NCBI RefSeq assembly: GCF_002252565.1
Contig: NZ_NPML01000002.1
Span: 186,001-250,000, forward strand
Length of the DNA: 64,000 nucleotides
Origin: Petroclostridium xylanilyticum
GTDB taxonomy: Bacteria; Bacillota; Clostridia; SK-Y3
Direction: 5' to 3'
Below, piece after piece: positions 1 to 64,000 of this stretch. The notes beneath the pieces were generated by a model. That model did not search any database. It was not told the origin of the DNA and worked only from the letters and a program-made list of their open reading frames with translations. The position numbers and the translations under genes were made by a program. Positions within the stretch are counted from its first letter, which is position 1, and each line of letters begins with the position of its first letter.

Positions 1-288
1 GAGGGTATTGCTGCCTATGTATCAAAGCAAAAACCTGGAGGACCGTTTGCTATAAAGGGGGCAACACTTCCCGACGATGTCTTCCCTGCCGTTAAGGATG
101 TGATCCAATACTTTGATGCAGGCAATACTGCTCCTGCGCTTGAATTCCTTTCACCCATCAAGGGTCCGAACCTGCCGCAGATTTGCGTTGAGGTTGGCAG
201 CGGCCTTAAGGCGCCGTCAGTGGCTGCTCAGGAGTATGACAGGGATGTTGAGAAGCAGGCCAAGCAGCTTGGCTTTCCCGGCTGGTAA
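1..288 (+). CDS. Sugar ABC transporter substrate-binding protein, C-terminal part
   Basis: The reading frame is open from the first base of the window and stops at TAA 286-288, giving the last 95 residues of a longer protein. It is followed at once by two MalF/MalG-type permeases, so I infer the extracellular solute-binding lipoprotein of a carbohydrate ABC importer. The fragment alone has no diagnostic motif, so the assignment rests on gene order. No ATPase gene is nearby; clostridial sugar importers of this type often share an MsmX-like ATPase encoded elsewhere. Confidence 0.6.
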   Translation, partial: EGIAAYVSKQKPGGPFAIKGATLPDDVFPAVKDVIQYFDAGNTAPALEFLSPIKGPNLPQICVEVGSGLKAPSVAAQEYDRDVEKQAKQLGFPGW

Positions 289-325
289 GCCGATAATCTT
301 AGTTGATTTTGAATGAATAATGCAT

Positions 326-350
326 GGCCCTGCAATTTTCATGTAGGGCC
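326..350 (+). promoter_or_regulatory. Intergenic stem-loop between binding protein and permease genes
   Basis: The arms 326-334 (GGCCCTGCA) and 342-350 (TGTAGGGCC) pair over 9 bp with one G-U wobble around a 7-nt loop, followed by a short AATTTT. Hairpins at this position commonly protect binding-protein mRNA or partly terminate transcription, so that the binding protein exceeds the permeases. That role is inferred. Confidence 0.5.
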
Positions 351-373
351 AATTTTCTAAAGGAGAGATGACT

Positions 374-1240
374 ATGACCCAAATATCAAAAAAAATGTAC
401 TCGTATGCTTTTCTTTTACCTGCCGGCATCATTTATTGCGGATTGTTTTTGCTGCCAACCGTGATGTCGTTCTTTTTCAGCATGACAAGGTGGACACTTA
501 CCGATTGGCAGTTTATAGGATTTGAAAACTATATCACTTTTTTATCGGAGCCATCGTTGAATATCGGTTTTAGGAACACAATTATTTACGCTGTGCTGAC
601 CTGCGGCTTGAAAGTGATATTTGGGTTCCTGCTTGGTACATTCCTTTGTACAAATATCAAGACAAAAGATTACCTCCGCTCGGTGGTTTTTTTTCCAAAT
701 CTTTTGAGTACCATAGCAGTTGGGGTTGCCTTCGGCAGCATGATGCACCCGTCTCAGGGACTTATTAACAAGGCTCTTGCCGCAGTTGGAATTATAGGGC
801 CGGACTGGCTGGGCAACACCAAACTTGCCCTTTTATCGGTTATTTTTGTAGACGTTTGGAAGGGCGTAGGCGTGGCTACCGTCATCTTCATAGCCGGGAT
901 CATGTCAATTCCCCAGCAGTATTATGAGGCGCTTATGATCGATGGGGGCGGCTCTTTTGAAAAGTTTTGGCATATCACTCTGCCTCTTAGCCGTCCGGCC
1001 ATGAATTCGGTCATCATCCTGGCATTGATTGGCGGTTTGCGTTCCTTCGACCTGATATGGACAATGACAAAGGGAGGACCGGGTTTCACCACCGACCTCA
1101 TTGCTTCGATTATTTACAAACAGTATGCTGCGGGATTTTATGGCCTCTCAACGGCAGGTAATGTCATATTGTTCATAATAGTGTCGATTATAGCCTTCCC
1201 ATTATATAGATTTCTTACCAAAAGCGAGGTGGATTTATGA
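374..1240 (+). CDS. Carbohydrate ABC transporter permease (MalF/UgpA type)
   Basis: A 288-residue inner-membrane permease of the BPD_transp_1 family. Hydrophobic helices start near residue 10 (LLPAGIIYCGLFLLPTVMSF) and recur to the C terminus. The EAA loop that docks the ATPase is visible around residues 187-212 (YYEALMIDGGG, then ITLPLSRP). ATG 374 is preferred over ATG 368 because the AGGAG at 361-365 is 8 nt from the former and only 2 nt from the latter. The stop overlaps the next gene's start (ATGA at 1237-1240), so the two permeases are translationally coupled. The substrate is probably an oligosaccharide. Confidence 0.9.
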   Translation: MTQISKKMYSYAFLLPAGIIYCGLFLLPTVMSFFFSMTRWTLTDWQFIGFENYITFLSEPSLNIGFRNTIIYAVLTCGLKVIFGFLLGTFLCTNIKTKDYLRSVVFFPNLLSTIAVGVAFGSMMHPSQGLINKALAAVGIIGPDWLGNTKLALLSVIFVDVWKGVGVATVIFIAGIMSIPQQYYEALMIDGGGSFEKFWHITLPLSRPAMNSVIILALIGGLRSFDLIWTMTKGGPGFTTDLIASIIYKQYAAGFYGLSTAGNVILFIIVSIIAFPLYRFLTKSEVDL

Positions 1241-2067
1241 GCAGGGGTGTAAAAAAGTTTGTAGTGGAGGCCGTTGCTGTCCTGCTGTCCATATTGATCT
1301 TCTGGGTGCCATTTTACTTCGTCATTTTAAACTCTTTCAAAACCAAAGCAGAAGCAGCCGAAATGAGCATTGTCTGGCCTAAAACCTTTCAGATTATTGA
1401 AAACTATACATCGGTATTAACGGCTGAAAATGGAATAGTAATTCGTGCTTTCTACAACAGCACAATAATTACTGTTTTGTCTATTGTAGTACTAATAATA
1501 GTTTGCTCAATGGCAGGGTTTGTCATGCAGCGGAGGACAGACAAAGCTTCAACGCTGATCAATTTCATTGTCCTTGCAGGGCTGATGATTCCGCCTTCAA
1601 TAGTACCCACCATATGGGTTCTTAATAGGATGGGGCTTTTTAAAACCTTAATGGGATTAATACTGGTTGAGGTTGCATTGGCATTTCCGTTTTCATCCAT
1701 ACTTTATAAAGGTTTTATGGTGTCCATACCGCGTGAAATCGACGAGAGCGCTGTTGTGGACGGGTGTAGCGGATTTAGAATGTTTTTTCAGATTATTTTC
1801 CCGCTTTTAAAGCCTGTTACGTCTACAATTATAGTTTTATCGGCAGTAACTATTTTTAATGATTTTGCCAATCCGCTGTACTTTCTTCCCGGTGCAAAAA
1901 ATGCAACGGTACAGCTCACTCTTTATAATTTTATGAGCAGGTATATAACTTCCTGGAATTTGCTTTTTGCCGACGTTGTACTTATATCCATTCCGCCGCT
2001 GATACTGTTTATCTTCTTCAACAAGAAGATCGTAGCCGGAATGACGGCAGGGGCTGTAAAGGCATAA
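1237..2067 (+). CDS. Carbohydrate ABC transporter permease (MalG/UgpE type)
   Basis: A 276-residue partner permease that overlaps the preceding gene by 4 nt. The N terminus has the hydrophobic stretch and NSFK turn typical of MalG-type subunits (VPFYFVILNSFKTKAEA). The EAA loop appears as IPREIDESAVVDGCSGFR followed by IIFPLLKPV. With the MalF-type subunit it would form the membrane channel of the importer. No ATPase or sugar-cleaving gene follows directly. Confidence 0.9.
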   Translation: MSRGVKKFVVEAVAVLLSILIFWVPFYFVILNSFKTKAEAAEMSIVWPKTFQIIENYTSVLTAENGIVIRAFYNSTIITVLSIVVLIIVCSMAGFVMQRRTDKASTLINFIVLAGLMIPPSIVPTIWVLNRMGLFKTLMGLILVEVALAFPFSSILYKGFMVSIPREIDESAVVDGCSGFRMFFQIIFPLLKPVTSTIIVLSAVTIFNDFANPLYFLPGAKNATVQLTLYNFMSRYITSWNLLFADVVLISIPPLILFIFFNKKIVAGMTAGAVKA

Positions 2068-2229
2068 AGCCGGCTTACGTTTGAAAATGGCAATGAGAAA
2101 GAAATGGATTGGATGTCCTTTCTATCCTTGCTTTCCCTCAGCAGACCCAACCTCCAAACGGATAAAAAAATCGGAATAATTTCAACCATTACAGGAATTT
2201 ATTGTATTCATTTACCAAGACTTTTGCCC

Positions 2230-2235
2230 TATAAT
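2230..2235 (+). promoter_or_regulatory. Possible -10 element upstream of chemoreceptor gene
   Basis: TATAAT at 2230-2235 lies about 100 nt upstream of the chemoreceptor start. The hexamer 17 nt upstream (TTCATT) matches the -35 consensus poorly, so this is a weak candidate. It is the only recognisable item in the 253-nt gap after the permease genes. Confidence 0.3.
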
Positions 2236-2335
2236 ATGCTTTATGAAAAAAGGGGCGAGGAATACAGGAATGGATAGCGAGAGTATATGTAGATACAATA
2301 ACTCAACGTTATTTTAAAAAATGGAGGTTGGTATA

Positions 2336-4474
2336 ATGTATATGAAGCATGGAAATGATGCTAAAAAGCTGAGTGGAGTGTACATCCATGAGAAAATAAA
2401 AAGTCTAAACGGCTTTTTTAAAAATATTCTTTCGTTCTTTGCACAATCAAGGATTTTGAGAAATACAAAAATCCAAACCAGGCTGATTATTTCGTTTATA
2501 TTACTATCCTTTATTCCTTTAGCCTTAATAAGTATAATTAGTTATAAAAAATCCAGTGATGCTATTCAGTCTAAAATCAAGACATATTCAGTTGAAGTAA
2601 TGAATGGCGTTAGTAAAAACTTAAGTGCAGAATTGAAACAAATAGAAAAAATATGTGAGGAAATATCATCATCTCAAGAAGTTCAGACAGGTTTGCCAAA
2701 CTATTTAAGTATGGAAAAGAGTGAACAGTTCAAAGTGTATTATAGTATACATAATAAAACTAACCAAAAAATGACCCACGAGAGATTCATAACAAGTATC
2801 AATATCTTTATTAATAAAGATACTATATTTGGAATAGGTAACAATAACTTTGAAACTAATCAATTCGATAAAATTCTTGAAATTCATAAGGATGATAACT
2901 CCAATTATAACTATGGCATTATTAATGATTTGTTTGGCAATTTCCTGATTTCAATTAGCAAGAAGGTAAAATCCAATATTACGGGTGATAAACTCGGTAT
3001 AATCGTTGTAACAGTAAAAGAGGACTACATTTCTAACATTTATAAAAGTATTAATGTCGGGGATAATGCTGACATATTTATTATTGACACAAAAGGGTCA
3101 ATCATTTCGAGCAGGAACCCGGGTAAAATACCAGTTAATAAAGAATTTGCTGAAAAGTCGTTAATCCAGGAAATTAATAAAAATAGCCAGCAAAAGAAAT
3201 ACGCTTTTCCTTTCAATATAAATGGGGAACAATTCCTGGTAGCTTATAGCGGCATAGAAAACACGGACTGGTATGTTGTAAGTACAATACCCTACAGCTA
3301 CCTTCAAACTGAATCAAAAAGCCTTAGAAGTACTATAATATTTATTGGAGTAATATGCCTCATTTTTGCAGTATTTGTCTCTTTTATCATCGCCCTTAGT
3401 ATTTCAACACCTCTAAATAAAATGGTTTATCTTATGGAAGAGGCCGAAAAAGGAAACCTAAGTATAGAGATTGTTGATGATAGGCATGATGAGGTGGCTA
3501 AGATATCAAGTAGTTTCAATGAAATGATTGCAAGTATAAGAGTGCTTGCAAAGCAGGTGAACATATCTGCTCACAATGTTTTATCAAGAGCTGAGAATAT
3601 TAAGGCTTCATCTGAACAGACATATTCCGCCTCAGAACAAATAGCTGTGACAATGCAGCAAATTGCAAAAGGCGCTTTGGAACAAGCAAATGAAGCAGCT
3701 GAAAGTGCATCTAATATGAACAATTTATCCGAAAAGATTAATTTAGTTGGAAACGAAATGAGTAATGTATCAAAGAGGGTTGGGGCTGCCAGGAAACTTA
3801 GTGAAAATGCATTAGAGACAGTAAAATCTCTTAATGATAAAGCTTTGTTGACAAAATCAGTATCACAAAAAATCATTAAAGATATTAAAGATCTTAATGC
3901 AGATATGAAACAAATAAAAAGTATAATTAACGTTATTGTTGGGATATCTGAACAAACAAATCTTCTTTCATTAAATGCTTCGATAGAAGCTGCAAGGGCA
4001 GGTCAGGCCGGGCGTGGTTTTGCAATAGTTGCAGATGAAGTAAAAAAGTTAGCTGAACAATCTAAAGAAGCTACTGTAACAATAAGTAATATTATTGCAG
4101 ATATCCAGAAAAAGACCGAAGGAATTGCAAGTATTGCTAATGATGCAGGTACTATTATAGAACAACAAACAGATGCAGTGAATGAAACTGATAGTGCATT
4201 TAAAACAATCTTCAATGAGATGGGGCAAATTTCCAAACGTTTTGATGATATGACCAATTCAATAAGAGAAATACTGCTATCAAAAGATAAGACGCTAGAA
4301 TCGATTGAACAAATTTCTGCAGTTTCTCAGCAAGCGGCTGCTGCAATAGAAGAGGTTTCTGCAAGCACCGAGGAACAAATGGCCAGCTCGGAAGAGCTTT
4401 CCAACCTTTCAAGAAATTTGAATCAAATGGCTTACGAGCTTACGGCAGCTGTTTCAAAATTTAAGATTGAATAA
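2336..4474 (+). CDS. Methyl-accepting chemotaxis protein
   Basis: A 712-residue transmembrane chemoreceptor. Order: a short cytoplasmic tail, TM1 near residues 47-67 ([20 protein letters not shown]), an extracytoplasmic sensor of about 270 residues with Cache-like layout ([13 protein letters not shown] and [13 protein letters not shown]), TM2 near 340-362, a HAMP linker, then a long coiled-coil signalling domain. The hairpin tip that contacts CheA and CheW is intact ([18 protein letters not shown], then [17 protein letters not shown]). ATG 2336 is preferred because GGAGG at 2323-2327 is 8 nt upstream; the upstream ATG 2321 has no ribosome binding site. The ligand is unknown; the neighbouring sugar importer makes a carbohydrate plausible. 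Confidence 0.93.
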
Positions 4475-4505
4475 CAACAATTGTTAAATATATTAACAAT
4501 TGTTG
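4475..4505. terminator. AT-rich perfect inverted repeat after chemoreceptor gene
   Basis: A perfect 13-bp inverted repeat (4475-4487 with 4493-4505, loop 5 nt) begins right after the chemoreceptor stop. It has almost no GC and no T tract, so it is a weak terminator at best and could be a protein-binding palindrome instead. Confidence 0.4.
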
Positions 4506-4581
4506 GCTTAGCTTGACGCCTATGATTGGACATCTATATAATTATTTAGAGAAACATTAAAATGATTGGAGGTAAGAATAA

Positions 4582-5109
4582 ATGTCATTTTTAGAATTAG
4601 CAAAAAGGAGATATTCTGTCCGCGATTACAAAGATACTCCTGTAGAGGAAGAGAAAATTTTACAAGTTCTTGAAGCAGGCAGAGTTGCGCCCTCTGCAGT
4701 TAATTACCAACCGCTATACTTTATCGTTGTACGGGATGAAGAATTAAGAAAGAAAATATTAACAACCTATCCGAGAAATTGGATTGCAAGTGCTCCGGTA
4801 ATTATTGTGGTATGCGGCGACCATAGTAAAGCTTGGAGGCGGGCTGATGGCAAGGATCATTGTGATATTGATACAGCAATAGCAATCGATCATATGACAT
4901 TAGCAGCGACAGACCTGGGGCTCGGTACCTGTTGGGTTTGTGCGTTCAATTCAATGCAGTGTCATAAAATATTAGGTTTGCCATCCCATATTGAAGTTAT
5001 CGCACTCTTACCATTGGGTTATCCGGCTGACCAGGCAGACGTTGACCGGCATAGCACCAAAAGGAAGAAAATAGAGGAAATAGTGTATTGGGATGGGTTT
5101 TCTAAATAA
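4582..5109 (+). CDS. Nitroreductase family protein
   Basis: A 175-residue FMN-dependent oxidoreductase of the nitroreductase superfamily. The N-terminal FMN-binding signature is RRYSVRDY, followed by VLEAGRVAPSAVNYQP. The C-terminal part has the conserved glycine-rich segment DLGLGTCWVCAF and a LPLGYP turn. Length and motifs match the compact clostridial subfamily. A good ribosome binding site (TTGGAGG) precedes the ATG. It stands alone between two terminator-like structures. The substrate cannot be inferred. Confidence 0.88.
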   Translation: MSFLELAKRRYSVRDYKDTPVEEEKILQVLEAGRVAPSAVNYQPLYFIVVRDEELRKKILTTYPRNWIASAPVIIVVCGDHSKAWRRADGKDHCDIDTAIAIDHMTLAATDLGLGTCWVCAFNSMQCHKILGLPSHIEVIALLPLGYPADQADVDRHSTKRKKIEEIVYWDGFSK

Positions 5110-5147
5110 AATATATGTTTTTAAATTTATTGTATTGGAAAGTGTGA

Positions 5148-5178
5148 GTCAGGGATAGTTCCCTGACTTATTTAATTT
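5148..5178 (+). terminator. Rho-independent terminator of nitroreductase gene
   Basis: The 8-bp stem GTCAGGGA/TCCCTGAC (5148-5155 with 5160-5167), with a 4-nt loop, is followed by a T-rich tail. Confidence 0.7.
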
Positions 5179-5183
5179 AACGA

Positions 5184-5365
5184 GTTGTGCTAGTCCGCCT
5201 ATACGGAAAGAATATTGTGGAAAGGCTTAGAGCCTGTTAATGCAGCGAAGGAGAAGCCACATCACCTGTTTGAGCGACAGCGAGTTTGATGTGGCCCGGA
5301 GCAAATTTACAGGCTCTTAGCTTTGGAACTCTTTAATTCTTGGAGTATAGGTGGACTAGCACAAC
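5184..5365. repeat. 182-bp palindromic MITE-like element
   Basis: The ends 5184-5203 and 5346-5365 are 20-nt inverted repeats with one mismatch (GTTGTGCTAGTCCG at the left). Further pairings continue inward: AGAGCCTGT with ACAGGCTCT, and GCCACATCA with TGATGTGGC. The whole segment could fold into one long rod. The 9-nt sequence TTAATTTAA sits on both sides (5172-5180 and 5369-5377) as a possible target duplication. There is no coding capacity. The rest of the 436-nt gap (5380-5545) is AT-rich and shows nothing but the next gene's ribosome binding site. Confidence 0.6.
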
Positions 5366-5545
5366 AGATTAATTTAAAGCAAAAAATGATTAAGTTACAG
5401 CAAAAAGTGAAATGAATTTATAGTCTATATTCATTAAAATGTATTTATAGAATTATTACATAATGTACATAAGTTTTTACACTTCTTACCGGTGCTTGCA
5501 GCTATCTAAAATAATTCACTAATAAAATTTAACTGGAGGGATTTT

Positions 5546-7720
5546 ATGTGCGAAATACCTGCTTATAAAAATGAGGAGTTAAGTTTCGAAGAACGGGCAA
5601 AAGATTTGGTTTCAAGGATGACGCTGGAGGAAAAAGTTACACAAATGATTTATAACGCACCTGCAATTCCACGGCTCGGCATACCTTCATACAACTGGTG
5701 GAATGAAGCTTTACATGGAGTGGCAAGGGCAGGAGTTGCAACTATGTTTCCACAGGCCATAGGAATGGCGGCAACATTTGATGAGGATTTGGTTTACAAG
5801 GTTGCTGATGTCATTTCCACCGAAGGAAGGGCAAAATACCACGAATTTCAAAGGAAAGGCGACCATGGTATCTATAAGGGACTGACATTTTGGTCCCCAA
5901 ATATAAACATTTTTAGAGATCCGAGGTGGGGAAGAGGCCATGAAACTTACGGAGAAGACCCTTATTTGACAGGAAGGCTGGGTGTCGCTTTTGTAAAAGG
6001 CATCCAGGGAAATGATGAAAAATACCTTAAAGCAGCTGCCTGTGCAAAGCATTATGCAGTCCACAGCGGTCCGGAAAGCGAAAGACATAGTTTTAATGCG
6101 ATAGTATCACAAAAAGATTTGCGTGAAACATATCTTCCTGCATTTAAAGAGTGTGTAAAGGAGGCCAAGGTTGAAGCGGTGATGGGAGCTTATAACAGGA
6201 CAAACGGTGAGCCCTGCTGCGGAAGTGAGACACTGCTTAAGAAAATCCTGAGAGAAGAGTGGGGATTTAAAGGTCATGTGACTTCAGACTGCTGGGCGAT
6301 ACGGGATTTTCACCTTCATCATATGGTGACAAAGACAGCTCCCGAGTCGGCGGCACTGGCACTGAATAGCGGCTGTGATGTAAACTGCGGAAATATGTTT
6401 CCTAATCTTCTGATTGCTTATAAGGAAGGATTGGTAAGTGAGGAAGCTATTGATAAAGCTGTAATAAGGTTATTTATTACAAGGATGAAGCTTGGTATGT
6501 TTGATAATCCTGAAAAGGTTCCTTATACAAGCATACCCTATGAAAAAAATGACTGCAAGGAGCATAGGGAATTTGCTTTGGAAGTATCCAAAAAATCAAT
6601 GGTGCTGCTAAAGAACGAAAACAACCTGCTTCCACTGGACAGGAACAAAATAAAATCCATTGCAGTGATAGGGCCTAATGCCGATAGCAGGGAAGCATTA
6701 GCAGGTAACTATTGCGGTACAGCTTCCAGATATGTGACGGTACTTGAAGGAATACATGAAGCGGTAGCAGACGATACAAGGGTATATTATGCCCAAGGCT
6801 GTCATTTGTATAAGGATAAGGTTGAAGGGTTGGCCGACCCCAAAGACAGATTTGCAGAGGCTGTTTCTGCTGCCGAAAGGGCAGATGTCGTAGTGATGTG
6901 CCTGGGGCTTGATGCCAGCATTGAAGGAGAAGAAGGAGACGCTTCCAATGAATATTCAAGCGGCGATAAAAAAGATTTGAATCTTCCAGGTCTTCAACAG
7001 GAACTCCTTGAAGCTGTCCATAAAACAGGGAAACCTATTATTCTGGTGATCCTCTCAGGAAGTGCCCTTGCAGTTTCATGGGCAGATGAAAACATCCCTG
7101 CAATTATTCAAGCCTGGTATCCCGGTGCTGAAGGAGGAAAGGCAGTTGCCTCCTTGATTTTTGGAGAATACAGCCCTTCTGGAAGACTTCCGGTAACATT
7201 CTACAGGACAACCGAGGAACTTCCTGACTTCAGGGACTATTCCATGAAAAACAGGACCTATAGATATATGCAAAATGAAGCACTTTACCCATTTGGATAT
7301 GGGTTAAGTTATACCAAGTTTGAATACGGTGAAATCAGACTTGATAAAGATAGGATAAATGTCAGTGAAGACATTGAATGCAGCGTAAAGGTTAAAAATA
7401 TAGGCCAACGTGAGTCTGAAGAAACTGTACAGCTCTATTTGAAAGATGTTCAAGCCAGGGTTGAAGTCCCAAAATGGCAGTTGAGGGGAATCAAAAAAAT
7501 ACATTTGAACCCTGGAGAAGAAAAGGAAGTCACGTTTGCATTAACACCTCGGCAGATGGCATTGATAGATAATGAAGGAAAATGCATTCTTGAACCGGGC
7601 ATATTTGAGATATATATTGGAGGCAGCCAGCCGGACGAAAGAAGCCAGAGGCTAACTGGGACAAAAGTCTCAAAAAGCACATTTGAAGTGATTGGTGATG
7701 TTGTCCAACTTGAATATTAG
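5546..7720 (+). CDS. Glycoside hydrolase family 3 (beta-xylosidase / beta-glucosidase)
   Basis: A 724-residue GH3 enzyme without signal peptide, so it acts inside the cell on imported oligosaccharides. The N-terminal barrel has YNWWNEALHGVARAG (about 49-63), WSPNINIFRDPRWGRGHETY and KHYAVHSGPESER. The nucleophile is the Asp in VTSDCWAI, near residue 248. The alpha/beta sandwich domain includes GPNADSREALAGNYCG and the acid/base region IEGEEGDASNEY. A C-terminal FnIII-like domain follows. The NWWNEALHG segment and TSDC in place of the common SDW favour the beta-xylosidase subgroup, but substrate calls within GH3 are unreliable. The AraC gene just downstream is a likely regulator. Confidence 0.92.
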   Translation: MCEIPAYKNEELSFEERAKDLVSRMTLEEKVTQMIYNAPAIPRLGIPSYNWWNEALHGVARAGVATMFPQAIGMAATFDEDLVYKVADVISTEGRAKYHEFQRKGDHGIYKGLTFWSPNINIFRDPRWGRGHETYGEDPYLTGRLGVAFVKGIQGNDEKYLKAAACAKHYAVHSGPESERHSFNAIVSQKDLRETYLPAFKECVKEAKVEAVMGAYNRTNGEPCCGSETLLKKILREEWGFKGHVTSDCWAIRDFHLHHMVTKTAPESAALALNSGCDVNCGNMFPNLLIAYKEGLVSEEAIDKAVIRLFITRMKLGMFDNPEKVPYTSIPYEKNDCKEHREFALEVSKKSMVLLKNENNLLPLDRNKIKSIAVIGPNADSREALAGNYCGTASRYVTVLEGIHEAVADDTRVYYAQGCHLYKDKVEGLADPKDRFAEAVSAAERADVVVMCLGLDASIEGEEGDASNEYSSGDKKDLNLPGLQQELLEAVHKTGKPIILVILSGSALAVSWADENIPAIIQAWYPGAEGGKAVASLIFGEYSPSGRLPVTFYRTTEELPDFRDYSMKNRTYRYMQNEALYPFGYGLSYTKFEYGEIRLDKDRINVSEDIECSVKVKNIGQRESEETVQLYLKDVQARVEVPKWQLRGIKKIHLNPGEEKEVTFALTPRQMALIDNEGKCILEPGIFEIYIGGSQPDERSQRLTGTKVSKSTFEVIGDVVQLEY

Positions 7721-7729
7721 TTCTTATTG

Positions 7730-7766
7730 CCCCCGGGTCAATTTTTATATATAATTGATTCGGGGG
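7730..7766. terminator. Hairpin between GH3 and AraC genes, overlapping the AraC ribosome binding site
   Basis: The arms 7730-7743 (CCCCCGGGTCAATT) and 7753-7766 (AATTGATTCGGGGG) pair over 12 of 14 positions. The GGGGG of the 3' arm is also the only Shine-Dalgarno-like sequence for the AraC start at 7773, so the structure could both end GH3 transcripts and mask AraC translation on read-through mRNA. Confidence 0.55.
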
Positions 7767-7772
7767 TTATTT

Positions 7773-8630
7773 ATGATTATAGAAGGTTTGCATGAAAAAG
7801 GAATTTTTACTGAAGATTATCCCTTCAGACTCACAATAAATATTGAAGAAAATTTTGATTACCCTTTTCACTGGCATAACGCTGTTGAACTGGTCTATGT
7901 ACTTGAAAACGGGTATAAGGTCAATGTAAACAGCGGGGAATACCACCTGAATGAAAAAGATATCCTTATTATTGCAGGTGGTGATATACATGGCTTTTAT
8001 ACACGTAATAACAAGGGAAGAAGGGTTTTTATACAATTTGATATTTCGATGCTGGATGGATTTGGCGATATGAATGCTGTAAAACCTTTCCTGTCCCAGA
8101 CAAAAAAAATTTCCTTTCAGGATGACAAGCATTTGCACCATGCCCTGGAGGAACAAATTTTGAGAATAATAGCGGAATATGAAAAAAAGGAGTTTGCTTA
8201 TGCTTTGAATCTGAATGCAAGAATATACGATATTATTGTAATTCTTTCCCGCAACCTTATAAGCAAAATCAGCAGCGGAAATGAAGGAGGTACCGTTAAA
8301 AAGGTTTGTGGTCTGGAGAAATTAAGTAAGGCTTTTAAATACATAGAAGAAAACTATCAAAACAATATAACCCTAAAGGATGTTTCAAAGGCAACAGGTT
8401 TCAGTGAATATCACTTTTCAAGAATTTTTAAGGAAATAACCGAAAAAAACTTTCACAGTTATCTAACTGAGTTTAGAATTAAAAAAGCAGAAAAGCTGTT
8501 AATGAATACTGATACCACGGTTGCTCAGGCTGCTCATGCTACAGGTTTTAACAGCATTGCCACATTTAATAGGACTTTTAAAGAGATAAAGGGGTGTACT
8601 CCTACCTTATATAGAAAGATGTGCATATGA
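7773..8630 (+). CDS. AraC family transcriptional regulator
   Basis: A 285-residue regulator with an N-terminal cupin-like sensor (PFHWHNAVELVYVLENGY, then YHLNEKDILIIAGGDIHGF) and a C-terminal AraC DNA-binding domain with two helix-turn-helix units: LKDVSKATGFSEYHFSRIF, and VAQAAHATGFNSIATFNRTF with the family ending KGCTPTLYRK. ATG 7773 is chosen because a GGGGG motif lies 6 nt upstream; the upstream TTG lies inside the terminator hairpin. It probably senses a sugar and controls the adjacent GH3 gene; this is inferred from position. Confidence 0.88.
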   Translation: MIIEGLHEKGIFTEDYPFRLTINIEENFDYPFHWHNAVELVYVLENGYKVNVNSGEYHLNEKDILIIAGGDIHGFYTRNNKGRRVFIQFDISMLDGFGDMNAVKPFLSQTKKISFQDDKHLHHALEEQILRIIAEYEKKEFAYALNLNARIYDIIVILSRNLISKISSGNEGGTVKKVCGLEKLSKAFKYIEENYQNNITLKDVSKATGFSEYHFSRIFKEITEKNFHSYLTEFRIKKAEKLLMNTDTTVAQAAHATGFNSIATFNRTFKEIKGCTPTLYRKMCI

Positions 8631-8771
8631 AATGTGAACCGGTAAACTTATTAGGTTTAGTATAGATACTTGTATATGATATCCGTTGTTATAATAATAG
8701 GGAATGAGTGGTAAAATATATCTGCATGTTAAAAATATACTTTAGATTATATTTTATTCTTAGAAATAAAA

Positions 8772-8927
8772 AAGGGCCTTCCGGTCACTTTAAGAGAATT
8801 GGGTATAACGGATGATAGGCTGGAAGAAATGGCAGCTAAATGTACTCAGTCAGACGCTATCACTGTAGGGAATTTTGTGAAATTAAATAAAAAAGATGTA
8901 TTTAACATTCTTACACTTGCCCGATAG
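8772..8927 (+). pseudogene. Iron-containing alcohol dehydrogenase, C-terminal remnant
   Basis: Frame 8772-8927 encodes about 51 residues without a start codon. They read like the C-terminal end of group III (iron) alcohol dehydrogenases: GLPVTLRELGITDDRLEEMA, a degenerate middle, then GNFVKLNKKDVFNILTLAR and a stop. The upstream catalytic and NAD-binding parts (about 330 residues) are missing and the frame closes with TAA at 8730-8732. This is a deletion remnant. A terminator follows at 8987. Confidence 0.65.
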
Positions 8928-8986
8928 ACTTCTAATAAAGTTATTGGGTAAAGCCGGTTTGAAGGTATACATACTTTATAAGACCA

Positions 8987-9023
8987 GGATTAGGGTTTAG
9001 ATTTAAATCCTAATCCTTTTTAT
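8987..9023 (+). terminator. Rho-independent terminator
   Basis: The stem GGATTAGG/CCTAATCC (8987-8994 with 9009-9016) is followed by TTTTTATTT. It would have served the decayed alcohol dehydrogenase gene. Confidence 0.75.
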
Positions 9024-9399
9024 TTAATATTGTTTATTCAGTAATTAACGTACCTATAGCTTTAATAAATTGAATTTGCAACGCAATTACAAATTTATTC
9101 ATTTAATTGCAATTATAATTATACATGTATTTTTTTTAATGATACATTTTATGTTAACATATTTATGATAGTTTTCTATAATTAGCTATATTTATATTAA
9201 ATTAAACAAAAACATTATAAATATTTATACATGCATAACCGATTTTATGTTAAATATTTATTCAATAACAGTTATAATTAAATGCAGAAAATGAAATATT
9301 GGAAGGCGATGCCAACCAAAAATGCAGAATCTTTGAAATAAAAGATTTCCAGGTTCTGCAATTAACTAAAGGGGATTCATTTAAAGAGGTGATATTATT
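9024..9399. other. AT-rich intergenic region with hairpin leader upstream of livG
   Basis: Bases 9024-9290 are very AT-rich and show no gene. Nearer livG, TGCAGAA (9323-9329) pairs with TTCTGCA (9354-9360), with an inner AATCTTT/AAAGATT pairing. This makes a compact stem-loop about 40 nt before the start. No known riboswitch consensus was recognised. Confidence 0.4.
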
Positions 9400-10170
9400 G
9401 TGGAACTATTAAATATTAATAGTATTTGTAAATATTTCTCTGGCTTAAAGGCAGTTGATGATGTATCTTTTAACGTAAAAAAGGGCGAAATAGTAAGTAT
9501 TATAGGTCCAAATGGAGCGGGTAAGACAACCCTATTCAATGTAATATCAGGACATTACACTGCAACTAAAGGTAAAAAAATATTTAACGGTAAGGATATT
9601 ACAAACTTACCTGCTTATAAGATTGCGGAGGTTGGAATAACGAGGACTTTTCAAAATATTAGACTATTTTCAAATTTAACTGTACTTGAAAATGTTATGA
9701 TAGGCCTTCATACCAAACTAAAATCAAGCATTATTGATTCTCTGCTCGATTTACCAAAAACAAAGCAAGAAGAAGCCTGGTGTTATGGCAATGCAATGGA
9801 ACTTCTAAAGCAGGTAAATCTTGAAAATAAATGCATGGAAATTGCTAAAAATTTATCCTATGGTGAGCAGAGGAGACTTGAAATAATAAGGGCGCTGGCA
9901 TCTAAACCGCAACTGCTTATGCTGGATGAGCCTACGGCGGGAATGACGATGCAAGAGGCAATGGAGTTAGTTAAGTTTATCAATGATTTAAAATACAAGG
10001 GAATCACCATATTGTTGATTGAACACAATATGAGGGTTGTTATGGATATATCCGACAGGATTGTAGTTTTAGACCATGGCGTAAAAATAGCAGAAGGTAA
10101 GGCCCATGAAATTCAGTCTGATGAAAAAGTAATTGAGGCTTATTTGGGAAGGAGGAGGAAAAGTGCTTAA
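9400..10170 (+). CDS. livG: Branched-chain amino acid ABC transporter ATPase LivG
   Basis: A 256-residue ABC ATPase. Walker A is GPNGAGKTTLFN (about residues 35-46), the signature is LSYGEQRRLEI, Walker B is LLMLDEPTAGM, and the switch His lies in LLIEHNMRVV. The LivG subtype is indicated by the TFQNIRLFSNLTVLENVMIG block. The start is GTG 9400, preceded by AGAGGTGA. It overlaps livF by 8 nt. The permeases LivH and LivM that it should energise are not in the window. Confidence 0.92.
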   Translation: MELLNINSICKYFSGLKAVDDVSFNVKKGEIVSIIGPNGAGKTTLFNVISGHYTATKGKKIFNGKDITNLPAYKIAEVGITRTFQNIRLFSNLTVLENVMIGLHTKLKSSIIDSLLDLPKTKQEEAWCYGNAMELLKQVNLENKCMEIAKNLSYGEQRRLEIIRALASKPQLLMLDEPTAGMTMQEAMELVKFINDLKYKGITILLIEHNMRVVMDISDRIVVLDHGVKIAEGKAHEIQSDEKVIEAYLGRRRKSA

Positions 10171-10876
10171 AGTGGAGGGCCTTACAGTAAAATATGGAAA
10201 TATCACAGCTGTAAATAATATAAGTTTTGAAGTACCTGATGGCGAGATTATAGCCCTTATAGGCAATAATGGTGCCGGAAAAACAACTACATTAAAGACA
10301 ATATCTTGCCTTTTGAAACCGGTAAATGGAAAAATACTATTTGATGGTAAGGATATTACAGGTCAGCAACCGCATAGGGTTGCAAAAGAAGGGCTTGTAC
10401 ATATACCGGAAGGAAGGCATGTATTCCCTCAACTTACTGTCAAAGAAAATCTTATCATTAGTTCTTTTTCAAGAATGATGAAGTTTAAAGATTTTAAAAA
10501 AGAAATGGAAGAAGTATTAGATTATTTCCCAAAACTAAGAGAACGTCAGAAGCAGTTAGCAGGTACTTTAAGCGGAGGAGAACAGCAAATGCTTGCAATT
10601 GCAAGAGGAATCCTTCAAAAGCCGAAACTTTTAACTTTAGATGAGCCATCAATGGGGTTGGCGCCAATAATAGTAGAAGATGTTTTTGAAAGTATTAAAA
10701 GAATAAATAAGCAAGGTACAACAATACTTTTAGTTGAACAAAATGCCCAGATGGCATTATCTGTTGCTGACTTCGGTTATGTAATGGAAGTTGGGGAGAT
10801 TATGCTTAAAGGTCGTGCAGCTTCGCTACTCAATGATCCCAACGTAAAGAAAATATATCTTGGAGAGATAAGCTGA
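10163..10876 (+). CDS. livF: Branched-chain amino acid ABC transporter ATPase LivF
   Basis: A 237-residue ABC ATPase. Walker A is GNNGAGKTTTLK, the signature is LSGGEQQMLAIARG, and Walker B is LLTLDEPSMGLAP. The LivF-type block HIPEGRHVFPQLTVKENL is present. GTG 10163 is chosen because GGAGGAGG lies at 10151-10158 inside the end of livG, and the protein then begins VLKVEGLTVKYG as the family does. Coupled translation with livG is likely. Confidence 0.92.
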   Translation: MLKVEGLTVKYGNITAVNNISFEVPDGEIIALIGNNGAGKTTTLKTISCLLKPVNGKILFDGKDITGQQPHRVAKEGLVHIPEGRHVFPQLTVKENLIISSFSRMMKFKDFKKEMEEVLDYFPKLRERQKQLAGTLSGGEQQMLAIARGILQKPKLLTLDEPSMGLAPIIVEDVFESIKRINKQGTTILLVEQNAQMALSVADFGYVMEVGEIMLKGRAASLLNDPNVKKIYLGEIS

Positions 10877-11036
10877 TACTTAATTACTTACTAGATATGA
10901 TTAACAACGGAATAGGATAAGCTGATACTATAGACTTAGATTTTTAAACAGCAACTATTAAAATATATTTAATTTTAAAAGTACAAAGCAGGTGCAGTTT
11001 TTGCAACTGTTCAATAATAAAAACAGGAGGGTCATT

Positions 11037-12092
11037 ATGTTAAAGTCAAAGAAATTTATAGTTTTTATCAGTTTTGTTTTAATGGTTAGTTTATTAGGAT
11101 TAACAGGCTGTTCAAGCCAGGCTAATGCTTCAAAAACGATTAAATTAGCAACAGCAGCTCCTATGACAGGTGATTATGCGCAATATGGAGAGTATAGCAA
11201 AGAAGGCCTTGAGATGGCGCTGGAAGAAATCAATAAAAATGGAGGGGTTTTAGGAAAACAGATAGAACTTGTATACGGTGATGACAAAGGAGACCCGAAA
11301 GAGGCAGTTAGTGTTGCTCAAAAGTTTGTTAATGATAAAGGTATTGTAGGTGTTTTAGGGCATTTTTTCAGCGGTGCAACATTAGCCGCAGGACCTATAT
11401 ATGAACAAAATGGTGTTCCCACCCTTGCCATTGCTTCAACCAATCCGGATGTGCCCAAAATTGGTGAATATGTATTCAGGATCAATGTTGGCGACAATTA
11501 CCAGGGTATGCAACTGGCAAAGTGGTTATATGAAAAGAAGGGAATAAAAAGGGTAGCCGTAGTTTATGATAACAATGACTACGGAAAGGGAGTTTCCGAT
11601 GTTTTTATGAAAACTTTCAAAGAACTGGGCGGTGAGATTGCTACAGTTGAATCTTATATCGGAGGCCAGGAAAAGGACTTTAATGTTATAGTAACTAAAA
11701 TAAAGGCAAGTAAAGCCGAAGCAATAATGATGGCAAGTTATCCTACAGAAGGTGCCCTTATTGCTCAGCAGGCAAGAAATAACGGTTTGGATATTCCTTT
11801 TATCTGCACTGACAGTATATATACAGATGATTTTATTAAATTAGGAGGAAAAGCAGTTGAAGAAGCAATAGTTGTCAGCTACTTCCACCCATCAGATCCA
11901 AGGCCTGAGGTACAGGAATTTATAAAAAAATTTAAGGCGAAATACGGAAAAGAACCAAATTCATGGTCACCCTATGCGTATGACGCTATGTATGTTATGG
12001 TAGATGCCATAAAAAGGGCAGGCTCAACCGACAAAAAAGCTATACAGAAAGCTTTGGCTGAAACGAAAAACTTCCAATGGATGCCCACTTAG
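11037..12092 (+). CDS. livK: Branched-chain amino acid-binding lipoprotein LivK, 3'-truncated by deletion
   Basis: A lipoprotein signal peptide (MLKSKKFIVFISFVLMVSLL) with lipobox LTGC is followed by a Peripla_BP_6 fold (KLATAAPMTGDYAQYGEY, later SPYAYDAMYVMVDAIKRAG). ATG 11037 has AGGAGG 6 nt upstream. The protein is 351 residues and ends abruptly: after ALAETKNFQ, where relatives continue with GVTG and about 30 more residues, it runs into WMPT and a stop. From base 12077 the DNA matches a ureohydrolase gene in another frame. Binding lobes are mostly intact, but the C-terminal strand is lost, so function is doubtful. Confidence 0.85.
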   Translation: MLKSKKFIVFISFVLMVSLLGLTGCSSQANASKTIKLATAAPMTGDYAQYGEYSKEGLEMALEEINKNGGVLGKQIELVYGDDKGDPKEAVSVAQKFVNDKGIVGVLGHFFSGATLAAGPIYEQNGVPTLAIASTNPDVPKIGEYVFRINVGDNYQGMQLAKWLYEKKGIKRVAVVYDNNDYGKGVSDVFMKTFKELGGEIATVESYIGGQEKDFNVIVTKIKASKAEAIMMASYPTEGALIAQQARNNGLDIPFICTDSIYTDDFIKLGGKAVEEAIVVSYFHPSDPRPEVQEFIKKFKAKYGKEPNSWSPYAYDAMYVMVDAIKRAGSTDKKAIQKALAETKNFQWMPT

Positions 12093-12589
12093 ACTTAGTT
12101 GAGGATTCTTATGTTCAGGGTAAGTTTTCAGGAAGCAGTGAAATAAGAAGGGCAATAGAAATGGATAGGATATCCGGAAGCAATGTTGTACAGGTTGGGA
12201 TTAGGGGTTATAACTATGCAGAACATTACCATTTTATCAAAGATAATGACATACTGGTAATAAATCCTGAAGCGTTTTATACTAGAGATGTAAAACAAAT
12301 TGCAAGGGAAGCATTAGAGAAAGCAAGCAAAGGGACAGACCATATTTATTTAACTGTTGACATTGATGTACTTGATTCAGCATTTGCACCTGGCTCAGGG
12401 GCAAATGAACCTGGAGGTATAAATACTTATCAACTCTATGCTTTTATTAAGGAAATAGCGCCGTATGTCGACGTGATTGATATTGTAGAAGTAAATCCTC
12501 TTACCGATTATAGGAATATGACTAGTACTGTGGCAGCAAAGCTCATATTCGATTTTATAGCGGCAAACTATTATGCGCTGGAGGATTAA
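12077..12589 (+). pseudogene. Agmatinase/arginase-family ureohydrolase, N-terminally deleted
   Basis: About 170 residues of the C-terminal part of a ureohydrolase (normal length about 290). The metal-binding motif DAHLD is at the very start and a second one, VDIDVLDSAFAPG, is near residues 97-109. The family ending VDVIDIVEVNPLTD is present. The N-terminal third, including the first metal-ligand His, is missing. The His normally found after DAHxD, in a SHST-like context, is replaced (FSGSS). The first ATG lies inside livK and has no proper ribosome binding site. This is the downstream half of a deletion junction. Confidence 0.8.
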
Positions 12590-12592
12590 TTT

Positions 12593-12639
12593 AACTGAAT
12601 GGCTAAGGCCCGGTTATACCGGGGTTTAGCCATTCAGTT
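12593..12639. terminator. Strong 47-nt hairpin after ureohydrolase remnant
   Basis: AACTGAATGGCTAA (12593-12606) pairs with TTAGCCATTCAGTT (12626-12639), with an inner CCCGGT/ACCGGG stem. It has no clear T tract, so it may block RNA decay as well as, or instead of, terminating transcription. Confidence 0.6.
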
Positions 12640-12881
12640 ATTAATGCATGTTTTGGGAGTTTGTGAAAGGATGAAAGGGATTGACGGGATTAAACAGTAC
12701 CATAATTTTACCCGGGGCCTGGGAGGTGGGGAGAGGGAGCTCTAAATTTGTGAATGAATACATGGGCAGTTAATCTATAAAGTGTAAATGTTTGATACAT
12801 ATAATTTGTAGATTTTTACATATAATATAGTAAAAAGATTTTTTGAAAACTGAATATTACTATTATAAGATGCAAAGATTG

Positions 12882-12962
12882 CTCAAGAGAATTAATACTA
12901 GACAAACCTTCATTAAGGTGATAAAATTTTATTGTATTCACAATACTCAAGAGAATTAATAC
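12882..12962 (+). promoter_or_regulatory. Pair of 17-bp direct repeats upstream of GntP permease gene
   Basis: CTCAAGAGAATTAATAC occurs exactly at 12882-12898 and again at 12946-12962, 64 bp apart (about six helical turns). The second copy ends 43 nt before the permease start. This spacing suits a regulator binding two operators on one face of the helix. The rest of the 415-nt gap shows only the hairpin at 12593 and no gene. Confidence 0.5.
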
Positions 12963-13005
12963 CAAAATGAAATTGAATTTTTAATCATGAGCAGGAGGGG
13001 CGTTA

Positions 13006-14364
13006 ATGGTACAAGGACCTATGTTATTAATGATATTAATACTAGGAATAGTATTAATTATCCTAATGATTTCTAAGTTCAAAATACACCCGTTTATTTC
13101 ATTGTTATTAGTAGCTTATGGAATTGCTCTTGCGGCCCGGATGCCTTTAGGGGATATATCAAAGACCGTAGGAGATGGATTTGGTAGTCTGCTGGGTGGT
13201 ATTGGTATTGTTATCGTCTTAGGGACCATCATTGGAACAATACTGGAGAAATCTGGAGGAGCACTGAAAATGGCTGATGTAGTCATAAGAATTGTTGGCA
13301 AGAAACGCCCCACACTTGCTATGGCTATTATCGGTTATATCGTATCCATTCCTGTATTTTGTGATTCTGGATTTGTTATACTCAATTCTTTGAGAAAATC
13401 ACTTCAAAAACGTACTAAGGCATCATCAATTGCAATGACGGTAGCATTAGCTACGGGTTTATATGCTACACACACTTTAGTGCCTCCTACTCCCGGACCT
13501 ATAGCTGCTGCGGCTAACTTGGGTATGGAAAAAAATTTATTGTTAATTATTATATTTGGATTAATTATTGCAATTCCGGCAATGCTGGCAGGATACCTCT
13601 ATGCCCGATGGATCGGAAAACGGCTGGAAACCCCTGAAGATATTGAGGAGTCCATTGAGAGCTACGAAGATTTGCTTAAAAAATATGGCAGGTTGCCTAG
13701 TGCGTGGATGTCCTTTGCGCCGATTGTAGTACCTATTTTATTAATGGCACTTGGATCTATTGCAAAATTTCCCGGTGATCCTTTTGGAGCGGGTACTGTC
13801 AAGGCAGTGTTGACTTTCCTGGGAACCCCGGTAAATGCACTTTTTATTGGATTTTTCTTTTCACTTTTGTTATTACCGAAGTTAAACGAAGAAACACTTA
13901 CAGATTGGGTTAGTGAATCCTTAAAATCTGCTGCTATAATTCTTCTGGTTACAGGAGCAGGAGGAGCGCTTGGAGCAGTATTGAAAGCCACTAAGATAGG
14001 TGATTACTTGGGACAAAGCTTATCCGGTTGGAATTTAGGTATTTTCCTTCCATTTATCGTTGCCGCTGCATTGAAGACTGCACAGGGTTCTTCCACAGTG
14101 GCACTGGTAACTACATCTTCATTATTAGCACCTCTGCTTCCGGCCCTGGGATTTCAAAGTGATATTGCAAGGACGCTTGTTGTAATGGCAGTCGGTGCAG
14201 GAGCAATGACGGTTTCCCATGCAAATGACAGTTTCTTCTGGGTAGTATCCCAGTTTGGAAATATGAAAGTTAATGATGCCTATAAGGCACAAACTATAGC
14301 AACTCTTATTCAAGGAATTGTAACCATCGCATTTATTGCCGTATTATCCTGGCTACTTATTTAG
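13006..14364 (+). CDS. GntP family proton-coupled carboxylate/gluconate permease
   Basis: A 452-residue integral membrane protein with about 12 hydrophobic segments. Family features include FGSLLGGIGIVIVLGTIIG, IVSIPVFCDSGFVIL (the conserved FCDSGF) and THTLVPPTPGPIAAA in the middle, and AAALKTAQGSSTVAL plus SHANDSFFWVVSQF in the last third. AGGAGGGG lies upstream of ATG 13006. The substrate may be gluconate, glycerate or another hydroxy acid. No sugar-acid catabolic gene is adjacent, and its neighbours are gene remnants. Confidence 0.88.
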   Translation: MVQGPMLLMILILGIVLIILMISKFKIHPFISLLLVAYGIALAARMPLGDISKTVGDGFGSLLGGIGIVIVLGTIIGTILEKSGGALKMADVVIRIVGKKRPTLAMAIIGYIVSIPVFCDSGFVILNSLRKSLQKRTKASSIAMTVALATGLYATHTLVPPTPGPIAAAANLGMEKNLLLIIIFGLIIAIPAMLAGYLYARWIGKRLETPEDIEESIESYEDLLKKYGRLPSAWMSFAPIVVPILLMALGSIAKFPGDPFGAGTVKAVLTFLGTPVNALFIGFFFSLLLLPKLNEETLTDWVSESLKSAAIILLVTGAGGALGAVLKATKIGDYLGQSLSGWNLGIFLPFIVAAALKTAQGSSTVALVTTSSLLAPLLPALGFQSDIARTLVVMAVGAGAMTVSHANDSFFWVVSQFGNMKVNDAYKAQTIATLIQGIVTIAFIAVLSWLLI

Positions 14365-14404
14365 TATAAGATAAAAAAACAACCTCCATCAAGACATAAA
14401 ACAG

Positions 14405-14435
14405 AAAGGGCTATGTTCGCATAGTCCTTTTTATT
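14405..14435 (+). terminator. Rho-independent terminator of GntP gene
   Basis: An AAAGGGCTATG / CATAGTCCTTTTT stem is closed by a TTCG tetraloop and ends in a T run. Confidence 0.85.
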
Positions 14436-14507
14436 ATAAATAATCTTTATACATAATAAAAAATAAAATATGAGAATTTGGAGTTGATTTGATTATCGGA
14501 GGATATT

Positions 14508-14648
14508 ATGAAAGGCTAGAAGAGAATAAGAGATTACGGAATCATTATAGGAGAAATGCGTCCAGGAGGGAAAAATGCTATTACAGATGTTGAAGGGGTT
14601 TTTGTAATGTTCCCGCTGTATCTTTTAAAATGCACCCTTTTAGAATAG
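14508..14648 (+). pseudogene. S58 (DmpA/BapA-type) peptidase, N-terminal remnant
   Basis: A ribosome binding site (GGAGG) and ATG 14508 are intact, but the fourth codon is TAG. Reading through gives KRIRDYGIIIGEMRPGGKNA and then ITDVEGV. This matches the N terminus of P1/DmpA-type aminopeptidases (conserved as RDLGI, then NAITDV.GV). Similarity stops after about 40 codons and the frame ends at 14648. The nucleophile region is gone. The remaining 14649-14882 is AT-rich and shows nothing recognisable. Confidence 0.65.
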
Positions 14649-14882
14649 TTATTTACTGTAAAAATAGTTAGTGCTACAATAAATATAGTAATATGTATGG
14701 TGGCGAAGAAAGTTTACAATCTCTTAACCATGGAGCTTTAAAATTTTGAAGTGAACCGGTACAAATGGGTTAATTATATTCAAAAGACCTGGATAATCGC
14801 AATATTTATGAAATCACAAAACAGTCTAATTAAAAATATTATATTAGTAAAGAATATTTTATTTTAGATTGGAGGAGATTTT

Positions 14883-15668
14883 ATGTATAGTGCATATTTT
14901 CCCGGTCTTGATAGTTATTTGGCATTATTCTATTATTTTGTTATATACTCTTTCCTGGGATGGTGTATGGAAACCATCTATGCAACGTATAAAGAAAAAA
15001 GGTTTGCCAACAGGGGTTTTCTTAATGGTCCATTCTGCCCTGTATATGGATTCGGGGCACTGATACTGATTATATTATTAGAACCGATAAGGAATCCCCT
15101 TTTACTATTTATTTGTGCAATGGTTTTAACTTCTATTCTGGAATACATAACAGGTTTAATTTTAGAAAAATCTTTTCATAGTACATGGTGGGATTACAGC
15201 AGTCAACCTTTTAATATTAAAGGTAGAATATGTTTAAGGTTTTCTATATATTGGGGTGCTGTTTCTGTAATCATATTAAGGGTATTTCATCCTCATATTC
15301 AGCGCATCATTATGTTTATACCTGTTAGGTATGGGATCATGGTCTTTTACATTTTATCTTTATATTTCCTGGCGGATTTTATCATAGCTGTAATTTCAGC
15401 CATAAATTTGAATTTCAGACTCAGACAACTACACTCGATATCTGTTGAACTCAAAAGTAGGATTGAACATGCAAAGGAACTAACAATAGAAAAAATAGAA
15501 GAAGTAGAGGGCAAATTACAGGAGCTTAGGGATAGATATGAATTTTTATTACACAGAAAAGATATAGGGCATTCCAGATTGATAAGGGCTTTTCCTACTC
15601 TTAGATCAAAAAAATTTGATAGTATGTTAAAAGAGATAAGGAAGGTCATAAACCATAAAAAGATGTAA
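14883..15668 (+). CDS. CmpB-like (putative ABC transporter type IV) membrane protein
   Basis: A 261-residue protein with five or six membrane segments in the first 165 residues, then a charged coiled-coil tail (about residues 170-235). The membrane part carries conserved blocks of the family annotated as putative ABC-transporter type IV (FLGWCMETIYA, NRGFLNGPFCPVYGFG, LEYITGLILEK and WWDYSSQPFNIKGRICL). No ATPase is nearby and transport has not been shown for the family as far as I know. AGGAGATTTT precedes ATG 14883. It may share a transcript with hsp20, 72 nt downstream. Confidence 0.8.
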   Translation: MYSAYFPGLDSYLALFYYFVIYSFLGWCMETIYATYKEKRFANRGFLNGPFCPVYGFGALILIILLEPIRNPLLLFICAMVLTSILEYITGLILEKSFHSTWWDYSSQPFNIKGRICLRFSIYWGAVSVIILRVFHPHIQRIIMFIPVRYGIMVFYILSLYFLADFIIAVISAINLNFRLRQLHSISVELKSRIEHAKELTIEKIEEVEGKLQELRDRYEFLLHRKDIGHSRLIRAFPTLRSKKFDSMLKEIRKVINHKKM

Positions 15669-15740
15669 TATTTAATAAGAATAAGTATTTTAAAATAGGA
15701 AAATATATTATTGAATAAAAAAATTGTAGAGGTGATATAT

Positions 15741-16169
15741 ATGAGTCTAATTGAATGGAATCCTTTTAGGGATATGGACAATATCAGTAGGGAAATGGCT
15801 AACTTTTTTGAGCGTTCACCTTTTAAATTTTTGGGAGGAATGACCTCTCCGAGGGTGGATGTTTACCAGACCGACAATGATGTTGTAGTGAAAGCAGAGA
15901 TACCGGGAGTAGCTAAAGAGGACATTAATGTCTATATTGATGAAAACTCTATAAGGTTATCCGGTCAAACTAGGAGAAATGATGAGTTTAAAGATGAAAA
16001 TGTATATAGGGCAGAAAGGTATTATGGAAACTTTTCCAGAACTATTCCCCTGCCTGTTGAGGTAAGATCCGAGCAGGCTAAAGCGGAATATAAGGATGGT
16101 ATCCTGTCTATTACCATTCCCAAAGTCGAACCTTCCAAGCAGAAGGGTAGAAGAATTGATATACAATAA
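15741..16169 (+). CDS. Small heat shock protein, Hsp20 family
   Basis: A 142-residue alpha-crystallin-type chaperone. The crystallin core spans about residues 33-135: RVDVYQTDNDVVVKAEIPGV, VYIDENSIRLSGQTR, and the typical AEYKDGILSITIPKVE. ATG 15741 is preferred over the upstream TTG 15711 because AGAGGTGAT is properly spaced and the protein then begins MSLIEWNPFRDMD as relatives do. It would act as an ATP-independent holdase. No CIRCE-type operator is seen. Confidence 0.92.
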   Translation: MSLIEWNPFRDMDNISREMANFFERSPFKFLGGMTSPRVDVYQTDNDVVVKAEIPGVAKEDINVYIDENSIRLSGQTRRNDEFKDENVYRAERYYGNFSRTIPLPVEVRSEQAKAEYKDGILSITIPKVEPSKQKGRRIDIQ

Positions 16170-16170
16170 T

Positions 16171-16353
16171 CTATAAAAATTACATTTAATACGTTGATTA
16201 GGGTAAGTAACATCATGTATTTTATATTTTGCCGTCAGCTTATACCGGCGTCCGTGCCGGGATAAGCCTAAAATCACCCTCCGTGGTGATTTTCCGGCTG
16301 TAACATTTCATACATGATGTTACTTACCCTTCATAATGTATGTAATTTTATAT
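16171..16353 (-). repeat. Structured palindromic element alpha, copy A
   Basis: The segment begins CTATAAAAATTACATTTAAT and ends with the inverse of the same sequence. Inside, 16200-16220 pairs with 16310-16330 over 21 bp. The core (16230-16299) carries two more hairpins. Read on the minus strand, its core is close to the copies at 29426-29624 and 32515-32713. There is no coding capacity. It sits between hsp20 and the LysM-GH18 gene. Confidence 0.75.
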
Positions 16354-16416
16354 CAACTATACCATGTAGCACTCCTTCTTCCTGCTAAATCATCCTTTTT
16401 AGCGGTTTTGGTTTTA

Positions 16417-16451
16417 CTCTCCACTGTCCACTGTCCACTCTCCACTCTCCA
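16417..16451. repeat. 7-bp tandem repeat (5 units)
   Basis: Five units of CTSTCCA lie head to tail (16417-16423, 16424-16430, 16431-16437, 16438-16444, 16445-16451). Heptamer tracts of this kind occur between genes in many clostridia and their role is unknown. Confidence 0.85.
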
Positions 16452-16534
16452 CTATTTTCATAATATTGTATCTTATTTTAACTAATTTGCATATATTAAA
16501 CTATATAAGTATTATATTGAAAGGTGTGAGTTTC

Positions 16535-17815
16535 TTGATTATTCACGTTGTGAGGTCGGGTGAAAGCGTGTATTCAATTGGACGGTTGTATGGTGTATCA
16601 CCCTCTAAAATAATTGCAGACAATGAACTTGAAAATCCCGACCGGTTGGTGGTAGGACAGACATTAGTAATAATGGAAGGGACGCGAGCCCATAGAGTTG
16701 CTCCCGGTCAATCACTTTATATAATAGCCAGGGACTATGGAGTAAGTGTTGAAGATATACTAGCTGCAAACCCACAAATAACAGATCCTTCACGAATTTT
16801 TCCAGGACAGGTGATAGCCATTCCACCAAGAACAAGGAAACTTGGAACGATAGAAGTAAATGGATACGCATTTCCCAACATTGATATGGAAGTTTTGAGA
16901 AAAACACTTCTTTACCTTACCTATCTTAGTATATTCAGTTATGAGGTAAGACCCAATGGCAGTTTAAGAACTATTGATGATGTACCTTTGATTCGGGCTG
17001 CCAGGGCGGCTGGTGTCGCTCCACTTATGGTAATCACCAATCTGCAGGAAGGCGGAGGATTTAGCAGCGATATAGCCCAGGCTATACTTAGAAATAATCG
17101 GGTACAGGAAACTTTAATAAATAACGTAATAGAAACGTTAAGAGCTAAAAATTATTATGGCCTGGATATAGACTTTGAGTATATCTATCCGGCCGACAGG
17201 GAGAATTATAATAACTTCCTAAGAAAAGTTGTGAACAGGCTTAAACCTTTAGGTTATACAATTACTACTGCGCTGGCTCCAAAAATTGCTGCCGATCAAC
17301 CAGGTTTACTTTATGAAGCCCATGATTATCCTGTCCATGGTGCGCTGGCAGATCATGTTATACTCATGACTTACGAATGGGGATATACAGCCGGACCACC
17401 GTTGCCAGTAGCACCTCTCAACGAGGTAAGAAGGGTTTTAAATTATGCAGTAACTGCCATACCAAGACAAAAAATCCTTATGGGAATCCCAAACTATGGC
17501 TATGACTGGACATTGCCCTATACTCCAGGAACGAGGGCAAGGACATTATCCAACACAGGTGCAGTTGATCAGGCGGCGAGGGTTAGGGCGGCTATACGGT
17601 ATGATCCTGTATCCCAGGCACCCTTCTATAACTATTATGATGAAAACCGTCGGCAGCACGTAGTATGGTTTGAAGATGCGAGAAGCATAGAAGCAAAACT
17701 GAGATTAGTAAATGAATATAATCTTGGAGGTGTAAGCTACTGGACAATAGGCAGATACTTTCCGCAGAACTGGTTGGTATTGCAATCATTATATAATATT
17801 AGGAAAGTGCTTTAA
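16535..17815 (+). CDS. LysM-GH18 spore-type peptidoglycan hydrolase (SleL/YaaH-like)
   Basis: A 426-residue protein with two N-terminal LysM repeats (about 3-46, beginning IHVVRSGESVYSIGRLYG; and about 53-97, HRVAPGQSLYIIARDYG) and a GH18 domain (about 105-426). The catalytic motif is GLDIDFEYI, with Glu as acid/base, and a barrel-end segment is GVSYWTIGRYFP. Homologues are cortical-fragment N-acetylglucosaminidases acting in spore germination. The start is taken as TTG 16535 because AAGGTG lies 8 nt upstream and LysM begins directly after it, with no signal peptide, as in YaaH. Confidence 0.88.
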   Translation: MIIHVVRSGESVYSIGRLYGVSPSKIIADNELENPDRLVVGQTLVIMEGTRAHRVAPGQSLYIIARDYGVSVEDILAANPQITDPSRIFPGQVIAIPPRTRKLGTIEVNGYAFPNIDMEVLRKTLLYLTYLSIFSYEVRPNGSLRTIDDVPLIRAARAAGVAPLMVITNLQEGGGFSSDIAQAILRNNRVQETLINNVIETLRAKNYYGLDIDFEYIYPADRENYNNFLRKVVNRLKPLGYTITTALAPKIAADQPGLLYEAHDYPVHGALADHVILMTYEWGYTAGPPLPVAPLNEVRRVLNYAVTAIPRQKILMGIPNYGYDWTLPYTPGTRARTLSNTGAVDQAARVRAAIRYDPVSQAPFYNYYDENRRQHVVWFEDARSIEAKLRLVNEYNLGGVSYWTIGRYFPQNWLVLQSLYNIRKVL

Positions 17816-17836
17816 AAAGAATAGCGTGTGTCATAT

Positions 17837-17864
17837 AAAGGCCTGTTGATATGGGTCTTTTTTT
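17837..17864 (+). terminator. Rho-independent terminator of LysM-GH18 gene
   Basis: AAAGGCC (17837-17843) pairs with GGTCTTT (17854-17860, one G-U), followed by an uninterrupted T run. Confidence 0.65.
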
Positions 17865-17949
17865 GTTGAGGAAAATATTTACTACTATCATAGCATAACC
17901 GGTAGATTCTTTAAATACTGCCATTGACAAAAAAATGACAAATTTTCAG

Positions 17950-17978
17950 TTGACAAAATAAAGTTTATATTTTAATAT
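17950..17978 (+). promoter_or_regulatory. SigA-type promoter of glycine riboswitch
   Basis: TTGACA (17950-17955) and TAATAT (17973-17978) are separated by exactly 17 nt and lie about 25 nt upstream of the first glycine aptamer. Confidence 0.75.
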
Positions 17979-18000
17979 TTATATATACAATTTAATAACA

Positions 18001-18212
18001 TCGGATGAAGATAGCGGGAGAGCGATGGAAACATCCACCGAAGAAGTAAATCTTTCAGGTACCCGAATGGGCAGTGACCGTTATTGGACGAACCTCTGGA
18101 GAGACTCTAAATGAGCACCGAAGGAGCATGCTAATTATTTTTTATTGAGTTGTTATGTAAAATAACGAAAAAAATTAATTAGCGAAACTCTCAGGTAAAA
18201 GGACAGGGAATT
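18001..18212 (+). ncRNA. Tandem glycine riboswitch
   Basis: Two glycine aptamers in series. The first contains GCGGGAGAGC, CACCGAAGAAG, CAGGTA and CAGTGACCG (about 18013-18080). The second contains CTGGAGAGACTC, GCACCGAAGGAGC, CTCTCAGG and AAAAGGACAGGG (about 18095-18208). The conserved GAGAG / CACCGAAG / CTCAGG / GGACAG elements are the family signature. The second aptamer has a long AT-rich P3 extension (about 18128-18184). It controls a glycine/alanine symporter, a classical target. Confidence 0.93.
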
Positions 18213-18238
18213 TTTAAAGCTACATTTTGAACCAGAGA

Positions 18239-18266
18239 CCAAATCGTGTGATTTGGCTTTTATTTT
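18239..18266 (+). terminator. Expression-platform terminator of glycine riboswitch
   Basis: CCAAATC (18239-18245) and GATTTGG (18250-18256), with a GTGT loop, are followed by CTTTTATTTT. Its place between the aptamers and the gene fits termination control, with glycine favouring read-through as in known examples. Confidence 0.8.
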
Positions 18267-18363
18267 GGATAAAAGCTATTCATAACAATGTACTCCAATA
18301 CGTCTTTTTAACTGGGAGTGTACTTAATAACCATACTAACTAAAAAAGACTGGAGGAACAGTT

Positions 18364-19740
18364 ATGGAACAAATTTTACATGTATTCAAACAAATCGATG
18401 ACCTTGTATGGGGGCCTCCCCTACTCATTCTACTTATAGGCACAGGCTTTTATCTAACAATAAGACTGGGATGTTTACAAATCTTTAAACTTCCACTGGC
18501 AATTAAATATCTGTTTAAAAAGGATGAAGATAATACAGGAGAAGGGGACGTTTCCAGCTTTGCGGCCTTATGTACTGCTTTAGCAGCTACTATTGGAACT
18601 GGAAATATTGTAGGAGTTGCAACGGCTATAAAAGCTGGAGGCCCGGGAGCATTATTCTGGATGTGGATGGCGGCATTTTTCGGAATGGCAACAAAATATG
18701 CAGAAGGGTTACTGGCCGTAAAATACAGAGTAATCGATAAAAACGGACAAATGTCAGGCGGACCAATGTACTATATCGAAAAGGGGTTAGGCAATAGGTG
18801 GCTTGCTAAGACGTTTGCCATATTCGGCATTGCCGTAGCTTTCTTTGGTATCGGTACATTTCCCCAGGTGAATGCAATTGCAGATGCAGTAAAAATTACT
18901 TTTAACGTACCTATTATAGTTACTTCATTTATTATTACTGTACTTGTAGCTTTGGTAACGTTAGGCGGTATTAAAAGTATTGCAAAAGTCTCGGAACTTA
19001 TTGTGCCTTTTATGGCAATGTTTTATATTATAGGTTCCATCATAATTCTTATTTTTAATGTAAAATTGCTGCCGGAGACGATTGCAATGATTATAAAAAG
19101 TGCATTTACGCCCACAGCTGCTTTTGGAGGTTTTCTTGGAGCTACAGTTATGAAATCTATTCAAAGTGGAGTAGCAAGAGGAGTATTTTCAAATGAATCC
19201 GGCTTAGGTAGTGCACCTATTGCGGCTGCAGCAGCAAAGACAAAATCTTGCGTACGGCAGGGTTTAATTTCAATGACGGGTACATTTTTTGATACCATTG
19301 TGATATGTACTATGACCGGACTGGTGTTGGTTTTAACCGGTGCATGGAGTTCCGATACTGCCGGTGCTGCAATGACTAATCTAGCTTTCAGTAGCGGATT
19401 GCCAATCCCGGTGATTGGAAAACTCATTGTTAATATCGGATTGATATTTTTTGCTTTCACAACAATTTTGGGATGGAATTATTACGGAGAACGATGTACA
19501 GAGTATATTTTTGGAGTTAATGGAATAAAGCCTTATAGATATATTTTTATTATATTAGTAGCTGCAGGAGCATTTCTAAAACTGGATTTAATTTGGGTAA
19601 TAGCGGATATTGTAAATGGTTTGATGGCCATTCCTAATCTTATTGCTCTTGTTGGTTTGAGCGGGGTAATTATAAGTGAAACCAGAGCTTATTTTCAACA
19701 ATTAGAAAAGGAAGAATACACTGTTTTAAAAAGTGCCTAA
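18364..19740 (+). CDS. AGCS family sodium:alanine/glycine symporter
   Basis: A 458-residue membrane transporter with about 11 helices. AGCS signatures include DDLVWGPPLLILLIGTGFYL at the N terminus, AATIGTGNIVGVATAI, GALFWMWMAAFFGMATKYAE, GGPMYYIEKGLG, and the later GVARGVFSNESGLGSAPIA. It imports glycine or alanine with Na+. Glycine is favoured by the upstream riboswitch. AGACTGGAGG precedes ATG 18364. Confidence 0.95.
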   Translation: MEQILHVFKQIDDLVWGPPLLILLIGTGFYLTIRLGCLQIFKLPLAIKYLFKKDEDNTGEGDVSSFAALCTALAATIGTGNIVGVATAIKAGGPGALFWMWMAAFFGMATKYAEGLLAVKYRVIDKNGQMSGGPMYYIEKGLGNRWLAKTFAIFGIAVAFFGIGTFPQVNAIADAVKITFNVPIIVTSFIITVLVALVTLGGIKSIAKVSELIVPFMAMFYIIGSIIILIFNVKLLPETIAMIIKSAFTPTAAFGGFLGATVMKSIQSGVARGVFSNESGLGSAPIAAAAAKTKSCVRQGLISMTGTFFDTIVICTMTGLVLVLTGAWSSDTAGAAMTNLAFSSGLPIPVIGKLIVNIGLIFFAFTTILGWNYYGERCTEYIFGVNGIKPYRYIFIILVAAGAFLKLDLIWVIADIVNGLMAIPNLIALVGLSGVIISETRAYFQQLEKEEYTVLKSA

Positions 19741-19772
19741 GAGTATTAATACTAATTTATATCAGGTATATT

Positions 19773-19812
19773 AAAAAGTTAGTTTGCAAAGGCTAGCTTT
19801 TTATTTTTTTAG
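19773..19812 (+). terminator. Rho-independent terminator of AGCS gene
   Basis: AAAAAGTTAG (19773-19782) pairs with CTAGCTTTTT (19793-19802), followed by ATTTTTTT. Confidence 0.8.
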
Positions 19813-20002
19813 AAATATATTAAATATATAGCCGCAGTTATAAAACAGATAGATTTAGTAAGCGTAAAATGATATAATATGGGTCGACAAAACGTGTATT
19901 TTTAGTTAAAGAGGCAAAAATAAAATAAAGCAAAGCAAAAAGAAAAATTTGAATAGCGGAATTATTTCTAAAAAGTTGGTATAAGGAGGAGAAATAAATA
20001 AA

Positions 20003-21397
20003 ATGGAAAAGAAAACCATAAAGCAGCTTTATAAAGAAACAAAGTCTGTGCTAAACCAAATGATTCAGATTTCGGGATGGGTAAGAACAATAAGAGCTTC
20101 AAAAGCATTTGGTTTTATTGAAATCAATGACGGATCTTTTTTTAATAACCTTCAAGTGGTTTTTGAAGAAGAAAAGTTGTCTAATTTTAAGGAAATATCA
20201 AAGCTTAATGTAGGTTCGGCAATTACAATAGAAGGCGAACTGGTAGAAACTCCTGAGGCAAAGCAGCCTTTTGAGTTAAAAGCAAGTAATATAGTAATTG
20301 AAGGTACCTCTTTGCCTGAATATCCATTACAAAAGAAGAGACATTCTTTTGAATACTTGAGGACTATAGCCCATTTGAGACCGCGTACCAATACCTTCTC
20401 TGCGGTTTTTAGAGTGAGATCTCTGGTTGCATATGCCATTCATAAGTTTTTTCAAGAAAGAGGCTTTGTATACGTCCATACGCCTATCATTACAGGCAGT
20501 GATGCTGAAGGCGCCGGTGCAATGTTCAGGGTTACTACGTTGGACTTCAATGCACTGCCAAGAGATGAACATGGAAATATAGATTTTTCGAAAGACTTTT
20601 TCGGCAAGGAAACCAATCTAACTGTAAGCGGTCAGTTAGAGGTTGAAACCTATTGTATGGCGTTTAGAAATGTATATACTTTCGGCCCGACCTTCAGAGC
20701 TGAAAATTCAAATACTGCAAGACATGCAGCAGAATTCTGGATGATTGAACCGGAAATAGCCTTCGCAGAATTAAAAGACAACATGAAGCTTGCAGAAGAA
20801 ATGATGAAATATATTATTAGTTATGTTATGGAAAACGCTCCCGAAGAAATGCAGTTTTTCAATAATTTTATAGACAAAACATTATTTGAAAGACTAGATA
20901 ATGTGGCGAATTCGGAGTTTGGACATATTACATATACGGAAGCAATAGAACTGTTAAAGAAAGCCGGACATAACTTTGAGTATCCTGTAGAGTGGGGCAA
21001 CGACCTCCAAACGGAACATGAAAGGTACTTAACGGAGCAGATTTTTAAAAAGCCTGTATTTGTAACTGATTATCCAAAGGATATAAAAGCCTTCTATATG
21101 CGAATGAATGATGATAACAAAACAGTGGCTGCAATGGATTTACTTGTCCCGGGTGTGGGGGAGATTATAGGAGGGAGCCAGAGAGAGGAAAGATTGGATT
21201 ATCTTGAAAGAAGGATGGATGAGCTGGGACTTAAAAAGGAAGATTACTGGTGGTATCTCGACTTGAGAAAATACGGCGGGACTAAACATGCAGGGTATGG
21301 ACTTGGCTTTGAGAGAGCAATCATGTATATAACAGGAATGTCCAACATCAGGGATGTTATATCTTTTCCAAGAACCGTCAAGACAGCAGAATTTTAA
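20003..21397 (+). CDS. asnS: Asparagine--tRNA ligase
   Basis: A 464-residue class IIb synthetase. The N-terminal OB-fold anticodon-binding domain (about 18-100) has [20 protein letters not shown]. Catalytic motif 2 lies around [20 protein letters not shown] and motif 3 is [20 protein letters not shown]. The ending [15 protein letters not shown] is typical of AsnRS. TAAGGAGGAG lies upstream. No T-box signature (GGTGGNACCGCG) is seen in the 262-nt gap before the gene. Confidence 0.96.
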
Positions 21398-21430
21398 TGG
21401 TGGTAGCATTTTGAATCTAAAGCGTTTTTA

Positions 21431-21462
21431 GGAAGTCCTTGAAGCCAAGGGCTTCCTTATTT
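21431..21462 (+). terminator. Rho-independent terminator of asnS
   Basis: GGAAGTCCTTG (21431-21441) pairs with CAAGGGCTTCC (21446-21456), then TTATTTTC. Confidence 0.8.
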
Positions 21463-21552
21463 TCATAAAGAGAAAAAATGAATCAAATCAGAATAAATGG
21501 TATAATAATAAATATTATTGTGGTATATATTGAAGTGAAGTGGGGAATAAAG

Positions 21553-22209
21553 ATGAGAAGAAGAAAAAAGCCGGGAGCAAAGGAAAAACTATTAAGCTAT
21601 GAACAATATGTATGTATAAACCCCGAAGATTTTAAAGGAAAGTGGTATGAGTATTTTAATAATTCCAGTGAAATACATGTGGAACTAGGAACAGGCAGAG
21701 GGCAGTTTATAACAACTTTGGCAGAATTAAATCCAGCTGTCAATTATATCGGGGTGGAGGTGAAGGAGGAAATTTTACTTAAAGCAGTACAAAAAGCAGA
21801 AGAAAAACAATTGAACAACATCGTTTTTCTCTGGTATGATATAAATAAGTTTGCAGATATATTTGAAGAAAATGAATTGAGCAGAATTTATATAAACTTC
21901 TGCGACCCATGGCCTAAAAACAGATGGGCAAAAAGAAGGCTTACCCATAGAAAATTTCTTGAAGGATATAAACATTCTTTACAGCAAAACAGTGAAATTC
22001 ACTTTAAAACGGATAATGAAAAGTTATTTGAATTTTCTTTAAATGAATTCTCACACTGTGATTTCAAGCTGAAAAATATCACTTTTGATCTGCATAACAG
22101 CAATTTTGAGGGAAATATCACAACAGAATATGAGGATAAGTTTGTACAAATGGGGATGAGGATATATAGGTGTGAAGCTGTGAAAAGGAGATTTGGACAG
22201 GGCACTTGA
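21553..22209 (+). CDS. trmB: tRNA (guanine-N7-)-methyltransferase
   Basis: A 218-residue SAM-dependent enzyme that makes m7G46 in tRNA. The SAM-binding motif is ELGTGRGQFITTLAE. The family signature is NFCDPWPKNRWAKRRLTHRK (conserved DPWPK..H/A.KRR). ATG 21553 is chosen because the protein then starts MRRRKKPGAKEKL, as TrmB does, and GGGGA lies just upstream. The in-frame ATG 21478 would add 25 unrelated hydrophobic residues. Confidence 0.93.
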   Translation: MRRRKKPGAKEKLLSYEQYVCINPEDFKGKWYEYFNNSSEIHVELGTGRGQFITTLAELNPAVNYIGVEVKEEILLKAVQKAEEKQLNNIVFLWYDINKFADIFEENELSRIYINFCDPWPKNRWAKRRLTHRKFLEGYKHSLQQNSEIHFKTDNEKLFEFSLNEFSHCDFKLKNITFDLHNSNFEGNITTEYEDKFVQMGMRIYRCEAVKRRFGQGT

Positions 22210-22254
22210 GTTTAATCTGGAAGCTTACAGCTATAATAGTAGGAGATATATCGT

Positions 22255-22371
22255 ATGAAAGAAGTTACTGCAGCGATTATCATAAATGATGGGAAAGTAT
22301 TAATAGCTCAAAGAGCTGAGAACCAAAAGTTGGCTGGTAAATGGGAGTTCCCGGGAGGGAAAAAAGTTTGA
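22255..22371 (+). pseudogene. NUDIX hydrolase (MutT-like) N-terminal remnant
   Basis: ATG 22255 with AGGAGA upstream opens a 38-codon frame reading MKEVTAAIIINDGKVLIAQR, then GKWEFPGGK, and a stop. This is the start of an 8-oxo-dGTP diphosphatase, ending inside the first half of the NUDIX box (the G...E...REUXEE part is gone). The following DNA encodes a different remnant, so a deletion joined the two. Confidence 0.7.
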
Positions 22372-22379
22372 CTTTTGCT

Positions 22380-22499
22380 CAGAATAGAACATTAGCAGAG
22401 TCAAATGAGAATGGAGTAGATGTGCATCTCTTTGAAGTTTTTAAAGAAAAAGAGTATGTATATATGGGACAAGTAAAGCTTGTTGAAAAACCTTTATGA
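22380..22499 (+). pseudogene. Fragment resembling a domain of McrA-type restriction endonucleases
   Basis: Frame 22380-22499 reads QNRTLAESNENGVDVHLFEV and then YVYMGQVKLVEKPL before a stop. The pattern of NRTLAES, VHLFEV and YMGQV resembles a DNA-binding domain of HNH/McrA-like restriction enzymes as I remember them. It lacks a start and is broken downstream, where about 150 nt have no open frame. The family match is by eye and uncertain. It is directly fused to a MutT-like remnant. Confidence 0.35.
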
Positions 22500-22664
22500 C
22501 AATCAAAAAGTAATTTTGCGGGATTAATCAAAGATTATGATGATATTTCACAATATGGACGAAAAGAAATAAAAAAATGTTTGATTATATTCAATAAGAA
22601 GGATACAATAGATACGAGCACAACACATTAATCAGTTTAGTACTAATGAAAGGAAGTGCGGGAC

Positions 22665-23777
22665 ATGAGGGTATTGTTTCTTTCGGTAACAGCTGGACAA
22701 GGGCATCATTCTGCCGCTAAAGCTGTTATGGATTATCTTAACGAACGTAATGTAGAATGTACAATGTTGGATACCTTTGAGTACATTAATCCTATTTTAA
22801 GCGAGTCAATTGCCAGAGGATATTTGATTTCTACCCAATTCACTCCTGCGGTTTACGGAAAATTATACCGTTTGGCAGAAAAAAAAGAAAAAAGCGATGC
22901 CAAATTTTCTATTTCAAAATTAACCAGTTCAATTTTGTCTAGAAAACTAGTTACATATATTCGGGATTATAGCCCTGATGTTATTGTGTGTACTCATATT
23001 TTTTCTGCACAGATCATCACCGAGCTAAAAGAAAAAAATCTGGGTGCTAAAACCATCGGAATTATTACTGATTTCACCATTCATCCGTTTTGGGAAGATA
23101 CTGACCTGGATTATTATATTACTGCCAGTGAACTCCTAAACCATCAAGCTGAAAAAAAGGGAATTCCTATAGAAAAAATTAAGGCTACAGGTATCCCCAT
23201 ACATATGAAATTTTCTAAAAAAATTGATCAGGCTGAGGCGAGAAGGTTATTAGAAGTTGAAGATAAAACTACCATTTTTGTCATGAGTGGAAGCATGGGT
23301 TATGGTAATGTAATCAAGATTATCCGGCAGTTGGATGAACTGGATATGGATTTTCAGATTATATCCGTATGTGGCAATAATAAGGGGTTAAAACGAAAGA
23401 TTGATCATTTGAAAAGTAAGAAGAAAATCTATAACTATGGATTTGTAAACAATGTAGACGTTATAATGGATGCCGCAAACTGTATCGTTACCAAGCCCGG
23501 TGGTTTAACCGTATCAGAAAGTCTGGCAAAGAGATTGCCCATGATCTTAATAAACCCTATTCCAGGGCAGGAGGATAGGAATGTAGAATTCCTGTTAAAC
23601 AACGGATTGGCTGTTAAGACCAGTCCAACCTTTCCTATTGATGAAGCTGTTTTCCAGCTGATGCTCAACGACTGGAGACAACAAAATTTAAAGGAAATGA
23701 TAAAATATATTGGAAAGCCTAATGCTTCCAAGGATCTTGGGGATTTTATCATTGAACTAATAGGTGGAAATTTGTAG
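22665..23777 (+). CDS. Diacylglycerol glucosyltransferase (UgtP/MGDG synthase-like)
   Basis: A 370-residue GT28-type glycosyltransferase. The N-terminal MGDG-synthase domain opens with LFLSVTAGQGHHSAAKAVMD (glycine/histidine acceptor motif). The C-terminal donor domain contains FVMSGSMGYGNV and the NDP-sugar loop KPGGLTVSESLAKRLPMI. It would transfer a hexose from UDP-sugar to diacylglycerol at the membrane, for glycolipid and lipoteichoic acid anchors. ATG 22665 is preferred; AAAGGA lies 10 nt upstream, whereas GTG 22656 overlaps that site. Confidence 0.85.
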   Translation: MRVLFLSVTAGQGHHSAAKAVMDYLNERNVECTMLDTFEYINPILSESIARGYLISTQFTPAVYGKLYRLAEKKEKSDAKFSISKLTSSILSRKLVTYIRDYSPDVIVCTHIFSAQIITELKEKNLGAKTIGIITDFTIHPFWEDTDLDYYITASELLNHQAEKKGIPIEKIKATGIPIHMKFSKKIDQAEARRLLEVEDKTTIFVMSGSMGYGNVIKIIRQLDELDMDFQIISVCGNNKGLKRKIDHLKSKKKIYNYGFVNNVDVIMDAANCIVTKPGGLTVSESLAKRLPMILINPIPGQEDRNVEFLLNNGLAVKTSPTFPIDEAVFQLMLNDWRQQNLKEMIKYIGKPNASKDLGDFIIELIGGNL

Positions 23778-23811
23778 TTGTTTTTTGAAAAAGCTAAGAG
23801 TTGATGGGAGT

Positions 23812-23851
23812 AAAGAGTATACTTGCGATGGTTTCGAGTATACTCTTTTTT
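23812..23851 (+). terminator. Rho-independent terminator
   Basis: A 12-bp stem AAAGAGTATACT/AGTATACTCTTT (23812-23823 with 23837-23848) runs into TTTTT. It separates the glycosyltransferase and CCA enzyme genes. Confidence 0.85.
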
Positions 23852-23880
23852 CAATAAACAAAATTTTGGAGGATATACAA

Positions 23881-25218
23881 ATGAATGTGTTTGATTTAGA
23901 TATACCTGAAGGTGTGTATTATATTATGAGCAAGCTAAAAGAAAATGGACATAAAGCTTATATTGTCGGAGGGTGTGTTAGGGATTCCTTGATGCGTATG
24001 ACTCCTAAGGATTGGGATATTACAACTTCAGCTACGCCTCAGGAAGTCAAAAAGATATTTACTGATACTTACGATACAGGCATTAAGCATGGCACAGTGA
24101 CGGTGTCGGTAGGAAGGGAAACGTTTGAAGTAACAACCTTCCGGATAGAAGGCGTATACGATGACCATAGAAAACCCTCTAAAGTATTTTTTACTAAAAG
24201 TATTTTGGAAGATCTGAAAAGAAGAGATTTTACCATGAATGCAATAGCATTTCATCCTGAAGAAGGTCTTATTGACCCTTTTAACGGGGCTTCAGATATC
24301 ACAAATAAGATTATACGGTGTGTCGGTATTGCTGATGAAAGGTTTAAAGAAGATGCTTTAAGAATGTTGAGGGCTTTCCGCTTTTCCTGCCAGTTAAATT
24401 TTGATATTGAAAAACATACGTTTGAAGCTATTCATAAAAATAGAAAGTTAATTAAAGAAGTTAGTAATGAAAGGGTCCGGGAGGAATTAAATAAGCTTCT
24501 TCTATCTGACCATCCAATGAAGTTACTGCTTATGCAAAAAGCTAAAATATTGGCATATATACTTCCGGAATTGGAATGTTGTCTGTTTACAAAGCAGAAT
24601 CACCCCTATCATGTATATGATGTAGGGCTGCATACATTAAAAGCAGTACAAAGTATTGAAAAAGATATTGCTTTAAAATGGACAATGCTGCTCCACGACG
24701 TGGGTAAACCCCTTTCAAAAACGGTAGATAGCGAGGGGATAGACCATTTTTACGGCCATGGAGAAAAAAGTATGGAGCTGGCTGACCGAATCCTTAAACG
24801 GCTGAGATTTGATAATAAAACCATAAATAGGATAACCCGGCTTGTAAAATGGCATGATCGGCCTATTGAAGCAACACCTAAAGCTGTACGGAGAGCAGTT
24901 CGAATAATAGGTGAAGATATATTTTTAGATTTATTAAAGGTGAAAGAAGCGGATGTAAAAGCTCAAAACCCTGAATATCTGAAAGAAAGGCAAATAAAGC
25001 TTCATAATATTAAAAGGATTTACGAAGAAATAAAGCAGTCAGGTCAATGTTTATCAATAAAGGATTTGGCTGTCAGTGGCGAAGATTTGTTGTCTATCGG
25101 TATACCGGAAGGAAAAAATATTGGCAGCATTCTTAAGAAATTATTGGATATTGTTATAGAAGCCCCTGAAATGAATACAAGAGAAAAGTTGCTGAGTTAT
25201 ATAAAGGACTCAGAATAA
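23881..25218 (+). CDS. cca: CCA-adding tRNA nucleotidyltransferase with HD domain
   Basis: A 445-residue class II nucleotidyltransferase. The flexible loop and active site are GGCVRDSLM and KDWDITTSATP (metal-binding DxD), followed by FRIEGVYDDHRKP, KRRDFTMNAIAF and the template motif EDALRMLRAFRF. A C-terminal HD domain has LLHDVGKP and YGHGEKS. It adds or repairs the tRNA CCA end; the HD part may act as phosphohydrolase. ATG 23881 follows GGAGGATATACAA; the upstream in-frame start at 23764 would run through a terminator. Confidence 0.92.
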   Translation: MNVFDLDIPEGVYYIMSKLKENGHKAYIVGGCVRDSLMRMTPKDWDITTSATPQEVKKIFTDTYDTGIKHGTVTVSVGRETFEVTTFRIEGVYDDHRKPSKVFFTKSILEDLKRRDFTMNAIAFHPEEGLIDPFNGASDITNKIIRCVGIADERFKEDALRMLRAFRFSCQLNFDIEKHTFEAIHKNRKLIKEVSNERVREELNKLLLSDHPMKLLLMQKAKILAYILPELECCLFTKQNHPYHVYDVGLHTLKAVQSIEKDIALKWTMLLHDVGKPLSKTVDSEGIDHFYGHGEKSMELADRILKRLRFDNKTINRITRLVKWHDRPIEATPKAVRRAVRIIGEDIFLDLLKVKEADVKAQNPEYLKERQIKLHNIKRIYEEIKQSGQCLSIKDLAVSGEDLLSIGIPEGKNIGSILKKLLDIVIEAPEMNTREKLLSYIKDSE

Positions 25219-25245
25219 GTATAATTTACTTATTCGTTAATTTTT

Positions 25246-25297
25246 AAAATCCTGCATTAAACTTTGTCGAGTGATGCAGGATTTTCTATTTTTTTGA
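25246..25297 (+). terminator. Rho-independent terminator of cca
   Basis: AAAATCCTGCAT (25246-25257) pairs with ATGCAGGATTTT (25274-25285), followed by CTATTTTTTT. Confidence 0.85.
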
Positions 25298-25359
25298 CGA
25301 ATTATATAACTTGTCTAATTTTTATATAACTACAAAGGGCTTTTTCTTGGGGGAATGTT

Positions 25360-26778
25360 ATGGCTGTTCAGTCTATAGTGATTGAAATCATTTTAATTGT
25401 AGTTTTAAATATATTTGCAGTATATATTAAATATTTAAGAAAAAAGGTCTTAAAAGCAGACAGAGAACTTCAAATGCAATATAAAATGGCCTATTACGAT
25501 TCTTTGACAGGCTTGCCTAACAGGACTTCATTGATGGAAAGATTAAATGATGCGCTTGTTAGGGCACGCAGAGACAATCATATGGTTAGTGTGATATTTC
25601 TTGATCTTGATAACTTTAAGACAATTAATGATACATTGGGACATACTTTTGGAGACCTGTTATTAAAAAATGTTGGAGAGATGCTGCAAAGATATCTGGG
25701 AGAAGGGAATACTGTTGCACGCTTAGGGGGAGATGAACTGGTACTGCTGCAGCCGCGAATTTATAGTGTAGATGATGTACTAAAGATAGTTGTTAAAATT
25801 GTTGAAGCACTACAGCACCCATGGATATTGGATGATCGTGAATTTTATATTACCACGAGTATAGGAATAGCACTTTACCCTGACCATGGACAAGATGCAC
25901 AAACCTTGCTTAAAAATGCAGATACTGCAATGTATTATGCAAAAGAACTTGGCAAGAATACCTATCAGCTGTTTAACCAGAGTATGAATACTAAAATATT
26001 ACAGAGGCTGGAGATGGAAAGTAATCTGAGACATGCCCTAGAACGAAATGAGTTTACCGTTTATTATCAGCCCCAAATTGATGTTGGCACCGGTAAGATT
26101 ATTGGCGCCGAAGCATTAATACGCTGGATTCATCCTACAATGGGTTTTGTACCTCCGATGGATTTTATTCCTCTGGCAGAAGAAACAGGACTTATAGTGC
26201 CTATCAGTGAATGGTTGTTGCGTACTGCTTGTATTCAGAATAAGAAGTGGCAGGAGTCAGGTTTGCCGCCTATATGTATGGCGGTAAACCTTTCGGCACG
26301 CCAATTTCAACAACAAAACCTGGTGGAAATGATATCATCATTGTTGCAGGAAACAGCGCTGGAGCAGCAATGGCTTGAATTGGAAATAACAGAAAGCATT
26401 GCTATGAAAGATCTGGATTATACAATCCTGGTATTAAAAAGATTAAAAGAAATGGGGATACATATTTCGTTAGATGATTTCGGTACGGGATATTCTTCAC
26501 TCAATTATTTAAAACGTTTGCCAATTAATACCTTAAAAATCGATAAATCTTTTGTACATGACATTACCGCAAACTCAAATGAAGAAGCAATTGCTAAAGC
26601 GTTGATTTCGTTAGCGCATAGTATGAAGCTTACCATAGTTGCAGAAGGAGTAGAGACAGAAGAACAATTTGCATTTCTGAAAGAGCAAAAATGTGACAGG
26701 GTACAAGGCTATTTATTTAGTAAACCACTGCCGGTTGACGAGTTTGAAAAATTGTTAAGGCAACAGGCATATCTATAA
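25360..26778 (+). CDS. Membrane-anchored GGDEF-EAL cyclic-di-GMP protein
   Basis: A 472-residue protein: one N-terminal membrane helix (about 3-25), a GGDEF domain (about 45-205) and an EAL domain (about 220-465). The cyclase signature reads RLGGDELVLL, so the last residue of GGDEF is Leu. The EAL domain keeps its catalytic residues: EALIRW, NLSARQF, ELEITES, the double Asp in SLDDFGTGYSSL, LKIDKSF, and AEGVETEEQ with QGYLFSKP. Phosphodiesterase activity is therefore likely; cyclase activity is possible but less certain. No sensor domain is present. Confidence 0.92.
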   Translation: MAVQSIVIEIILIVVLNIFAVYIKYLRKKVLKADRELQMQYKMAYYDSLTGLPNRTSLMERLNDALVRARRDNHMVSVIFLDLDNFKTINDTLGHTFGDLLLKNVGEMLQRYLGEGNTVARLGGDELVLLQPRIYSVDDVLKIVVKIVEALQHPWILDDREFYITTSIGIALYPDHGQDAQTLLKNADTAMYYAKELGKNTYQLFNQSMNTKILQRLEMESNLRHALERNEFTVYYQPQIDVGTGKIIGAEALIRWIHPTMGFVPPMDFIPLAEETGLIVPISEWLLRTACIQNKKWQESGLPPICMAVNLSARQFQQQNLVEMISSLLQETALEQQWLELEITESIAMKDLDYTILVLKRLKEMGIHISLDDFGTGYSSLNYLKRLPINTLKIDKSFVHDITANSNEEAIAKALISLAHSMKLTIVAEGVETEEQFAFLKEQKCDRVQGYLFSKPLPVDEFEKLLRQQAYL

Positions 26779-26785
26779 ATTAATA

Positions 26786-26880
26786 TGCGGCTTGGGGACA
26801 TTCCTCGGCACGAGGTGTGTCCCATGACCTTAGATGACTAAGGAATTATCCCCATGTCGCATTCCTGACCAGTCATGTAA
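26786..26880. repeat. REP-like element gamma, copy 1
   Basis: An imperfect palindrome starts GCGGCTTGGGGACA and returns as TATCCCCATGTCGC at 26847-26860. It continues with CCTGACCAGTCATGTAAAAT (26864-26883), which recurs exactly after the copy at 62572. No coding potential. It lies between two convergent genes. Confidence 0.7.
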
Positions 26881-26893
26881 AATAAATAATGTG

Positions 26894-27232
26894 TTATATA
26901 TAGTTTAAATGTTGTGTGATTAATTTAAGTAAAAACATACTTACTATTCCTGCTAATACTGTAAAAAACAGATTTTTAGTTTTAGCTGCGACTAAAAAAC
27001 AAGGAATAGACGCAAGAAAATTTTTGTTGTCAAGACTTACAGCAAGATTTTTATCAGACAGTAATATCCCGGGAACCAGAAGGGCAGATAGTACTGCTAC
27101 AGGTATATACTTTAACCATTTTAGAAACAATGGGTGCATTTCAAATTTAGATAGTATAACTAAAGGTAACATTCTGGGGATATAAGTAACCAGACTCATT
27201 CCGATAATGGCAAGGATAATTTTTTGCTCCAT
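26894..27232 (-). CDS. azlD: AzlD-like branched-chain amino acid exporter subunit
   Basis: A 112-residue membrane protein with four hydrophobic segments. Features of the AzlD family are MSLVTYIPRMLPL at the N terminus (conserved T..PR..P) and WLKYIPVAVLSALLVPGIL. It overlaps azlC by 37 nt, as is usual for this pair. Together they form a two-component exporter of branched-chain amino acids or analogues. Confidence 0.88.
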   Translation of the reverse strand: MEQKIILAIIGMSLVTYIPRMLPLVILSKFEMHPLFLKWLKYIPVAVLSALLVPGILLSDKNLAVSLDNKNFLASIPCFLVAAKTKNLFFTVLAGIVSMFLLKLITQHLNYI

Positions 27233-27897
27233 AACTCTACACTCACCCCGATCGTTGCAGCCAATAATGTGGCTATAATAATATTCCAGTTTCCATCTAC
27301 TTCCACGGCTATCAGTAGTGAGAGTCCTCCGGCGCAGATAGAAACCAGCAAGTCTTTTTTGTCTTTCATTTGCATGAGCAACAAGCCGATAAACATTGCA
27401 GATAGTGCAAAATCTATTCCCCAGCGGGCAGGGTCAGGAATTAGATTGCCCAGTGCGCCTCCTAATACTGTGCTGGCAATCCAGCTGGCCTGAGAGGTAA
27501 TATGCAAGCCGGCAAAATATTTTGCCGAACAAGTTTCTGCCCTGGCTTGAGTGATCCCTACTGCATAAGTTTCGTCCGTAATTCCAAAAGAAATCAATGC
27601 CTGGATAGGAGAAGCTATGTGTTTGAGATAGGGGGAGAGTGATGCACTCATTAGCAAATGACGCAGGTTAACCAGGAAAGTAGTCATAATAATAGAGATT
27701 ACCCCTGCCCCCGATGCGATCATAGCTGCGGCAATAAATTGTGCTGAACCTGCATATACAAAAAGGGACATGAAGAATATATCTAAGATTGTCAAGCCCT
27801 GTTGGACAGCTAAAACTCCGAAAGCAAAGCCAATGGGTAAATAACCAAGAGCAATAGGCATGGCTCCTTTTGCACCTTTTATATAATCATTTTTCAT
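27196..27897 (-). CDS. azlC: AzlC-like branched-chain amino acid exporter subunit
   Basis: A 233-residue membrane protein. Family features include GAMPIALGYLPIGFAFGVLA, FVYAGSAQFIAAAMI, VNLRHLLMSASLSPYL and GITDETYAV. Start 27897 is chosen because AGGAGG lies 7 nt upstream on the minus strand; the longer frame to 27945 has no ribosome binding site. Confidence 0.9.
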   Translation of the reverse strand: MKNDYIKGAKGAMPIALGYLPIGFAFGVLAVQQGLTILDIFFMSLFVYAGSAQFIAAAMIASGAGVISIIMTTFLVNLRHLLMSASLSPYLKHIASPIQALISFGITDETYAVGITQARAETCSAKYFAGLHITSQASWIASTVLGGALGNLIPDPARWGIDFALSAMFIGLLLMQMKDKKDLLVSICAGGLSLLIAVEVDGNWNIIIATLLAATIGVSVELWSKKLSLPLSE

Positions 27898-28030
27898 AGA
27901 GTACCTCCTGATGTTTATGATGAACGTTTGCGGTTCGTAATTCATATTAATCGCTACGATATACCTTCACAGGTCATAAATTATAGATGAAAATAGTCTG
28001 TACATTGGATTTACTCCCCACTATTTTTAC

Positions 28031-28059
28031 ATTATAAAATAGAAAAAGGACAGGGTCAA
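28031..28059 (-). promoter_or_regulatory. SigA-type promoter of azlCD
   Basis: On the minus strand TTGACC (28059-28054) and TATAAT (28036-28031) are spaced by 17 nt. This leaves a 5' leader of about 125 nt before azlC. The divergent NfeD-like gene starts 157 nt away on the other side. Confidence 0.7.
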
Positions 28060-28215
28060 TAAAAATTAGTGTTAAGGAATTGAAAGAAACAAAAGAATTG
28101 GAAATATAAATAGTAACAAATGTAAACAAAGTTTAATATTGTTTTTATTGTAATAGATATATTATTGCTGTAAAATAATATGTGTCAGATTTAAAAAGCG
28201 GCAAGGAGAGGGAAG

Positions 28216-28767
28216 ATGATGGGTAACATATTCTTTATTGCCTTTGCAGTTGGGGTTGTTTATACGCTTATCTCCTTTTTATTAGGTCAAATTTTGAGCT
28301 TTGATGGGGGAGATATTGATGTAGATCTCGATTGGGAGGGTATAGGGTTCTTTGATATTCCTATTTCACCTTTAAAACCGGTGATAATTGCCAGCTTTAT
28401 AACTATATTTGGCGGCGTTGGTCTATTAGCGCATCGTTACAATGGAATGACTTTTCTTTTATCATTTTGTCTTGCTTTAACAATGGCTTTAATTGGTGCA
28501 TTTTTAATATACAAGTTAATAGTTATTCCACTATATCGCGCTCAAAATACTAGTGCCCATGATATAAATCATCTTCAGGGTACCGATGCCGTTGTGACTT
28601 CATCAATTTATGGAGATAAATTTGGAAGAATCCGTTACGTTGTTAATGACTGTACATATTCTGCTCCTGCACGGTCTATTAACCAACAGGATATAAGACA
28701 GGGGGAAAAGGTCATCATCATTGACGTTGAAAAAAATGTTTTTTATGTAGAGAAGCTTCATGAATAG
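28216..28767 (+). CDS. NfeD/YuaF-like membrane protein with C-terminal OB fold
   Basis: A 183-residue protein with three membrane segments (about 5-25, 56-78 and 84-106), an acidic loop (DGGDIDVDLDWEG), and a soluble beta-rich C-terminal domain from about 125 (LQGTDAVVTSSI, GEKVIIIDVEKNVFYVEKL) with NfeD OB-fold layout. Such proteins usually pair with flotillin-type scaffolds. No flotillin gene follows here; the next 1.6 kb is repeat DNA, so a partner may have been displaced. Confidence 0.7.
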   Translation: MMGNIFFIAFAVGVVYTLISFLLGQILSFDGGDIDVDLDWEGIGFFDIPISPLKPVIIASFITIFGGVGLLAHRYNGMTFLLSFCLALTMALIGAFLIYKLIVIPLYRAQNTSAHDINHLQGTDAVVTSSIYGDKFGRIRYVVNDCTYSAPARSINQQDIRQGEKVIIIDVEKNVFYVEKLHE

Positions 28768-28851
28768 CTGGTTCGTTTAAAGTTTTACAAAAAATAGTAC
28801 AAAAGGAAATGTGTAGATTTATGACTCCAGAGTCGCAAATCTATGAACGAA

Positions 28852-29115
28852 CAATGGGGACGGTTCTTATTGTGTGGCGAATGTATGGAACAATGGGGAC
28901 GGTTCTTATGAGACACGAACAATGGGGACGCTTGAACAGAGCTAGGGAAATAGAGGTTATGTCTGCTCTGGATATATTTTAGGATAACAGGTATTAATAG
29001 AACTGCTGCTAGCAAATCTTGACAATGAGAACCGTCCCTATTGACCTCTATGACAATGAGAACCGTCCCTATTGACCCTAGTCCCTATTGACCCTACTAT
29101 TGACCTCTATTGACC
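28852..29115. repeat. REP-like element beta, copy 1, with nested ends
   Basis: Three left ends (CAATGGGGACGGTTCTT at 28852 and 28890, and a shortened one at 28920) precede a core beginning GAACAGAGCTAGGGAAATAG. They are mirrored by two full right ends (GACAATGAGAACCGTCCC, 29021 and 29052) and shorter CTATTGACC copies to 29115. The core is shared with copies at 32342, 34708 and 40663. Confidence 0.8.
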
Positions 29116-29283
29116 AAGTAGCTTTTATAAGTAAACACAGGTTAAAAGAATTAAAAGGAAAAATAATCTCTTCTTAAAATGGAGGAGATTATTTTTGTTT
29201 ATATATCATTTTTGACGGATAGGACGGTTAATTAAAACCCCTAAACCGGGCCATTCGCGCCTCAAATGTGGCCAGTTGCGCCG
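29116..29283 (+). pseudogene. Duplicated 3' end of lytTR regulator gene plus downstream sequence
   Basis: These 168 bp match 40490-40657 with few differences. They include the last 20 codons of the LytTR response regulator (SKHRLKELKGKIISS and stop), its terminator hairpin, and the following GGGCCATTC module. The copy has no start and is preceded by a beta element. Confidence 0.85.
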
Positions 29284-29419
29284 TAAAAGTGACCAGTTAG
29301 GAAAATCGGCAGGATTTTGGGAGTGTATCAAGAATATATCAAATATAACAAAAACTTAGAATTAATATCTTACAAGCAACATGGTTATATCAATACACTG
29401 AATGGAAAATCTCGTTATA

Positions 29420-29731
29420 AAACATCTATATCAATAACACTAAATATATTACATGCGTTATGACGGGGAAGCAGCAACATGTATGGAATGTTGCTGCCAG
29501 AAAATCACCATGGAGGGAGATTTTAGGCTTATTCCGGCACGGGTGCCGTTATAAGCCGACGGCAAAACATGGAGTACATGCTGCTGTTTCCACCAATGTA
29601 ATGTATTAAGTGTAATTTATATAGTATACGTTATATTGAAAATTTTTTGAAAGAAAAAAAGCGTGGTGATTCCCTTGGGCTGAAAAAGTGATGCGCTTAT
29701 TGTTGCAAATAAAAAATAGAGTTAAGGAGGT
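29420..29731 (+). repeat. 312-bp leader module, copy 1 (contains element alpha copy B)
   Basis: Bases 29420-29731 are nearly identical to 32509-32820, without length change. The module holds palindromic element alpha (29426-29624) and about 105 bp of leader ending in TTAAGGAGGT, a strong Shine-Dalgarno site. Here it leads into a 16-codon frame (ATG 29741, MIIHIRSPNKIRMFFY and stop). Confidence 0.85.
29426..29624 (+). repeat. Structured palindromic element alpha, copy B
   Basis: A 199-bp element with long imperfect terminal inverted repeats (CTATATCAATAACACTAAAT at the left; its inverse ends at 29624). The internal arm AAGCAGCAACATGTA can pair with TACATGCTGCTGTTT near the right end or with the nearer ATGTTGCTGC. 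The core holds an AAAATC/GATTTT hairpin and a GGCTTAT/ATAAGCC hairpin capped by CGGCAC/GTGCCG. The related region at 35.1 kb lacks the element, so it is a discrete insertion. Confidence 0.8.
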
Positions 29732-29740
29732 ATACAAGTC

Positions 29741-29791
29741 ATGATAATACATATAAGATCGCCGAACAAAATCAGAATGTTTTTTTATTAA
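29741..29791 (+). other. Short frame behind shared Shine-Dalgarno site
   Basis: ATG 29741 follows GGAGGTATACAAGTC and encodes 16 residues (MIIHIRSPNKIRMFFY) before TAA. A second frame at 35770 begins MIIHIRSPDK behind the same GGAGGTATACAAGTC. Either both are the first codons of a truncated gene or they are short peptides; the sequence does not decide. Confidence 0.3.
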
Positions 29792-29811
29792 AAGATTTTA
29801 CAATGTTAAAT

Positions 29812-29975
29812 GGGTAGTGTCAAAAGATTTATAAAAAATGATTAACATAAGAAGATGATAAATGACATAAGAAGACCTAAAGCAGCATAAGTTGCACCAC
29901 ATATAAAAAGATACATCGTCATTGTAAGCCCTCAAGGGCAATACTGTGTTCGGCTTACGCTGACTTTTGACAGCC
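29812..29975. other. Possible insertion-element remnant in gene-free stretch
   Basis: GTGTCAAAAG near 29816 and CTTTTGACAG at 29964-29973 form an inverted pair about 150 bp apart. No transposase frame lies between them. Bases 29976-30390 contain no credible gene either, only stop-rich frames. Low-confidence reading of a decayed element. Confidence 0.3.
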
Positions 29976-30409
29976 TTATTCTTGCGATGGAAAGGATAAC
30001 CAAGCGGTGCAAGAGACGCAAGTAAAACTAAGTAAAACTAGCGTTTTCACACTTGATGATAGATTTGAACCTTGACAAAATGAGCCGGATAGTTGGGATG
30101 AATTTTCACTATAAGGACAAAGACCCCGTGGTGGAGTTTGACTGACATCCACCTCATGGACTGCAGAACGAAGGAATTAAGGGCTATGACCCCGTTAGAT
30201 ATGGGAGGTTTGCTGCCGGAGATTATGTGGATACCAATGGCCGTGATACTGAAAGAAAGACGCAGTGTTATTAGGTCATACAACATCATTCATAATTGTG
30301 CAGCAATGCAATATCTGTCCATATGGCATGTTTTGAAAATGTTGAAATTCTATGATTGAGTGAAAAAATGAAAGAAAACGAAGAAATATTAGGGAGGTAT
30401 ATAATTATC

Positions 30410-31090
30410 ATGAAAAAAATTATATGCTCATTGACTGTTTTGGCATTGACTTTTAATGTTTTTGCAGTGTCTGCAAGTGCAAAATCAAAAAAACCGTTGG
30501 GGAATGTAACTGAAGAGAAATTGGACATTCCACATGAAGTAACTACAACTATGCAATATGACTTGGAAGAAGCGCAAAAAATTGCAGAACAAGAAAAAAG
30601 CAGTCATATTGACAACTCAGATAACACCTCAACGACTCTAGGTGATGTTACGACACAAGATTTGGATTTGAGGTGGCATACACATCGTATTGAAAACGTA
30701 AGGATATATCAGATTAATGATTATTATCCAGTTACAGACTGGTACGTTGGTTCTGCTACAATTGCATATCAGCAAGGACAATCTTTCACAATTTCGGGCT
30801 CTGTTAACACAACTTGCGGAGTTAGTGCAAGTACAGCAGTTGCTCAAGTCAAAGCGGATACAGGTGTTACTATAGGGGCTTCTACAACGGTAACTTGTAG
30901 TACTACATATACAAGAACAATTTCTTCAGGTTATAAAGGGAGAATAATTTACAGATATACCTATGATTATGCAACCTTCACCTGTGTAAAAGACTATGAT
31001 AATCCTAATTATCGTGATGAATATGGTGAGGGAGATGGCAAATCTGCAGCATATGATGGGTACTTTACTTTGCAACAAGTTTCACTTTAA
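30410..31090 (+). CDS. Secreted protein of unknown function
   Basis: A 226-residue protein with a clear signal peptide (MKKIICSLTVLALTFNVFAV, cleavage near SASA-K), a low-complexity linker (about 30-75), and a Thr/Ser/Tyr-rich beta-strand domain. The last part has alternating strands (TTVTCSTTYTRTISSGYKGR) and ends near GKSAAYDGYFTLQQVSL. I recognise no family. ATG 30410 has GGGAGG upstream; the longer frame to 30356 would bury the signal peptide. A strong terminator follows. It is the first coding gene of the exoprotein island. Confidence 0.75.
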   Translation: MKKIICSLTVLALTFNVFAVSASAKSKKPLGNVTEEKLDIPHEVTTTMQYDLEEAQKIAEQEKSSHIDNSDNTSTTLGDVTTQDLDLRWHTHRIENVRIYQINDYYPVTDWYVGSATIAYQQGQSFTISGSVNTTCGVSASTAVAQVKADTGVTIGASTTVTCSTTYTRTISSGYKGRIIYRYTYDYATFTCVKDYDNPNYRDEYGEGDGKSAAYDGYFTLQQVSL

Positions 31091-31099
31091 AGTATATAA

Positions 31100-31156
31100 A
31101 AATATTATAGAACAATCATTTTTTGATTGTTCTATAATATTTCTATAATATTTTTA
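31100..31156 (+). terminator. Rho-independent terminator
   Basis: A perfect 19-bp stem (31100-31118 with 31124-31142, TTTTT loop) lies just after the stop of the secreted protein gene, with a T-rich tail. Confidence 0.75.
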
Positions 31157-31168
31157 TATATCTATATC

Positions 31169-31394
31169 CAGTATTGTTGAAAATAAAAGTTTTGCAAAAG
31201 TCAATAGTAATAGTTTACAGGTATAACCTGGACATATAAGAAAACTATGGGTAGTGTTAGAGAAAAGGGAAGTGATCACCTAAGTCTAACAATATAAAAT
31301 AGTAAACTTCTTGGTTCTACGGTCTGCATCGGTTTCGTCAACGGATTTTTCCAGAACATTCATTGGTAAAAAGCCTTTTAAAGTTTCAAAAACT
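31169..31394 (-). mobile_element. Internally deleted remnant of the IS4-family element
   Basis: The remnant starts with the same terminal sequence as the intact IS (CAGTATTGTTG, 31169). It keeps the terminal region to about 31305, then jumps to DNA matching the 5' end of the transposase gene (31305-31394 with 37929-38027, opposite strand to the window). About 1.1 kb, and the other inverted repeat, are missing. It cannot encode a transposase. Confidence 0.8.
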
Positions 31395-31437
31395 ATGCAT
31401 AGGTTATATAAATTAGCGTAATAAGAGGAGGCCTGTA

Positions 31438-32319
31438 ATGAAACAAATAAGTATTTGTGTTATTTTTATATCTATCATAATAATATTAACTTCATGTAAT
31501 AGTAAAGTAGCAAATTATAATCAATCATTGTCGTATATGGAACTTATTGAATTTGATAAATATAATTCATTAATAACACTAAATGATGATATAGATCCAA
31601 ATTCATATGAATCTATCTTGTTTTATGGTAAAATTAACTCATCACAGGCGATTGAAGAAATAGAAGAAGATATTAAACAAGAACTGAAGTCAATATCATT
31701 AATACAAAATGAAGAAATTATTATGGAGTCAGATAATTTTATTTGGAACATAAACGATAGTGATAATATAAAAAATTTTGAATTACAAGTAAATATACTT
31801 CCAAATAAAATAGATACTAATGTTTATATTGATAAATTACAGTTAAATTTAAATACAGATAAGAAAATAACAAAAGAGATTGGAATGTATTACATAAATA
31901 CACATAACATGGCCAATAATAAAATATTATCTGTTGTTGAGTCGCCTATTGAACCACATAAACTACCTGTTATTGGAAAGGAATCAACAGTTAGTTATAG
32001 AATTATGACGCTAACAGAAAACTTTAACAATAACTTTAAAGTTACAGTAGATGTACCGGAATTTTTTACTAAATTTTTTTCAATAACAAGTGTTAAATGG
32101 AATTACGATGATAAGCTAACTGAAGATATAAAAAAAGAGTATAAGAAATCTATTACAGAAGCTGAAATTAAAAACGTAAAGATATATGAAGTTATAGTAA
32201 CATATAAGGTAAACGAAAAAAGCAATATTCTTTTTAAACCTTTAATTTTCTCAGATATTACTAATTCAAATGAATTTTGTACTCCCTCTGTTCCATTAAA
32301 GTTTCATTATACTGATTAA
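31438..32319 (+). CDS. Lipoprotein of unknown function
   Basis: A 293-residue protein with a lipoprotein signal (MKQISICVIFISIIIILTSC, lipobox LTSC at Cys20). The mature part is Asn/Lys/Ile-rich, without cysteines or catalytic motifs I can recognise. It looks beta-rich in its second half. GAGGAGG upstream of ATG 31438 supports the start. Codon use is noticeably more AT-rich than in the core genes, consistent with acquired DNA. A beta element begins 22 bp after the stop. Confidence 0.75.
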   Translation: MKQISICVIFISIIIILTSCNSKVANYNQSLSYMELIEFDKYNSLITLNDDIDPNSYESILFYGKINSSQAIEEIEEDIKQELKSISLIQNEEIIMESDNFIWNINDSDNIKNFELQVNILPNKIDTNVYIDKLQLNLNTDKKITKEIGMYYINTHNMANNKILSVVESPIEPHKLPVIGKESTVSYRIMTLTENFNNNFKVTVDVPEFFTKFFSITSVKWNYDDKLTEDIKKEYKKSITEAEIKNVKIYEVIVTYKVNEKSNILFKPLIFSDITNSNEFCTPSVPLKFHYTD

Positions 32320-32341
32320 GACGATTTAGAGCAAGACGGAG

Positions 32342-32503
32342 CAATGGGGACGGTTCTTCTTGTACGGAGCAATGGGGACGGTTCTTCTTGAACAGAGCTG
32401 GGGAAATAGAGGTTATGTCTGCTCTGGATATATTTTAGGATAACAGGTATTAATGGAACTGCTGTTAGCAAATCTTGACAATGAGAACCGTCCTTATTGA
32501 CTT
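32342..32503. repeat. REP-like element beta, copy 2
   Basis: Two left ends (CAATGGGGACGGTTCTTCTT at 32342 and 32370), the shared core, and one right end (GACAATGAGAACCGTCC, 32477-32493). It lies between the lipoprotein gene and the second leader module. Confidence 0.8.
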
Positions 32504-32508
32504 CCCTA

Positions 32509-32820
32509 AAGCATCTATATCAATAACACTAAATATATTACATGCGTTATGACGGGGAAGCAGCAACATATATGGAATGTTGCTGTCAGAAAATCACCAT
32601 GGAGGGAGATTTTAGGCTTATTCCGGCACGGGTGCCGTTATAAGCCGACGGCAAAACATGGAGTACATGCTGCTGTTTCCACCAATGTAATGTATTAAGT
32701 GTAATTTATATAGTATACGTTATATTGAAAATTTTTTGAAAGAAAAAAAGCGTGGTGATTCCCTTGGGCTGAAAAAGTGATGTGCTTATTGTTGCAAATA
32801 AAAAATAGAGTTAAGGAGGT
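32509..32820 (+). repeat. 312-bp leader module, copy 2 (contains element alpha copy C)
   Basis: A near-identical copy of 29420-29731, again ending in TTAAGGAGGT. Element alpha occupies 32515-32713. Here the module serves as the 5' leader and ribosome binding site of the C39-like peptidase gene at 32828. Confidence 0.85.
32515..32713 (+). repeat. Structured palindromic element alpha, copy C
   Basis: 199 bp, differing from copy B by only a few bases (for example GTTGCTGT for GTTGCTGC, which turns a G-C pair into G-U). The same folding potential is kept. Confidence 0.8.
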
Positions 32821-32827
32821 TACTACT

Positions 32828-33415
32828 ATGAAAAAATTACTGTCTGTAATTTTAATTTTATCAATTCTATTGAGTTCCAGTTCTCAAATATTTGCTAAAA
32901 ACGGAGGTTATGAGAAAGCAGAACCATTCTTTAGTGAAAGTGAAGCTGCCGATATAGCACTGCTGTTCGTTTTGAAAAACATGGACAATAGTGGGACCTG
33001 GAACAAGAATACAATGATAAACAAAGTATACACTCTCTATGACGTAGATGATGCTATAACAGGTTATACATTTTGCTTGAATACTGATGGCAATGAAAGC
33101 GGTTATATATGTGTTTCAGCCAATGAAGACGAAATGCCGATTCAAGAGTTTTCATTCAGCGGAACACCTATATTTGAAGAAAGCCTAGAAGAAGGCATTC
33201 TTTCTGATGTTGAGGTGAATGATTTTTCAGGTTCCAATAACAAAAATAATCGTAAAGGCAGAATTGTATATAATGGTCCATTAGAATATTTCCTGAATTC
33301 TGATGGGAAATATTACGACATGGATAGAAAAAAAATTCCCGATAAAAAAGATATTAAAAAACACAAAATGTCGCAAAATGGTAGTTCCAATAGTATAAGA
33401 GAAATCATGAAATAA
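32828..33415 (+). CDS. Secreted C39-like peptidase, N-terminal part (frameshifted)
   Basis: 195 residues with a signal peptide (MKKLLSVILILSILLSSSSQ) and a propeptide-like region (FFSESEAADIALLFVLKNMD, SGYICVSANEDEMPIQEFSF) resembling N-terminal segments of secreted papain-like proteases. The frame ends at TAA 33413-33415. In the next frame the catalytic half follows without a gap. One extra base at ATGAAATAAAAAAA would join the two. ATG 32828 is supported by GGAGGT in the shared leader. Confidence 0.7.
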   Translation: MKKLLSVILILSILLSSSSQIFAKNGGYEKAEPFFSESEAADIALLFVLKNMDNSGTWNKNTMINKVYTLYDVDDAITGYTFCLNTDGNESGYICVSANEDEMPIQEFSFSGTPIFEESLEEGILSDVEVNDFSGSNNKNNRKGRIVYNGPLEYFLNSDGKYYDMDRKKIPDKKDIKKHKMSQNGSSNSIREIMK

Positions 33416-33420
33416 AAAAA

Positions 33421-34059
33421 TTAATCCAGGATAGTTACAAATCTTATATAGGAGCAACCTATGACGGTCAAATCAGCGGCTATGTTATTGATGATAGATT
33501 TGACTATATGATAGACAGGTATGAGGATTACAGATATGAGGACGGAAATAGTCTCTCTGGTTTTCCGGGCTTGGATATGGATGACTTCGGTGATGATAAT
33601 GACTGTACCCTGGTATCAATAACAGCTATGTCATATTATTGCCATAATAACGGTTATGACGATATTCCAAGTTCTACCACCAAAATTTATAATGATGTTT
33701 TGGATGTTGCAGAGGACCATGGATACACACCTGAAGGTGGAACAAATCCTACTGTAATTGACAATATAATTGAAGATGTATTTGACGAATGGGGATACGA
33801 TATTAACGCAAGCAACGTGTATATTTGGTCGTTTAGTACCTTCACAAATGAAATTGATCGTAATAGACCGGTGATTTTTAACATAGCAACCGGCTATTAT
33901 AGTAATCACTCAGTTTCTATTTTTGGGTATAAGGAATATGACGTTGCCGATTTTTTAATGGTAAAAGATAATTGGTCTACATCTACAAGATATATACACT
34001 ATCAGGAAATGTACGATGATTTCGGAAGTGTAACCAAAACCAATATAGACATAGATTAG
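33421..34059 (+). pseudogene. Secreted C39-like peptidase, catalytic part (out of frame)
   Basis: The open frame begins directly after the stop of the upstream part (IQDSYKSYIGATYDGQISGY) and continues through GFPGLDMDDFGDDNDCTLVS, where Cys is the likely nucleophile. RPVIFNIATGYYSNHSVSIF places the catalytic His, and FLMVKDNWSTSTRYIHY the third catalytic position. This matches the C39-like peptidase layout. The first internal ATG is 33508, without a ribosome binding site. As sequenced the enzyme would not be made in one piece. Confidence 0.7.
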
Positions 34060-34294
34060 AATTCAACAAATATGCCGAAAATGCATATAGTGATATTAAT
34101 AAACTAGTTTATGGAAATTTTTGATTTTATTGATTTTCTCGTTAATTGCTTAACTTTATCGGACATAGTTTCATTGCCTTTTGGGATCTGGCTTTGGAAC
34201 GATATCTTAATTTAAACACAGGGCAATGAACTTGTCCATTTCACTTGTTTGAATTTGTAAAGTCTAAAATACGTCACTAAAGGGGGATAATATA

Positions 34295-34729
34295 TTGAAA
34301 AAAAAGTTGTTTGCTGCAATTTTGCTAGTACTAGTTTTGTTAGTGCTTTCAGCTATCGGAATATTTGTTTTACGGGCATTTGATTCCAGCTTCAGGTATA
34401 GTTTTGATGTCAATTTTAATAACGCAAAAGAACATAAATCATATTCTGAAGATTTAAGGAATTTTACAACATTACCCTTGCCTCCATCTACTGCATTTGC
34501 TTTCAGACATTCAGATACAGCGGTAACGTATTATACTAAACTAAACTATGACGAATTTATTAAATATTACAAAGATAATGGTTATACAGTAAATGAAAAT
34601 GTAATCACACATAATAATGTAAACTTTATAATCATATACAAAAATTATGAAGGAAGCTATAAATACAATTTCATTGAAATTGATTTATTTACAAGAAGAC
34701 TGCAGAACAATGGGAACGGTTCTTGTTGA
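34295..34729 (+). CDS. Small membrane-anchored protein with element-derived C terminus
   Basis: A 144-residue protein with an N-terminal membrane helix (LFAAILLVLVLLVLSAIGIF) and an extracellular domain with YYTKLNYDEFIKYYKDNGYT. Its start is TTG 34295, 8 nt after GGGGG. No family recognised. The last seven codons (about NNGNGSC) lie inside REP-like element beta, so the natural C terminus was replaced or extended when the element inserted. Confidence 0.6.
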   Translation: MKKKLFAAILLVLVLLVLSAIGIFVLRAFDSSFRYSFDVNFNNAKEHKSYSEDLRNFTTLPLPPSTAFAFRHSDTAVTYYTKLNYDEFIKYYKDNGYTVNENVITHNNVNFIIIYKNYEGSYKYNFIEIDLFTRRLQNNGNGSC

Positions 34730-34918
34730 TAAATTACTTGAACAGAGCTGGGGAAATAGAGGTTATGTCTGTTCTGGATATATTTTAGGATAACAGGTAT
34801 TAATAGAACTGCTGTTAGCAAATCTTGACAATGAGAACCGTCCCTGTTGGCTCCCAGCAAATCTTGACAATGAGAACCGTCCCTGTTGGCTCCCTGGCTC
34901 CACGTCCCTATTGGCTCC
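34708..34918. repeat. REP-like element beta, copy 3
   Basis: Left end CAATGGGAACGGTTCTTG (34708), the shared core, a first right end (GACAATGAGAACCGTCCC, 34827-34844), a second full right end (34866-34883) and a shortened third (CGTCCCTATTGGCTCC). Confidence 0.8.
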
Positions 34919-35190
34919 TGACAGTTAATTTAAATTCTAAGCTGGGCCATTCGCACCTCAAATGTGGCCAGTTGCGCCGTAAAAGTGACCAGTTAGGAAA
35001 ATTAGAAGGATTTTGGGAATGTATCAAGAATATATAAAATATAACAAAAATTTAGAATTAACATCTTACAAGCAATATGGTTATATCAATATACTGATTT
35101 TTGAATGGAAAATCTCGTTATAAAGCATTTATTATGCATTATATTGAAAACTTTTTGAAAGGAAAAAAGCGGGGTGATTCTTGATTATTC
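34919..35190. repeat. Repeat of the GGGCCATTC module without element alpha
   Basis: This segment matches 29226-29427 and then 29632-29680, but lacks the 199-bp alpha element in between. It therefore shows the unoccupied site (AATCTCGTTATAAAGCAT directly followed by TTATTATGCATTATATTG). Confidence 0.75.
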
Positions 35191-35750
35191 GAACCTTGAA
35201 AAGGGCATAGCAAAGCTAACCATCACCCAAAGGGAGGACAAAAGCCAGTCCCAGATTAACTTTACAGTATAATCATGCTACGGTATCTCAAAAATGTAAA
35301 GAGTTTTTTACAGACAAATTTGGTGCTACTAGATGACCGGAAGGGAAACAGCAGCTTGGCCTAATGGCAGTAGCAATAGAAAAAAGAAGTGATGGTTGGG
35401 GTTGGCTTGTGGATTTATGGAAAAGATGTCTTTCGATAAGAAGTTCCACCGGTTCAGGTTGATGGATAAAACTGTGGAAAACAAAAGGTGTGTTTACCAC
35501 AATTTTATCCACAACCTTCACCGGGAACTTCTAATCTCAAGCCACTTTCTCACAAGCTCCACAAGCCCGGTTGCTGCTACAAAACAATTTAATTATTTAT
35601 TTATGTTATGTAGACAAAGTATATTATTGGCATTTAGTATGCCATAAATCAGTAATGTGAAGTGTTAATTACCAGTTAAATACTGGTAAAATAAATAAAC
35701 CTAAATAAACCTGGACACGAACTAACTTGTTGTGTACAGGTACTATTATA
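35191..35750. other. Gene-free stretch with large hairpin
   Basis: No credible gene. Bases 35440-35482 and 35492-35531 form a roughly 40-bp imperfect inverted repeat (GAAGTTCC at the left, GGAACTTC at the right). One arm contains a perfect DnaA-box sequence, TTATCCACA (35505-35513). A short frame before it ends KLTITQREDKSQSQINFTV and looks like a gene remnant of unknown kind. Confidence 0.45.
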
Positions 35751-35963
35751 CGAGGAGGTATACAAGTCATGATAATACATATAAGGTCACCGGACAAAAA
35801 AGGTTTTTACGCCTTAGTATCTTGATCTTTGTGAAGACTTAGTTAAATATAATATAGAATCGCTTTTCTTATATTTTTCAAATATATTATTAGTGTTGAA
35901 CAGAGAATCAATGGGAAAAGTTCAGGCTCTTTTGTTCTAAAATAACAAATGGGAGGGATAAAG

Positions 35964-36764
35964 ATGTTAACAACGGATAAACTTTGTAAAACACTGAAAA
36001 GATCATTTATCTTTATATGTACGATAGTAGTTACGATTTCCATAATAGCAGTATCCAATGTTTTTGGAGCATATGGACAAATAGATATGCGCTCTCCAGT
36101 TTCTTCTCCTGTTAATGCTGGCTATTTATATGGAGAAAAATTAACTTCAAGTAGTACTTACGGACATATGGGACTAGATTTTGCATCAAGTATCGGTACA
36201 AGTGTTTATGCAACATATGCGGGTAAAGTTATTAAGAAAAAAGATTTAGGTAATTCTTCATACGGAAAATATATTGTTATAGAATCTATACATCCTGTTT
36301 ATACGAGCACAAAATTTTATCATTATTATTGCCATTTGAGTGAGTTTTCAACGAGTATAAGTGAAGGTCAAACAATATCAGCTGGCACATATTTAGGAAA
36401 GACTGGGCAATCTGGCAATGTTACCGGTCCTCATTTGCATTATGAAATTAGAATGGGTGCAGATGATTGGTATGCACAGAGAAACCCGGAGGGATTGCTT
36501 GCAAGAAGTTCATCGGATGGTTATGGTGCAATAAGAGGTAAGTTGTACACAGCAAATGGTAACTGGGCAAGATACAAGAGAATATCCGGTGCAACAAAAG
36601 GAACCGATATAAATTATGGTGCTTCTTATTCGTATTATGTCATGGCTAATGGCAATCCTTTTCCTGATGAGACTGCGTATGGTATTAATTATTATATTGC
36701 AAGAATCAGTATTGTTGCAAATAAAAGTTTAGCAAAAATCAATAGTAATAATTTACAGGTATAA
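35964..36764 (+). CDS. Secreted M23 peptidase (LytM-type), 3' end interrupted by IS
   Basis: A peptidase with an N-terminal hydrophobic signal (about 15-36) and an M23 domain. Zn ligands are H68 and D72 in YGHMGLDF and H159 in GPHLHYEI (H157-L-H159), with H124 (YYCHL) close by. M23 enzymes cut peptide bridges in peptidoglycan. ATG 35964 follows GGGAGGG. Residues after about 248 are encoded by the IS inverted repeat (the IS begins at 36707), giving an altered tail of 18 residues. Removing the IS and one target copy restores an in-frame 282-residue protein ending at 38287. Confidence 0.85.
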   Translation: MLTTDKLCKTLKRSFIFICTIVVTISIIAVSNVFGAYGQIDMRSPVSSPVNAGYLYGEKLTSSSTYGHMGLDFASSIGTSVYATYAGKVIKKKDLGNSSYGKYIVIESIHPVYTSTKFYHYYCHLSEFSTSISEGQTISAGTYLGKTGQSGNVTGPHLHYEIRMGADDWYAQRNPEGLLARSSSDGYGAIRGKLYTANGNWARYKRISGATKGTDINYGASYSYYVMANGNPFPDETAYGINYYIARISIVANKSLAKINSNNLQV

Positions 36765-38172
36765 CCTGCACCCATAAGAAAATTATGGTTAACGTTAGAG
36801 AAAAGGGGAGTGACCACCTAAGCCTAACAATATTAAATTTAAAAACTTAATATGACGAAACCTTACCAAACATACACTGGATGTAGAAATCAACGTACTC
36901 TCTCTTCCAATTAAACCGCTTTCGTTTGCGACCTGGAGGTTTTACAGTGGATAGAGACTTTTTAAGGTAGGCAATGGTATTCCACAGTCCGCCTGCAATG
37001 AGTCTTACCATCTCCAAGAAGTTATGATTGGTACCCACCAGAATATGCATGAGTTTTAACAAGCAAAACAGAATCAATGCCGTGTAAATCTGGTTTAAGA
37101 CTGCATTAAAACTGGTACCATAAAACTTCTTGATTTTAAGATGCTGCTTTATCCACTTAAAGAATAGCTCTATCTGCCATCTTAGACGGTAGATTTCAGC
37201 TATTTCCTCACCTGTAAGGTCAAAGCGGTTTGTGGCTATATAAAAGGGCTCACCTGTAGAAGAGTCGATTACTTCCACAACTCTCAAGGAGTGCTGCATC
37301 TTTGTATAAAAGCCACCGAGAATTACTTCTTTATCAGATAGTACAGGGCCTCCCTGGGATATTGAGTTTATACTAACTAACTCCATTACAGCATTCTTTT
37401 TAAGCCTTGTGATAAAGAATATATCCTCCTTGCAGTACCTGTCAAACTCTTTGTAGTCTAAATAGCCGCGGTCAAATATATATGTGATGTTGGGTTTGGT
37501 AATAAGGGAATCCATCTTCTCTTTGTCATGTATAATACCCTCTGTCACTATAATCTGATCCGGGTAACCTAAAAGAACATCGTACAGGGTATGCACCTTG
37601 ACTGCAGCTTTAGTTTCCCGATAGTCAGCCCAGGGAAAGAGAGAGATACAAAGCCTTATTATAGTAGCGTCCAGTATCTTTAGCGTGCCCCAGCTACCAG
37701 GTATGATACGTATACCGTGATGCTTTTTAAGTTTAGCAAGAACAGCTTCAAATATCCTTCTAAAAACATCCGGATCACGGTCGCTGTTTTTGCGGGATAG
37801 CTGTGAAAAACTTATTGTGCCAGTATATTTCTGGAGTTTCTGGTCAGCCATAATACCTGTAACAATATCCCTAAGGCTGTCTTTCTGGACCAAGTGTGCA
37901 TACATCATAGTATTCAGTTGCCGAAGAACAGTAAATTTCTTGGTTCCGTGGTCTGCATCGGTTTCGTCAACGGCTTTTTCCAGTAAGTTCATTGGTAAAA
38001 AGCCTTTTAAAGTTTCAAAAACTGTAGTACAATCATTCATGTTTGTTAACTCCTTCGTTAATAGAATGTGGTTGGTTGGGTACTACCACTAATATTAACA
38101 AGGAGTTTTCATTTTACCAACAGGTATTTATTACCGTTGATTTTTGCTAAAAAATTTTATGCAACAATACTG
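36707..38172 (-). mobile_element. Complete IS4-family insertion sequence (1466 bp)
   Basis: The ends are inverted repeats of about 50 bp, starting CAGTATTGTTGCA at 36707 and ending with the inverse TGCAACAATACTG at 38172. They are flanked by an exact 9-bp target duplication TGCAAGAAT (36698-36706 and 38173-38181). One transposase gene fills the minus strand. The insertion splits the M23 peptidase gene and separates it from the gene at 38304. Confidence 0.93.
36847..38040 (-). CDS. IS4-family transposase (DUF4372 subgroup)
   Basis: A 397-residue DDE transposase. The N terminus has the DUF4372-type region (LKGFLPMNLLEKAVDE). The catalytic triad is D124 (LKILDATII), D190 (TYIFDRGYLD) and E291. 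E291 lies in YRLRWQIELFFKWIK, an exact match to the IS4 signature Y-(2)-R-(3)-E-(6)-K. No frameshift is seen, so it may be active. Confidence 0.94.
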   Translation of the reverse strand: MNDCTTVFETLKGFLPMNLLEKAVDETDADHGTKKFTVLRQLNTMMYAHLVQKDSLRDIVTGIMADQKLQKYTGTISFSQLSRKNSDRDPDVFRRIFEAVLAKLKKHHGIRIIPGSWGTLKILDATIIRLCISLFPWADYRETKAAVKVHTLYDVLLGYPDQIIVTEGIIHDKEKMDSLITKPNITYIFDRGYLDYKEFDRYCKEDIFFITRLKKNAVMELVSINSISQGGPVLSDKEVILGGFYTKMQHSLRVVEVIDSSTGEPFYIATNRFDLTGEEIAEIYRLRWQIELFFKWIKQHLKIKKFYGTSFNAVLNQIYTALILFCLLKLMHILVGTNHNFLEMVRLIAGGLWNTIAYLKKSLSTVKPPGRKRKRFNWKREYVDFYIQCMFGKVSSY

Positions 38173-38181
38173 TGCAAGAAT

Positions 38182-38287
38182 AAGAACAGGAAATATTACT
38201 TTAAGCTATGATAACGATAAGCGTACTCAAAATATTACGGTATATTCTAATACAGATTCTGCGGCAACTGACGTATACTTACCATAA
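38182..38287 (+). pseudogene. Separated 3' end of the M23 peptidase gene
   Basis: Immediately after the right target duplication the interrupted frame resumes (RTGNITLSYDNDKRTQNITV to DVYLP and TAA 38285-38287), encoding the natural last 34 residues. It has no start of its own. Confidence 0.85.
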
Positions 38288-38303
38288 TCGAGGAGGGGAA
38301 TTC

Positions 38304-39359
38304 ATGAAAAAAGGCATTTGGATTATCGCAGCACTTATTTGCGTTTTGGGGGTAACAGTAATATCCTTTGCAAGCATAAATTCCGGATTATTTGTCAGAG
38401 ATAAGATATTGGAAGAACATGCTGAAGATATAAAAAAGACAAAAGTTGACGTAAAGGAACAAATATCCATCAAAGATGAAAAAACACCTGCAGATATTAA
38501 TATTATCCAATCAAAAAAAATAGCTGATGATGGAAGTATGATATTTGAGGTTGTGAATAACGGCAAAGTAATGGGTTCATTTTATTACAAACCCTGGTTG
38601 GAAAACAGGCCTGTCTTTACAAAACTGGAAAATGGCGATTTCATTTTAGGCAAAACCATGTATTATTCAACGAAAGAACAAGTATTAAAACCGTTAGCAG
38701 GAGAAGTTAATCTAAGCATATTTGATTATGACGTTCTAGGAAATAAAGTGGCTCTTATAGGCAAGCAAGACAAGAATAATGAAGCAATCATGAAAGTATT
38801 CATATACAACATAGAAACTAAGGAATATGCTGAAGTTGATTCATTCAAATATCCAAATTATATGCATCAGGAAACAGTTTTACTCTGCTGGAAAAGTAAT
38901 GAAGAACTGTTTTATGACTATTGCGAAGGGACAAAACCGCTGATAAAGAGTTATAACACCCATAATGGGGATAAAAAAGTTTTTATGGACAGTGCAATGA
39001 ACCCGCAAATTTCTCCTCAGGGCAACTACATGGTTCTTTTAAAAATATCCTCTTTAAACAAAAGTGATCGGACAATTGATGAGTTGCAGCTTGTTGATGT
39101 ATCTAAAAAAGAGAAAATAACCAAAGTAAATGGCTCAAAAAAGATATTTTGGCACGATGATTTGCTTTTTGTAAAGAACATGGACGAGGCAGTTATTGAG
39201 GTTTTGGATTGTAAAGCCGGCGGGAAAAAGATAAAAAGCATTCCGATGGCGGATATGCCTGTTGAAATAAAGGTTAGCAATAACAATGTTAAAATTAAAT
39301 CTTATAAATTTAATGAAGGAATGATCACTTTAAATGAGGTGGATGAAGCACTTAAATAA
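38304..39359 (+). CDS. Exported protein of unknown function, beta-propeller-like
   Basis: A 351-residue protein with an N-terminal membrane/signal helix (GIWIIAALICVLGVTVISFA), a charged linker, and repeated beta blade-like segments (FDYDVLGNKVALIGK, KVFIYNIETKEYAEVDSF, MNPQISPQGNYMVLLKI, ELQLVDVSKKEKI). This is suggestive of a TolB/WD-type propeller, not proven. ATG 38304 follows GAGGAGGGG. It lies 17 nt after the original end of the M23 peptidase gene, so the two formed an operon before the IS arrived. Confidence 0.7.
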   Translation: MKKGIWIIAALICVLGVTVISFASINSGLFVRDKILEEHAEDIKKTKVDVKEQISIKDEKTPADINIIQSKKIADDGSMIFEVVNNGKVMGSFYYKPWLENRPVFTKLENGDFILGKTMYYSTKEQVLKPLAGEVNLSIFDYDVLGNKVALIGKQDKNNEAIMKVFIYNIETKEYAEVDSFKYPNYMHQETVLLCWKSNEELFYDYCEGTKPLIKSYNTHNGDKKVFMDSAMNPQISPQGNYMVLLKISSLNKSDRTIDELQLVDVSKKEKITKVNGSKKIFWHDDLLFVKNMDEAVIEVLDCKAGGKKIKSIPMADMPVEIKVSNNNVKIKSYKFNEGMITLNEVDEALK

Positions 39360-39416
39360 TATATTTTACCGGGCTATATTTAAAGATAACGGAAAATTCA
39401 GGTCTCAATATATTAC

Positions 39417-39443
39417 GGGCAGGTTATCCTGCTCTTTTTTTTG
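39417..39443 (+). terminator. Rho-independent terminator
   Basis: GGGCAGG and CCTGCTC pair around a short loop, followed by eight T residues. Confidence 0.8.
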
Positions 39444-39549
39444 TGTGCATTTATACTACCACATAGGTTAAAGCATTGTAAGACCCTATCTTTCAGAGGC
39501 TTGCACCTAAAGTCCTGCTGCAATCTGAATATTTTATAGTATACATATG

Positions 39550-39770
39550 TCGAAATTTGTTGGTATTTGTAGGAAATTTTGTATTGGTATTCAATGTATT
39601 ATTATGGTAAAATTAGATTATAACTTGAATCGTCTGTATAAATTTTGTTTACAAGTTGGTTGTAAAGGATTTTAAAGTCGTATTATTACTAATTTTGTCG
39701 TATAAGGATGATTTGGTATACTGCAGTAAATACCATGGTATGTTACATTATTACTAAGTTTTGTAGTATA
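39550..39770 (+). promoter_or_regulatory. Repeat-rich upstream region of the LytTR regulator gene
   Basis: ATTATTACTAATTTTGTCGT (39682-39701) recurs as ATTATTACTAAGTTTTGTAG (39747-39766), 65 bp apart. AATTTTGT-like octamers occur several more times between 39550 and 39770. ATGTCGAAA near 39547-39555 matches a Spo0A-box core (TGTCGAA). These are candidate regulator sites, possibly for autoregulation by the LytTR protein. Confidence 0.5.
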
Positions 39771-39825
39771 TGGTACTTCTATGAATCAGATATTCTACAG
39801 AGCTTAAAAATAGGGGGCGTTATGG

Positions 39826-40551
39826 ATGAACAGCATTTTAATTCTAGAAGATGAAGATTACACCAGAAAATTTATTAAACAATTAGTATCAGAAAGTGCA
39901 CCAGCCTTTCAAATTCTTGATACCTCAAAGAGCAGTGAAGCGATTGATTTTGCAAAAGAGTATCTACCGGATATTGCGCTGCTGGATATAGAACTTGATG
40001 CCAGTGAAAAGTTAAATGGACTGGATGTTGCAAAAATCATCCATACCGTTAGTCCTGATACAAAACTTGTGTTCATCACGGGACATTCACAATATGCGAT
40101 GTACTCTTTCGGTGTACATCCGTATGATTATATCCTAAAGCCGATTGATATAAAAAAGTTTATAGAAACCATCAGTGTATTAACAAATGAAGTAAAAAAA
40201 GAAAAAACTGTTCTAAGAAAAGCAAATAAAATTATTATAGAAAACAATAATGAAATTATTTTTATAACACCCGAAGACATACTTTTCATAGAAAAACAGA
40301 AAAAGAGTTTATTGGTCTATACTGCTGAAAATGTGTACTGTGTACAACAGACGCTAAACGGGCTGGAGCAAAGCCTGCCGCAATATTTCATAAGGGTGCA
40401 CAGGTCTTTTATTGTAAACAAAAATAAAATTCATAAAATCAGGAAAACAGGAAACAGAACCTATCAAATTGAGTTTTTAGAAACTGATAAAGTAGCTTTT
40501 ATGAGTAAACACAGGTTAAAAGAATTAAAAGGAAAAATAATCTCTTCTTAA
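39826..40551 (+). CDS. LytTR-family two-component response regulator
   Basis: A 241-residue regulator with a receiver domain (acidic pocket in LEDEDYTRKF, phospho-acceptor Asp near residue 54 in DIALLDIELD, Thr in VFITGH, Lys in ILKPID) and a C-terminal LytTR DNA-binding domain (FITPEDILFIEKQKKSLLVY, YFIRVHRSFIVNKNKI). Such regulators (AgrA, VirR, ComE relatives) control exoprotein or peptide genes. It sits at the edge of an exoprotein island, so it may control it. No histidine kinase or signal-peptide gene is adjacent. Its 3' end is duplicated at 29116. Confidence 0.9.
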   Translation: MNSILILEDEDYTRKFIKQLVSESAPAFQILDTSKSSEAIDFAKEYLPDIALLDIELDASEKLNGLDVAKIIHTVSPDTKLVFITGHSQYAMYSFGVHPYDYILKPIDIKKFIETISVLTNEVKKEKTVLRKANKIIIENNNEIIFITPEDILFIEKQKKSLLVYTAENVYCVQQTLNGLEQSLPQYFIRVHRSFIVNKNKIHKIRKTGNRTYQIEFLETDKVAFMSKHRLKELKGKIISS

Positions 40552-40572
40552 AATGGAGGAGATTATTTTTAT
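40533..40572 (+). terminator. Rho-independent terminator overlapping the end of the lytTR gene
   Basis: AAAAATAATCTC (40533-40544) pairs with GAGATTATTTTT (40559-40570). The stop codon lies in the loop side. The same hairpin is present in the duplicated copy near 29159-29198. Confidence 0.75.
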
Positions 40573-40662
40573 TTATATTATCATTTTTGACGGATAAGAC
40601 GGTTAATTAAAACCCTAAACCGGGCCATTCACACCTCAAATGTGACCAGTTGCGTCGAAAAA

Positions 40663-40804
40663 CAATGGGGACGGTTCTTGTTGATAAATTACTTGAACAG
40701 AGCTAGGGAAATAGAGATTATGTCTGTTCTGGATATATTTTAGGATAACAGGTATTAATAGAACTGCTGTTAGCAAATCTTGACAATGAGAACCGTCCCC
40801 ATTG
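40663..40804. repeat. REP-like element beta, copy 4 (cleanest)
   Basis: 142 bp bounded by CAATGGGGACGGTTCT and AGAACCGTCCCCATTG, with the core shared by the copies at 28.9, 32.3 and 34.7 kb. Inside, GAACAGA pairs with TCTGTTC. Bases 40805-40968 are AT-rich and show no feature. Confidence 0.85.
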
Positions 40805-40980
40805 TTTTCCATTGTTTTTCCTAAAAAAATTTATATAAGTTATTGTTAACTTATGAAAATTTAGCAATTTGGGTAAGATATTTTATAGGACACCCAAAAT
40901 GCACTAAAATTTGCCATTCATTATATGTAAAAAAGCAGGATTTAATACTTGTAAATACTAACTAAGGAATGGGGAGTAAT

Positions 40981-43900
40981 ATGACCGATATTCTGAATGC
41001 GATGTTTATTGTTTTAGCAGCTTTTGTCATATTCGTATTGATATACAGGCATTTCAGCCACAGTAATAAGGAAGCAGGAGAGATACAGGATGCTTTACTG
41101 GGTCCTGAAGAATTAGAAAGGCATGCTGTTGAGATAGCCAGAAATCATATCGTTGCCGATGATACGAGGTCGATTTCCTGGCTGGTTCCAAGGATGAATG
41201 ATAACTATAAATTGATTGCTGCAGTATACAACAAACTAAATGAATATGCTAAAAATAAGAAGCCAACGGCTTCCGCAGCTGAATGGCTGCTTGATAATTT
41301 TTATATTATAGAACAGCAGGTTAAAGAAATCCGGCAAAGCCTATCTAAAAAGTACTGTTCTCAACTTCCGGTTTTAAAAAGCGGACCATTAAGGGGATAT
41401 CCTAGAGTATATGCAATTGCACTGGAATTGGTTGCGCATACCGATGGAAGGTTTAATGAAAAAAGTTTGGTCAGTTTTATAAAGGCATACCAATCCCAAA
41501 GTTTACTTTCCAGTGGAGAACTGTGGGCGATGGCAATCATGGTCCGTATTGCTTTAATTGAAAACATCAGGCATATTTGCGAAAAGATAATAAATTCACA
41601 ACAGCAATTTTTAAAAGCCGATGAAACTGCTGACCTGTTACTGTCAAGGCTGGAACAACCACCTGAAGTCCTGGTGCAGCTTATGAAAGAAAATATTAAA
41701 GGAATGGAAAAATTAACGCCATCCTATACGGAACACTTGCTGCAAAGACTTAAAAAGCAGCAGCATAAAGCCGCACCGATTTTGCAATACCTGGATGAAA
41801 GACTGGTTGAACAAGATAATACAGCTGAAAAGATTATCCAGCAAGAACACCAGGAGCAAGCTGCAAGACAGATTTCCATAGGGAATTCCATTACAAGTTT
41901 AAGACTGGTTTCTGCTTTGGACTGGTCAGGCATCTTTGAATGTTTAAGCCAGGTGGAACAAATACTTCGTCAGGACCCTGCCGGCATTTATCCCCGGATG
42001 GATTTTGCGTCGAGGGATTATTACAGGCATGAAATTGAGAGAATATCCAGGGCTGCTAAAATCAATGAAACCCAGATTGCAAGAAAAGCTATAGAATGTG
42101 CGCAGGCAGTTTCGAAAGATAATACGGACGATGAAAGACTAGGGCATGTAGGATATTATTTGATAGGAAAAGGGAGGGCAGTTTTAAATGATAAGATTGG
42201 CTACAAGCCAAAAGGAATGCAAAAAATTGTTCAGGCTGCAAAAAATCATCCTACATTTTTGTATTTAAGTTCAATTATCCTTATTACCGCAGTGATAGCC
42301 GGTGTTTTTATTTCCTATGCATATAGGTTTACAGGGAGGAATAATATATGGCTAAGTCTTCTTGCCGGCATAGTGGTGCTTATTCCTGCAAGTGATATAG
42401 CCGTAGCCATTGTGAATTGGGTAAGCACCCGCATATCCCGGCCGGTTATACTGCCCAAGTTGGAGCTGGAAAATGGTATTCCTGAAAATGAGACTTCAAT
42501 GGTAGTTATTCCAACCCTCCTGCCTAATGAAGAGCGCGTAAGGCAACTGGTAAGTCAATTGGAAGTATTTTATCTGGCCAACAGGGAGAAAAATTTATTT
42601 TTTGCTCTTGTAGGAGATTATAAAGATGCACCACAGGAAGAAATGCCGGAAGAAACAAAAATTATTCAGACAGCTATTTTGGGTATCAAGGAATTAAATG
42701 AACGCTATGCTTCAAAAGAGCAGGATATTTTTTACTTTTTTCATAGATACAGGCAGTATAATGCCGTACAGAACAAATGGATGGGATGGGAGCGTAAAAG
42801 GGGCGCACTTATTGAATTAAATGACCTGTTACAGGGATCAAAAGAAACCAGTTTTTCGGTGATTAGCGGAGACTTATCCAAGATTCCTCAAATCAAATAT
42901 GTGATCACCCTGGATGCTGATACCAGTTTACCCAAAGATGCGGCAAAAAAGCTTATCGGAACCATGGCTCACCCGCTCAACAGGCCGGTATTGGATGAAA
43001 AACTGGGGATAGTAGTGGAAGGTTATGGCCTTCTTCAACCCCGTATTAATGTGGATATTGTAAGTGCCAACCGTTCTTTCTTTTCCCGTGTATTTGCGGG
43101 TCAGGGAGGGGTAGACCCGTATACCACGGCGGTTTCTGATGTTTACCAGGACCTTTTTGGAGAGGGTATTTTTACCGGAAAGGGAATCTATGATGTTGAT
43201 ATTTTTCAAAAAGCTTTAAAAAATGCTATACCCGAAAATACCGTACTAAGCCACGATTTATTAGAAGGTTCTTATGTAAGGGCCGGGCTTGTAACCGATA
43301 TAGATTTTATAGACGGATATCCTGCGCGGTATAGTGCATATGCTGCCCGGCTGCACAGATGGGTGAGAGGAGACTGGCAGCTTATACCCTGGCTGGCGTC
43401 CAGAGTGAAAGATAGACAGGGGAAACTGGTAAGGAACTCTCTATCCACAATCGCTAAATGGAAGATATTTGACAATATGCGGAGAAGTTTGACGGCTCCT
43501 GCCCTTACAATCCTAATTGCATTGTCTTTTGGAGTATTACCGGGGAATAGTCTGGTATGGCTGTCTTTTGCAGTGCTCACCCTGTTTTTCTCTCTTGTAA
43601 CTGCAACAGTGGACGCAGTTCTGGCAAAGAACTACAGGTTTTGTGGTGAAAAGCGGCACTGCACCATCATTTATGGGTTTAAGGCTACGCTTTACCAGGT
43701 ACTTCTGTTATTTGTCTTTTTACCGTACCAGGCATACTTGATGGGCGATGCAATTATTAGAACACTCATTAGAGTATTTGTGACCAAAAGAAATACGCTG
43801 GAGTGGGTGACGGCCGCCGATGCGGAAAAGCGTTTAAAAAATGATATAAAAAGCTTCTGGAAGAGAATGTGGGTATCTGGTTTAATAGGGGGCATCATTC

Positions 43901-46900
43901 TTGGTGTGGCAATACTGTTGTCATCTCCGGTATGGCTTGTTGCACTGTTGCTTTTTGTTGTCTGGAGTGCGGCACCTTTTATTGCTTATTTTGTAAGCAT
44001 AGTAGATGAAAAGAATGTGGAAGAGTTATCTGACGAAGATAGGCAGGAGTTAAGACGGCTTGCGCGCAAAAACTGGCGGTATTTTGAAGATTTTGTTGGA
44101 GCACAGGAGCATTATCTCCCACCGGATAATTACCAGGAAGACCCTCCAAATGGGATAGCGCACAGGACATCCCCCACAAATATCGGGTTTGCGCTGATAT
44201 CCGTATTGGCAGCCCGGGATTTGGGATATATGGGTATCCTTGAGATGGGAGAACGACTAAATAATACATTAAAGACAGTGGAAAAACTGGAAAAATGGAA
44301 AGGACATCTATACAACTGGTATGATACCAGGACGCTTGAAATTTTAAGACCACGGTATATTTCGACTGTAGATAGTGGAAATTTTATTGGATATTTAATG
44401 ACCTTAAAACAGGGCCTTAAAGAATATATGGGTAAACCGTTAGCGGATATGAACCTGGTATTAGGACTGAGAGATACTATTCATCTTTTAAAGGAAGAAG
44501 ATAATGGTGTTCCTTTGGATACCCAATTGCTTGAAGAAGTTGTTCGTGACAGAGACATTTCATTAGTAAAATGGAATAATCTCCTGCAGCATTTATTACA
44601 AAGTGATAATAAGCTAAATAGTGCTGGTGAACAGAGTAAATATAAGTGGTTAACCAAGGTTTATCATATGTTATCTTCTTTTGAAAAAGATATAAAAGAG
44701 CTTATGCCATGGGTAAGACTTATAGATACTATGCCTGAAGCAATACAAGAGGAGAAAAATGTTTATGCAAAAGCCTCCAGGGAAATAAAAGATATTTTTG
44801 ACAGGCTGCAGCAAAGTTCATCTTTAGCCGGATTAAACGAGGTATGCAGGCAGTCTATACCCCGTATTGATGCGGCAATAGGATTTATAGAGGGAGTTAA
44901 AAAGAAAAATAGTCAGCATGATGCAACTCTTGCATGGGCTAGGGAAGTAAAAAACGAGTTGGAAAGATCCAGTATAAATATTTTAAAAGCTTTAGATGTG
45001 TTCAATGATTTGATAAATAGGATACAAACAATCATAGACGGGACAAGTTTTGTGCCTTTGTTTGACAGCAAACGGCAATTGTTCTCTATAGGCTACAATG
45101 TTGAGGAAGAGCAGCTGACAAAATCCTATTATGACTTATTTGCTTCTGAGGCCCGTCAGACAAGCTTTATAGCTATTGCAAGAGGGGAAGTGGACCTAAA
45201 GCACTGGTATAGATTAGGACGCAACCTTACCATGGTGGACGGATATAAGGGGCTGGTATCATGGACAGGGACCATGTTTGAATACCTGATGCCCCTGCTG
45301 ATTATGCGTAACTATAAGAATACCCTTTGGGACGAAACCTACCGGTTTGTAGTGGAAAGCCAGCGGAAATACGGCAGGCAGAGACAGGTGCCGTGGGGAA
45401 CATCCGAATCGGGATATTACGCTTTTGATATTAACCTTAACTATCAATATAAGGCTTTTGGAGTTCCCGAGCTGGGGTTAAAAAGAGGTTTATCCAATGA
45501 TATGGTGGTAGCACCCTACGCAACTGTAATGGCATTAATGGTTGATCCTGTAAATGCCGCTGCCAATATGAAACAACTAAAGGAAGAAGGAGCCGAGGGC
45601 CTGTACGGGTTTTACGAGTCAATAGATTATACTCCCGAAAGGCTGTCACATAACCAGAAAAACAGTATTGTAAAAAGCTTTATGGTACATCACCAGGGTA
45701 TGAGTTTAATGGCTTTGGTAAACTATCTCAATCATAATATTATGCAAAACCGTTTTCATGCCGAGCCAATGGTGAAGTCAGCAGAACTTTTGCTGCAGGA
45801 AAGAGTACCGACCCGGGTAATTTTAACAAAAGAACATAAAGAAAAGATAGAACCTTTTAAACCGATAGAGCAGGAACATGAGGAAGTTGTAAGAATTTTA
45901 GGAATACCGGGTTCTCCTCTTCCACAGGCACATATTCTTTCAAATGGAAGTTACTCGGTAATGCTCACCGACAGCGGTTCGGGGTATAGCAGAAATCAGG
46001 GAAATGCTGTAACAAGATGGCGTGAAGATTTAAGTTTTGGAAATTTCGGGATGTTCTTTTATATACAAAATTTAAATTCCAACAATGTATGGTCAGCAAC
46101 CTATGCACCTTATTATGACCGACCGGAAGAATACAAGGTGGTTTTTTCGGCTGACAAGGCAGAATTTTTACGAAGAGATGGGAATATTGACACCCATACC
46201 GAAATTGTGGTTTCACCTGAGGATAATGCGGAAATAAGAAGAATTTCACTCACCAATCACAGTGAGCATACCAGGACGCTGGAAGTAACCAGTTATTTTG
46301 AAGTTGTCCTGACTTCCCAATCAGCTGATGTTGCACACCCTGCTTTTAGCAACCTGTTTGTAAGGACAGAATTCCTTCCGGAATACAACTGCCTGTTAGC
46401 AAACAGGAGGCCCAGAGAAGAGGGGAAAAACACAATATGGGCAGTGCATACTGTGATGGTGGAAGGTGAGGCTGTTGGAGGCATCCAATATGAGACAGAC
46501 CGCACAAAATTTATAGGCCGAGGTAGAAACCTATCCAATCCCTTAGCAATGGATGTAGACCAGCCTTTATCAAATACAGTGGGGCCGGTATTGGACCCTG
46601 TCATGAGTTTAAGATGCAGGGTAAAGATAGGGCCGGGTCAAACTGCCCGTATTGCATATATTACCGGAGTAGGTAACAACCGTGAAGAAATAATAAAATT
46701 AACTCAAAAATACCAGGAAGCTGCTGCTGTTGCCCGTGCTTTTGAATTAGCTTGGACGCGCAGCCAGGTAGAGACCAGGTACCTGGGACTTAAATCCGGG
46801 GAAGAAGAGGTTTTCCAGAATATGCTTTCACAAATCCTCTTCGCCAGTCCGCTGCGTAGAAGACGGGAGAGTATCATTCAGAATAATAAAAAAGGACAGC

Positions 46901-49779
46901 CGGCCTTGTGGGCATATGGCATTTCCGGTGACGTTCCAATTGTATTGGTGATCATTGGGAAGACCGATGAAATGGATATTGTCCATCAAGTATTAAAGGC
47001 CCACGAATATTGGAGAATGAAAGGCTTAAGTGTTGACCTGGTTATTCTGAATGAGGATGAAGGCAGTTACACGCAGCCTTTACAAAATTTGCTCCGTGAT
47101 ATCGTTTCGGTTAGCCATGCCCGGGAACTTCAAGATAAACCGGGAGGGGTATTCATCAGGTCGGGCAGGACCATGCCGGAAGAAGATAAAATATTATTGC
47201 TAACCGTTGCGCGTATTGTACTAAGAGGAGATGATGGTCCTTTATCTTCACAAGTAAAACTTGAAACAGACAAGCTGGCTTTACCCGGTATAAAAGAATG
47301 GAAAAAAGAGCCTAAGATATATGAAATGCCAAAAGTGGAGATTAAAGAACTATCCTACTATAACGGTTGGGGCGGATTTAGTGCTGATGGGAAAGAGTAC
47401 ATTATACAACTAAAAGAAGATCAGCATACTCCGGCTCCATGGATGAATGTCATTTCGAATCAACGGTTTGGCTTTCAGGTAACCGAATCGGGAGGAGGTT
47501 ATACCTGGTCGGAAAACAGCAGGGAAAATAAATTGACACCCTGGTCCAATGACCCGGTCAGCGATCCCAATGGAGAAGTGTTTTATTTAAGAGATGAGGA
47601 CACGGGTGAATTATGGTCTATTACTCCGTTGCCAATACGTGAAGCAGAACCTTATATTATCAGGCACGGACATGGCTATTCAATTTTTGAACATACCAGC
47701 CATGGCATTAAACAGGAACTCATAGAATTTGTGCCCAGACAGGAGTCTGTAAAAATTTGCATGATAAGGCTGAAAAACTTGTCACAGGAAACTAGAAGTC
47801 TGTCAGCCACATACTATATACGGCCTGTATTAGGAGTAAGCGATCAATTGACCGCACAGTATATCGCAACAAGAGTGCATGATGATACAGGTATATTATT
47901 AATTGAAAATAGTTATAATTCTGACTTCCCGGGAAGAATTGCTTTTATGGATGTATCTGAAAAAGAACGCAGTTTTACCGGAGACCGTACAGAATTTTTT
48001 GGACATAACGGTGATATGAGTAACCCGGAAGCCTTAAAACGCGAGAGGCTTTCCAACCGGACCGGGGCGGGGTACGATCCCTGTGCATCAATGCAGGCAA
48101 GGGTAGACCTGGATGCTGGCGAAGAGAAAAAAATAGTTTTTCTGCTGGGTCAAAGCAAGGATGTGGATGAGATTATTTCTATTTGTAAAAAATACAGGAG
48201 TATTCATGAAGCAGAAAAAGAATTGCAATCGGTAAAAGCATTTTGGGAGGATACACTGGGAGCAGTAAAAGTAAAAACACCCGACATCTCTATGGATTTA
48301 ATTTTAAATGGATGGCTGTTGTACCAGACAATATCCTGCAGAATATGGGCAAGGTCTGCCTTCTACCAGTCTGGTGGGGCATACGGGTTTAGAGACCAGC
48401 TCCAGGATGTGATGGCAGTTGTTTATGTGCTTCCGGAATTAACACACAGCCAGATATTGAGACATGCTGCCCATCAGTTTGTTGAGGGAGATGTCCAGCA
48501 CTGGTGGCACCCTGCTGCAGAAAAGGAAAGCGGCGCCGATAAAGGAATACGTACCAAATTCTCTGATGACCTGGTATGGCTGCCTTTTGTTACTGCCGAT
48601 TATATTGAAAATACAGGGGATTGGAATGTGCTTCAGATTGAAATACCATATATAGAAGATGAGCTTCTGAGGGAAGGTGAAGATGAGAGATACAATATAC
48701 CCCGCCTGTCTCAAGAAAAATCATCAGTCTATGAGCACTGTGTCCGGGCAATTGACCGGGCGCTGAGGTTTGGACAGCATGGTATTCCTTTAATGGGCTC
48801 AGGAGACTGGAATGATGGTATGAGTACAGTGGGTAATAAAGGCAGAGGGGAAAGTGTATGGCTGGGTTGGTTCCTATACACCACGCTTGCCCGCTTTATT
48901 CCTATATGTGAATATCAACAAGACTTTGAGAGGGCAGAGCGATACAAATCCATTTCCCAGGAAATAGTAAAATCCCTGGAAGCCAATGCATGGGACGGCG
49001 GCTGGTACCGTAGGGCTTACTTTGATGATGGTACACCTATGGGTTCTGCACAGAATCCCGAATGTAAAATTGACTCCCTTGCACAGTCATGGTCGGTGAT
49101 TTCGGGGGCAGCAAAGCCGCACCGTTCGAAGGAAGCCATGGGAGCGCTGGAGCACTATTTGATAAAAAGAGATGAGGGGCTTATTATGCTGCTCACCCCG
49201 CCTTTTGACAAAGGTGAATTAAAACCTGGATATATTAAAGGCTATGTACCGGGCGTTAGAGAAAACGGCGGCCAGTATACACATGCAGCAATCTGGGTAA
49301 TCCTGGCCTTCGCAAAAATGGGAGATGGAGACAAAGCCTGGGAAATGTTTAACCTTATCAATCCTGTCAACCATGCCCGTACTCCGATAGAAGCCGCCCG
49401 GTACAAAGTTGAGCCTTATGTAATGGCAGCCGACGTATATGCTGTCCCACCCCACGTCGGACGCGGCGGATGGACATGGTATACAGGGGCAGCCGGTTGG
49501 ATGTACAGGGTAGGTGTCGAACATATCCTGGGACTGAAAAAACGTGGAGAAACGCTTATCATTGACCCTTGCATTCCTAAAGATTGGGACAGCTATCGTA
49601 TGGAATACAGATATAAGGATACAAAATATGTAATCCATGTAATGAATCCCGATAGAGTAAATAGAGGCGTAAAAATGATAAAGCTTGACGGAAAGGAATC
49701 AGAAAATAGGGCAGTACCGCTGCTTGATGACAGGAAGGAGCACTATGTGGAGGTCACGATGGGGAAGAAGATAATTTAA
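40981..49779 (+). CDS. Cyclic beta-1,2-glucan synthase-type protein (GT84 + GH94)
   Basis: A 2932-residue membrane protein with NdvB/Cgs organisation. An N-terminal helix is followed by a membrane pair (about 425-480), a family 84 glycosyltransferase domain (about 500-790) with the catalytic DxD in VITLDADTSLP (about 641-651) and the QxxRW-like RLHRWVRGDW (about 790), and further membrane helices (about 845-1005). Next come a glycoamylase-like region (about 1390-1600) and two GH94-type units. The last unit carries the phosphorylase motif GSGDWNDGM near residue 2606. In relatives the GT part builds linear beta-1,2-glucan on the protein and the others trim and cyclise it. ATG 40981 follows GGGGAG. 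Confidence 0.9.
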   Translation: MTDILNAMFIVLAAFVIFVLIYRHFSHSNKEAGEIQDALLGPEELERHAVEIARNHIVADDTRSISWLVPRMNDNYKLIAAVYNKLNEYAKNKKPTASAAEWLLDNFYIIEQQVKEIRQSLSKKYCSQLPVLKSGPLRGYPRVYAIALELVAHTDGRFNEKSLVSFIKAYQSQSLLSSGELWAMAIMVRIALIENIRHICEKIINSQQQFLKADETADLLLSRLEQPPEVLVQLMKENIKGMEKLTPSYTEHLLQRLKKQQHKAAPILQYLDERLVEQDNTAEKIIQQEHQEQAARQISIGNSITSLRLVSALDWSGIFECLSQVEQILRQDPAGIYPRMDFASRDYYRHEIERISRAAKINETQIARKAIECAQAVSKDNTDDERLGHVGYYLIGKGRAVLNDKIGYKPKGMQKIVQAAKNHPTFLYLSSIILITAVIAGVFISYAYRFTGRNNIWLSLLAGIVVLIPASDIAVAIVNWVSTRISRPVILPKLELENGIPENETSMVVIPTLLPNEERVRQLVSQLEVFYLANREKNLFFALVGDYKDAPQEEMPEETKIIQTAILGIKELNERYASKEQDIFYFFHRYRQYNAVQNKWMGWERKRGALIELNDLLQGSKETSFSVISGDLSKIPQIKYVITLDADTSLPKDAAKKLIGTMAHPLNRPVLDEKLGIVVEGYGLLQPRINVDIVSANRSFFSRVFAGQGGVDPYTTAVSDVYQDLFGEGIFTGKGIYDVDIFQKALKNAIPENTVLSHDLLEGSYVRAGLVTDIDFIDGYPARYSAYAARLHRWVRGDWQLIPWLASRVKDRQGKLVRNSLSTIAKWKIFDNMRRSLTAPALTILIALSFGVLPGNSLVWLSFAVLTLFFSLVTATVDAVLAKNYRFCGEKRHCTIIYGFKATLYQVLLLFVFLPYQAYLMGDAIIRTLIRVFVTKRNTLEWVTAADAEKRLKNDIKSFWKRMWVSGLIGGIILGVAILLSSPVWLVALLLFVVWSAAPFIAYFVSIVDEKNVEELSDEDRQELRRLARKNWRYFEDFVGAQEHYLPPDNYQEDPPNGIAHRTSPTNIGFALISVLAARDLGYMGILEMGERLNNTLKTVEKLEKWKGHLYNWYDTRTLEILRPRYISTVDSGNFIGYLMTLKQGLKEYMGKPLADMNLVLGLRDTIHLLKEEDNGVPLDTQLLEEVVRDRDISLVKWNNLLQHLLQSDNKLNSAGEQSKYKWLTKVYHMLSSFEKDIKELMPWVRLIDTMPEAIQEEKNVYAKASREIKDIFDRLQQSSSLAGLNEVCRQSIPRIDAAIGFIEGVKKKNSQHDATLAWAREVKNELERSSINILKALDVFNDLINRIQTIIDGTSFVPLFDSKRQLFSIGYNVEEEQLTKSYYDLFASEARQTSFIAIARGEVDLKHWYRLGRNLTMVDGYKGLVSWTGTMFEYLMPLLIMRNYKNTLWDETYRFVVESQRKYGRQRQVPWGTSESGYYAFDINLNYQYKAFGVPELGLKRGLSNDMVVAPYATVMALMVDPVNAAANMKQLKEEGAEGLYGFYESIDYTPERLSHNQKNSIVKSFMVHHQGMSLMALVNYLNHNIMQNRFHAEPMVKSAELLLQERVPTRVILTKEHKEKIEPFKPIEQEHEEVVRILGIPGSPLPQAHILSNGSYSVMLTDSGSGYSRNQGNAVTRWREDLSFGNFGMFFYIQNLNSNNVWSATYAPYYDRPEEYKVVFSADKAEFLRRDGNIDTHTEIVVSPEDNAEIRRISLTNHSEHTRTLEVTSYFEVVLTSQSADVAHPAFSNLFVRTEFLPEYNCLLANRRPREEGKNTIWAVHTVMVEGEAVGGIQYETDRTKFIGRGRNLSNPLAMDVDQPLSNTVGPVLDPVMSLRCRVKIGPGQTARIAYITGVGNNREEIIKLTQKYQEAAAVARAFELAWTRSQVETRYLGLKSGEEEVFQNMLSQILFASPLRRRRESIIQNNKKGQPALWAYGISGDVPIVLVIIGKTDEMDIVHQVLKAHEYWRMKGLSVDLVILNEDEGSYTQPLQNLLRDIVSVSHARELQDKPGGVFIRSGRTMPEEDKILLLTVARIVLRGDDGPLSSQVKLETDKLALPGIKEWKKEPKIYEMPKVEIKELSYYNGWGGFSADGKEYIIQLKEDQHTPAPWMNVISNQRFGFQVTESGGGYTWSENSRENKLTPWSNDPVSDPNGEVFYLRDEDTGELWSITPLPIREAEPYIIRHGHGYSIFEHTSHGIKQELIEFVPRQESVKICMIRLKNLSQETRSLSATYYIRPVLGVSDQLTAQYIATRVHDDTGILLIENSYNSDFPGRIAFMDVSEKERSFTGDRTEFFGHNGDMSNPEALKRERLSNRTGAGYDPCASMQARVDLDAGEEKKIVFLLGQSKDVDEIISICKKYRSIHEAEKELQSVKAFWEDTLGAVKVKTPDISMDLILNGWLLYQTISCRIWARSAFYQSGGAYGFRDQLQDVMAVVYVLPELTHSQILRHAAHQFVEGDVQHWWHPAAEKESGADKGIRTKFSDDLVWLPFVTADYIENTGDWNVLQIEIPYIEDELLREGEDERYNIPRLSQEKSSVYEHCVRAIDRALRFGQHGIPLMGSGDWNDGMSTVGNKGRGESVWLGWFLYTTLARFIPICEYQQDFERAERYKSISQEIVKSLEANAWDGGWYRRAYFDDGTPMGSAQNPECKIDSLAQSWSVISGAAKPHRSKEAMGALEHYLIKRDEGLIMLLTPPFDKGELKPGYIKGYVPGVRENGGQYTHAAIWVILAFAKMGDGDKAWEMFNLINPVNHARTPIEAARYKVEPYVMAADVYAVPPHVGRGGWTWYTGAAGWMYRVGVEHILGLKKRGETLIIDPCIPKDWDSYRMEYRYKDTKYVIHVMNPDRVNRGVKMIKLDGKESENRAVPLLDDRKEHYVEVTMGKKII

Positions 49780-49879
49780 TGTTCATAAAAAGTTCATATT
49801 TTTTTAAAATAAAAGACACGTGTTGGACACATTCCATGGATAGAATAAAACCATCAAAGGATGAAGGGAGGTGGAATTG

Positions 49880-50740
49880 ATGAAAAGCAAGAAGATACTG
49901 GCAATCCTGGCGGTTGTTATGATGCTGATAGTACCTTTTTCAGTATTTGCCGCCACATCGGATACTCCTGTCGCAAAAACCGTGCGAGGATTTTTCGGAA
50001 TCGACGTATCCAACCTTAGCGACCAGCAAAAAGCCGATTTAACGGATTATGCCAAAAAAATGGCTGATTTGCAGAAGGAATTTATCAACAGGATGGTTGA
50101 CAATGGTTCAATGACCAAGGAACAGGGTGACGCTGCCATCCAGAGAATTGATGAGGCCATTCAGGACGGGGACATAACCGGCTTCCTGAAAGGAATGGGA
50201 AAAGGCGGATTCGGCGGTCATGAAAAGCGCGGCGAATTTGGCATGGGCAGAATTGACACATCCAAACTTACCGACCAGCAAAAGGCCGATTTGACCGATA
50301 CATTGAAGAAGATGGCTGATACGCAGAAGGATTTCATCAATGCTATGGTTGACAATGGTACAATTACAAAAGTACAGGGCGATACCGCCATCCAGCGGAT
50401 TGACGATATGTTGGAAAACCTGGACAGCAATGGTTTAACCAATGGCATGATGATGGGAAAAGGTGTCATGGGCGGTTTGGGTTTTAAAGGATTATTTGGA
50501 GTGGATGTTTCCAAATTTACCGATGAGCAGAAAGCTGACTTGACAAATTATTCCCAGAAGATGGCTGAATTGCAAAAAGAATTGGTCAACAAGATGGTCA
50601 CCAGCGGTCTCATGACCCAGGAACAAGGAGACGCTGCCGTCCAGAGGATTGATGATATGCAAAAAAATATTGCTGAAAACGGTTTCCCAACTGTTGAAAA
50701 GGGTTTCGGCGGTAGAATGAAAAAAGGCCGTTTTCAATGA
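49880..50740 (+). CDS. Exported DUF2680-like protein with three internal repeats
   Basis: A 286-residue protein with a signal peptide (LAILAVVMMLIVPFSVFA). It has three copies of a unit of about 55 residues, each beginning DxSxLxDQQKADLT or a variant, followed by KKMADLQKEFINxMVDNG and xTKEQGDAAIQRIDD (starting near residues 42, 125 and 208). Gly/Met-rich linkers join them. The units are helical and match the small exported family DUF2680, whose role is unknown. ATG 49880 follows GGGAGGTGG. Its promoter is not clear. Confidence 0.78.
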   Translation: MKSKKILAILAVVMMLIVPFSVFAATSDTPVAKTVRGFFGIDVSNLSDQQKADLTDYAKKMADLQKEFINRMVDNGSMTKEQGDAAIQRIDEAIQDGDITGFLKGMGKGGFGGHEKRGEFGMGRIDTSKLTDQQKADLTDTLKKMADTQKDFINAMVDNGTITKVQGDTAIQRIDDMLENLDSNGLTNGMMMGKGVMGGLGFKGLFGVDVSKFTDEQKADLTNYSQKMAELQKELVNKMVTSGLMTQEQGDAAVQRIDDMQKNIAENGFPTVEKGFGGRMKKGRFQ

Positions 50741-50824
50741 TATGTCAACAGCTCATAAATAAAATACTCCCAATAAATGAAACAGCATGGCGTTTTCCAT
50801 ATACATTAAATTTTTTGAACCCCT

Positions 50825-50873
50825 TGTTTCGGATTGTATCCCTCGAGGTCCGAAATAAGGAGGTTCTTTTTTA
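50825..50873 (+). terminator. Rho-independent terminator
   Basis: CTTGTTTCGGA and TCCGAAATAAG pair across the intervening CTCGAG region, followed by GAGGTTCTTTTTT. It is the likely end of the DUF2680 transcript. Confidence 0.6.
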
Positions 50874-50989
50874 CTCCTGCCTCAATGTTGCTATAGTTTT
50901 GAGGAGATTTATCTCAAAATCAAAAACCAAAAAACCATAGGGACAGTCCGAAACCACTGAAAAAGTCCGGTTCAGCAGAAAGAAGGGCT

Positions 50990-51056
50990 GCGACTTGGGG
51001 ACGGTTCGTCTGTCGAATGCGATTTTCATGCGACTGAGGAACCGTCCCCAAGTCGC
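50990..51056. repeat. REP-like element gamma, copy 2
   Basis: GCGACTTGGGGACGGTTC (50990-51007) and its exact inverse GAACCGTCCCCAAGTCGC (51039-51056) flank a 31-nt centre. It is nearly the same as the copy at 62572. Confidence 0.85.
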
Positions 51057-51061
51057 AATTG

Positions 51062-51442
51062 TCATTTTATCCTGCGCAAAATGATTTCCTCATGCCTGGA
51101 CACTTCTTTTTCTATTCTTTCCAACTGTTCTGAATTCTGTTTCCACCCATCAAAAAGCGCTTCAATTTTAGGCTTTATTTCTTGCTCCATAATCATTTCG
51201 AGCTTTTTCTGCCTTTCTTCAAGCTTTCTTTGCCCTTCTTCAAGCTTTCTTTGCCCTTCTTCAAGCTTTCTTTGTCCTTCTTCAAGCTTTCTTTGCCCTT
51301 CTTCAAGCTTTCTTTGTCCTTCTTCAAGCTTTCTTTGTCCCTCTTCAAGATTCCCTTGTCCACGTTTCAATTCATCTAAATCAGATGTAACTTTACTTAC
51401 TTGTACCGCAATCAGCTCAAGCAATTCCCTGTCAGTCATCAT
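51062..51442 (-). CDS. Small coiled-coil protein with heptad repeats
   Basis: A 126-residue protein. After MMTDRELLELIAVQVSKVTS it carries about seven near-identical heptads (EEGQRKL), encoded by a 21-bp tandem repeat (about 51212-51346). It ends in a charged helix (QNSEQLERIEKEVSRHEEII). It should form one long coiled coil. No signal, membrane segment or catalytic motif. GAAGGGTGG upstream supports a start at 51442 or 51439. The heptad number is likely to vary between strains. It lies next to the CRISPR array but has no known link to CRISPR function. Confidence 0.65.
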   Translation of the reverse strand: MMTDRELLELIAVQVSKVTSDLDELKRGQGNLEEGQRKLEEGQRKLEEGQRKLEEGQRKLEEGQRKLEEGQRKLEERQKKLEMIMEQEIKPKIEALFDGWKQNSEQLERIEKEVSRHEEIILRRIK

Positions 51443-51590
51443 TAACCACCCTTCTTTGAAGTTTAAAGAAACGACGAACTTTTCCTTTGCAAATGATTAT
51501 ATCATTTCCATTCTTTAAAAATCAATCACCAAAATAGAAAATAAACCATAGGGAAAATAAACCAGAAACCATAGGGACAGTCCGAAACCA

Positions 51591-52065
51591 CATAGGAGCT
51601 ATAAAAACTTATTCCGCTGGTTACAAGTCCAGATAAAGCAGAGGTTTTCCTTCCTCATAGGAGCTATAAAAACCTTATGAATGCATTTAATATAGCAGAT
51701 AATGACGAGTTTTCCTTCCTCATAGGAGCTATAAAAACATATGACAAGATGCTTCAATGGGTTAGAGAAGGGGGGTTTTCCTTCCTCATAGGAGCTATAA
51801 AAACAGTACAAAATTATTGAATTATCTCCACCACATGAACGTTTTCCTTCCTCATAGGAGCTATAAAAACCAAAATATAAAAATAATAATATAATAAGAA
51901 TAGAAGTTTTCCTTCCTCATAGGAGCTATAAAAACTTTGGAAAACAAAATCCACATTATTGATTCTATTATGTTTTCCTTCCTCATAGGAGCTATAAAAA
52001 CCAGATAAGTTTTTCATAGAATAATCCTTTACAGGGTTTTCCTTCCTCATAGGAGCTATAAAAAC
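51591..52065 (-). CRISPR. CRISPR array: 7 full 30-bp repeats, 7 spacers, 1 truncated repeat
   Basis: On the plus strand each repeat starts GTTTTCCTTCCTCATAGG and ends AGCTATAAAAAC. Full copies: 51644, 51709, 51775, 51841, 51906, 51972 and 52036 (each 30 bp). Spacers are 34-36 bp. The last 18 bp of a further repeat remain at 51591-51608. By analogy with clostridial repeats of the GTTTTTAT...AAAC type, crRNA is read from the minus strand. The leader is then at 52066-52163 and the truncated repeat is the old, distal end. The direction agrees with the cas operon. No spacer was seen to match the window. Confidence 0.95.
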
Positions 52066-52163
52066 CTGTGGAAACAGCATAAAATCTGTATTTATATTTT
52101 ACTGCATATTGGATGGTATTGCAATGAAAATCTTAAAAGCCTTGTAAAATCAATAAAGGGAAT

Positions 52164-52207
52164 GTTGTCGACCCCCGGGGGTTTTTGCATTACCGGAGGT
52201 CGACAAC
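52164..52207. other. 15-bp hairpin between cas6 and the CRISPR array
   Basis: GTTGTCGACCCCCGG (52164-52178) and CCGGAGGTCGACAAC (52193-52207) pair with one mismatch around a 14-nt loop containing GGGTTTTTGC. No T tract follows on either strand. It is much more GC-rich than its surroundings and lies between the end of cas6 and the leader. Confidence 0.65.
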
Positions 52208-52223
52208 ATAAAAATTAAAAAAA

Positions 52224-52982
52224 TTAAAATATTTTTACATATTTATCCATTTTGTTGATTTCCGAAATACATTCAATACATCCGAAGCCTTGTGCGTTTT
52301 TACTGCCAATTCCACAACTGTAAGCAATATCTACTATTTCATCATCTCCTTCTATAATAAATCCGCCGAGATAGGCATCATAGGGCCAGCGTTTATAAAA
52401 AGACACAACTTTTTTTATTTTGTTTTCATCTAAAATTTTCACATCAAGTTTACCACAGTAATCATCTTTATAAAAGGCTTTATATTTATAAAGCAGATTG
52501 TTTTTTATACTTATAATAAAATCCGTATCTTGTGGACTGTGAAAGGCCATGTTTTTTGTTTGGGAAGGTTTTGTCACAACTACCGGCGATATGGTTAATC
52601 CGGAAATCTTTTTGTATTTGTAATCTTTTTTTGCATAAACACCTTTCAAGCAAAGTTTGCCTTCTTTTAAATCAAAGCATTTTTTCTTAAGCAATCCGTC
52701 AATGAGATCAAATATAAATCTCTCATCGATGCTTGAAATGGTAAGATATATGTGTCCCGGTTTGATTCTGATGGAGTTTTTCAGTATTTCTTTATTTTCT
52801 ATCACCATTCTTGAAAAGGTAAAAAGTTTAAAATTTTTATCATTATACCTGAACCCTTCATCATGTAAAAAAGTTGAATATTTTTCCTCAAGAAGGCTGT
52901 ATATTTCTTTTTGTATGATATGGTTATAGTGCAGGGGGATTAGAATATCCTTTTTAGGTTCAAATACTATCTTTAATCTCAT
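52224..52982 (-). CDS. cas6: CRISPR pre-crRNA endoribonuclease Cas6
   Basis: A 252-residue RAMP protein. The catalytic His is probably H40 in FLHDEGF. The C-terminal glycine-rich RNA-binding loop is GIGSKNAQGFGCIEC (about 226-240), the hallmark of Cas6. It would cut the array transcript within repeats, leaving an 8-nt 5' tag. It follows csm5 after 9 nt and has a weak ribosome binding site, suggesting coupled translation. It is the last gene of the operon before the array. Confidence 0.93.
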   Translation of the reverse strand: MRLKIVFEPKKDILIPLHYNHIIQKEIYSLLEEKYSTFLHDEGFRYNDKNFKLFTFSRMVIENKEILKNSIRIKPGHIYLTISSIDERFIFDLIDGLLKKKCFDLKEGKLCLKGVYAKKDYKYKKISGLTISPVVVTKPSQTKNMAFHSPQDTDFIISIKNNLLYKYKAFYKDDYCGKLDVKILDENKIKKVVSFYKRWPYDAYLGGFIIEGDDEIVDIAYSCGIGSKNAQGFGCIECISEINKMDKYVKIF

Positions 52983-52991
52983 ATTATTATT

Positions 52992-54218
52992 TTATATCCT
53001 TTCATACCTGATTTTTACCCATCCCGTTGGAATCATGTCTTTTTGGGCGATATTGATTGTGTAGGGCAGGTAATTGTCATGGTTTTTGATTTTAGTTTTA
53101 TCAAAGGCCATTAAAGTTTTGGACAAAATACCTGCATAGCCTGTCTTACAAACAAACTGGTCCTCTTTTTCATTTTCTTTTTTCAACTGCTCGAAAAAGT
53201 CTTTCATCCTGTTGCCCAGGGAGGTCTTGCTTAACATTTCATATTCTGCATTAATAATGTTTTGAGATAATTTTTTTAGTCCTGCAAAACATTCTTCCAC
53301 AGGAGTGTTTTCATCACAGCTGTTTTCAATAGAAATAATTGAAAGCTGTTTGTCATAATTATATGTATCATATTTGTACCATATTTCACCGGTAAATTTA
53401 CTTCCAATTGTTGGTGTTTCAAAATAAAGAGGGATATCATGATTACTCTTTTTTTCTTTATTATTTTTTCTGTGAAATTTTATAATTTTTTCAATTGCCA
53501 TTTCTCCGTCTTTAAGGACAAGGTCATGGCATACAATATTTTTAAAAATCAGCTTTATGACCTCAGCATCGTTTATTTGGTTTGAATGACTTTTATTATA
53601 TTCTTCCAATCCTATCCAATTTTCCTTAAGTTTGTCGTTGTTGTTTGTGTTTATCATCACTGTATATTGATTTTTATCAAAAATATCGGCAAAAATGTCT
53701 TCCTTTATTTCTTTGTGATTTATTTTGACTGAATCTAATTTTAATTGGTTTTTTAATTTATGACTGTCAGTTCTGGAATAGCTGTAATGGCAGTCATGGA
53801 TCCAATAGGCAAGATAGCCGGAACGAAGCATTCCTTTGACGGTTGTGCCGAAAATAACAGGCCTTTCTTCATGAGAGCCTTCATCCATGTTAATCTTTTT
53901 AATGTACCCAAATTTCTTTAGTTCCAGCTTGTTTGCTATTTCCATGTCAAGCCTGGCACTTCGCAAATATTTTTTGGCATAGGCATTTTTCATGATCTTA
54001 TCTATTAATTCTTTATATTCGAGGTCCAGGTCATCTTCTTTTATGATTCCTTTTTCATAAAGATTGAATATATCTTCTGTTGAAACAAAATACAACCTGC
54101 CTTCATGGATGAAATATTCATGACTTTGGTATGAAATTTCCTTGCTTCCGCTCACACATGCAGGGGATAGGATTTCAAGTTCAATTTTATATCTGTTGAT
54201 TGAGGGGGTTATATCCAT
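52992..54218 (-). CDS. csm5: Type III-A effector subunit Csm5
   Basis: A 408-residue RAMP protein. The N terminus (YKIELEILSPACVSGSKEIS) has the Csm5-type ferredoxin strand and loop. FGTTVKGMLRSGYLAYWI corresponds to the conserved G.S.KGxxR region, and the end MIPTGWVKIRYERI is typical. Csm5 caps the crRNA 3' side of the complex. It overlaps csm4 by 32 nt, with GGAGGG upstream of its ATG. Confidence 0.9.
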   Translation of the reverse strand: MDITPSINRYKIELEILSPACVSGSKEISYQSHEYFIHEGRLYFVSTEDIFNLYEKGIIKEDDLDLEYKELIDKIMKNAYAKKYLRSARLDMEIANKLELKKFGYIKKINMDEGSHEERPVIFGTTVKGMLRSGYLAYWIHDCHYSYSRTDSHKLKNQLKLDSVKINHKEIKEDIFADIFDKNQYTVMINTNNNDKLKENWIGLEEYNKSHSNQINDAEVIKLIFKNIVCHDLVLKDGEMAIEKIIKFHRKNNKEKKSNHDIPLYFETPTIGSKFTGEIWYKYDTYNYDKQLSIISIENSCDENTPVEECFAGLKKLSQNIINAEYEMLSKTSLGNRMKDFFEQLKKENEKEDQFVCKTGYAGILSKTLMAFDKTKIKNHDNYLPYTINIAQKDMIPTGWVKIRYERI

Positions 54219-55080
54219 CGCTTTTTCCCTCCGGTCTATTAATCTTTAATGGAAACACACATGTATATATAAAAATTTTTTGATTATCTTGTATGTACTC
54301 CGATATATACGGTCGTGCACTTTTGCATTTTATTATACATCCTCTGTCAGCGTAGAAGTACGGAGGTTTTACAATTTTCAGAGATTTGCCGTCATATCTC
54401 AATGTTTTGTATTTTATAAATTTGACGTCATCCATTACCTGTTTGAAAAATATTGTGGATGCCAGATTCAGTTGATATCCTTCATTTCCATTATCAAACA
54501 GGGCCAGCATTTGTTTGTCTTCTTTAAATATTCTGCCTGTTTCTGTTTTTATAAAATCTATTTTCCCGGTCCCGATTGAAATATCTGTCCCCATACCGGT
54601 TAGTTCTATCACTTTTAAAGCTGTTTCCATAAGGTCAACTACTTTTTTGTCTTTCGTGTATACGTAAAAACAGTATGTCTTGTTTCTATCGTATATATAA
54701 TTTGTTTCATTAAATAAGTACCCTTCATCAACCGTCCCTGTTTTTCTGTTAATTTGTGTCCTCGGTCTTATGTTCTCTATTTCGCCGAGGGAGCAATGGA
54801 ACCGGCTGTTTTTCTTCCATTCCCTGTAATGTTTTCTTTTTTCCCTTATTACATCGGATTGGCCGTGGAAGGTTTCGGCATTGAAGCTATTAACGGGCAA
54901 TTGATTCAAAAGAAGCATGTCGCTTATAAGCGTATTTGAGTTTAACAATTTTTGCAGTTGTAATAAAACTTCATTTTGATCCATAATATCAAAATAGGTC
55001 TTAACGATATTTCCAAAAATGACAGGGGATATTAACCTTACATTCAGCGAGTTTATCTTAAAGTCTGTCCTATAAATCAT
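54187..55080 (-). CDS. csm4: Type III-A effector subunit Csm4
   Basis: A 297-residue RAMP protein that binds the crRNA 5' tag next to Cas10. Features include an N-terminal strand (TDFKINSLNVRLISPVIFGN), RPRTQINRKTGTVDEGYLFN (Csm4-type loop) and the glycine-rich TGMGTDISIGTGKIDFI. It starts 28 nt after csm3 with GAGGTG upstream. Confidence 0.9.
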   Translation of the reverse strand: MIYRTDFKINSLNVRLISPVIFGNIVKTYFDIMDQNEVLLQLQKLLNSNTLISDMLLLNQLPVNSFNAETFHGQSDVIREKRKHYREWKKNSRFHCSLGEIENIRPRTQINRKTGTVDEGYLFNETNYIYDRNKTYCFYVYTKDKKVVDLMETALKVIELTGMGTDISIGTGKIDFIKTETGRIFKEDKQMLALFDNGNEGYQLNLASTIFFKQVMDDVKFIKYKTLRYDGKSLKIVKPPYFYADRGCIIKCKSARPYISEYIQDNQKIFIYTCVFPLKINRPEGKSDGYNPLNQQI

Positions 55081-55108
55081 TTTTGCACCTCTTCATTTTA
55101 TGAAAATT

Positions 55109-55759
55109 TTATGAAAGACATTGCAGTACTTCAGCGGCTACGTCAAATTCCCATTCCCCGCCGTCAATGAATTCAACCTGCCCGTATCCCCTGCTGCCCG
55201 AACCTCCGATATAATTGTATTCCACCAGCTTAAAAGCAAGATTAAGCGCCTTTAACAAGTCTTCTTCCGTGTCTTTTTCAAATAATTTGAGGGCAATATT
55301 TACCTCGAATTCAACCCCTGCCGGTATCCTGTCAAATGTTCTCGGTTTTGCAGTTCCTTTGACCCTGTCTATTGTATTTTCTTTTTTTATCTCAACTCCA
55401 AAGGGCAGTACTTCGTTGATAATCCTTTTGCTTTTTTCTGTCATAAAAGCGTCTCTTACGATTATTCTTGTCTGTTCTCTTATATTTTCTGTTTCTTTAT
55501 TATTTGCTTTGCCAAAAAGTTTGCAGATTGTACATTTACCACAATCACACGGTTTTGTGTATCCTTTGGCTATTTCAAGCACTGACCGCAAATTTCCCTT
55601 AATGGAAGAACCAGGAATATAAGGGTAACCGGTTAAAGGGTCCTTGATGATTGAATTATCCACTCCTCCGATTCTTATTTCTTCATCACTGCCCACAATT
55701 CTGATACCGCTTTTAACTCTCATAATCTTTTTAATGTTTTTTATCTTAATAAGTTTCAT
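55109..55759 (-). CDS. csm3: Type III-A backbone RNase Csm3
   Basis: A 216-residue RAMP protein. The catalytic Asp is D34 in IGGVDNSIIKDPLTGYPYIP, followed by the GSSIKGNLRS crRNA-binding loop and a cysteine cluster (CDCGKCTICKLFG) likely to bind zinc. Csm3 forms the helical backbone and cuts target RNA every 6 nt; the Asp is present, so target cleavage should work. AAAGGAG precedes the ATG, 4 nt after csm2. Confidence 0.95.
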   Translation of the reverse strand: MKLIKIKNIKKIMRVKSGIRIVGSDEEIRIGGVDNSIIKDPLTGYPYIPGSSIKGNLRSVLEIAKGYTKPCDCGKCTICKLFGKANNKETENIREQTRIIVRDAFMTEKSKRIINEVLPFGVEIKKENTIDRVKGTAKPRTFDRIPAGVEFEVNIALKLFEKDTEEDLLKALNLAFKLVEYNYIGGSGSRGYGQVEFIDGGEWEFDVAAEVLQCLS

Positions 55760-55763
55760 CGTT

Positions 55764-56315
55764 TTACTCTCCTTTCTTTAAGTTAGCCACAATACATTCA
55801 AACAGGTCCATAAATGCGTCGTAGTCTTTTTTGGATTTTACGTTATTCACGGCTATTTCAATAAAATCTTTCAAACTGTCATAATTTTTTTTGTTTTTTT
55901 CATCGTTCTTTTTTAGATCGTTTTTTTTCTTTTCAATTGCATAAAAAGATTTGTTTTTCATGAGCCTTATCATAGGTGAAATCCGCCTGTAGGCGTCTGC
56001 TTCAGTTTCTTTCATGTCAAGATCTTCAAGATTGTTTTGTATATTTTTTACAAATTCCTGCTGCAGCCGCATTTGAAGGCTTTTAAATGAGTCGTAGATA
56101 TTTCTTATGCTGCTCTGGGTAATATCACTGTTCCTTAATATTTTTGCATAGTTTTCAATTAAATTCACAAGGTTTTCTTTTAAAATGCCGTCTGCCAAAA
56201 AGCCATCGTTTATCTCTTTTTTTAAGTCTTCTGGCAGGATACTTTCAGATTGCATATTTTGAATTTTGGAATGGTCATTTTTGGTATTTGTTGTTTTTTG
56301 ATATGGTTTACTCAT
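55764..56315 (-). CDS. csm2: Type III-A small subunit Csm2
   Basis: A 183-residue, largely helical and charged protein in the csm2 position. The C-terminal part (RRISPMIRLMKNKSFYAIEK, then DYDAFMDLFECIVANLKKG) matches the Csm2 helical bundle; the N-terminal 40 residues are extra. ATG 56315 is preferred over GTG 56324 because GAGGAG lies 8 nt upstream. It overlaps the end of cas10 by 8 nt. Confidence 0.88.
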   Translation of the reverse strand: MSKPYQKTTNTKNDHSKIQNMQSESILPEDLKKEINDGFLADGILKENLVNLIENYAKILRNSDITQSSIRNIYDSFKSLQMRLQQEFVKNIQNNLEDLDMKETEADAYRRISPMIRLMKNKSFYAIEKKKNDLKKNDEKNKKNYDSLKDFIEIAVNNVKSKKDYDAFMDLFECIVANLKKGE

Positions 56316-58629
56316 TCTCTTCACTCCTCACTTTTGTTTTTCTTATTGCAAGCTCCAGCACTAACCTGCTGAAATCCAGACTGTCCGCGCCAACATTGAC
56401 AAGGTCGTACAAACTGCTTCTGATATGCTCTTTTTTTTCAGTGGATAAATCTTCTTTGGATATTACATTTCTTTCCATATAATAATTGAAAAGTGCGGCT
56501 TTTTTGGCTACCGCTATGGCACTTTTTCTTTCTTGATTTGTCATATTAATCAATTTAAGCATATCAAATAATAATTTTCTCGAAATATCATGGTTGTCAA
56601 CCCGGTTTGCCAGTTCATTACTTTTGATTAATGCCGAATTCAGATTCTGATATGTTAAAACACAGTCGGATATGATGACACCGTCTTTATGTTTTTTGAC
56701 AATATCCATATTTTCTGTAACTTTATTCATAACCGCATTAAACGGCCGGTTTGACCTATGAAAAACTATACTGGCAGATAAGGTTATTTCTCTTTGGTTA
56801 TCTGAGCGTGCTATAAATTTTCCAAAATCTCTTTCTATTTGAATTACTGCTTTAATAACGTCTTCCCATTTTCCGGTAAGAAGGATGTCGTCACCACCGC
56901 TGTACAATATCAGTACGGAATTACCGTATAGTGTTTCTATCAACTTTTTTAAATAAGTTGTAAAAAATGAATCTAAGGTATCGGATATATACGATAATCT
57001 TGAAATTGAAAAAGGATACATTTTGTCAAATTTTTCAAAGGGGTATACCTCATAAAGAAGAAAGCCAAGGTCGTCCACATCCAATTTTGCTGTTGCCATC
57101 ATAGGGTCATTTTTGCTTAGGCCGGCAAGACAATTTAAGCTTATATCCCCTTCATACCCTTTGGTATCACAGCTGTCTCTATCATAACAGTTTTTGCACA
57201 TGTCCTCCGTTTTTTTTATTCTGGTTTTACCTGTCTGTTTTATATCCATGATTTGTCCGGTATCTTCATGAGCAAAAGCGTAATCAAAGTATATACATGG
57301 TTGATTGTCTGTTTCAGGCAAAAGACTGCAAGGTTCCAGGAGATTTTGGATATCAGTTTTTTGATAGTCTACTTTAAAGTGCTCCAAAAGAATATCCATC
57401 CATTTGTTTTCAATATCGCAAACAGTGCATATTCCTTGCTTTTTTGTATTAATCCCGCAGTTTTTGCACACATAATAAGGTCCACTGTTGTCAAAGAGCA
57501 AGTAGTCAACAGTCCTGTTGTATTTTTTGCTGTTCAATTGGTATGAGGCTTCTTTGAAATATTTTTCAAAAGAGTAAAGGTTTTGGTCTTCTCTTATTTT
57601 GAATTCTTTTAATACATATTCCAGATAAATTTTATTTTCAAACAACTTACTAATGTCCAACTTTATATTTTCAAGAATTTCTTCTGCTTTATCTTTATAT
57701 ACCTGTGGCAAAACTATTGAAAAAGTTCCCCCGCCGCTGAAAATGATATTGAATGGATATAAAGTAAGTTCTCTGGTAATTTGGTATGGTATTATTGTGT
57801 TTAATACTGATATGAGGGAAGAACGTGTAAATATTCTTTTTAATGGTTTTTCTATATTTTTATTTATATTGTCAAATATATACTCCTGAATACCGTATAT
57901 CCTTCCTGTTAAAAGCATGTACGTTTGTTCCTTTCGGTTTCCGAATTGCTCATAATCAAGCAGCCGGCACACCGCAAAGGCTGCGGTTGTAAAGGAATGG
58001 TGGTACAGTGATATATCCCTTATATCTTCTTTGCCGGAAGAAGTGACAAAAGAAGTGTATTTCTTAAGCAGAAAATTTAAAGATAAAATAAACTGTTCTT
58101 TTGTTGTACTTCTTTTTAATTCGTATTTTACCTCGTCGGTGAATTTATCTAACACATTTCTTGCCAAATTCGGGGTTTTTTCTCTTCCGTCATGTTTCTC
58201 CGGAGGATGAAACGGATAAAGTTCCGACGGATAATACACCAGTATGTCCTGAATGACCGCATCATTAAGAAAGGCGCTGTTAACCGCCGAGAGGATGCTT
58301 GACAGAGGTTCTGTCTCCACGCTGGGTTCATTTTCACCGGTATATTCCTTTCGTTCCGACGCAGAGTCGCCATCGGAATATCGAAGCATATTTAGATAGA
58401 TATTTTTCTTTCCGTTTTCAATGTCAATGGGATCATCTTGGCTATCATGATGAAAACGGGCTAGTTTAGCAATGTAATCAACTTCCTTGTCAGAATATAT
58501 GCAGGAGTTTTCAAAGATTTGTTTTATAAAGCTATATGAATTGTAATGATGGGTTCCGAAGCCTCCGCCTCTTCTAATCAACTTTCCAATATCGTGCAAA
58601 AGACCGGCGGCGGCCATTATGTTTTTCAT
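56308..58629 (-). CDS. cas10: Type III-A signature protein Cas10 (Csm1)
   Basis: A 773-residue large subunit. The N-terminal HD nuclease domain has GLLHDIGKLIRRGG (H12-D13) and ARFHHDSQDD. A first palm-like domain follows. Zinc-type cysteines lie in CKNCGINTKKQGICTVC and a second set in CKNCYDRDSC. The palm cyclase motif is YSGGDDILL (GGDD about 578-581). A helical C-terminal domain ends it. Both DNase and cyclic oligoadenylate synthesis should therefore be possible. The start is uncertain: ATG 58629 (TGAGG 6 nt upstream) is given; TTG 58641 and ATG 58662 are alternatives. Confidence 0.95.
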   Translation of the reverse strand: MKNIMAAAGLLHDIGKLIRRGGGFGTHHYNSYSFIKQIFENSCIYSDKEVDYIAKLARFHHDSQDDPIDIENGKKNIYLNMLRYSDGDSASERKEYTGENEPSVETEPLSSILSAVNSAFLNDAVIQDILVYYPSELYPFHPPEKHDGREKTPNLARNVLDKFTDEVKYELKRSTTKEQFILSLNFLLKKYTSFVTSSGKEDIRDISLYHHSFTTAAFAVCRLLDYEQFGNRKEQTYMLLTGRIYGIQEYIFDNINKNIEKPLKRIFTRSSLISVLNTIIPYQITRELTLYPFNIIFSGGGTFSIVLPQVYKDKAEEILENIKLDISKLFENKIYLEYVLKEFKIREDQNLYSFEKYFKEASYQLNSKKYNRTVDYLLFDNSGPYYVCKNCGINTKKQGICTVCDIENKWMDILLEHFKVDYQKTDIQNLLEPCSLLPETDNQPCIYFDYAFAHEDTGQIMDIKQTGKTRIKKTEDMCKNCYDRDSCDTKGYEGDISLNCLAGLSKNDPMMATAKLDVDDLGFLLYEVYPFEKFDKMYPFSISRLSYISDTLDSFFTTYLKKLIETLYGNSVLILYSGGDDILLTGKWEDVIKAVIQIERDFGKFIARSDNQREITLSASIVFHRSNRPFNAVMNKVTENMDIVKKHKDGVIISDCVLTYQNLNSALIKSNELANRVDNHDISRKLLFDMLKLINMTNQERKSAIAVAKKAALFNYYMERNVISKEDLSTEKKEHIRSSLYDLVNVGADSLDFSRLVLELAIRKTKVRSEENE

Positions 58630-58737
58630 ATCGATCCTCAACTTTATTCCCCCTAAGGTCATTAATATTTGTCATCCGTATATTGCAAAAGCAGGGCAAG
58701 TTTTTATAAAAATAAGCGAAAGTGCTACCATTGTAAA

Positions 58738-58766
58738 ATTATAGTATAAAATGACTGTAAAAACAA
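58738..58766 (-). promoter_or_regulatory. Candidate promoter of the cas operon
   Basis: On the minus strand TTGTTT (58766-58761) and TATAAT (58743-58738) are 17 nt apart, about 110 nt upstream of cas10. Confidence 0.5.
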
Positions 58767-58805
58767 GTGGAAAACCAGTAAATATTTTCATATTCTTTAA
58801 AAATG

Positions 58806-58835
58806 TTGACGCTGTATAAAGTTGTCATATATAAT
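58806..58835 (+). promoter_or_regulatory. SigA-type promoter of 3-methyladenine glycosylase gene
   Basis: TTGACG (58806-58811) and TATAAT (58830-58835) with an 18-nt spacer, divergent from the cas operon promoter and about 70 nt before the coding start. Confidence 0.7.
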
Positions 58836-58907
58836 GAGAACAAGTGTACTTCCGTAGATTTTTTAACAATAATATATTTTCTGATAGAGAGGTAGTCAGA
58901 GATACAA

Positions 58908-59522
58908 ATGAAAAAACTCACCAGAGATTTTTATAACCGGGATACGCTTGAAGTGGCAGGAGATTTGCTGGGAAAGTATCTTGTCCACGAGATTGGTAGT
59001 CAAAAATTAATCGGAAAAATTGTAGAGGTGGAAGCCTATAAAGGGCCTGGGGATAAGGCAGCCCATTCCTATGGCGGGAAGATAACAGAGAGGAATAAGG
59101 TGATGTTTGGTCCGCCGGGATACGCTTATGTTTTTAATATTTACGGAATGTACCAGTGTATGAATGTAGTCACCGAACCGGAAGGCAATCCTTGTGCCGT
59201 CCTGATAAGGGCAGTAGAACCTGTTGCGGGAGAAGATTTCATGGCCAGGAACAGGTATAACAAGGATTATGAAGCCCTTGATAAAAGATCCAGAATTAAT
59301 ATTTCAAACGGACCGGGGAAACTTTGTATAGCGTTAGGAATTGCAATGAAACACTATGGGCAGGATTTGTGCGGTGATGTACTCTATATCACTGAAAACG
59401 ATAAAAATGAAGAATTTTACATTGCAACATCACCAAGAATCAATATTGATTATGCAGAAGAAGCTATGCATTTTCCATGGAGGTTTTATATAGAAGGCAA
59501 TAAGTATGTTTCAAAAAAATAA
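58908..59522 (+). CDS. 3-methyladenine DNA glycosylase (AAG/MPG family)
   Basis: A 204-residue base-excision enzyme removing alkylated purines. Family motifs include DLLGKYLVHEI, the catalytic GKIVEVEAYKGPGDKAAHSY (Glu as general base), RNKVMFGPPGYAYVFNIYGM, and GPGKLCIALGI. It is a single gene divergent from cas10. No functional connection to CRISPR is implied. Confidence 0.93.
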   Translation: MKKLTRDFYNRDTLEVAGDLLGKYLVHEIGSQKLIGKIVEVEAYKGPGDKAAHSYGGKITERNKVMFGPPGYAYVFNIYGMYQCMNVVTEPEGNPCAVLIRAVEPVAGEDFMARNRYNKDYEALDKRSRINISNGPGKLCIALGIAMKHYGQDLCGDVLYITENDKNEEFYIATSPRINIDYAEEAMHFPWRFYIEGNKYVSKK

Positions 59523-59719
59523 AAATTTTATTCTTATTGTACGCTCGACTAAAATTTACTTTTAAAGCTGAATATTTATTTGTTTTGTATTAATTGACTT
59601 GAATATTAATTCCCATAGATTATCATACTATAAGTGATGCATCTGAATTTTATGTAATCTTAAATGAAAGATTTCACGAGATTGACATAATTTTTAGATC
59701 AATAAAAAGGGGAGATGAT

Positions 59720-60046
59720 ATGTCTATGAAGCAGCCTTATGAAAAGAATGGAATTATAGTAGACCCTGTAAACGTAAGAAATGGGGATAATTTAAAAATC
59801 ACTTATGACGGATTATTAGCACAAGCAGGCGCAGCACATGTTTACCTCCATATTGGGGAGGGAGAAAATTTCTTTAACGTACAGGATGTTAAAATGGAAA
59901 AAATAGGACCTAATAAATTTGAAGCAACCGTTCATGTTCAGCCGACAGGGGAGACGGTAAATTTCTGTTTTAAGGACTGTGCAAACAATTGGGATAACAA
60001 CTATGGCAGGAATTACGTTTTAGCAACCCCATATCAACAGCATTAA
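59720..60046 (+). CDS. Single-domain CBM25-like carbohydrate-binding protein
   Basis: A 108-residue protein without signal peptide. It consists of one beta-sandwich module resembling starch-binding family 25 domains: DPVNVRNGDNLKITYDGLLA, AHVYLHIG, and the end FKDCANNWDNNYGRNYVL (conserved W-D-N-N). The cytoplasmic location suggests a role with storage glycogen or a related polymer; this is inference. GGGGAGATG precedes the start. Confidence 0.7.
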   Translation: MSMKQPYEKNGIIVDPVNVRNGDNLKITYDGLLAQAGAAHVYLHIGEGENFFNVQDVKMEKIGPNKFEATVHVQPTGETVNFCFKDCANNWDNNYGRNYVLATPYQQH

Positions 60047-60207
60047 AAAATAGAAAATTAAGGCTCTGGTAAAAAGTATCTTTACTGGAGCTTTTTATTT
60101 ATATCTTTATTAATGTATACATAAGGCATTGGAAAATTTTTTAAAATATGATATATTAAATGATGTAATATAGATAGGAATTTGTTTAGAAAGGTACCTG
60201 GATCGTT

Positions 60208-62535
60208 ATGAAAACAGAACGCTTACAAAGATATAATTCTTCTAAATATTCCAGATATAAAAATGCCGGAAAAAAGTCAAATACAAAAGCAGTACGCAAT
60301 ATATTCATTATACTTGCTGTTTTTGCAGTTATAAGCCTATACTTTTCGGGTTTTTCTACCGGTAAATTCTTAATGATCTTTTTTTGGGAAGTAGTCGGAA
60401 TGATTGGCTTGATAGCAGTATTTTTATACATAACCATTCATTCTAAGAAAAAAGAAAGGTGTTCTACTAAGCGCTTGACATTATCAAAAGGAACTAGGGA
60501 CATAGAACAAAAGGTGCATATCAACAGGCCCAAAATAAAGTCCCGCAAATTAATAAAACTTGATAAAAGGAATTTTAACTGGTCTGACGAGGATATTCAA
60601 CGTAATACCAAAGAGGATATGAAAACGGCTTATTATCAACCTATTGTTGAGGAAAGAAAATTTATTCCTTACCGTTCGCCTTTTGAACCAATCAATCCTC
60701 CGGCGAAGCCAAAAGAAGAACAGGTGGATAGTGAGGTTGGTGAGATTCAAAATGTTGAGGAGAACAAAGTTGCCGGGTCAGAAAACAGTGAAAATCCAAC
60801 TCAGGTTCCGGAATTGGAAGTTCAGGAAATAACCGTGGATGAAAGCCTGGAGGATAATGGAGATATAAATGATAACAATAGTGGCTTAATGGAGTATGAA
60901 GAAACAGAAGATGAGAATATGATCGGGGATGAAACAGAGGAGGATAGTTTTGAGCTATTTGAGCAAGATTCAACAGAAGATTCAAAATGTACTATATTAA
61001 AAGTAGAAATACCTAAACAAGTAAAAACAGATAACAAGCCGTTTCACAAAATGAAACCAAAAATTCGGGCAATTACTGTAAGAAAAAAAGCAGGACCTGA
61101 AAATGAAGACGTTTACCCTCCTGTGGAACTGCTGAATGCAAATCATACAAAAATAGACCGGGATTTTATGAGGGGAAAAATTGAATCTAATGCAAAAAAA
61201 TTAGTAGAGACATTAGCCAGTTTTGGTGTAGGGGTTAAGGTGATTAATATCAGCCAGGGGCCATCGGTAACACGCTATGAGCTTCAGCCCAATGCAGGAG
61301 TAAAAGTTAGCAAAATTGTAAATCTGTCGGATGATATAGCATTAAGTCTTGCAGCAAAAGGAGTAAGGATAGAAGCTCCTATTCCGGGAAAAGCGGCGAT
61401 AGGGATTGAAGTTCCTAATGAAGAAGTTGTTCCTGTATTTTTACGGGAAGTAATAGAGTCAAAGGAATTTCGCAATCATCCGTCCAAGCTTGCTTTTGCT
61501 GTAGGAAAAGATATTGCCGGCAATAATATGGTGGCCGATATAGCAAGAATGCCCCATCTTCTTATTGCAGGGGCTACGGGGTCAGGAAAAAGCGTATGTA
61601 TTAATACTTTGATTGCAAGTATACTTTATAAGGCAAAACCTTCAGAAGTAAGATTGATTATGGTAGACCCAAAAGTGGTAGAATTGGGAATTTACAATGG
61701 TATACCGCATCTTCTTATTCCGGTGGTAACCGACCCTAAAAAAGCAGCAGGGGCCTTAAATTGGGCAGTACAGGAAATGACCAACCGTTATAAGCTGTTT
61801 GCCGATAACAACGTAAGGGATTTGAAAGGCTACAATGCGCTGTTAAAGGAGAAGGGAGAGGAAGATATAATCCCGCAAATCGTCATTATCATAGATGAAT
61901 TGGCCGATTTGATGATGGTAGCTCCAAATGAGGTAGAGGATTCCATCTGCCGGTTGGCCCAGATGGCGAGAGCTGCGGGAATGCACCTTGTGATAGCTAC
62001 CCAGAGACCTTCGGTGGATGTTATAACCGGCTTGATAAAGGCCAATATCCCGTCCCGGATATCCTTTGCAGTATCCTCCCAGGTTGATTCCCGTACTATT
62101 CTGGATATGGCCGGTGCAGAAAAACTTCTTGGGAAAGGGGATATGCTGTTTAACCCCATGGGAGAACCTAAACCAATCAGGGTACAGGGGGCATTTGTAT
62201 CTGATAAGGAAGTAGAAGCTATTGTATCGCATATTAAATCTAATGTTGCTGCCAATTATGACGAGGATATTTTAGAAACAATAAACAGTCAGACCGAGTC
62301 ATCAAAATCCGATTCTGAGAATGAAGATGAATTACTGCCTCAGGCTATAGAAATGTCCATAGAACATGGACAGGCTTCAGCATCTTTGCTGCAGCGGAAA
62401 TTTAAAATTGGCTATTCAAGAGCGGCAAGGATCCTTGATCAAATGGAAGCACGAGGGATAGTGAGCGGCTATGAAGGAAGCAAACCAAGGCAGGTGCTTA
62501 TCACAAAGGCCGAATGGGACGAAATGAATATATAA
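60208..62535 (+). CDS. FtsK/SpoIIIE DNA translocase with short membrane region
   Basis: A 775-residue ATP-driven DNA pump. Only two membrane helices are visible (about 30-48 and 53-77), where SpoIIIE and FtsK have four. A long acidic linker (about 150-280) follows. The motor has Walker [16 protein letters not shown] (about 454), Walker [15 protein letters not shown] and [20 protein letters not shown]. The C-terminal gamma domain ([20 protein letters not shown]) reads orientation sequences on DNA. It acts in chromosome segregation at division or sporulation septa. Confidence 0.93.
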
Positions 62536-62571
62536 AATATATTAAAGATTTTATATAAAAGCATGTAAGAA

Positions 62572-62668
62572 GGGCTGCGACTTGGGGACGGTTCGTCTGT
62601 CGAATGGGCTTTTCATGCGACTGAGGAACTGTCCCCATGTCGAAGCCCTGACCAGTCATGTAAAATAT
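62572..62668. repeat. REP-like element gamma, copy 3
   Basis: GGGCTGCGACTTGGGGACGG is mirrored by CTGTCCCCATGTCGAAGCCC (62629-62648). It is followed by CTGACCAGTCATGTAAAATA, which also follows the copy at 26786. Located between ftsK and the MoxR gene. Confidence 0.85.
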
Positions 62669-62724
62669 TTAGTGTATTCCATATAAATATTTTTGCATAA
62701 TTAACATATTTTGGAGGTGTTTTG

Positions 62725-63666
62725 GTGAACAGAAATACAGAGATATTATCAAAAATAATCGATAATGTTGAAAAGGTAATTGTCGGCAAACGTCGTTCTA
62801 TAGAACTTATGGTAATTTCTTTAATTTGCGGAGGACATGTTTTAATCGAGGATGTACCGGGGGTAGGAAAAACAACAATGGTTTCATCCCTTGCAAGATC
62901 ATTAAACCTGGATTTCAAAAGAATACAATTTACCCCGGATATCTTGCCCACAGATATTACCGGATTGACCATCTACGACCCAAAGACAGGAGAGTTCCGT
63001 TTTCATCCCGGTGCAGTGATGACAAACATTCTTCTGGCTGATGAGATTAACAGGACATCACCTAAAACCCAATCCAGCTTACTGGAGGTAATGGAAGAAA
63101 AGCAGGTTACGGTGGATGGAAATACTTATAAGCTCTCTTTACCGTTTATGGTACTGGCAACCCAAAATCCCATTGAATATGTTGGAACCTTCCCTTTGCC
63201 GGAAGCTCAACTGGACAGATTTTTTATGAAAATTAAAATCGGTTATCCTACTTTTCAAGAGGAAATGGGGATTCTAAGCCGTTTCCGCAGCAATAATCCG
63301 TTAGATCAGCTAAATTCTGTTGCGGATGCTGATTCAATTATTTCCATTCAGCAGCAGGTAAAGGACATTCATGTGGATGAATCAATTCATCAATATATTA
63401 TTCATATCGTGAGATCTACACGAAATCACAACGATGTTGCTTTAGGCGTAAGTCCAAGAGGATCCCTGGCCCTTTTGCACGCTTCCCAGGCGTGGGCATT
63501 ATACCAGGGCAGAGATTATGTGATACCCGATGATGTTAAACTTATGGTTTTACCTGTCCTGGCACACAGGATGATCCTTAAACCCGAAGCAAGCCTGAAG
63601 GATATCGATTCAATCACTGTGCTTGAGTCAATACTAAATGCAACAAAAGTCCCGATAATGGATTGA
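62725..63666 (+). CDS. MoxR-family AAA+ ATPase
   Basis: A 313-residue AAA_3 ATPase. Walker A is EDVPGVGKTTMV (about 41-52). RIQFTPDILPTDITGLTIYD and FHPGAVMTNILLADEINRTS (Walker B with Glu) follow, then TQNPIEYVGTFPLPEAQLDR. GTG 62725 is chosen because GGAGG lies 7 nt upstream. MoxR proteins act as chaperone-like partners of VWA or DUF58 proteins; a DUF58 gene follows at 63693. Confidence 0.93.
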   Translation: MNRNTEILSKIIDNVEKVIVGKRRSIELMVISLICGGHVLIEDVPGVGKTTMVSSLARSLNLDFKRIQFTPDILPTDITGLTIYDPKTGEFRFHPGAVMTNILLADEINRTSPKTQSSLLEVMEEKQVTVDGNTYKLSLPFMVLATQNPIEYVGTFPLPEAQLDRFFMKIKIGYPTFQEEMGILSRFRSNNPLDQLNSVADADSIISIQQQVKDIHVDESIHQYIIHIVRSTRNHNDVALGVSPRGSLALLHASQAWALYQGRDYVIPDDVKLMVLPVLAHRMILKPEASLKDIDSITVLESILNATKVPIMD

Positions 63667-63692
63667 GACAAAGGTGAAAATTGGAGGTTGTA

Positions 63693-64000
63693 ATGGTCAA
63701 GAGAAATCTAATATATTTTATTATATTCGCTGCCTTCTTCCTTTCAGCCTTATACAGCGGAGAGCAGGTTCTTTACATGATATCCTATGCCATGTTATTT
63801 TTACCGCTGGTATCTCTGTTATTGCTCATCATAACCGTTCTTAGATATAAATATGTGGAACAGATTGAAAAGAGACAGGCTGTGAGGGGAGAAGTGTTAA
63901 ACTACTCACTGGATGTATATAATGAAGATGTTTTTTTATATCCATATATTAAAACAAATTTTTATGCCGGCAACTTTCTTACAAACAATCTGTTTAATCA
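63693..64000 (+). CDS. DUF58 family protein, N-terminal part
   Basis: ATG 63693 follows GGAGGTTGTA and the frame stays open to the window end (about 102 residues). Two N-terminal membrane helices (NLIYFIIFAAFFLSALYSG and YAMLFLPLVSLLLLIITVL) and the position after moxR match the MoxR-DUF58-transglutaminase operon type. The defining DUF58 motif lies beyond the window. Confidence 0.7.
   Translation, partial: MVKRNLIYFIIFAAFFLSALYSGEQVLYMISYAMLFLPLVSLLLLIITVLRYKYVEQIEKRQAVRGEVLNYSLDVYNEDVFLYPYIKTNFYAGNFLTNNLFN

Follow-up and report, generated by a model that had tools for sequence, protein, structure and literature searches.

TwoAYGGAY is a known but little-understood RNA motif, reportedly due to Weinberg et al. 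2010, and has remained an orphan since that year. Its Rfam family, RF01731, occurs in Clostridiales and consists of an outer helix enclosing two hairpins with AYGGAY-type loops. A CsrA site is an A-N-GGA sequence presented in a hairpin loop. The match between RF01731 and such sites was published earlier, with CsrA binding proposed in 2015 (PMC4333381), and what we add to that existing proposal is a genome-scale association with csrA and evidence of mobility. The CsrA-sequestering RNAs of the CsrB/RsmZ type in Gammaproteobacteria also carry several GGA hairpin loops with a potential hold on CsrA dimers, whereas TwoAYGGAY has two predicted sites rather than many and is a dispersed repeat rather than one dedicated gene. 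MITEs and the REP/BIME-type palindromic repeats resemble it in being short, non-coding, intergenic, multicopy and bounded by terminal inverted repeats (TIRs), with complementary arms; unlike them, TwoAYGGAY has a conserved loop motif on one strand, and we found neither a parental transposase nor a clear target-site duplication. A search of a limited literature collection found no paper linking CsrA with palindromic repeats.

The window, a 64,000-nucleotide stretch of the Petroclostridium xylanilyticum genome (G000), contains three related elements of about 80% mutual similarity, at the positions reported in the first-pass annotation. As that annotation stated, the elements have TIRs (those of copy B match at 25 of 29 positions) and hairpins in their core, of which there are two, enclosed by a 19-bp outer helix. 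The copies and their parts are listed here; R1 is a covariance model built from this genome's own copies, with copy B among its training sequences.

16171-16353, minus strand: copy A, full-length TwoAYGGAY element; RF01731 62.6 bits, Rfam match spanning 16186-16345
16310-16328, minus strand: copy A outer helix, 5' arm; partner 16202-16220, 19/19 pairs, in the MFE fold
16270-16293, minus strand: copy A hairpin 1, loop ACGGAG
16237-16268, minus strand: copy A hairpin 2, loop ACGGAC
16202-16220, minus strand: copy A outer helix, 3' arm; partner is the 5' arm, in the MFE fold
29426-29624, plus strand: copy B, full-length; TIRs 29426-29454 and 29596-29624; RF01731 25.3 bits, R1 136 bits (a training sequence of R1)
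29466-29484, plus strand: copy B outer helix, 5' arm; partner 29574-29592, 17/19 pairs
29501-29524, plus strand: copy B hairpin 1, loop ATGGAG
29526-29557, plus strand: copy B hairpin 2, loop ACGGGT, GGA lost
29574-29592, plus strand: copy B outer helix, 3' arm; partner is the 5' arm
32515-32713, plus strand: copy C, segmental duplicate of copy B; R1 130 bits
34937-35160, plus strand: element-free paralogous site, by alignment; the left (29241-29429) and right (29625 on) flanks of copy B meet at 35132/35133

Copy A is an RF01731 element: its score against the covariance model lies above the gathering score of 43, and it carries both hairpin loops of the A-Y-GGA-Y type. The first-pass annotation had recognised no named family, and had itself set the existence of a describing Rfam family against its reading; on this point it was wrong. 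Ten copies in the genome exceed the RF01731 gathering score, whereas copies B and C fall below it. On sequence grounds, copies B and C are nevertheless degenerate members of the same element, because copy B is 81% identical to copy A across 150 nt (aligned on opposite strands) and scores highly with the own-genome model that it helped to train. Both keep one GGA loop and have lost the GGA of loop 2. The Rfam model describes the core only, whereas here the core belongs to a multicopy, TIR-bounded unit with a corresponding empty site. A covariance-model search of clostridial genomes, which had been proposed along with the original description, returned R1 matches only within the same taxonomic family; it therefore adds few genomes, and RF01731 reaches more.

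The window itself contains evidence of mobility. The flanks of copy B adjoin one another without the element at 35132/35133, within a paralogous segment that is about 90% alike, and the stretch absent there has the extent of the TIR-bounded unit, give or take about 4 bp. The simplest reading of this one site would be that a MITE-like unit inserted, the alternative being precise loss. The junction is TAT-rich, so that no unambiguous target-site duplication could be recognised. Copies B and C represent a single insertion that was later duplicated together with its flank, since the segments 32507-32806 and 29418-29717, which include both element and downstream flank, are 99% identical over 300 bp. 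From the empty site and the single B/C insertion, we take the element to be a TIR-bounded dispersed palindrome of the MITE type, short and non-coding. A non-exhaustive look among the genome matches revealed no longer element between paired TIRs.

Three copies are only part of the complement in this genome (3.86 Mb in 41 contigs), where several truncated copies accompany 18 full-length ones. They fall into two sub-families by their ends, one comprising copies of the A, B and C type with the TIR CTATATAAATAACACTAAATATATTACAT, and the other having ends like GACACAATAGRACCGAT and ATGTATTTTCATCAT. Copy number differs even between species of one genus, with 18 copies in one genome (G042) and 1 and 2 in two others, and a genome searched with the loops masked (G021) yielded 35 full-length copies. 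Other clostridial genomes have their own versions, in which the stem sequences differ from genome to genome. Exact-pattern scans returned one named record with the same locus, a Clostridiales MAG, and matched no viral contig. We note that a 33-kb contig in an assembly of a different genus (G001 contig C76, locus L208; see also L176, JASGMB010000007.1) is 99.97% identical to the present genome over 3.1 kb; given this identity we regard it as probably mis-binned, and have not taken it as independent evidence.

Folding energies lie far under those of shuffled sequences (z = -10.8 for copy A and -4.9 for copy B), and the compensatory change in the long outer arm that the first-pass annotation had described between copies A and B is real. 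Across the 18 full-length copies the long fold comprises 49 pairs, with 95.5% of cells paired and two-sided changes at 10 of the pairs; its covariation score of 0.211 compares with 0.126 in shuffles, none of 500 reaching it. Shifting the helix partners along the alignment of these copies abolishes the covariation; RNAalifold independently recovers the same fold, and single-sequence folding yields it for A and B.

The companion claim, that the 5' arm pairs alternatively with a nearer segment and that this pairing also covaries, did not survive the larger set of copies. In neither register does any pair show changes on both sides, and the columns pair at the level of shuffles; moreover, the register differs between the copies, alignment columns 9-18 pairing with 26-35 in B and 9-15 with 26-32 in A. 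Enforcing the near pairing costs 22.5 kcal/mol in A. In copy B the 10 bp of the near hairpin pair without a mismatch, and this fold lies only 3.5 kcal/mol above the best one, which is what speaks for a regulatory RNA alternating between two exclusive folds; we consider such an RNA very improbable, and as a general property of the family the switch is refuted. The near pairing may be a chance property of copies B and C rather than a family-wide switch.

Covariation of the arms is not in itself proof of selection on RNA, and complementary changes among the copies of a palindrome should be read with that caution. The ratio of G-U to A-C mismatches leans to G-U in the inner arms (77:48, p = 0.012, the copies not being independent) and shows no clear G-U excess in the outer arms (193:164), and we did not retain this weak asymmetry as proof of RNA-level selection. 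Complementarity also extends far past the Rfam model, with arms of up to 190 nt in one genome (G404) and about 380 nt in another (G290), in long perfect runs even though the copies differ from each other. In these two genomes (L133-L138 in G404; L169 and L171 in G290) the TwoAYGGAY cores sit centrally in much longer near-perfect palindromes that differ between copies. DNA-level conversion of one arm by the other is likely to contribute to the complementarity.

What stays constant between genomes is a pair of A-N-GGA-N hairpin loops, on one strand only, capping stems of unlike sequence. The within-genome mean deviation per loop position was A 0.01, N 0.24, G 0.02, G 0.01, A 0.00 and N 0.18, values that come mostly from matches to a model that rewards AYGGAY. 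Because of this dependence we searched G021 again with the loops masked, and in that set the AGGA of loop 1 was intact in 29/29 copies and the GGA of loop 2 in 24/29, with the neighbouring positions varying in about 40%. In the window's own genome there is more decay, and the GGA columns show no clear advantage in conservation over the stems. The best candidate function for TwoAYGGAY is binding of CsrA.

We compared the distribution of the element with that of csrA, which is present in the window's genome (2.3e-26). TwoAYGGAY occurs almost exclusively in csrA-bearing genomes. Among 118 relatives, csrA was found in all 20 genomes with the element against a background of 42/118 (p about 2.5e-11 without correction for ancestry), and a genome in which only R1 detected the element (G003) is csrA-bearing as well. 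The class-wide sample, which overlaps with the first, gave 29 of 31 against 134/393. The two genomes with the element in which csrA was not detectable (G175 and G299) are fragmented assemblies whose genus mates carry the gene. As controls, a group II intron had csrA in 6/12 of its host genomes, and an unrelated palindromic repeat, GGGGACGGTTCT, counted where it had at least five copies, had csrA in 20/27; the difference between 20/20 and 20/27 has p = 0.015, again disregarding ancestry. Since CsrA genomes are enriched for this unrelated repeat as well, part of the csrA association reflects lineage or lifestyle.

Rfam assigns the family the type 'Cis-reg', which would make the copies leaders or 3'UTR elements that the host has exapted to control adjacent genes. 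The window's genome appears to agree, since of its 15 copies flanked by co-directional genes 13 are sense and 2 antisense, and downstream of B and C there are ORFs with ribosome-binding sites. This genome is an outlier, however: the other nine that we examined have 17 sense and 26 antisense, making 30 and 28 over all ten by simple ORF calls, with no orientation bias, and we dropped orientation as a sign of cis-regulation. The lack of bias argues that most copies are not positioned for action in mRNAs, and counts against one conserved cis-regulatory role. The genes beside the copies bear no relation to one another (Hsp20, a LysM/GH18 protein, secreted proteins), and the discoverers of the motif flagged it as probably not cis-regulatory (PMC2864571). 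We give this explanation little credence.

On balance we lean towards TwoAYGGAY being a selfish, MITE-like dispersed palindrome whose transcript can, putatively, bind CsrA. A short non-coding palindrome would spread in the manner of a MITE, as copy number, TIRs and the clean paralogous empty site suggest; its GGA-strand transcript would fold into one long hairpin with two side-by-side apical A-N-GGA-N loops, and these paired loops could form a two-site docking platform for dimeric CsrA. The majority of copies would probably be neutral, decaying insertions, and those that sit in the sense direction within transcripts could act by titrating CsrA or by changing the stability of the host transcript. 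The chief competitor is a mobile palindrome of the MITE or fold-back type acting purely at the DNA level, in which the mobilising enzyme reads the GGA loops on single-stranded DNA or a hairpin, CsrA is irrelevant, and the co-occurrence is a matter of lineage or lifestyle. It would account for the TIRs, the empty site and the dispersal, for outer arms that run near-perfectly complementary far beyond the Rfam model with no clear G-U excess, for the unbiased orientation relative to genes, and for a second palindromic repeat that likewise tracks CsrA genomes. It sits less easily with loops that are confined to one strand and have the A-N-GGA-N form of a CsrA site, and with csrA in every host of the first set, a higher share than for either control, repeat or intron; we judge it somewhat unlikely. 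The earlier suggestion of "regulatory RNA or mobile hairpin DNA" thus finds some support on each side, from the conserved one-strand GGA loops on the one and from the TIR-bounded dispersed palindrome with its paralogous empty site on the other, while its competing-folds component falls away.

A more speculative extension of the CsrA-binding reading, which we think unlikely, is that mobile palindromes have repeatedly spread in csrA-bearing Clostridia because of the two-site CsrA decoy they carry, with arm-to-arm conversion preserving the complementarity of the long arms in each copy and selection preserving the loops. If CsrA is indeed bound, the element would amount to a distributed, multicopy CsrA sponge in Gram-positive bacteria, or would itself be under CsrA control. 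The link to csrA across genomes and the status as a dispersed palindrome turn a guess at the level of a motif into a directly testable claim, and raise the question of whether an RNA-based CsrA antagonist exists outside the Gammaproteobacteria and has spread via mobile repeats.

The window has other features that we record for completeness. Further dispersed repeats, rich in GGGGACGGTTC / GAACCGTCCCC, lie at 50980-51055, 62567-62642, 26836-26902 and 28900/32356/34706/40661, and we counted the 12-mer GGGGACGGTTCT 82 times in this genome and found it in 47/118 relatives. A CRISPR array of about 8 repeats (GTTTTCCTTCCTCATAGGAGCTATAAAAAC) at 51588-52083 adjoins a minus-strand set of type III-A cas genes (52224-58662; Cas6, RAMP, Csm2, Cas10/Csm1). 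A 2936-aa protein encoded at 40969-49779 belongs to the cyclic beta-glucan synthase type, combining GH94 with glucoamylase domains, and a tandem glycine riboswitch at 18005-18216 lies 5' of a sodium:alanine symporter gene (18364-19740).

Follow-up and report, generated by a model that had tools for sequence, protein, structure and literature searches.

The window analysed here, 64,000 nucleotides of Petroclostridium xylanilyticum DNA, contains an island of secreted-protein genes, mobile elements and a regulator gene lying between directly repeated ends (Table 1). The regulator gene is an intact 241-aa ORF whose product, like that of an agr locus, is a LytTR response regulator with a receiver domain (PF00072 plus PF04397); the NCBIfam AgrA model also matches it, with a score below that model's cut-off. 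The exoprotein genes of the island are unrelated to one another. Exoprotein 1 is encoded by an intact gene and could be assigned to no Pfam or NCBIfam family, nor did it match any PDB entry credibly; the predicted lipoprotein has no family above cut-off; and for the predicted 351-aa exported protein encoded upstream of the regulator, neither Pfam and NCBIfam nor the five same-family genomes searched gave a match. Single-sequence structure predictions yielded no information on exoprotein 1 (pLDDT 32) or on the 351-aa protein (pLDDT 41), a "propeller-like" protein proposed in the first-pass annotation found no support in Pfam, NCBIfam or PDB searches, and an Rfam search of 27500-41500 returned no match. 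Mobile sequences are plentiful. The IS4-type element has inserted into the 3' end of the M23 gene at 36707, and the apparent repeat pairs 31150/36688 and 31298/37927, which might be taken for a second paralogous block, are really this element and its deleted remnant. MITE-like element A occurs four times in the region and has 27 full or partial matches genome-wide, and element C has 39 genome matches when short ones are counted.

Table 1. Features of the island and its borders, in coordinates of the window
Feature	Position	Strand	Remarks
MITE-like element A, other island copies	28887-29080, 32338-32505, 34706-34888
Regulator stub, last ~20 codons and stop	29116..29177	+	aligned to 40490-40551 with one mismatch
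Terminator, copy 1	29159..29196	+	intrinsic stem-loop, identical in copy 2
Module B, copy 1 (operator and promoter/leader start)	29223..29429	+
Candidate operator 1, upstream of exoprotein 1	29248..29299	+	boxes GGGCCATTCG / TGGCCAGTTG / TGACCAGTTA, 21-bp period
MITE-like element C, ~200 bp	29420..29618		inside operator 1 leader
Leader segment X, copy 1	29619..29731	+
Short conserved leader segment with AGGAGG and ATG	29725..29771	+	second copy 35753-35799
Exoprotein 1, small secreted protein	30410..31090	+	signal peptide in sequence
Deleted remnant of the IS4-type family	31150..31394		two IS fragments
Predicted lipoprotein	31438..32319	+	lipobox in sequence
MITE-like element C, second local copy	32507-32707
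Leader segment X, further copies	32708-32820, 35127-35180
Secreted C39-like peptidase gene, broken	32828..34059	+	Peptidase_C39_2, E 2.6e-7; two frames, 32828-33415 and 33508-34059
Module B, copy 2	34920..35132
Candidate operator 2, upstream of M23 gene	34944..34995	+	same box triple as operator 1
Secreted M23 peptidase gene	35964..36764	+	PF01551, E 1.7e-23
IS4-type insertion sequence	36707..38172	-	45-bp terminal inverted repeats, 9-bp target duplication TGCAAGAAT
Predicted exported protein, upstream of regulator	38304..39359	+
LytTR response regulator, intact, AgrA/VirR type	39826..40551	+	Pfam PF00072 (Response_reg) and PF04397 (LytTR)
Terminator, copy 2, 3' of intact regulator	40533..40570	+	intrinsic stem-loop, identical in copy 1
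Module B, copy 3, truncated by element A	40598..40662
Candidate operator 3, broken, 3' of intact regulator	40622..40652	+	boxes 1-2 kept, box 3 replaced by MITE A
MITE-like element A, ~146 bp	40661..40811		GGGGACGGTTCT...AGAACCGTCCCC, inverted GGGGACGGTTCT ends

The first-pass annotation had placed a 168-bp direct repeat at both ends of the island, and a self-BLAST of 28000-41500 bore this out, aligning 29116-29288 with 40490-40662 at 164 of 174 identical columns (94.3%, E 1e-71). The contents of the repeat were also as claimed: each copy holds the LytTR gene's last ~20 codons and stop, the terminator and the start of a further module, here termed module B. The pair thus exists, but it is one of several repeat families in the region. 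The equal length of the two copies is due only to a 1-bp insertion and a 1-bp deletion that offset each other. The right-hand copy begins within the intact regulator gene, and the left side of the stub is truncated by debris of element A. An assembly error is an unlikely source of the repeat, given 10 differing columns between the copies and their position inside a 252-kb contig. They are most likely copies of a joint between the 3' end of the regulator gene and an operator, with the terminator between the two.

The case for an operator comes from module B, which opens with three direct repeats of ~10 bp, spaced exactly 21 bp from start to start. In the segment 3' of the stub, the box-triple score reaches 21 at a spacing of 21, a value equalled by 3 of 2000 shuffles, and other spacings from 12 to 31 give at most 16. 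LytTR regulators are reported to bind 9-bp direct repeats, mostly separated by a 12-bp gap, just upstream of the -35 element (PMC6193735), and the 21-bp arrays of the island fit the repeat geometry expected of such operators, ~9-bp direct repeats 21-22 bp apart from start to start. They also contain the core CCAnTT-N15-CCAGTT of the published VirR motif, CCAnTT-N15-CCAGTT-N3-Cac (PMC4963840), the trailing Cac being left out of the required match; boxes 2 and 3 match CCAGTT-N15-CCAGTT exactly. We therefore infer from the DNA that the array is a LytTR-type operator to which the regulator would bind. The looser pattern CCAGTT-N(14-16)-CCAGTT has three sites genome-wide, two of them being operators 1 and 2; the third, on another contig, is not credited, given that controls yield 1-2 sites per strand.

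A search of the whole genome found three copies of module B, all within the island. The box triples of operators 1 and 2 are identical, while the modules around them differ by ~12%. Copies 1 and 3 are the closest (60 of 66 columns identical) and copies 2 and 3 the most distant (55 of 65), so copy 2 probably diverged before copies 1 and 3 separated. The spacings of the three copies, 5697 and 5678 bp, might suggest a 5.7-kb tandem unit, an idea that we set aside because the contents of the two intervals differ and include the later IS and MITEs. Downstream of the operators, the order module B, segment X and AGGAGG/ATG segment is common to the upstream regions of exoprotein 1 and the M23 gene, and X together with element C has been copied before the C39-like gene as the strongest repeat of the region (29418-29731 / 32507-32820, 314 bp, 98.7% identity). 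The start codons of exoprotein 1 and the M23 gene are ~1.1 and ~1.0 kb downstream of operators 1 and 2, respectively, compared with ~330 bp in a genome of the same family (G003) and ~370 bp in Anaerosalibacter. The longer distance in the window is due in part to later insertions, and it means that the promoters at operators 1 and 2 may no longer work. Promoter-like sites are no commoner in the region than in shuffles.

The relatives reveal where such arrays belong. Orthologues of the regulator are uncommon, being present in 6 of 391 sampled genomes of the class (E below 1e-40, this genome counted); that of G003 is 66% identical, and further ones occur in Anaerosalibacter (L001) and Syntrophomonas (L002). 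In G003, L001, L002, G035, G060 and one of two loci in G135, the orthologue, at 42-66% identity, closes an agr locus with the order agrC (GHKL kinase), agrB, agrD-like peptide and lytTR, the peptide carrying the motif ...EP.IPESLKK. A three-box array lies 3' of the orthologous regulator in six of seven testable loci and five of six genomes; the exception is the Syntrophomonas locus, which has none, and G027 falls outside the testable set because its contig ends 74 bp after the gene. The clearest cases are G060 and both G135 loci, where perfect triples of TGGGCTATT at 21 bp (27 of 27, 0 of 300 shuffles) stand downstream of the stop codon, and the L001 array (GGACAGTTA / GACCACTTG / GGCCAGTTA, 21 bp) is equalled in 12 of 300 shuffles by an unbiased score. 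The arrays just 3' of the regulator in G003 and G035 are inconspicuous by unbiased score and so rest on a weight matrix that was trained without these two loci, which gives them scores of 25.0 and 18.1 (p ~1e-6 per position, 148 positions). An array also precedes agrC in G035 (L132:4721, matrix score 32.2) and in L001 (7632), the latter being part of the matrix training set. The relatives' arrays and the three copies in the window align as one block.

What usually follows the array in the relatives is a secreted-protein gene, which comes next after the regulator and its operator in G003, L001, both G135 loci and G060. In the second G135 locus this protein belongs to Peptidase_C39_2, the family of the island's broken C39-like gene. 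Across these genomes, a regulator, its terminator, a three-box operator and a secreted protein make up the conserved unit. G135 holds its whole locus in two copies 178 kb apart, with different exoproteins, and one of them is degenerate, with no agrB found and a stop within the regulator, and has retained operator and exoprotein.

The signal genes that accompany the regulator elsewhere appear to be missing from P. xylanilyticum. Genes for AgrB, AgrD and a GHKL kinase are absent beside the regulator, and no AgrD-like frame was found in 27901-41000. Nine AgrB matches occur elsewhere in the genome, none of them orthologous to the AgrB of the clade: the best has ~31% identity over part of the protein, compared with 33-40% within the clade. 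Cognate agrBDC genes were thus not found anywhere in the assembly, and since this is 99% complete in 41 contigs, their true absence is likely, if not certain. The cognate signal genes therefore appear to have been lost in this lineage, and the regulator is probably an orphan here, either fed by another kinase or silent.

Taken together, the comparisons favour a reading, to which we give a probability of roughly three in four (0.77), in which each repeat is a copy of one joint, where an AgrA/VirR-type regulator gene meets its target, within a unit that was duplicated locally and then decayed, and the pair is no footprint of an excisable element. That the relatives have the layout lytTR, terminator, operator and exoprotein is what identifies the repeat as a copied cassette joint. 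The ancestral unit would have been agrC-agrB-agrD-lytTR followed by terminator, three boxes, leader and exoprotein, the layout that survives in the relatives. After its local duplication in this lineage, the left copy would have retained operator, leader and exoprotein 1, while its agr genes disappeared and its lytTR was reduced to the 20-codon stub, and the right copy would have kept lytTR while losing its exoprotein and, to a MITE, its third box. A third operator copy would have been placed before the M23 peptidase gene, and later insertion of MITEs A and C and of the IS4-type element would have fragmented the block. The order of these duplications is our reconstruction, and the mutually unrelated exoprotein genes imply that any tandem duplication was followed by gene replacement. 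The two-locus layout of G135 is a parallel to the duplication history proposed here. In the likely mode of action, the phosphorylated regulator would bind cooperatively, along one face of the DNA, to the boxes spaced 21 bp apart and would activate the exoprotein genes, so that a single regulator could serve several copied target promoters.

The first-pass annotation had read the same repeats otherwise, as sites at which one crossover could delete the island as an 11.4-kb circle, or as the trace of its insertion at the lytTR 3' end. Direct repeats of 174 columns and 94% identity do flank 11.4 kb, and G003 lacks the island between the same flanking genes: there, azlC and ndvB adjoin with an amidohydrolase gene between them and no repeat copy, regulator or island. 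In the sole relative readable on both flanks the island is thus absent from this site, so the finding that was to refute the first-pass reading, one shared gene order in all relatives, did not emerge. The site in G003 is not what an excised island should leave, however, as a single repeat copy was expected and zero copies, with zero regulator, were found. Its homology to the window ends near 27908 and resumes at 40849, leaving a lineage-specific block of ~12.9 kb (about 27.9 to 40.85 kb) that reaches past both repeats and takes in the MITE 3' of the regulator as well as an NfeD gene. Pfam and NCBIfam searches found no integrase or other recombinase between the repeats except the IS4-type transposase within its own inverted repeats, and no att-like core was seen for the island. 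The presence of a third module copy inside the island also counts against this account, and regulator tail plus operator fully explain the repeat. The earlier point that an intact regulator 3' end would remain is misleading: a crossover between 29116 and 40490 deletes everything from 29116 to 40489, the gene body at 39826-40489 with it, so that the chromosome would keep a 62-bp stub of ~20 codons and the regulator would leave on the circle, next to operator 1 and exoprotein 1. Better recombination substrates exist in the region. The longest identical run in the 29116/40490 pair is 67 bp, whereas the C pair has one of 196 bp and an A pair one of 82 bp, so that other deletions are likelier. We consider insertion or excision improbable as an explanation of the island: its 11.4-kb loss by this crossover is possible but not favoured. 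The stronger part of the earlier reading is its suggestion of duplication at the lytTR 3' end, which agrees with the layout in relatives; the deletion model has to be corrected.

Two further accounts bear on the arrays themselves. The ends of IS21-family elements carry short repeated binding sites, and these subterminal sites look similar to the box arrays, so module B might be the end of an IS21-type element and the repeats its scars. Module B has just three copies, all in the island, with no IstA or IstB gene beside them; the copies begin in the regulator gene, without a fixed element end, and the aligned sequence lies 3' of the regulator in other genera where no IS is present. We regard this origin as very improbable. 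The other account is compatible with the duplication history and denies present function alone: the island would be the debris of a decaying agr locus shuffled by MITEs and IS elements, with operators and a stub that now regulate nothing. The missing cognate agrBDC, the cut operator 3, the broken C39 gene, the interrupted M23 3' end, and elements A, C and the IS remnant throughout are all in keeping with it. Set against it are the intact regulator ORF, the intact exoprotein 1 and the box triples of operators 1 and 2, which have stayed identical despite ~12% divergence of their modules, and we think it somewhat unlikely.

The reading favoured here replaces the guess of a deletable island with a regulatory unit that can be tested: a three-box LytTR operator, predicted from its sequence, that in several genera follows the gene of its own regulator and that has apparently been copied before secreted-protein genes. 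The copied operator suggests how a bacterium places new secreted proteins under a single regulator and, if true, would show one step by which exoprotein regulons grow. We would tentatively go further, at somewhat less than even odds, and propose that terminator-operator cassettes of agr-type LytTR regulators, with a tail of the regulator gene, are copied before unrelated secreted-protein genes, which would then join a quorum-sensing regulon by promoter capture even after the signal genes have been lost. If so, the signature of regulator 3' end, terminator and 21-bp-spaced boxes could guide searches of other Clostridia for such regulons and for what is left of orphaned ones.

The unit resembles several known systems without coinciding with any of them. 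The LytTR Regulatory Systems of S. mutans (HdrRM/BrsRM) have 9-bp direct repeats with a 12-bp gap just upstream of target promoters (PMC6193735), a repeat geometry that the present arrays share, but here there is no inhibitory membrane partner and the regulator has a receiver domain. The agr system of staphylococci likewise combines AgrB, an AgrD-like peptide, a GHKL kinase and a LytTR regulator in one locus, as the relatives do here, and AgrA acts there at direct-repeat sites upstream of promoters (P2/P3). The present clade differs in its gene order, agrC-agrB-agrD-agrA, and in an operator of three boxes that is 3' of the regulator and ahead of a secreted-protein gene. Similar again is VirS/VirR of C. 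perfringens, in which a LytTR-type regulator has CCAnTT-N15-CCAGTT sites upstream of several exoprotein genes (PMC4963840) and an Agr-type peptide feeds the VirS/VirR sensor (PMC7492741). In that species virRS and agrBD are separate operons, whereas the relatives hold agrC-agrB-agrD-lytTR in one locus and the cognate agrBDC was not found in the present genome; and where VirR has two boxes, the array described here has three, immediately 3' of the regulator gene, whose own 3' end was copied with them.

Degeneration is evident at the second agr locus (L137, locus coordinates 7940-10688 on contig C11) of G135, a relative with two agr-type loci: the regulator gene contains a stop, and a search of this locus for agrB found none, yet a predicted four-box operator and a secreted-protein gene are still present. 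In the source genome, several agrB genes, part of them with stops, are clustered on contig C18 (370918-391175; L122 and L123) together with a kinase gene and a second LytTR regulator gene, and a copy of element A, the MITE-like element of about 146 bp, sits between two of these agrB genes.

Within the window, the features in the table include a palindrome in the leader of the M23 peptidase gene that occurs once genome-wide, and a CRISPR-like array in which GTTTTCCTTCCTCATAGGAGCTATAAAAAC is present in seven copies.

Additional features of the window
Feature	Window coordinates	Description
IS4-type IS	36707-38172	within 3' end of M23 gene; 9-bp target duplication
IS remnant	31150-31394	same family as the IS4-type IS
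Secreted C39-like peptidase gene	32828-34059	reading frame split in two
ORF	34295-34729	144 aa
Imperfect palindrome	35404-35567	164 bp
REP-like hairpin pair	50980-51055; 62567-62642	
CRISPR-like array	51643-52083	spacing 64-66 bp

Because the 3' end of the 144-aa ORF runs into element A, the tail of its predicted product is probably MITE-derived. Element A also has GGGGACGGTTC in common with the REP-like hairpin pair. Y1 (IS200-like) transposases are associated with REP-type repeats, and a gene for one lies near the agr locus of G003, a same-family genome (L029:5531-6310).
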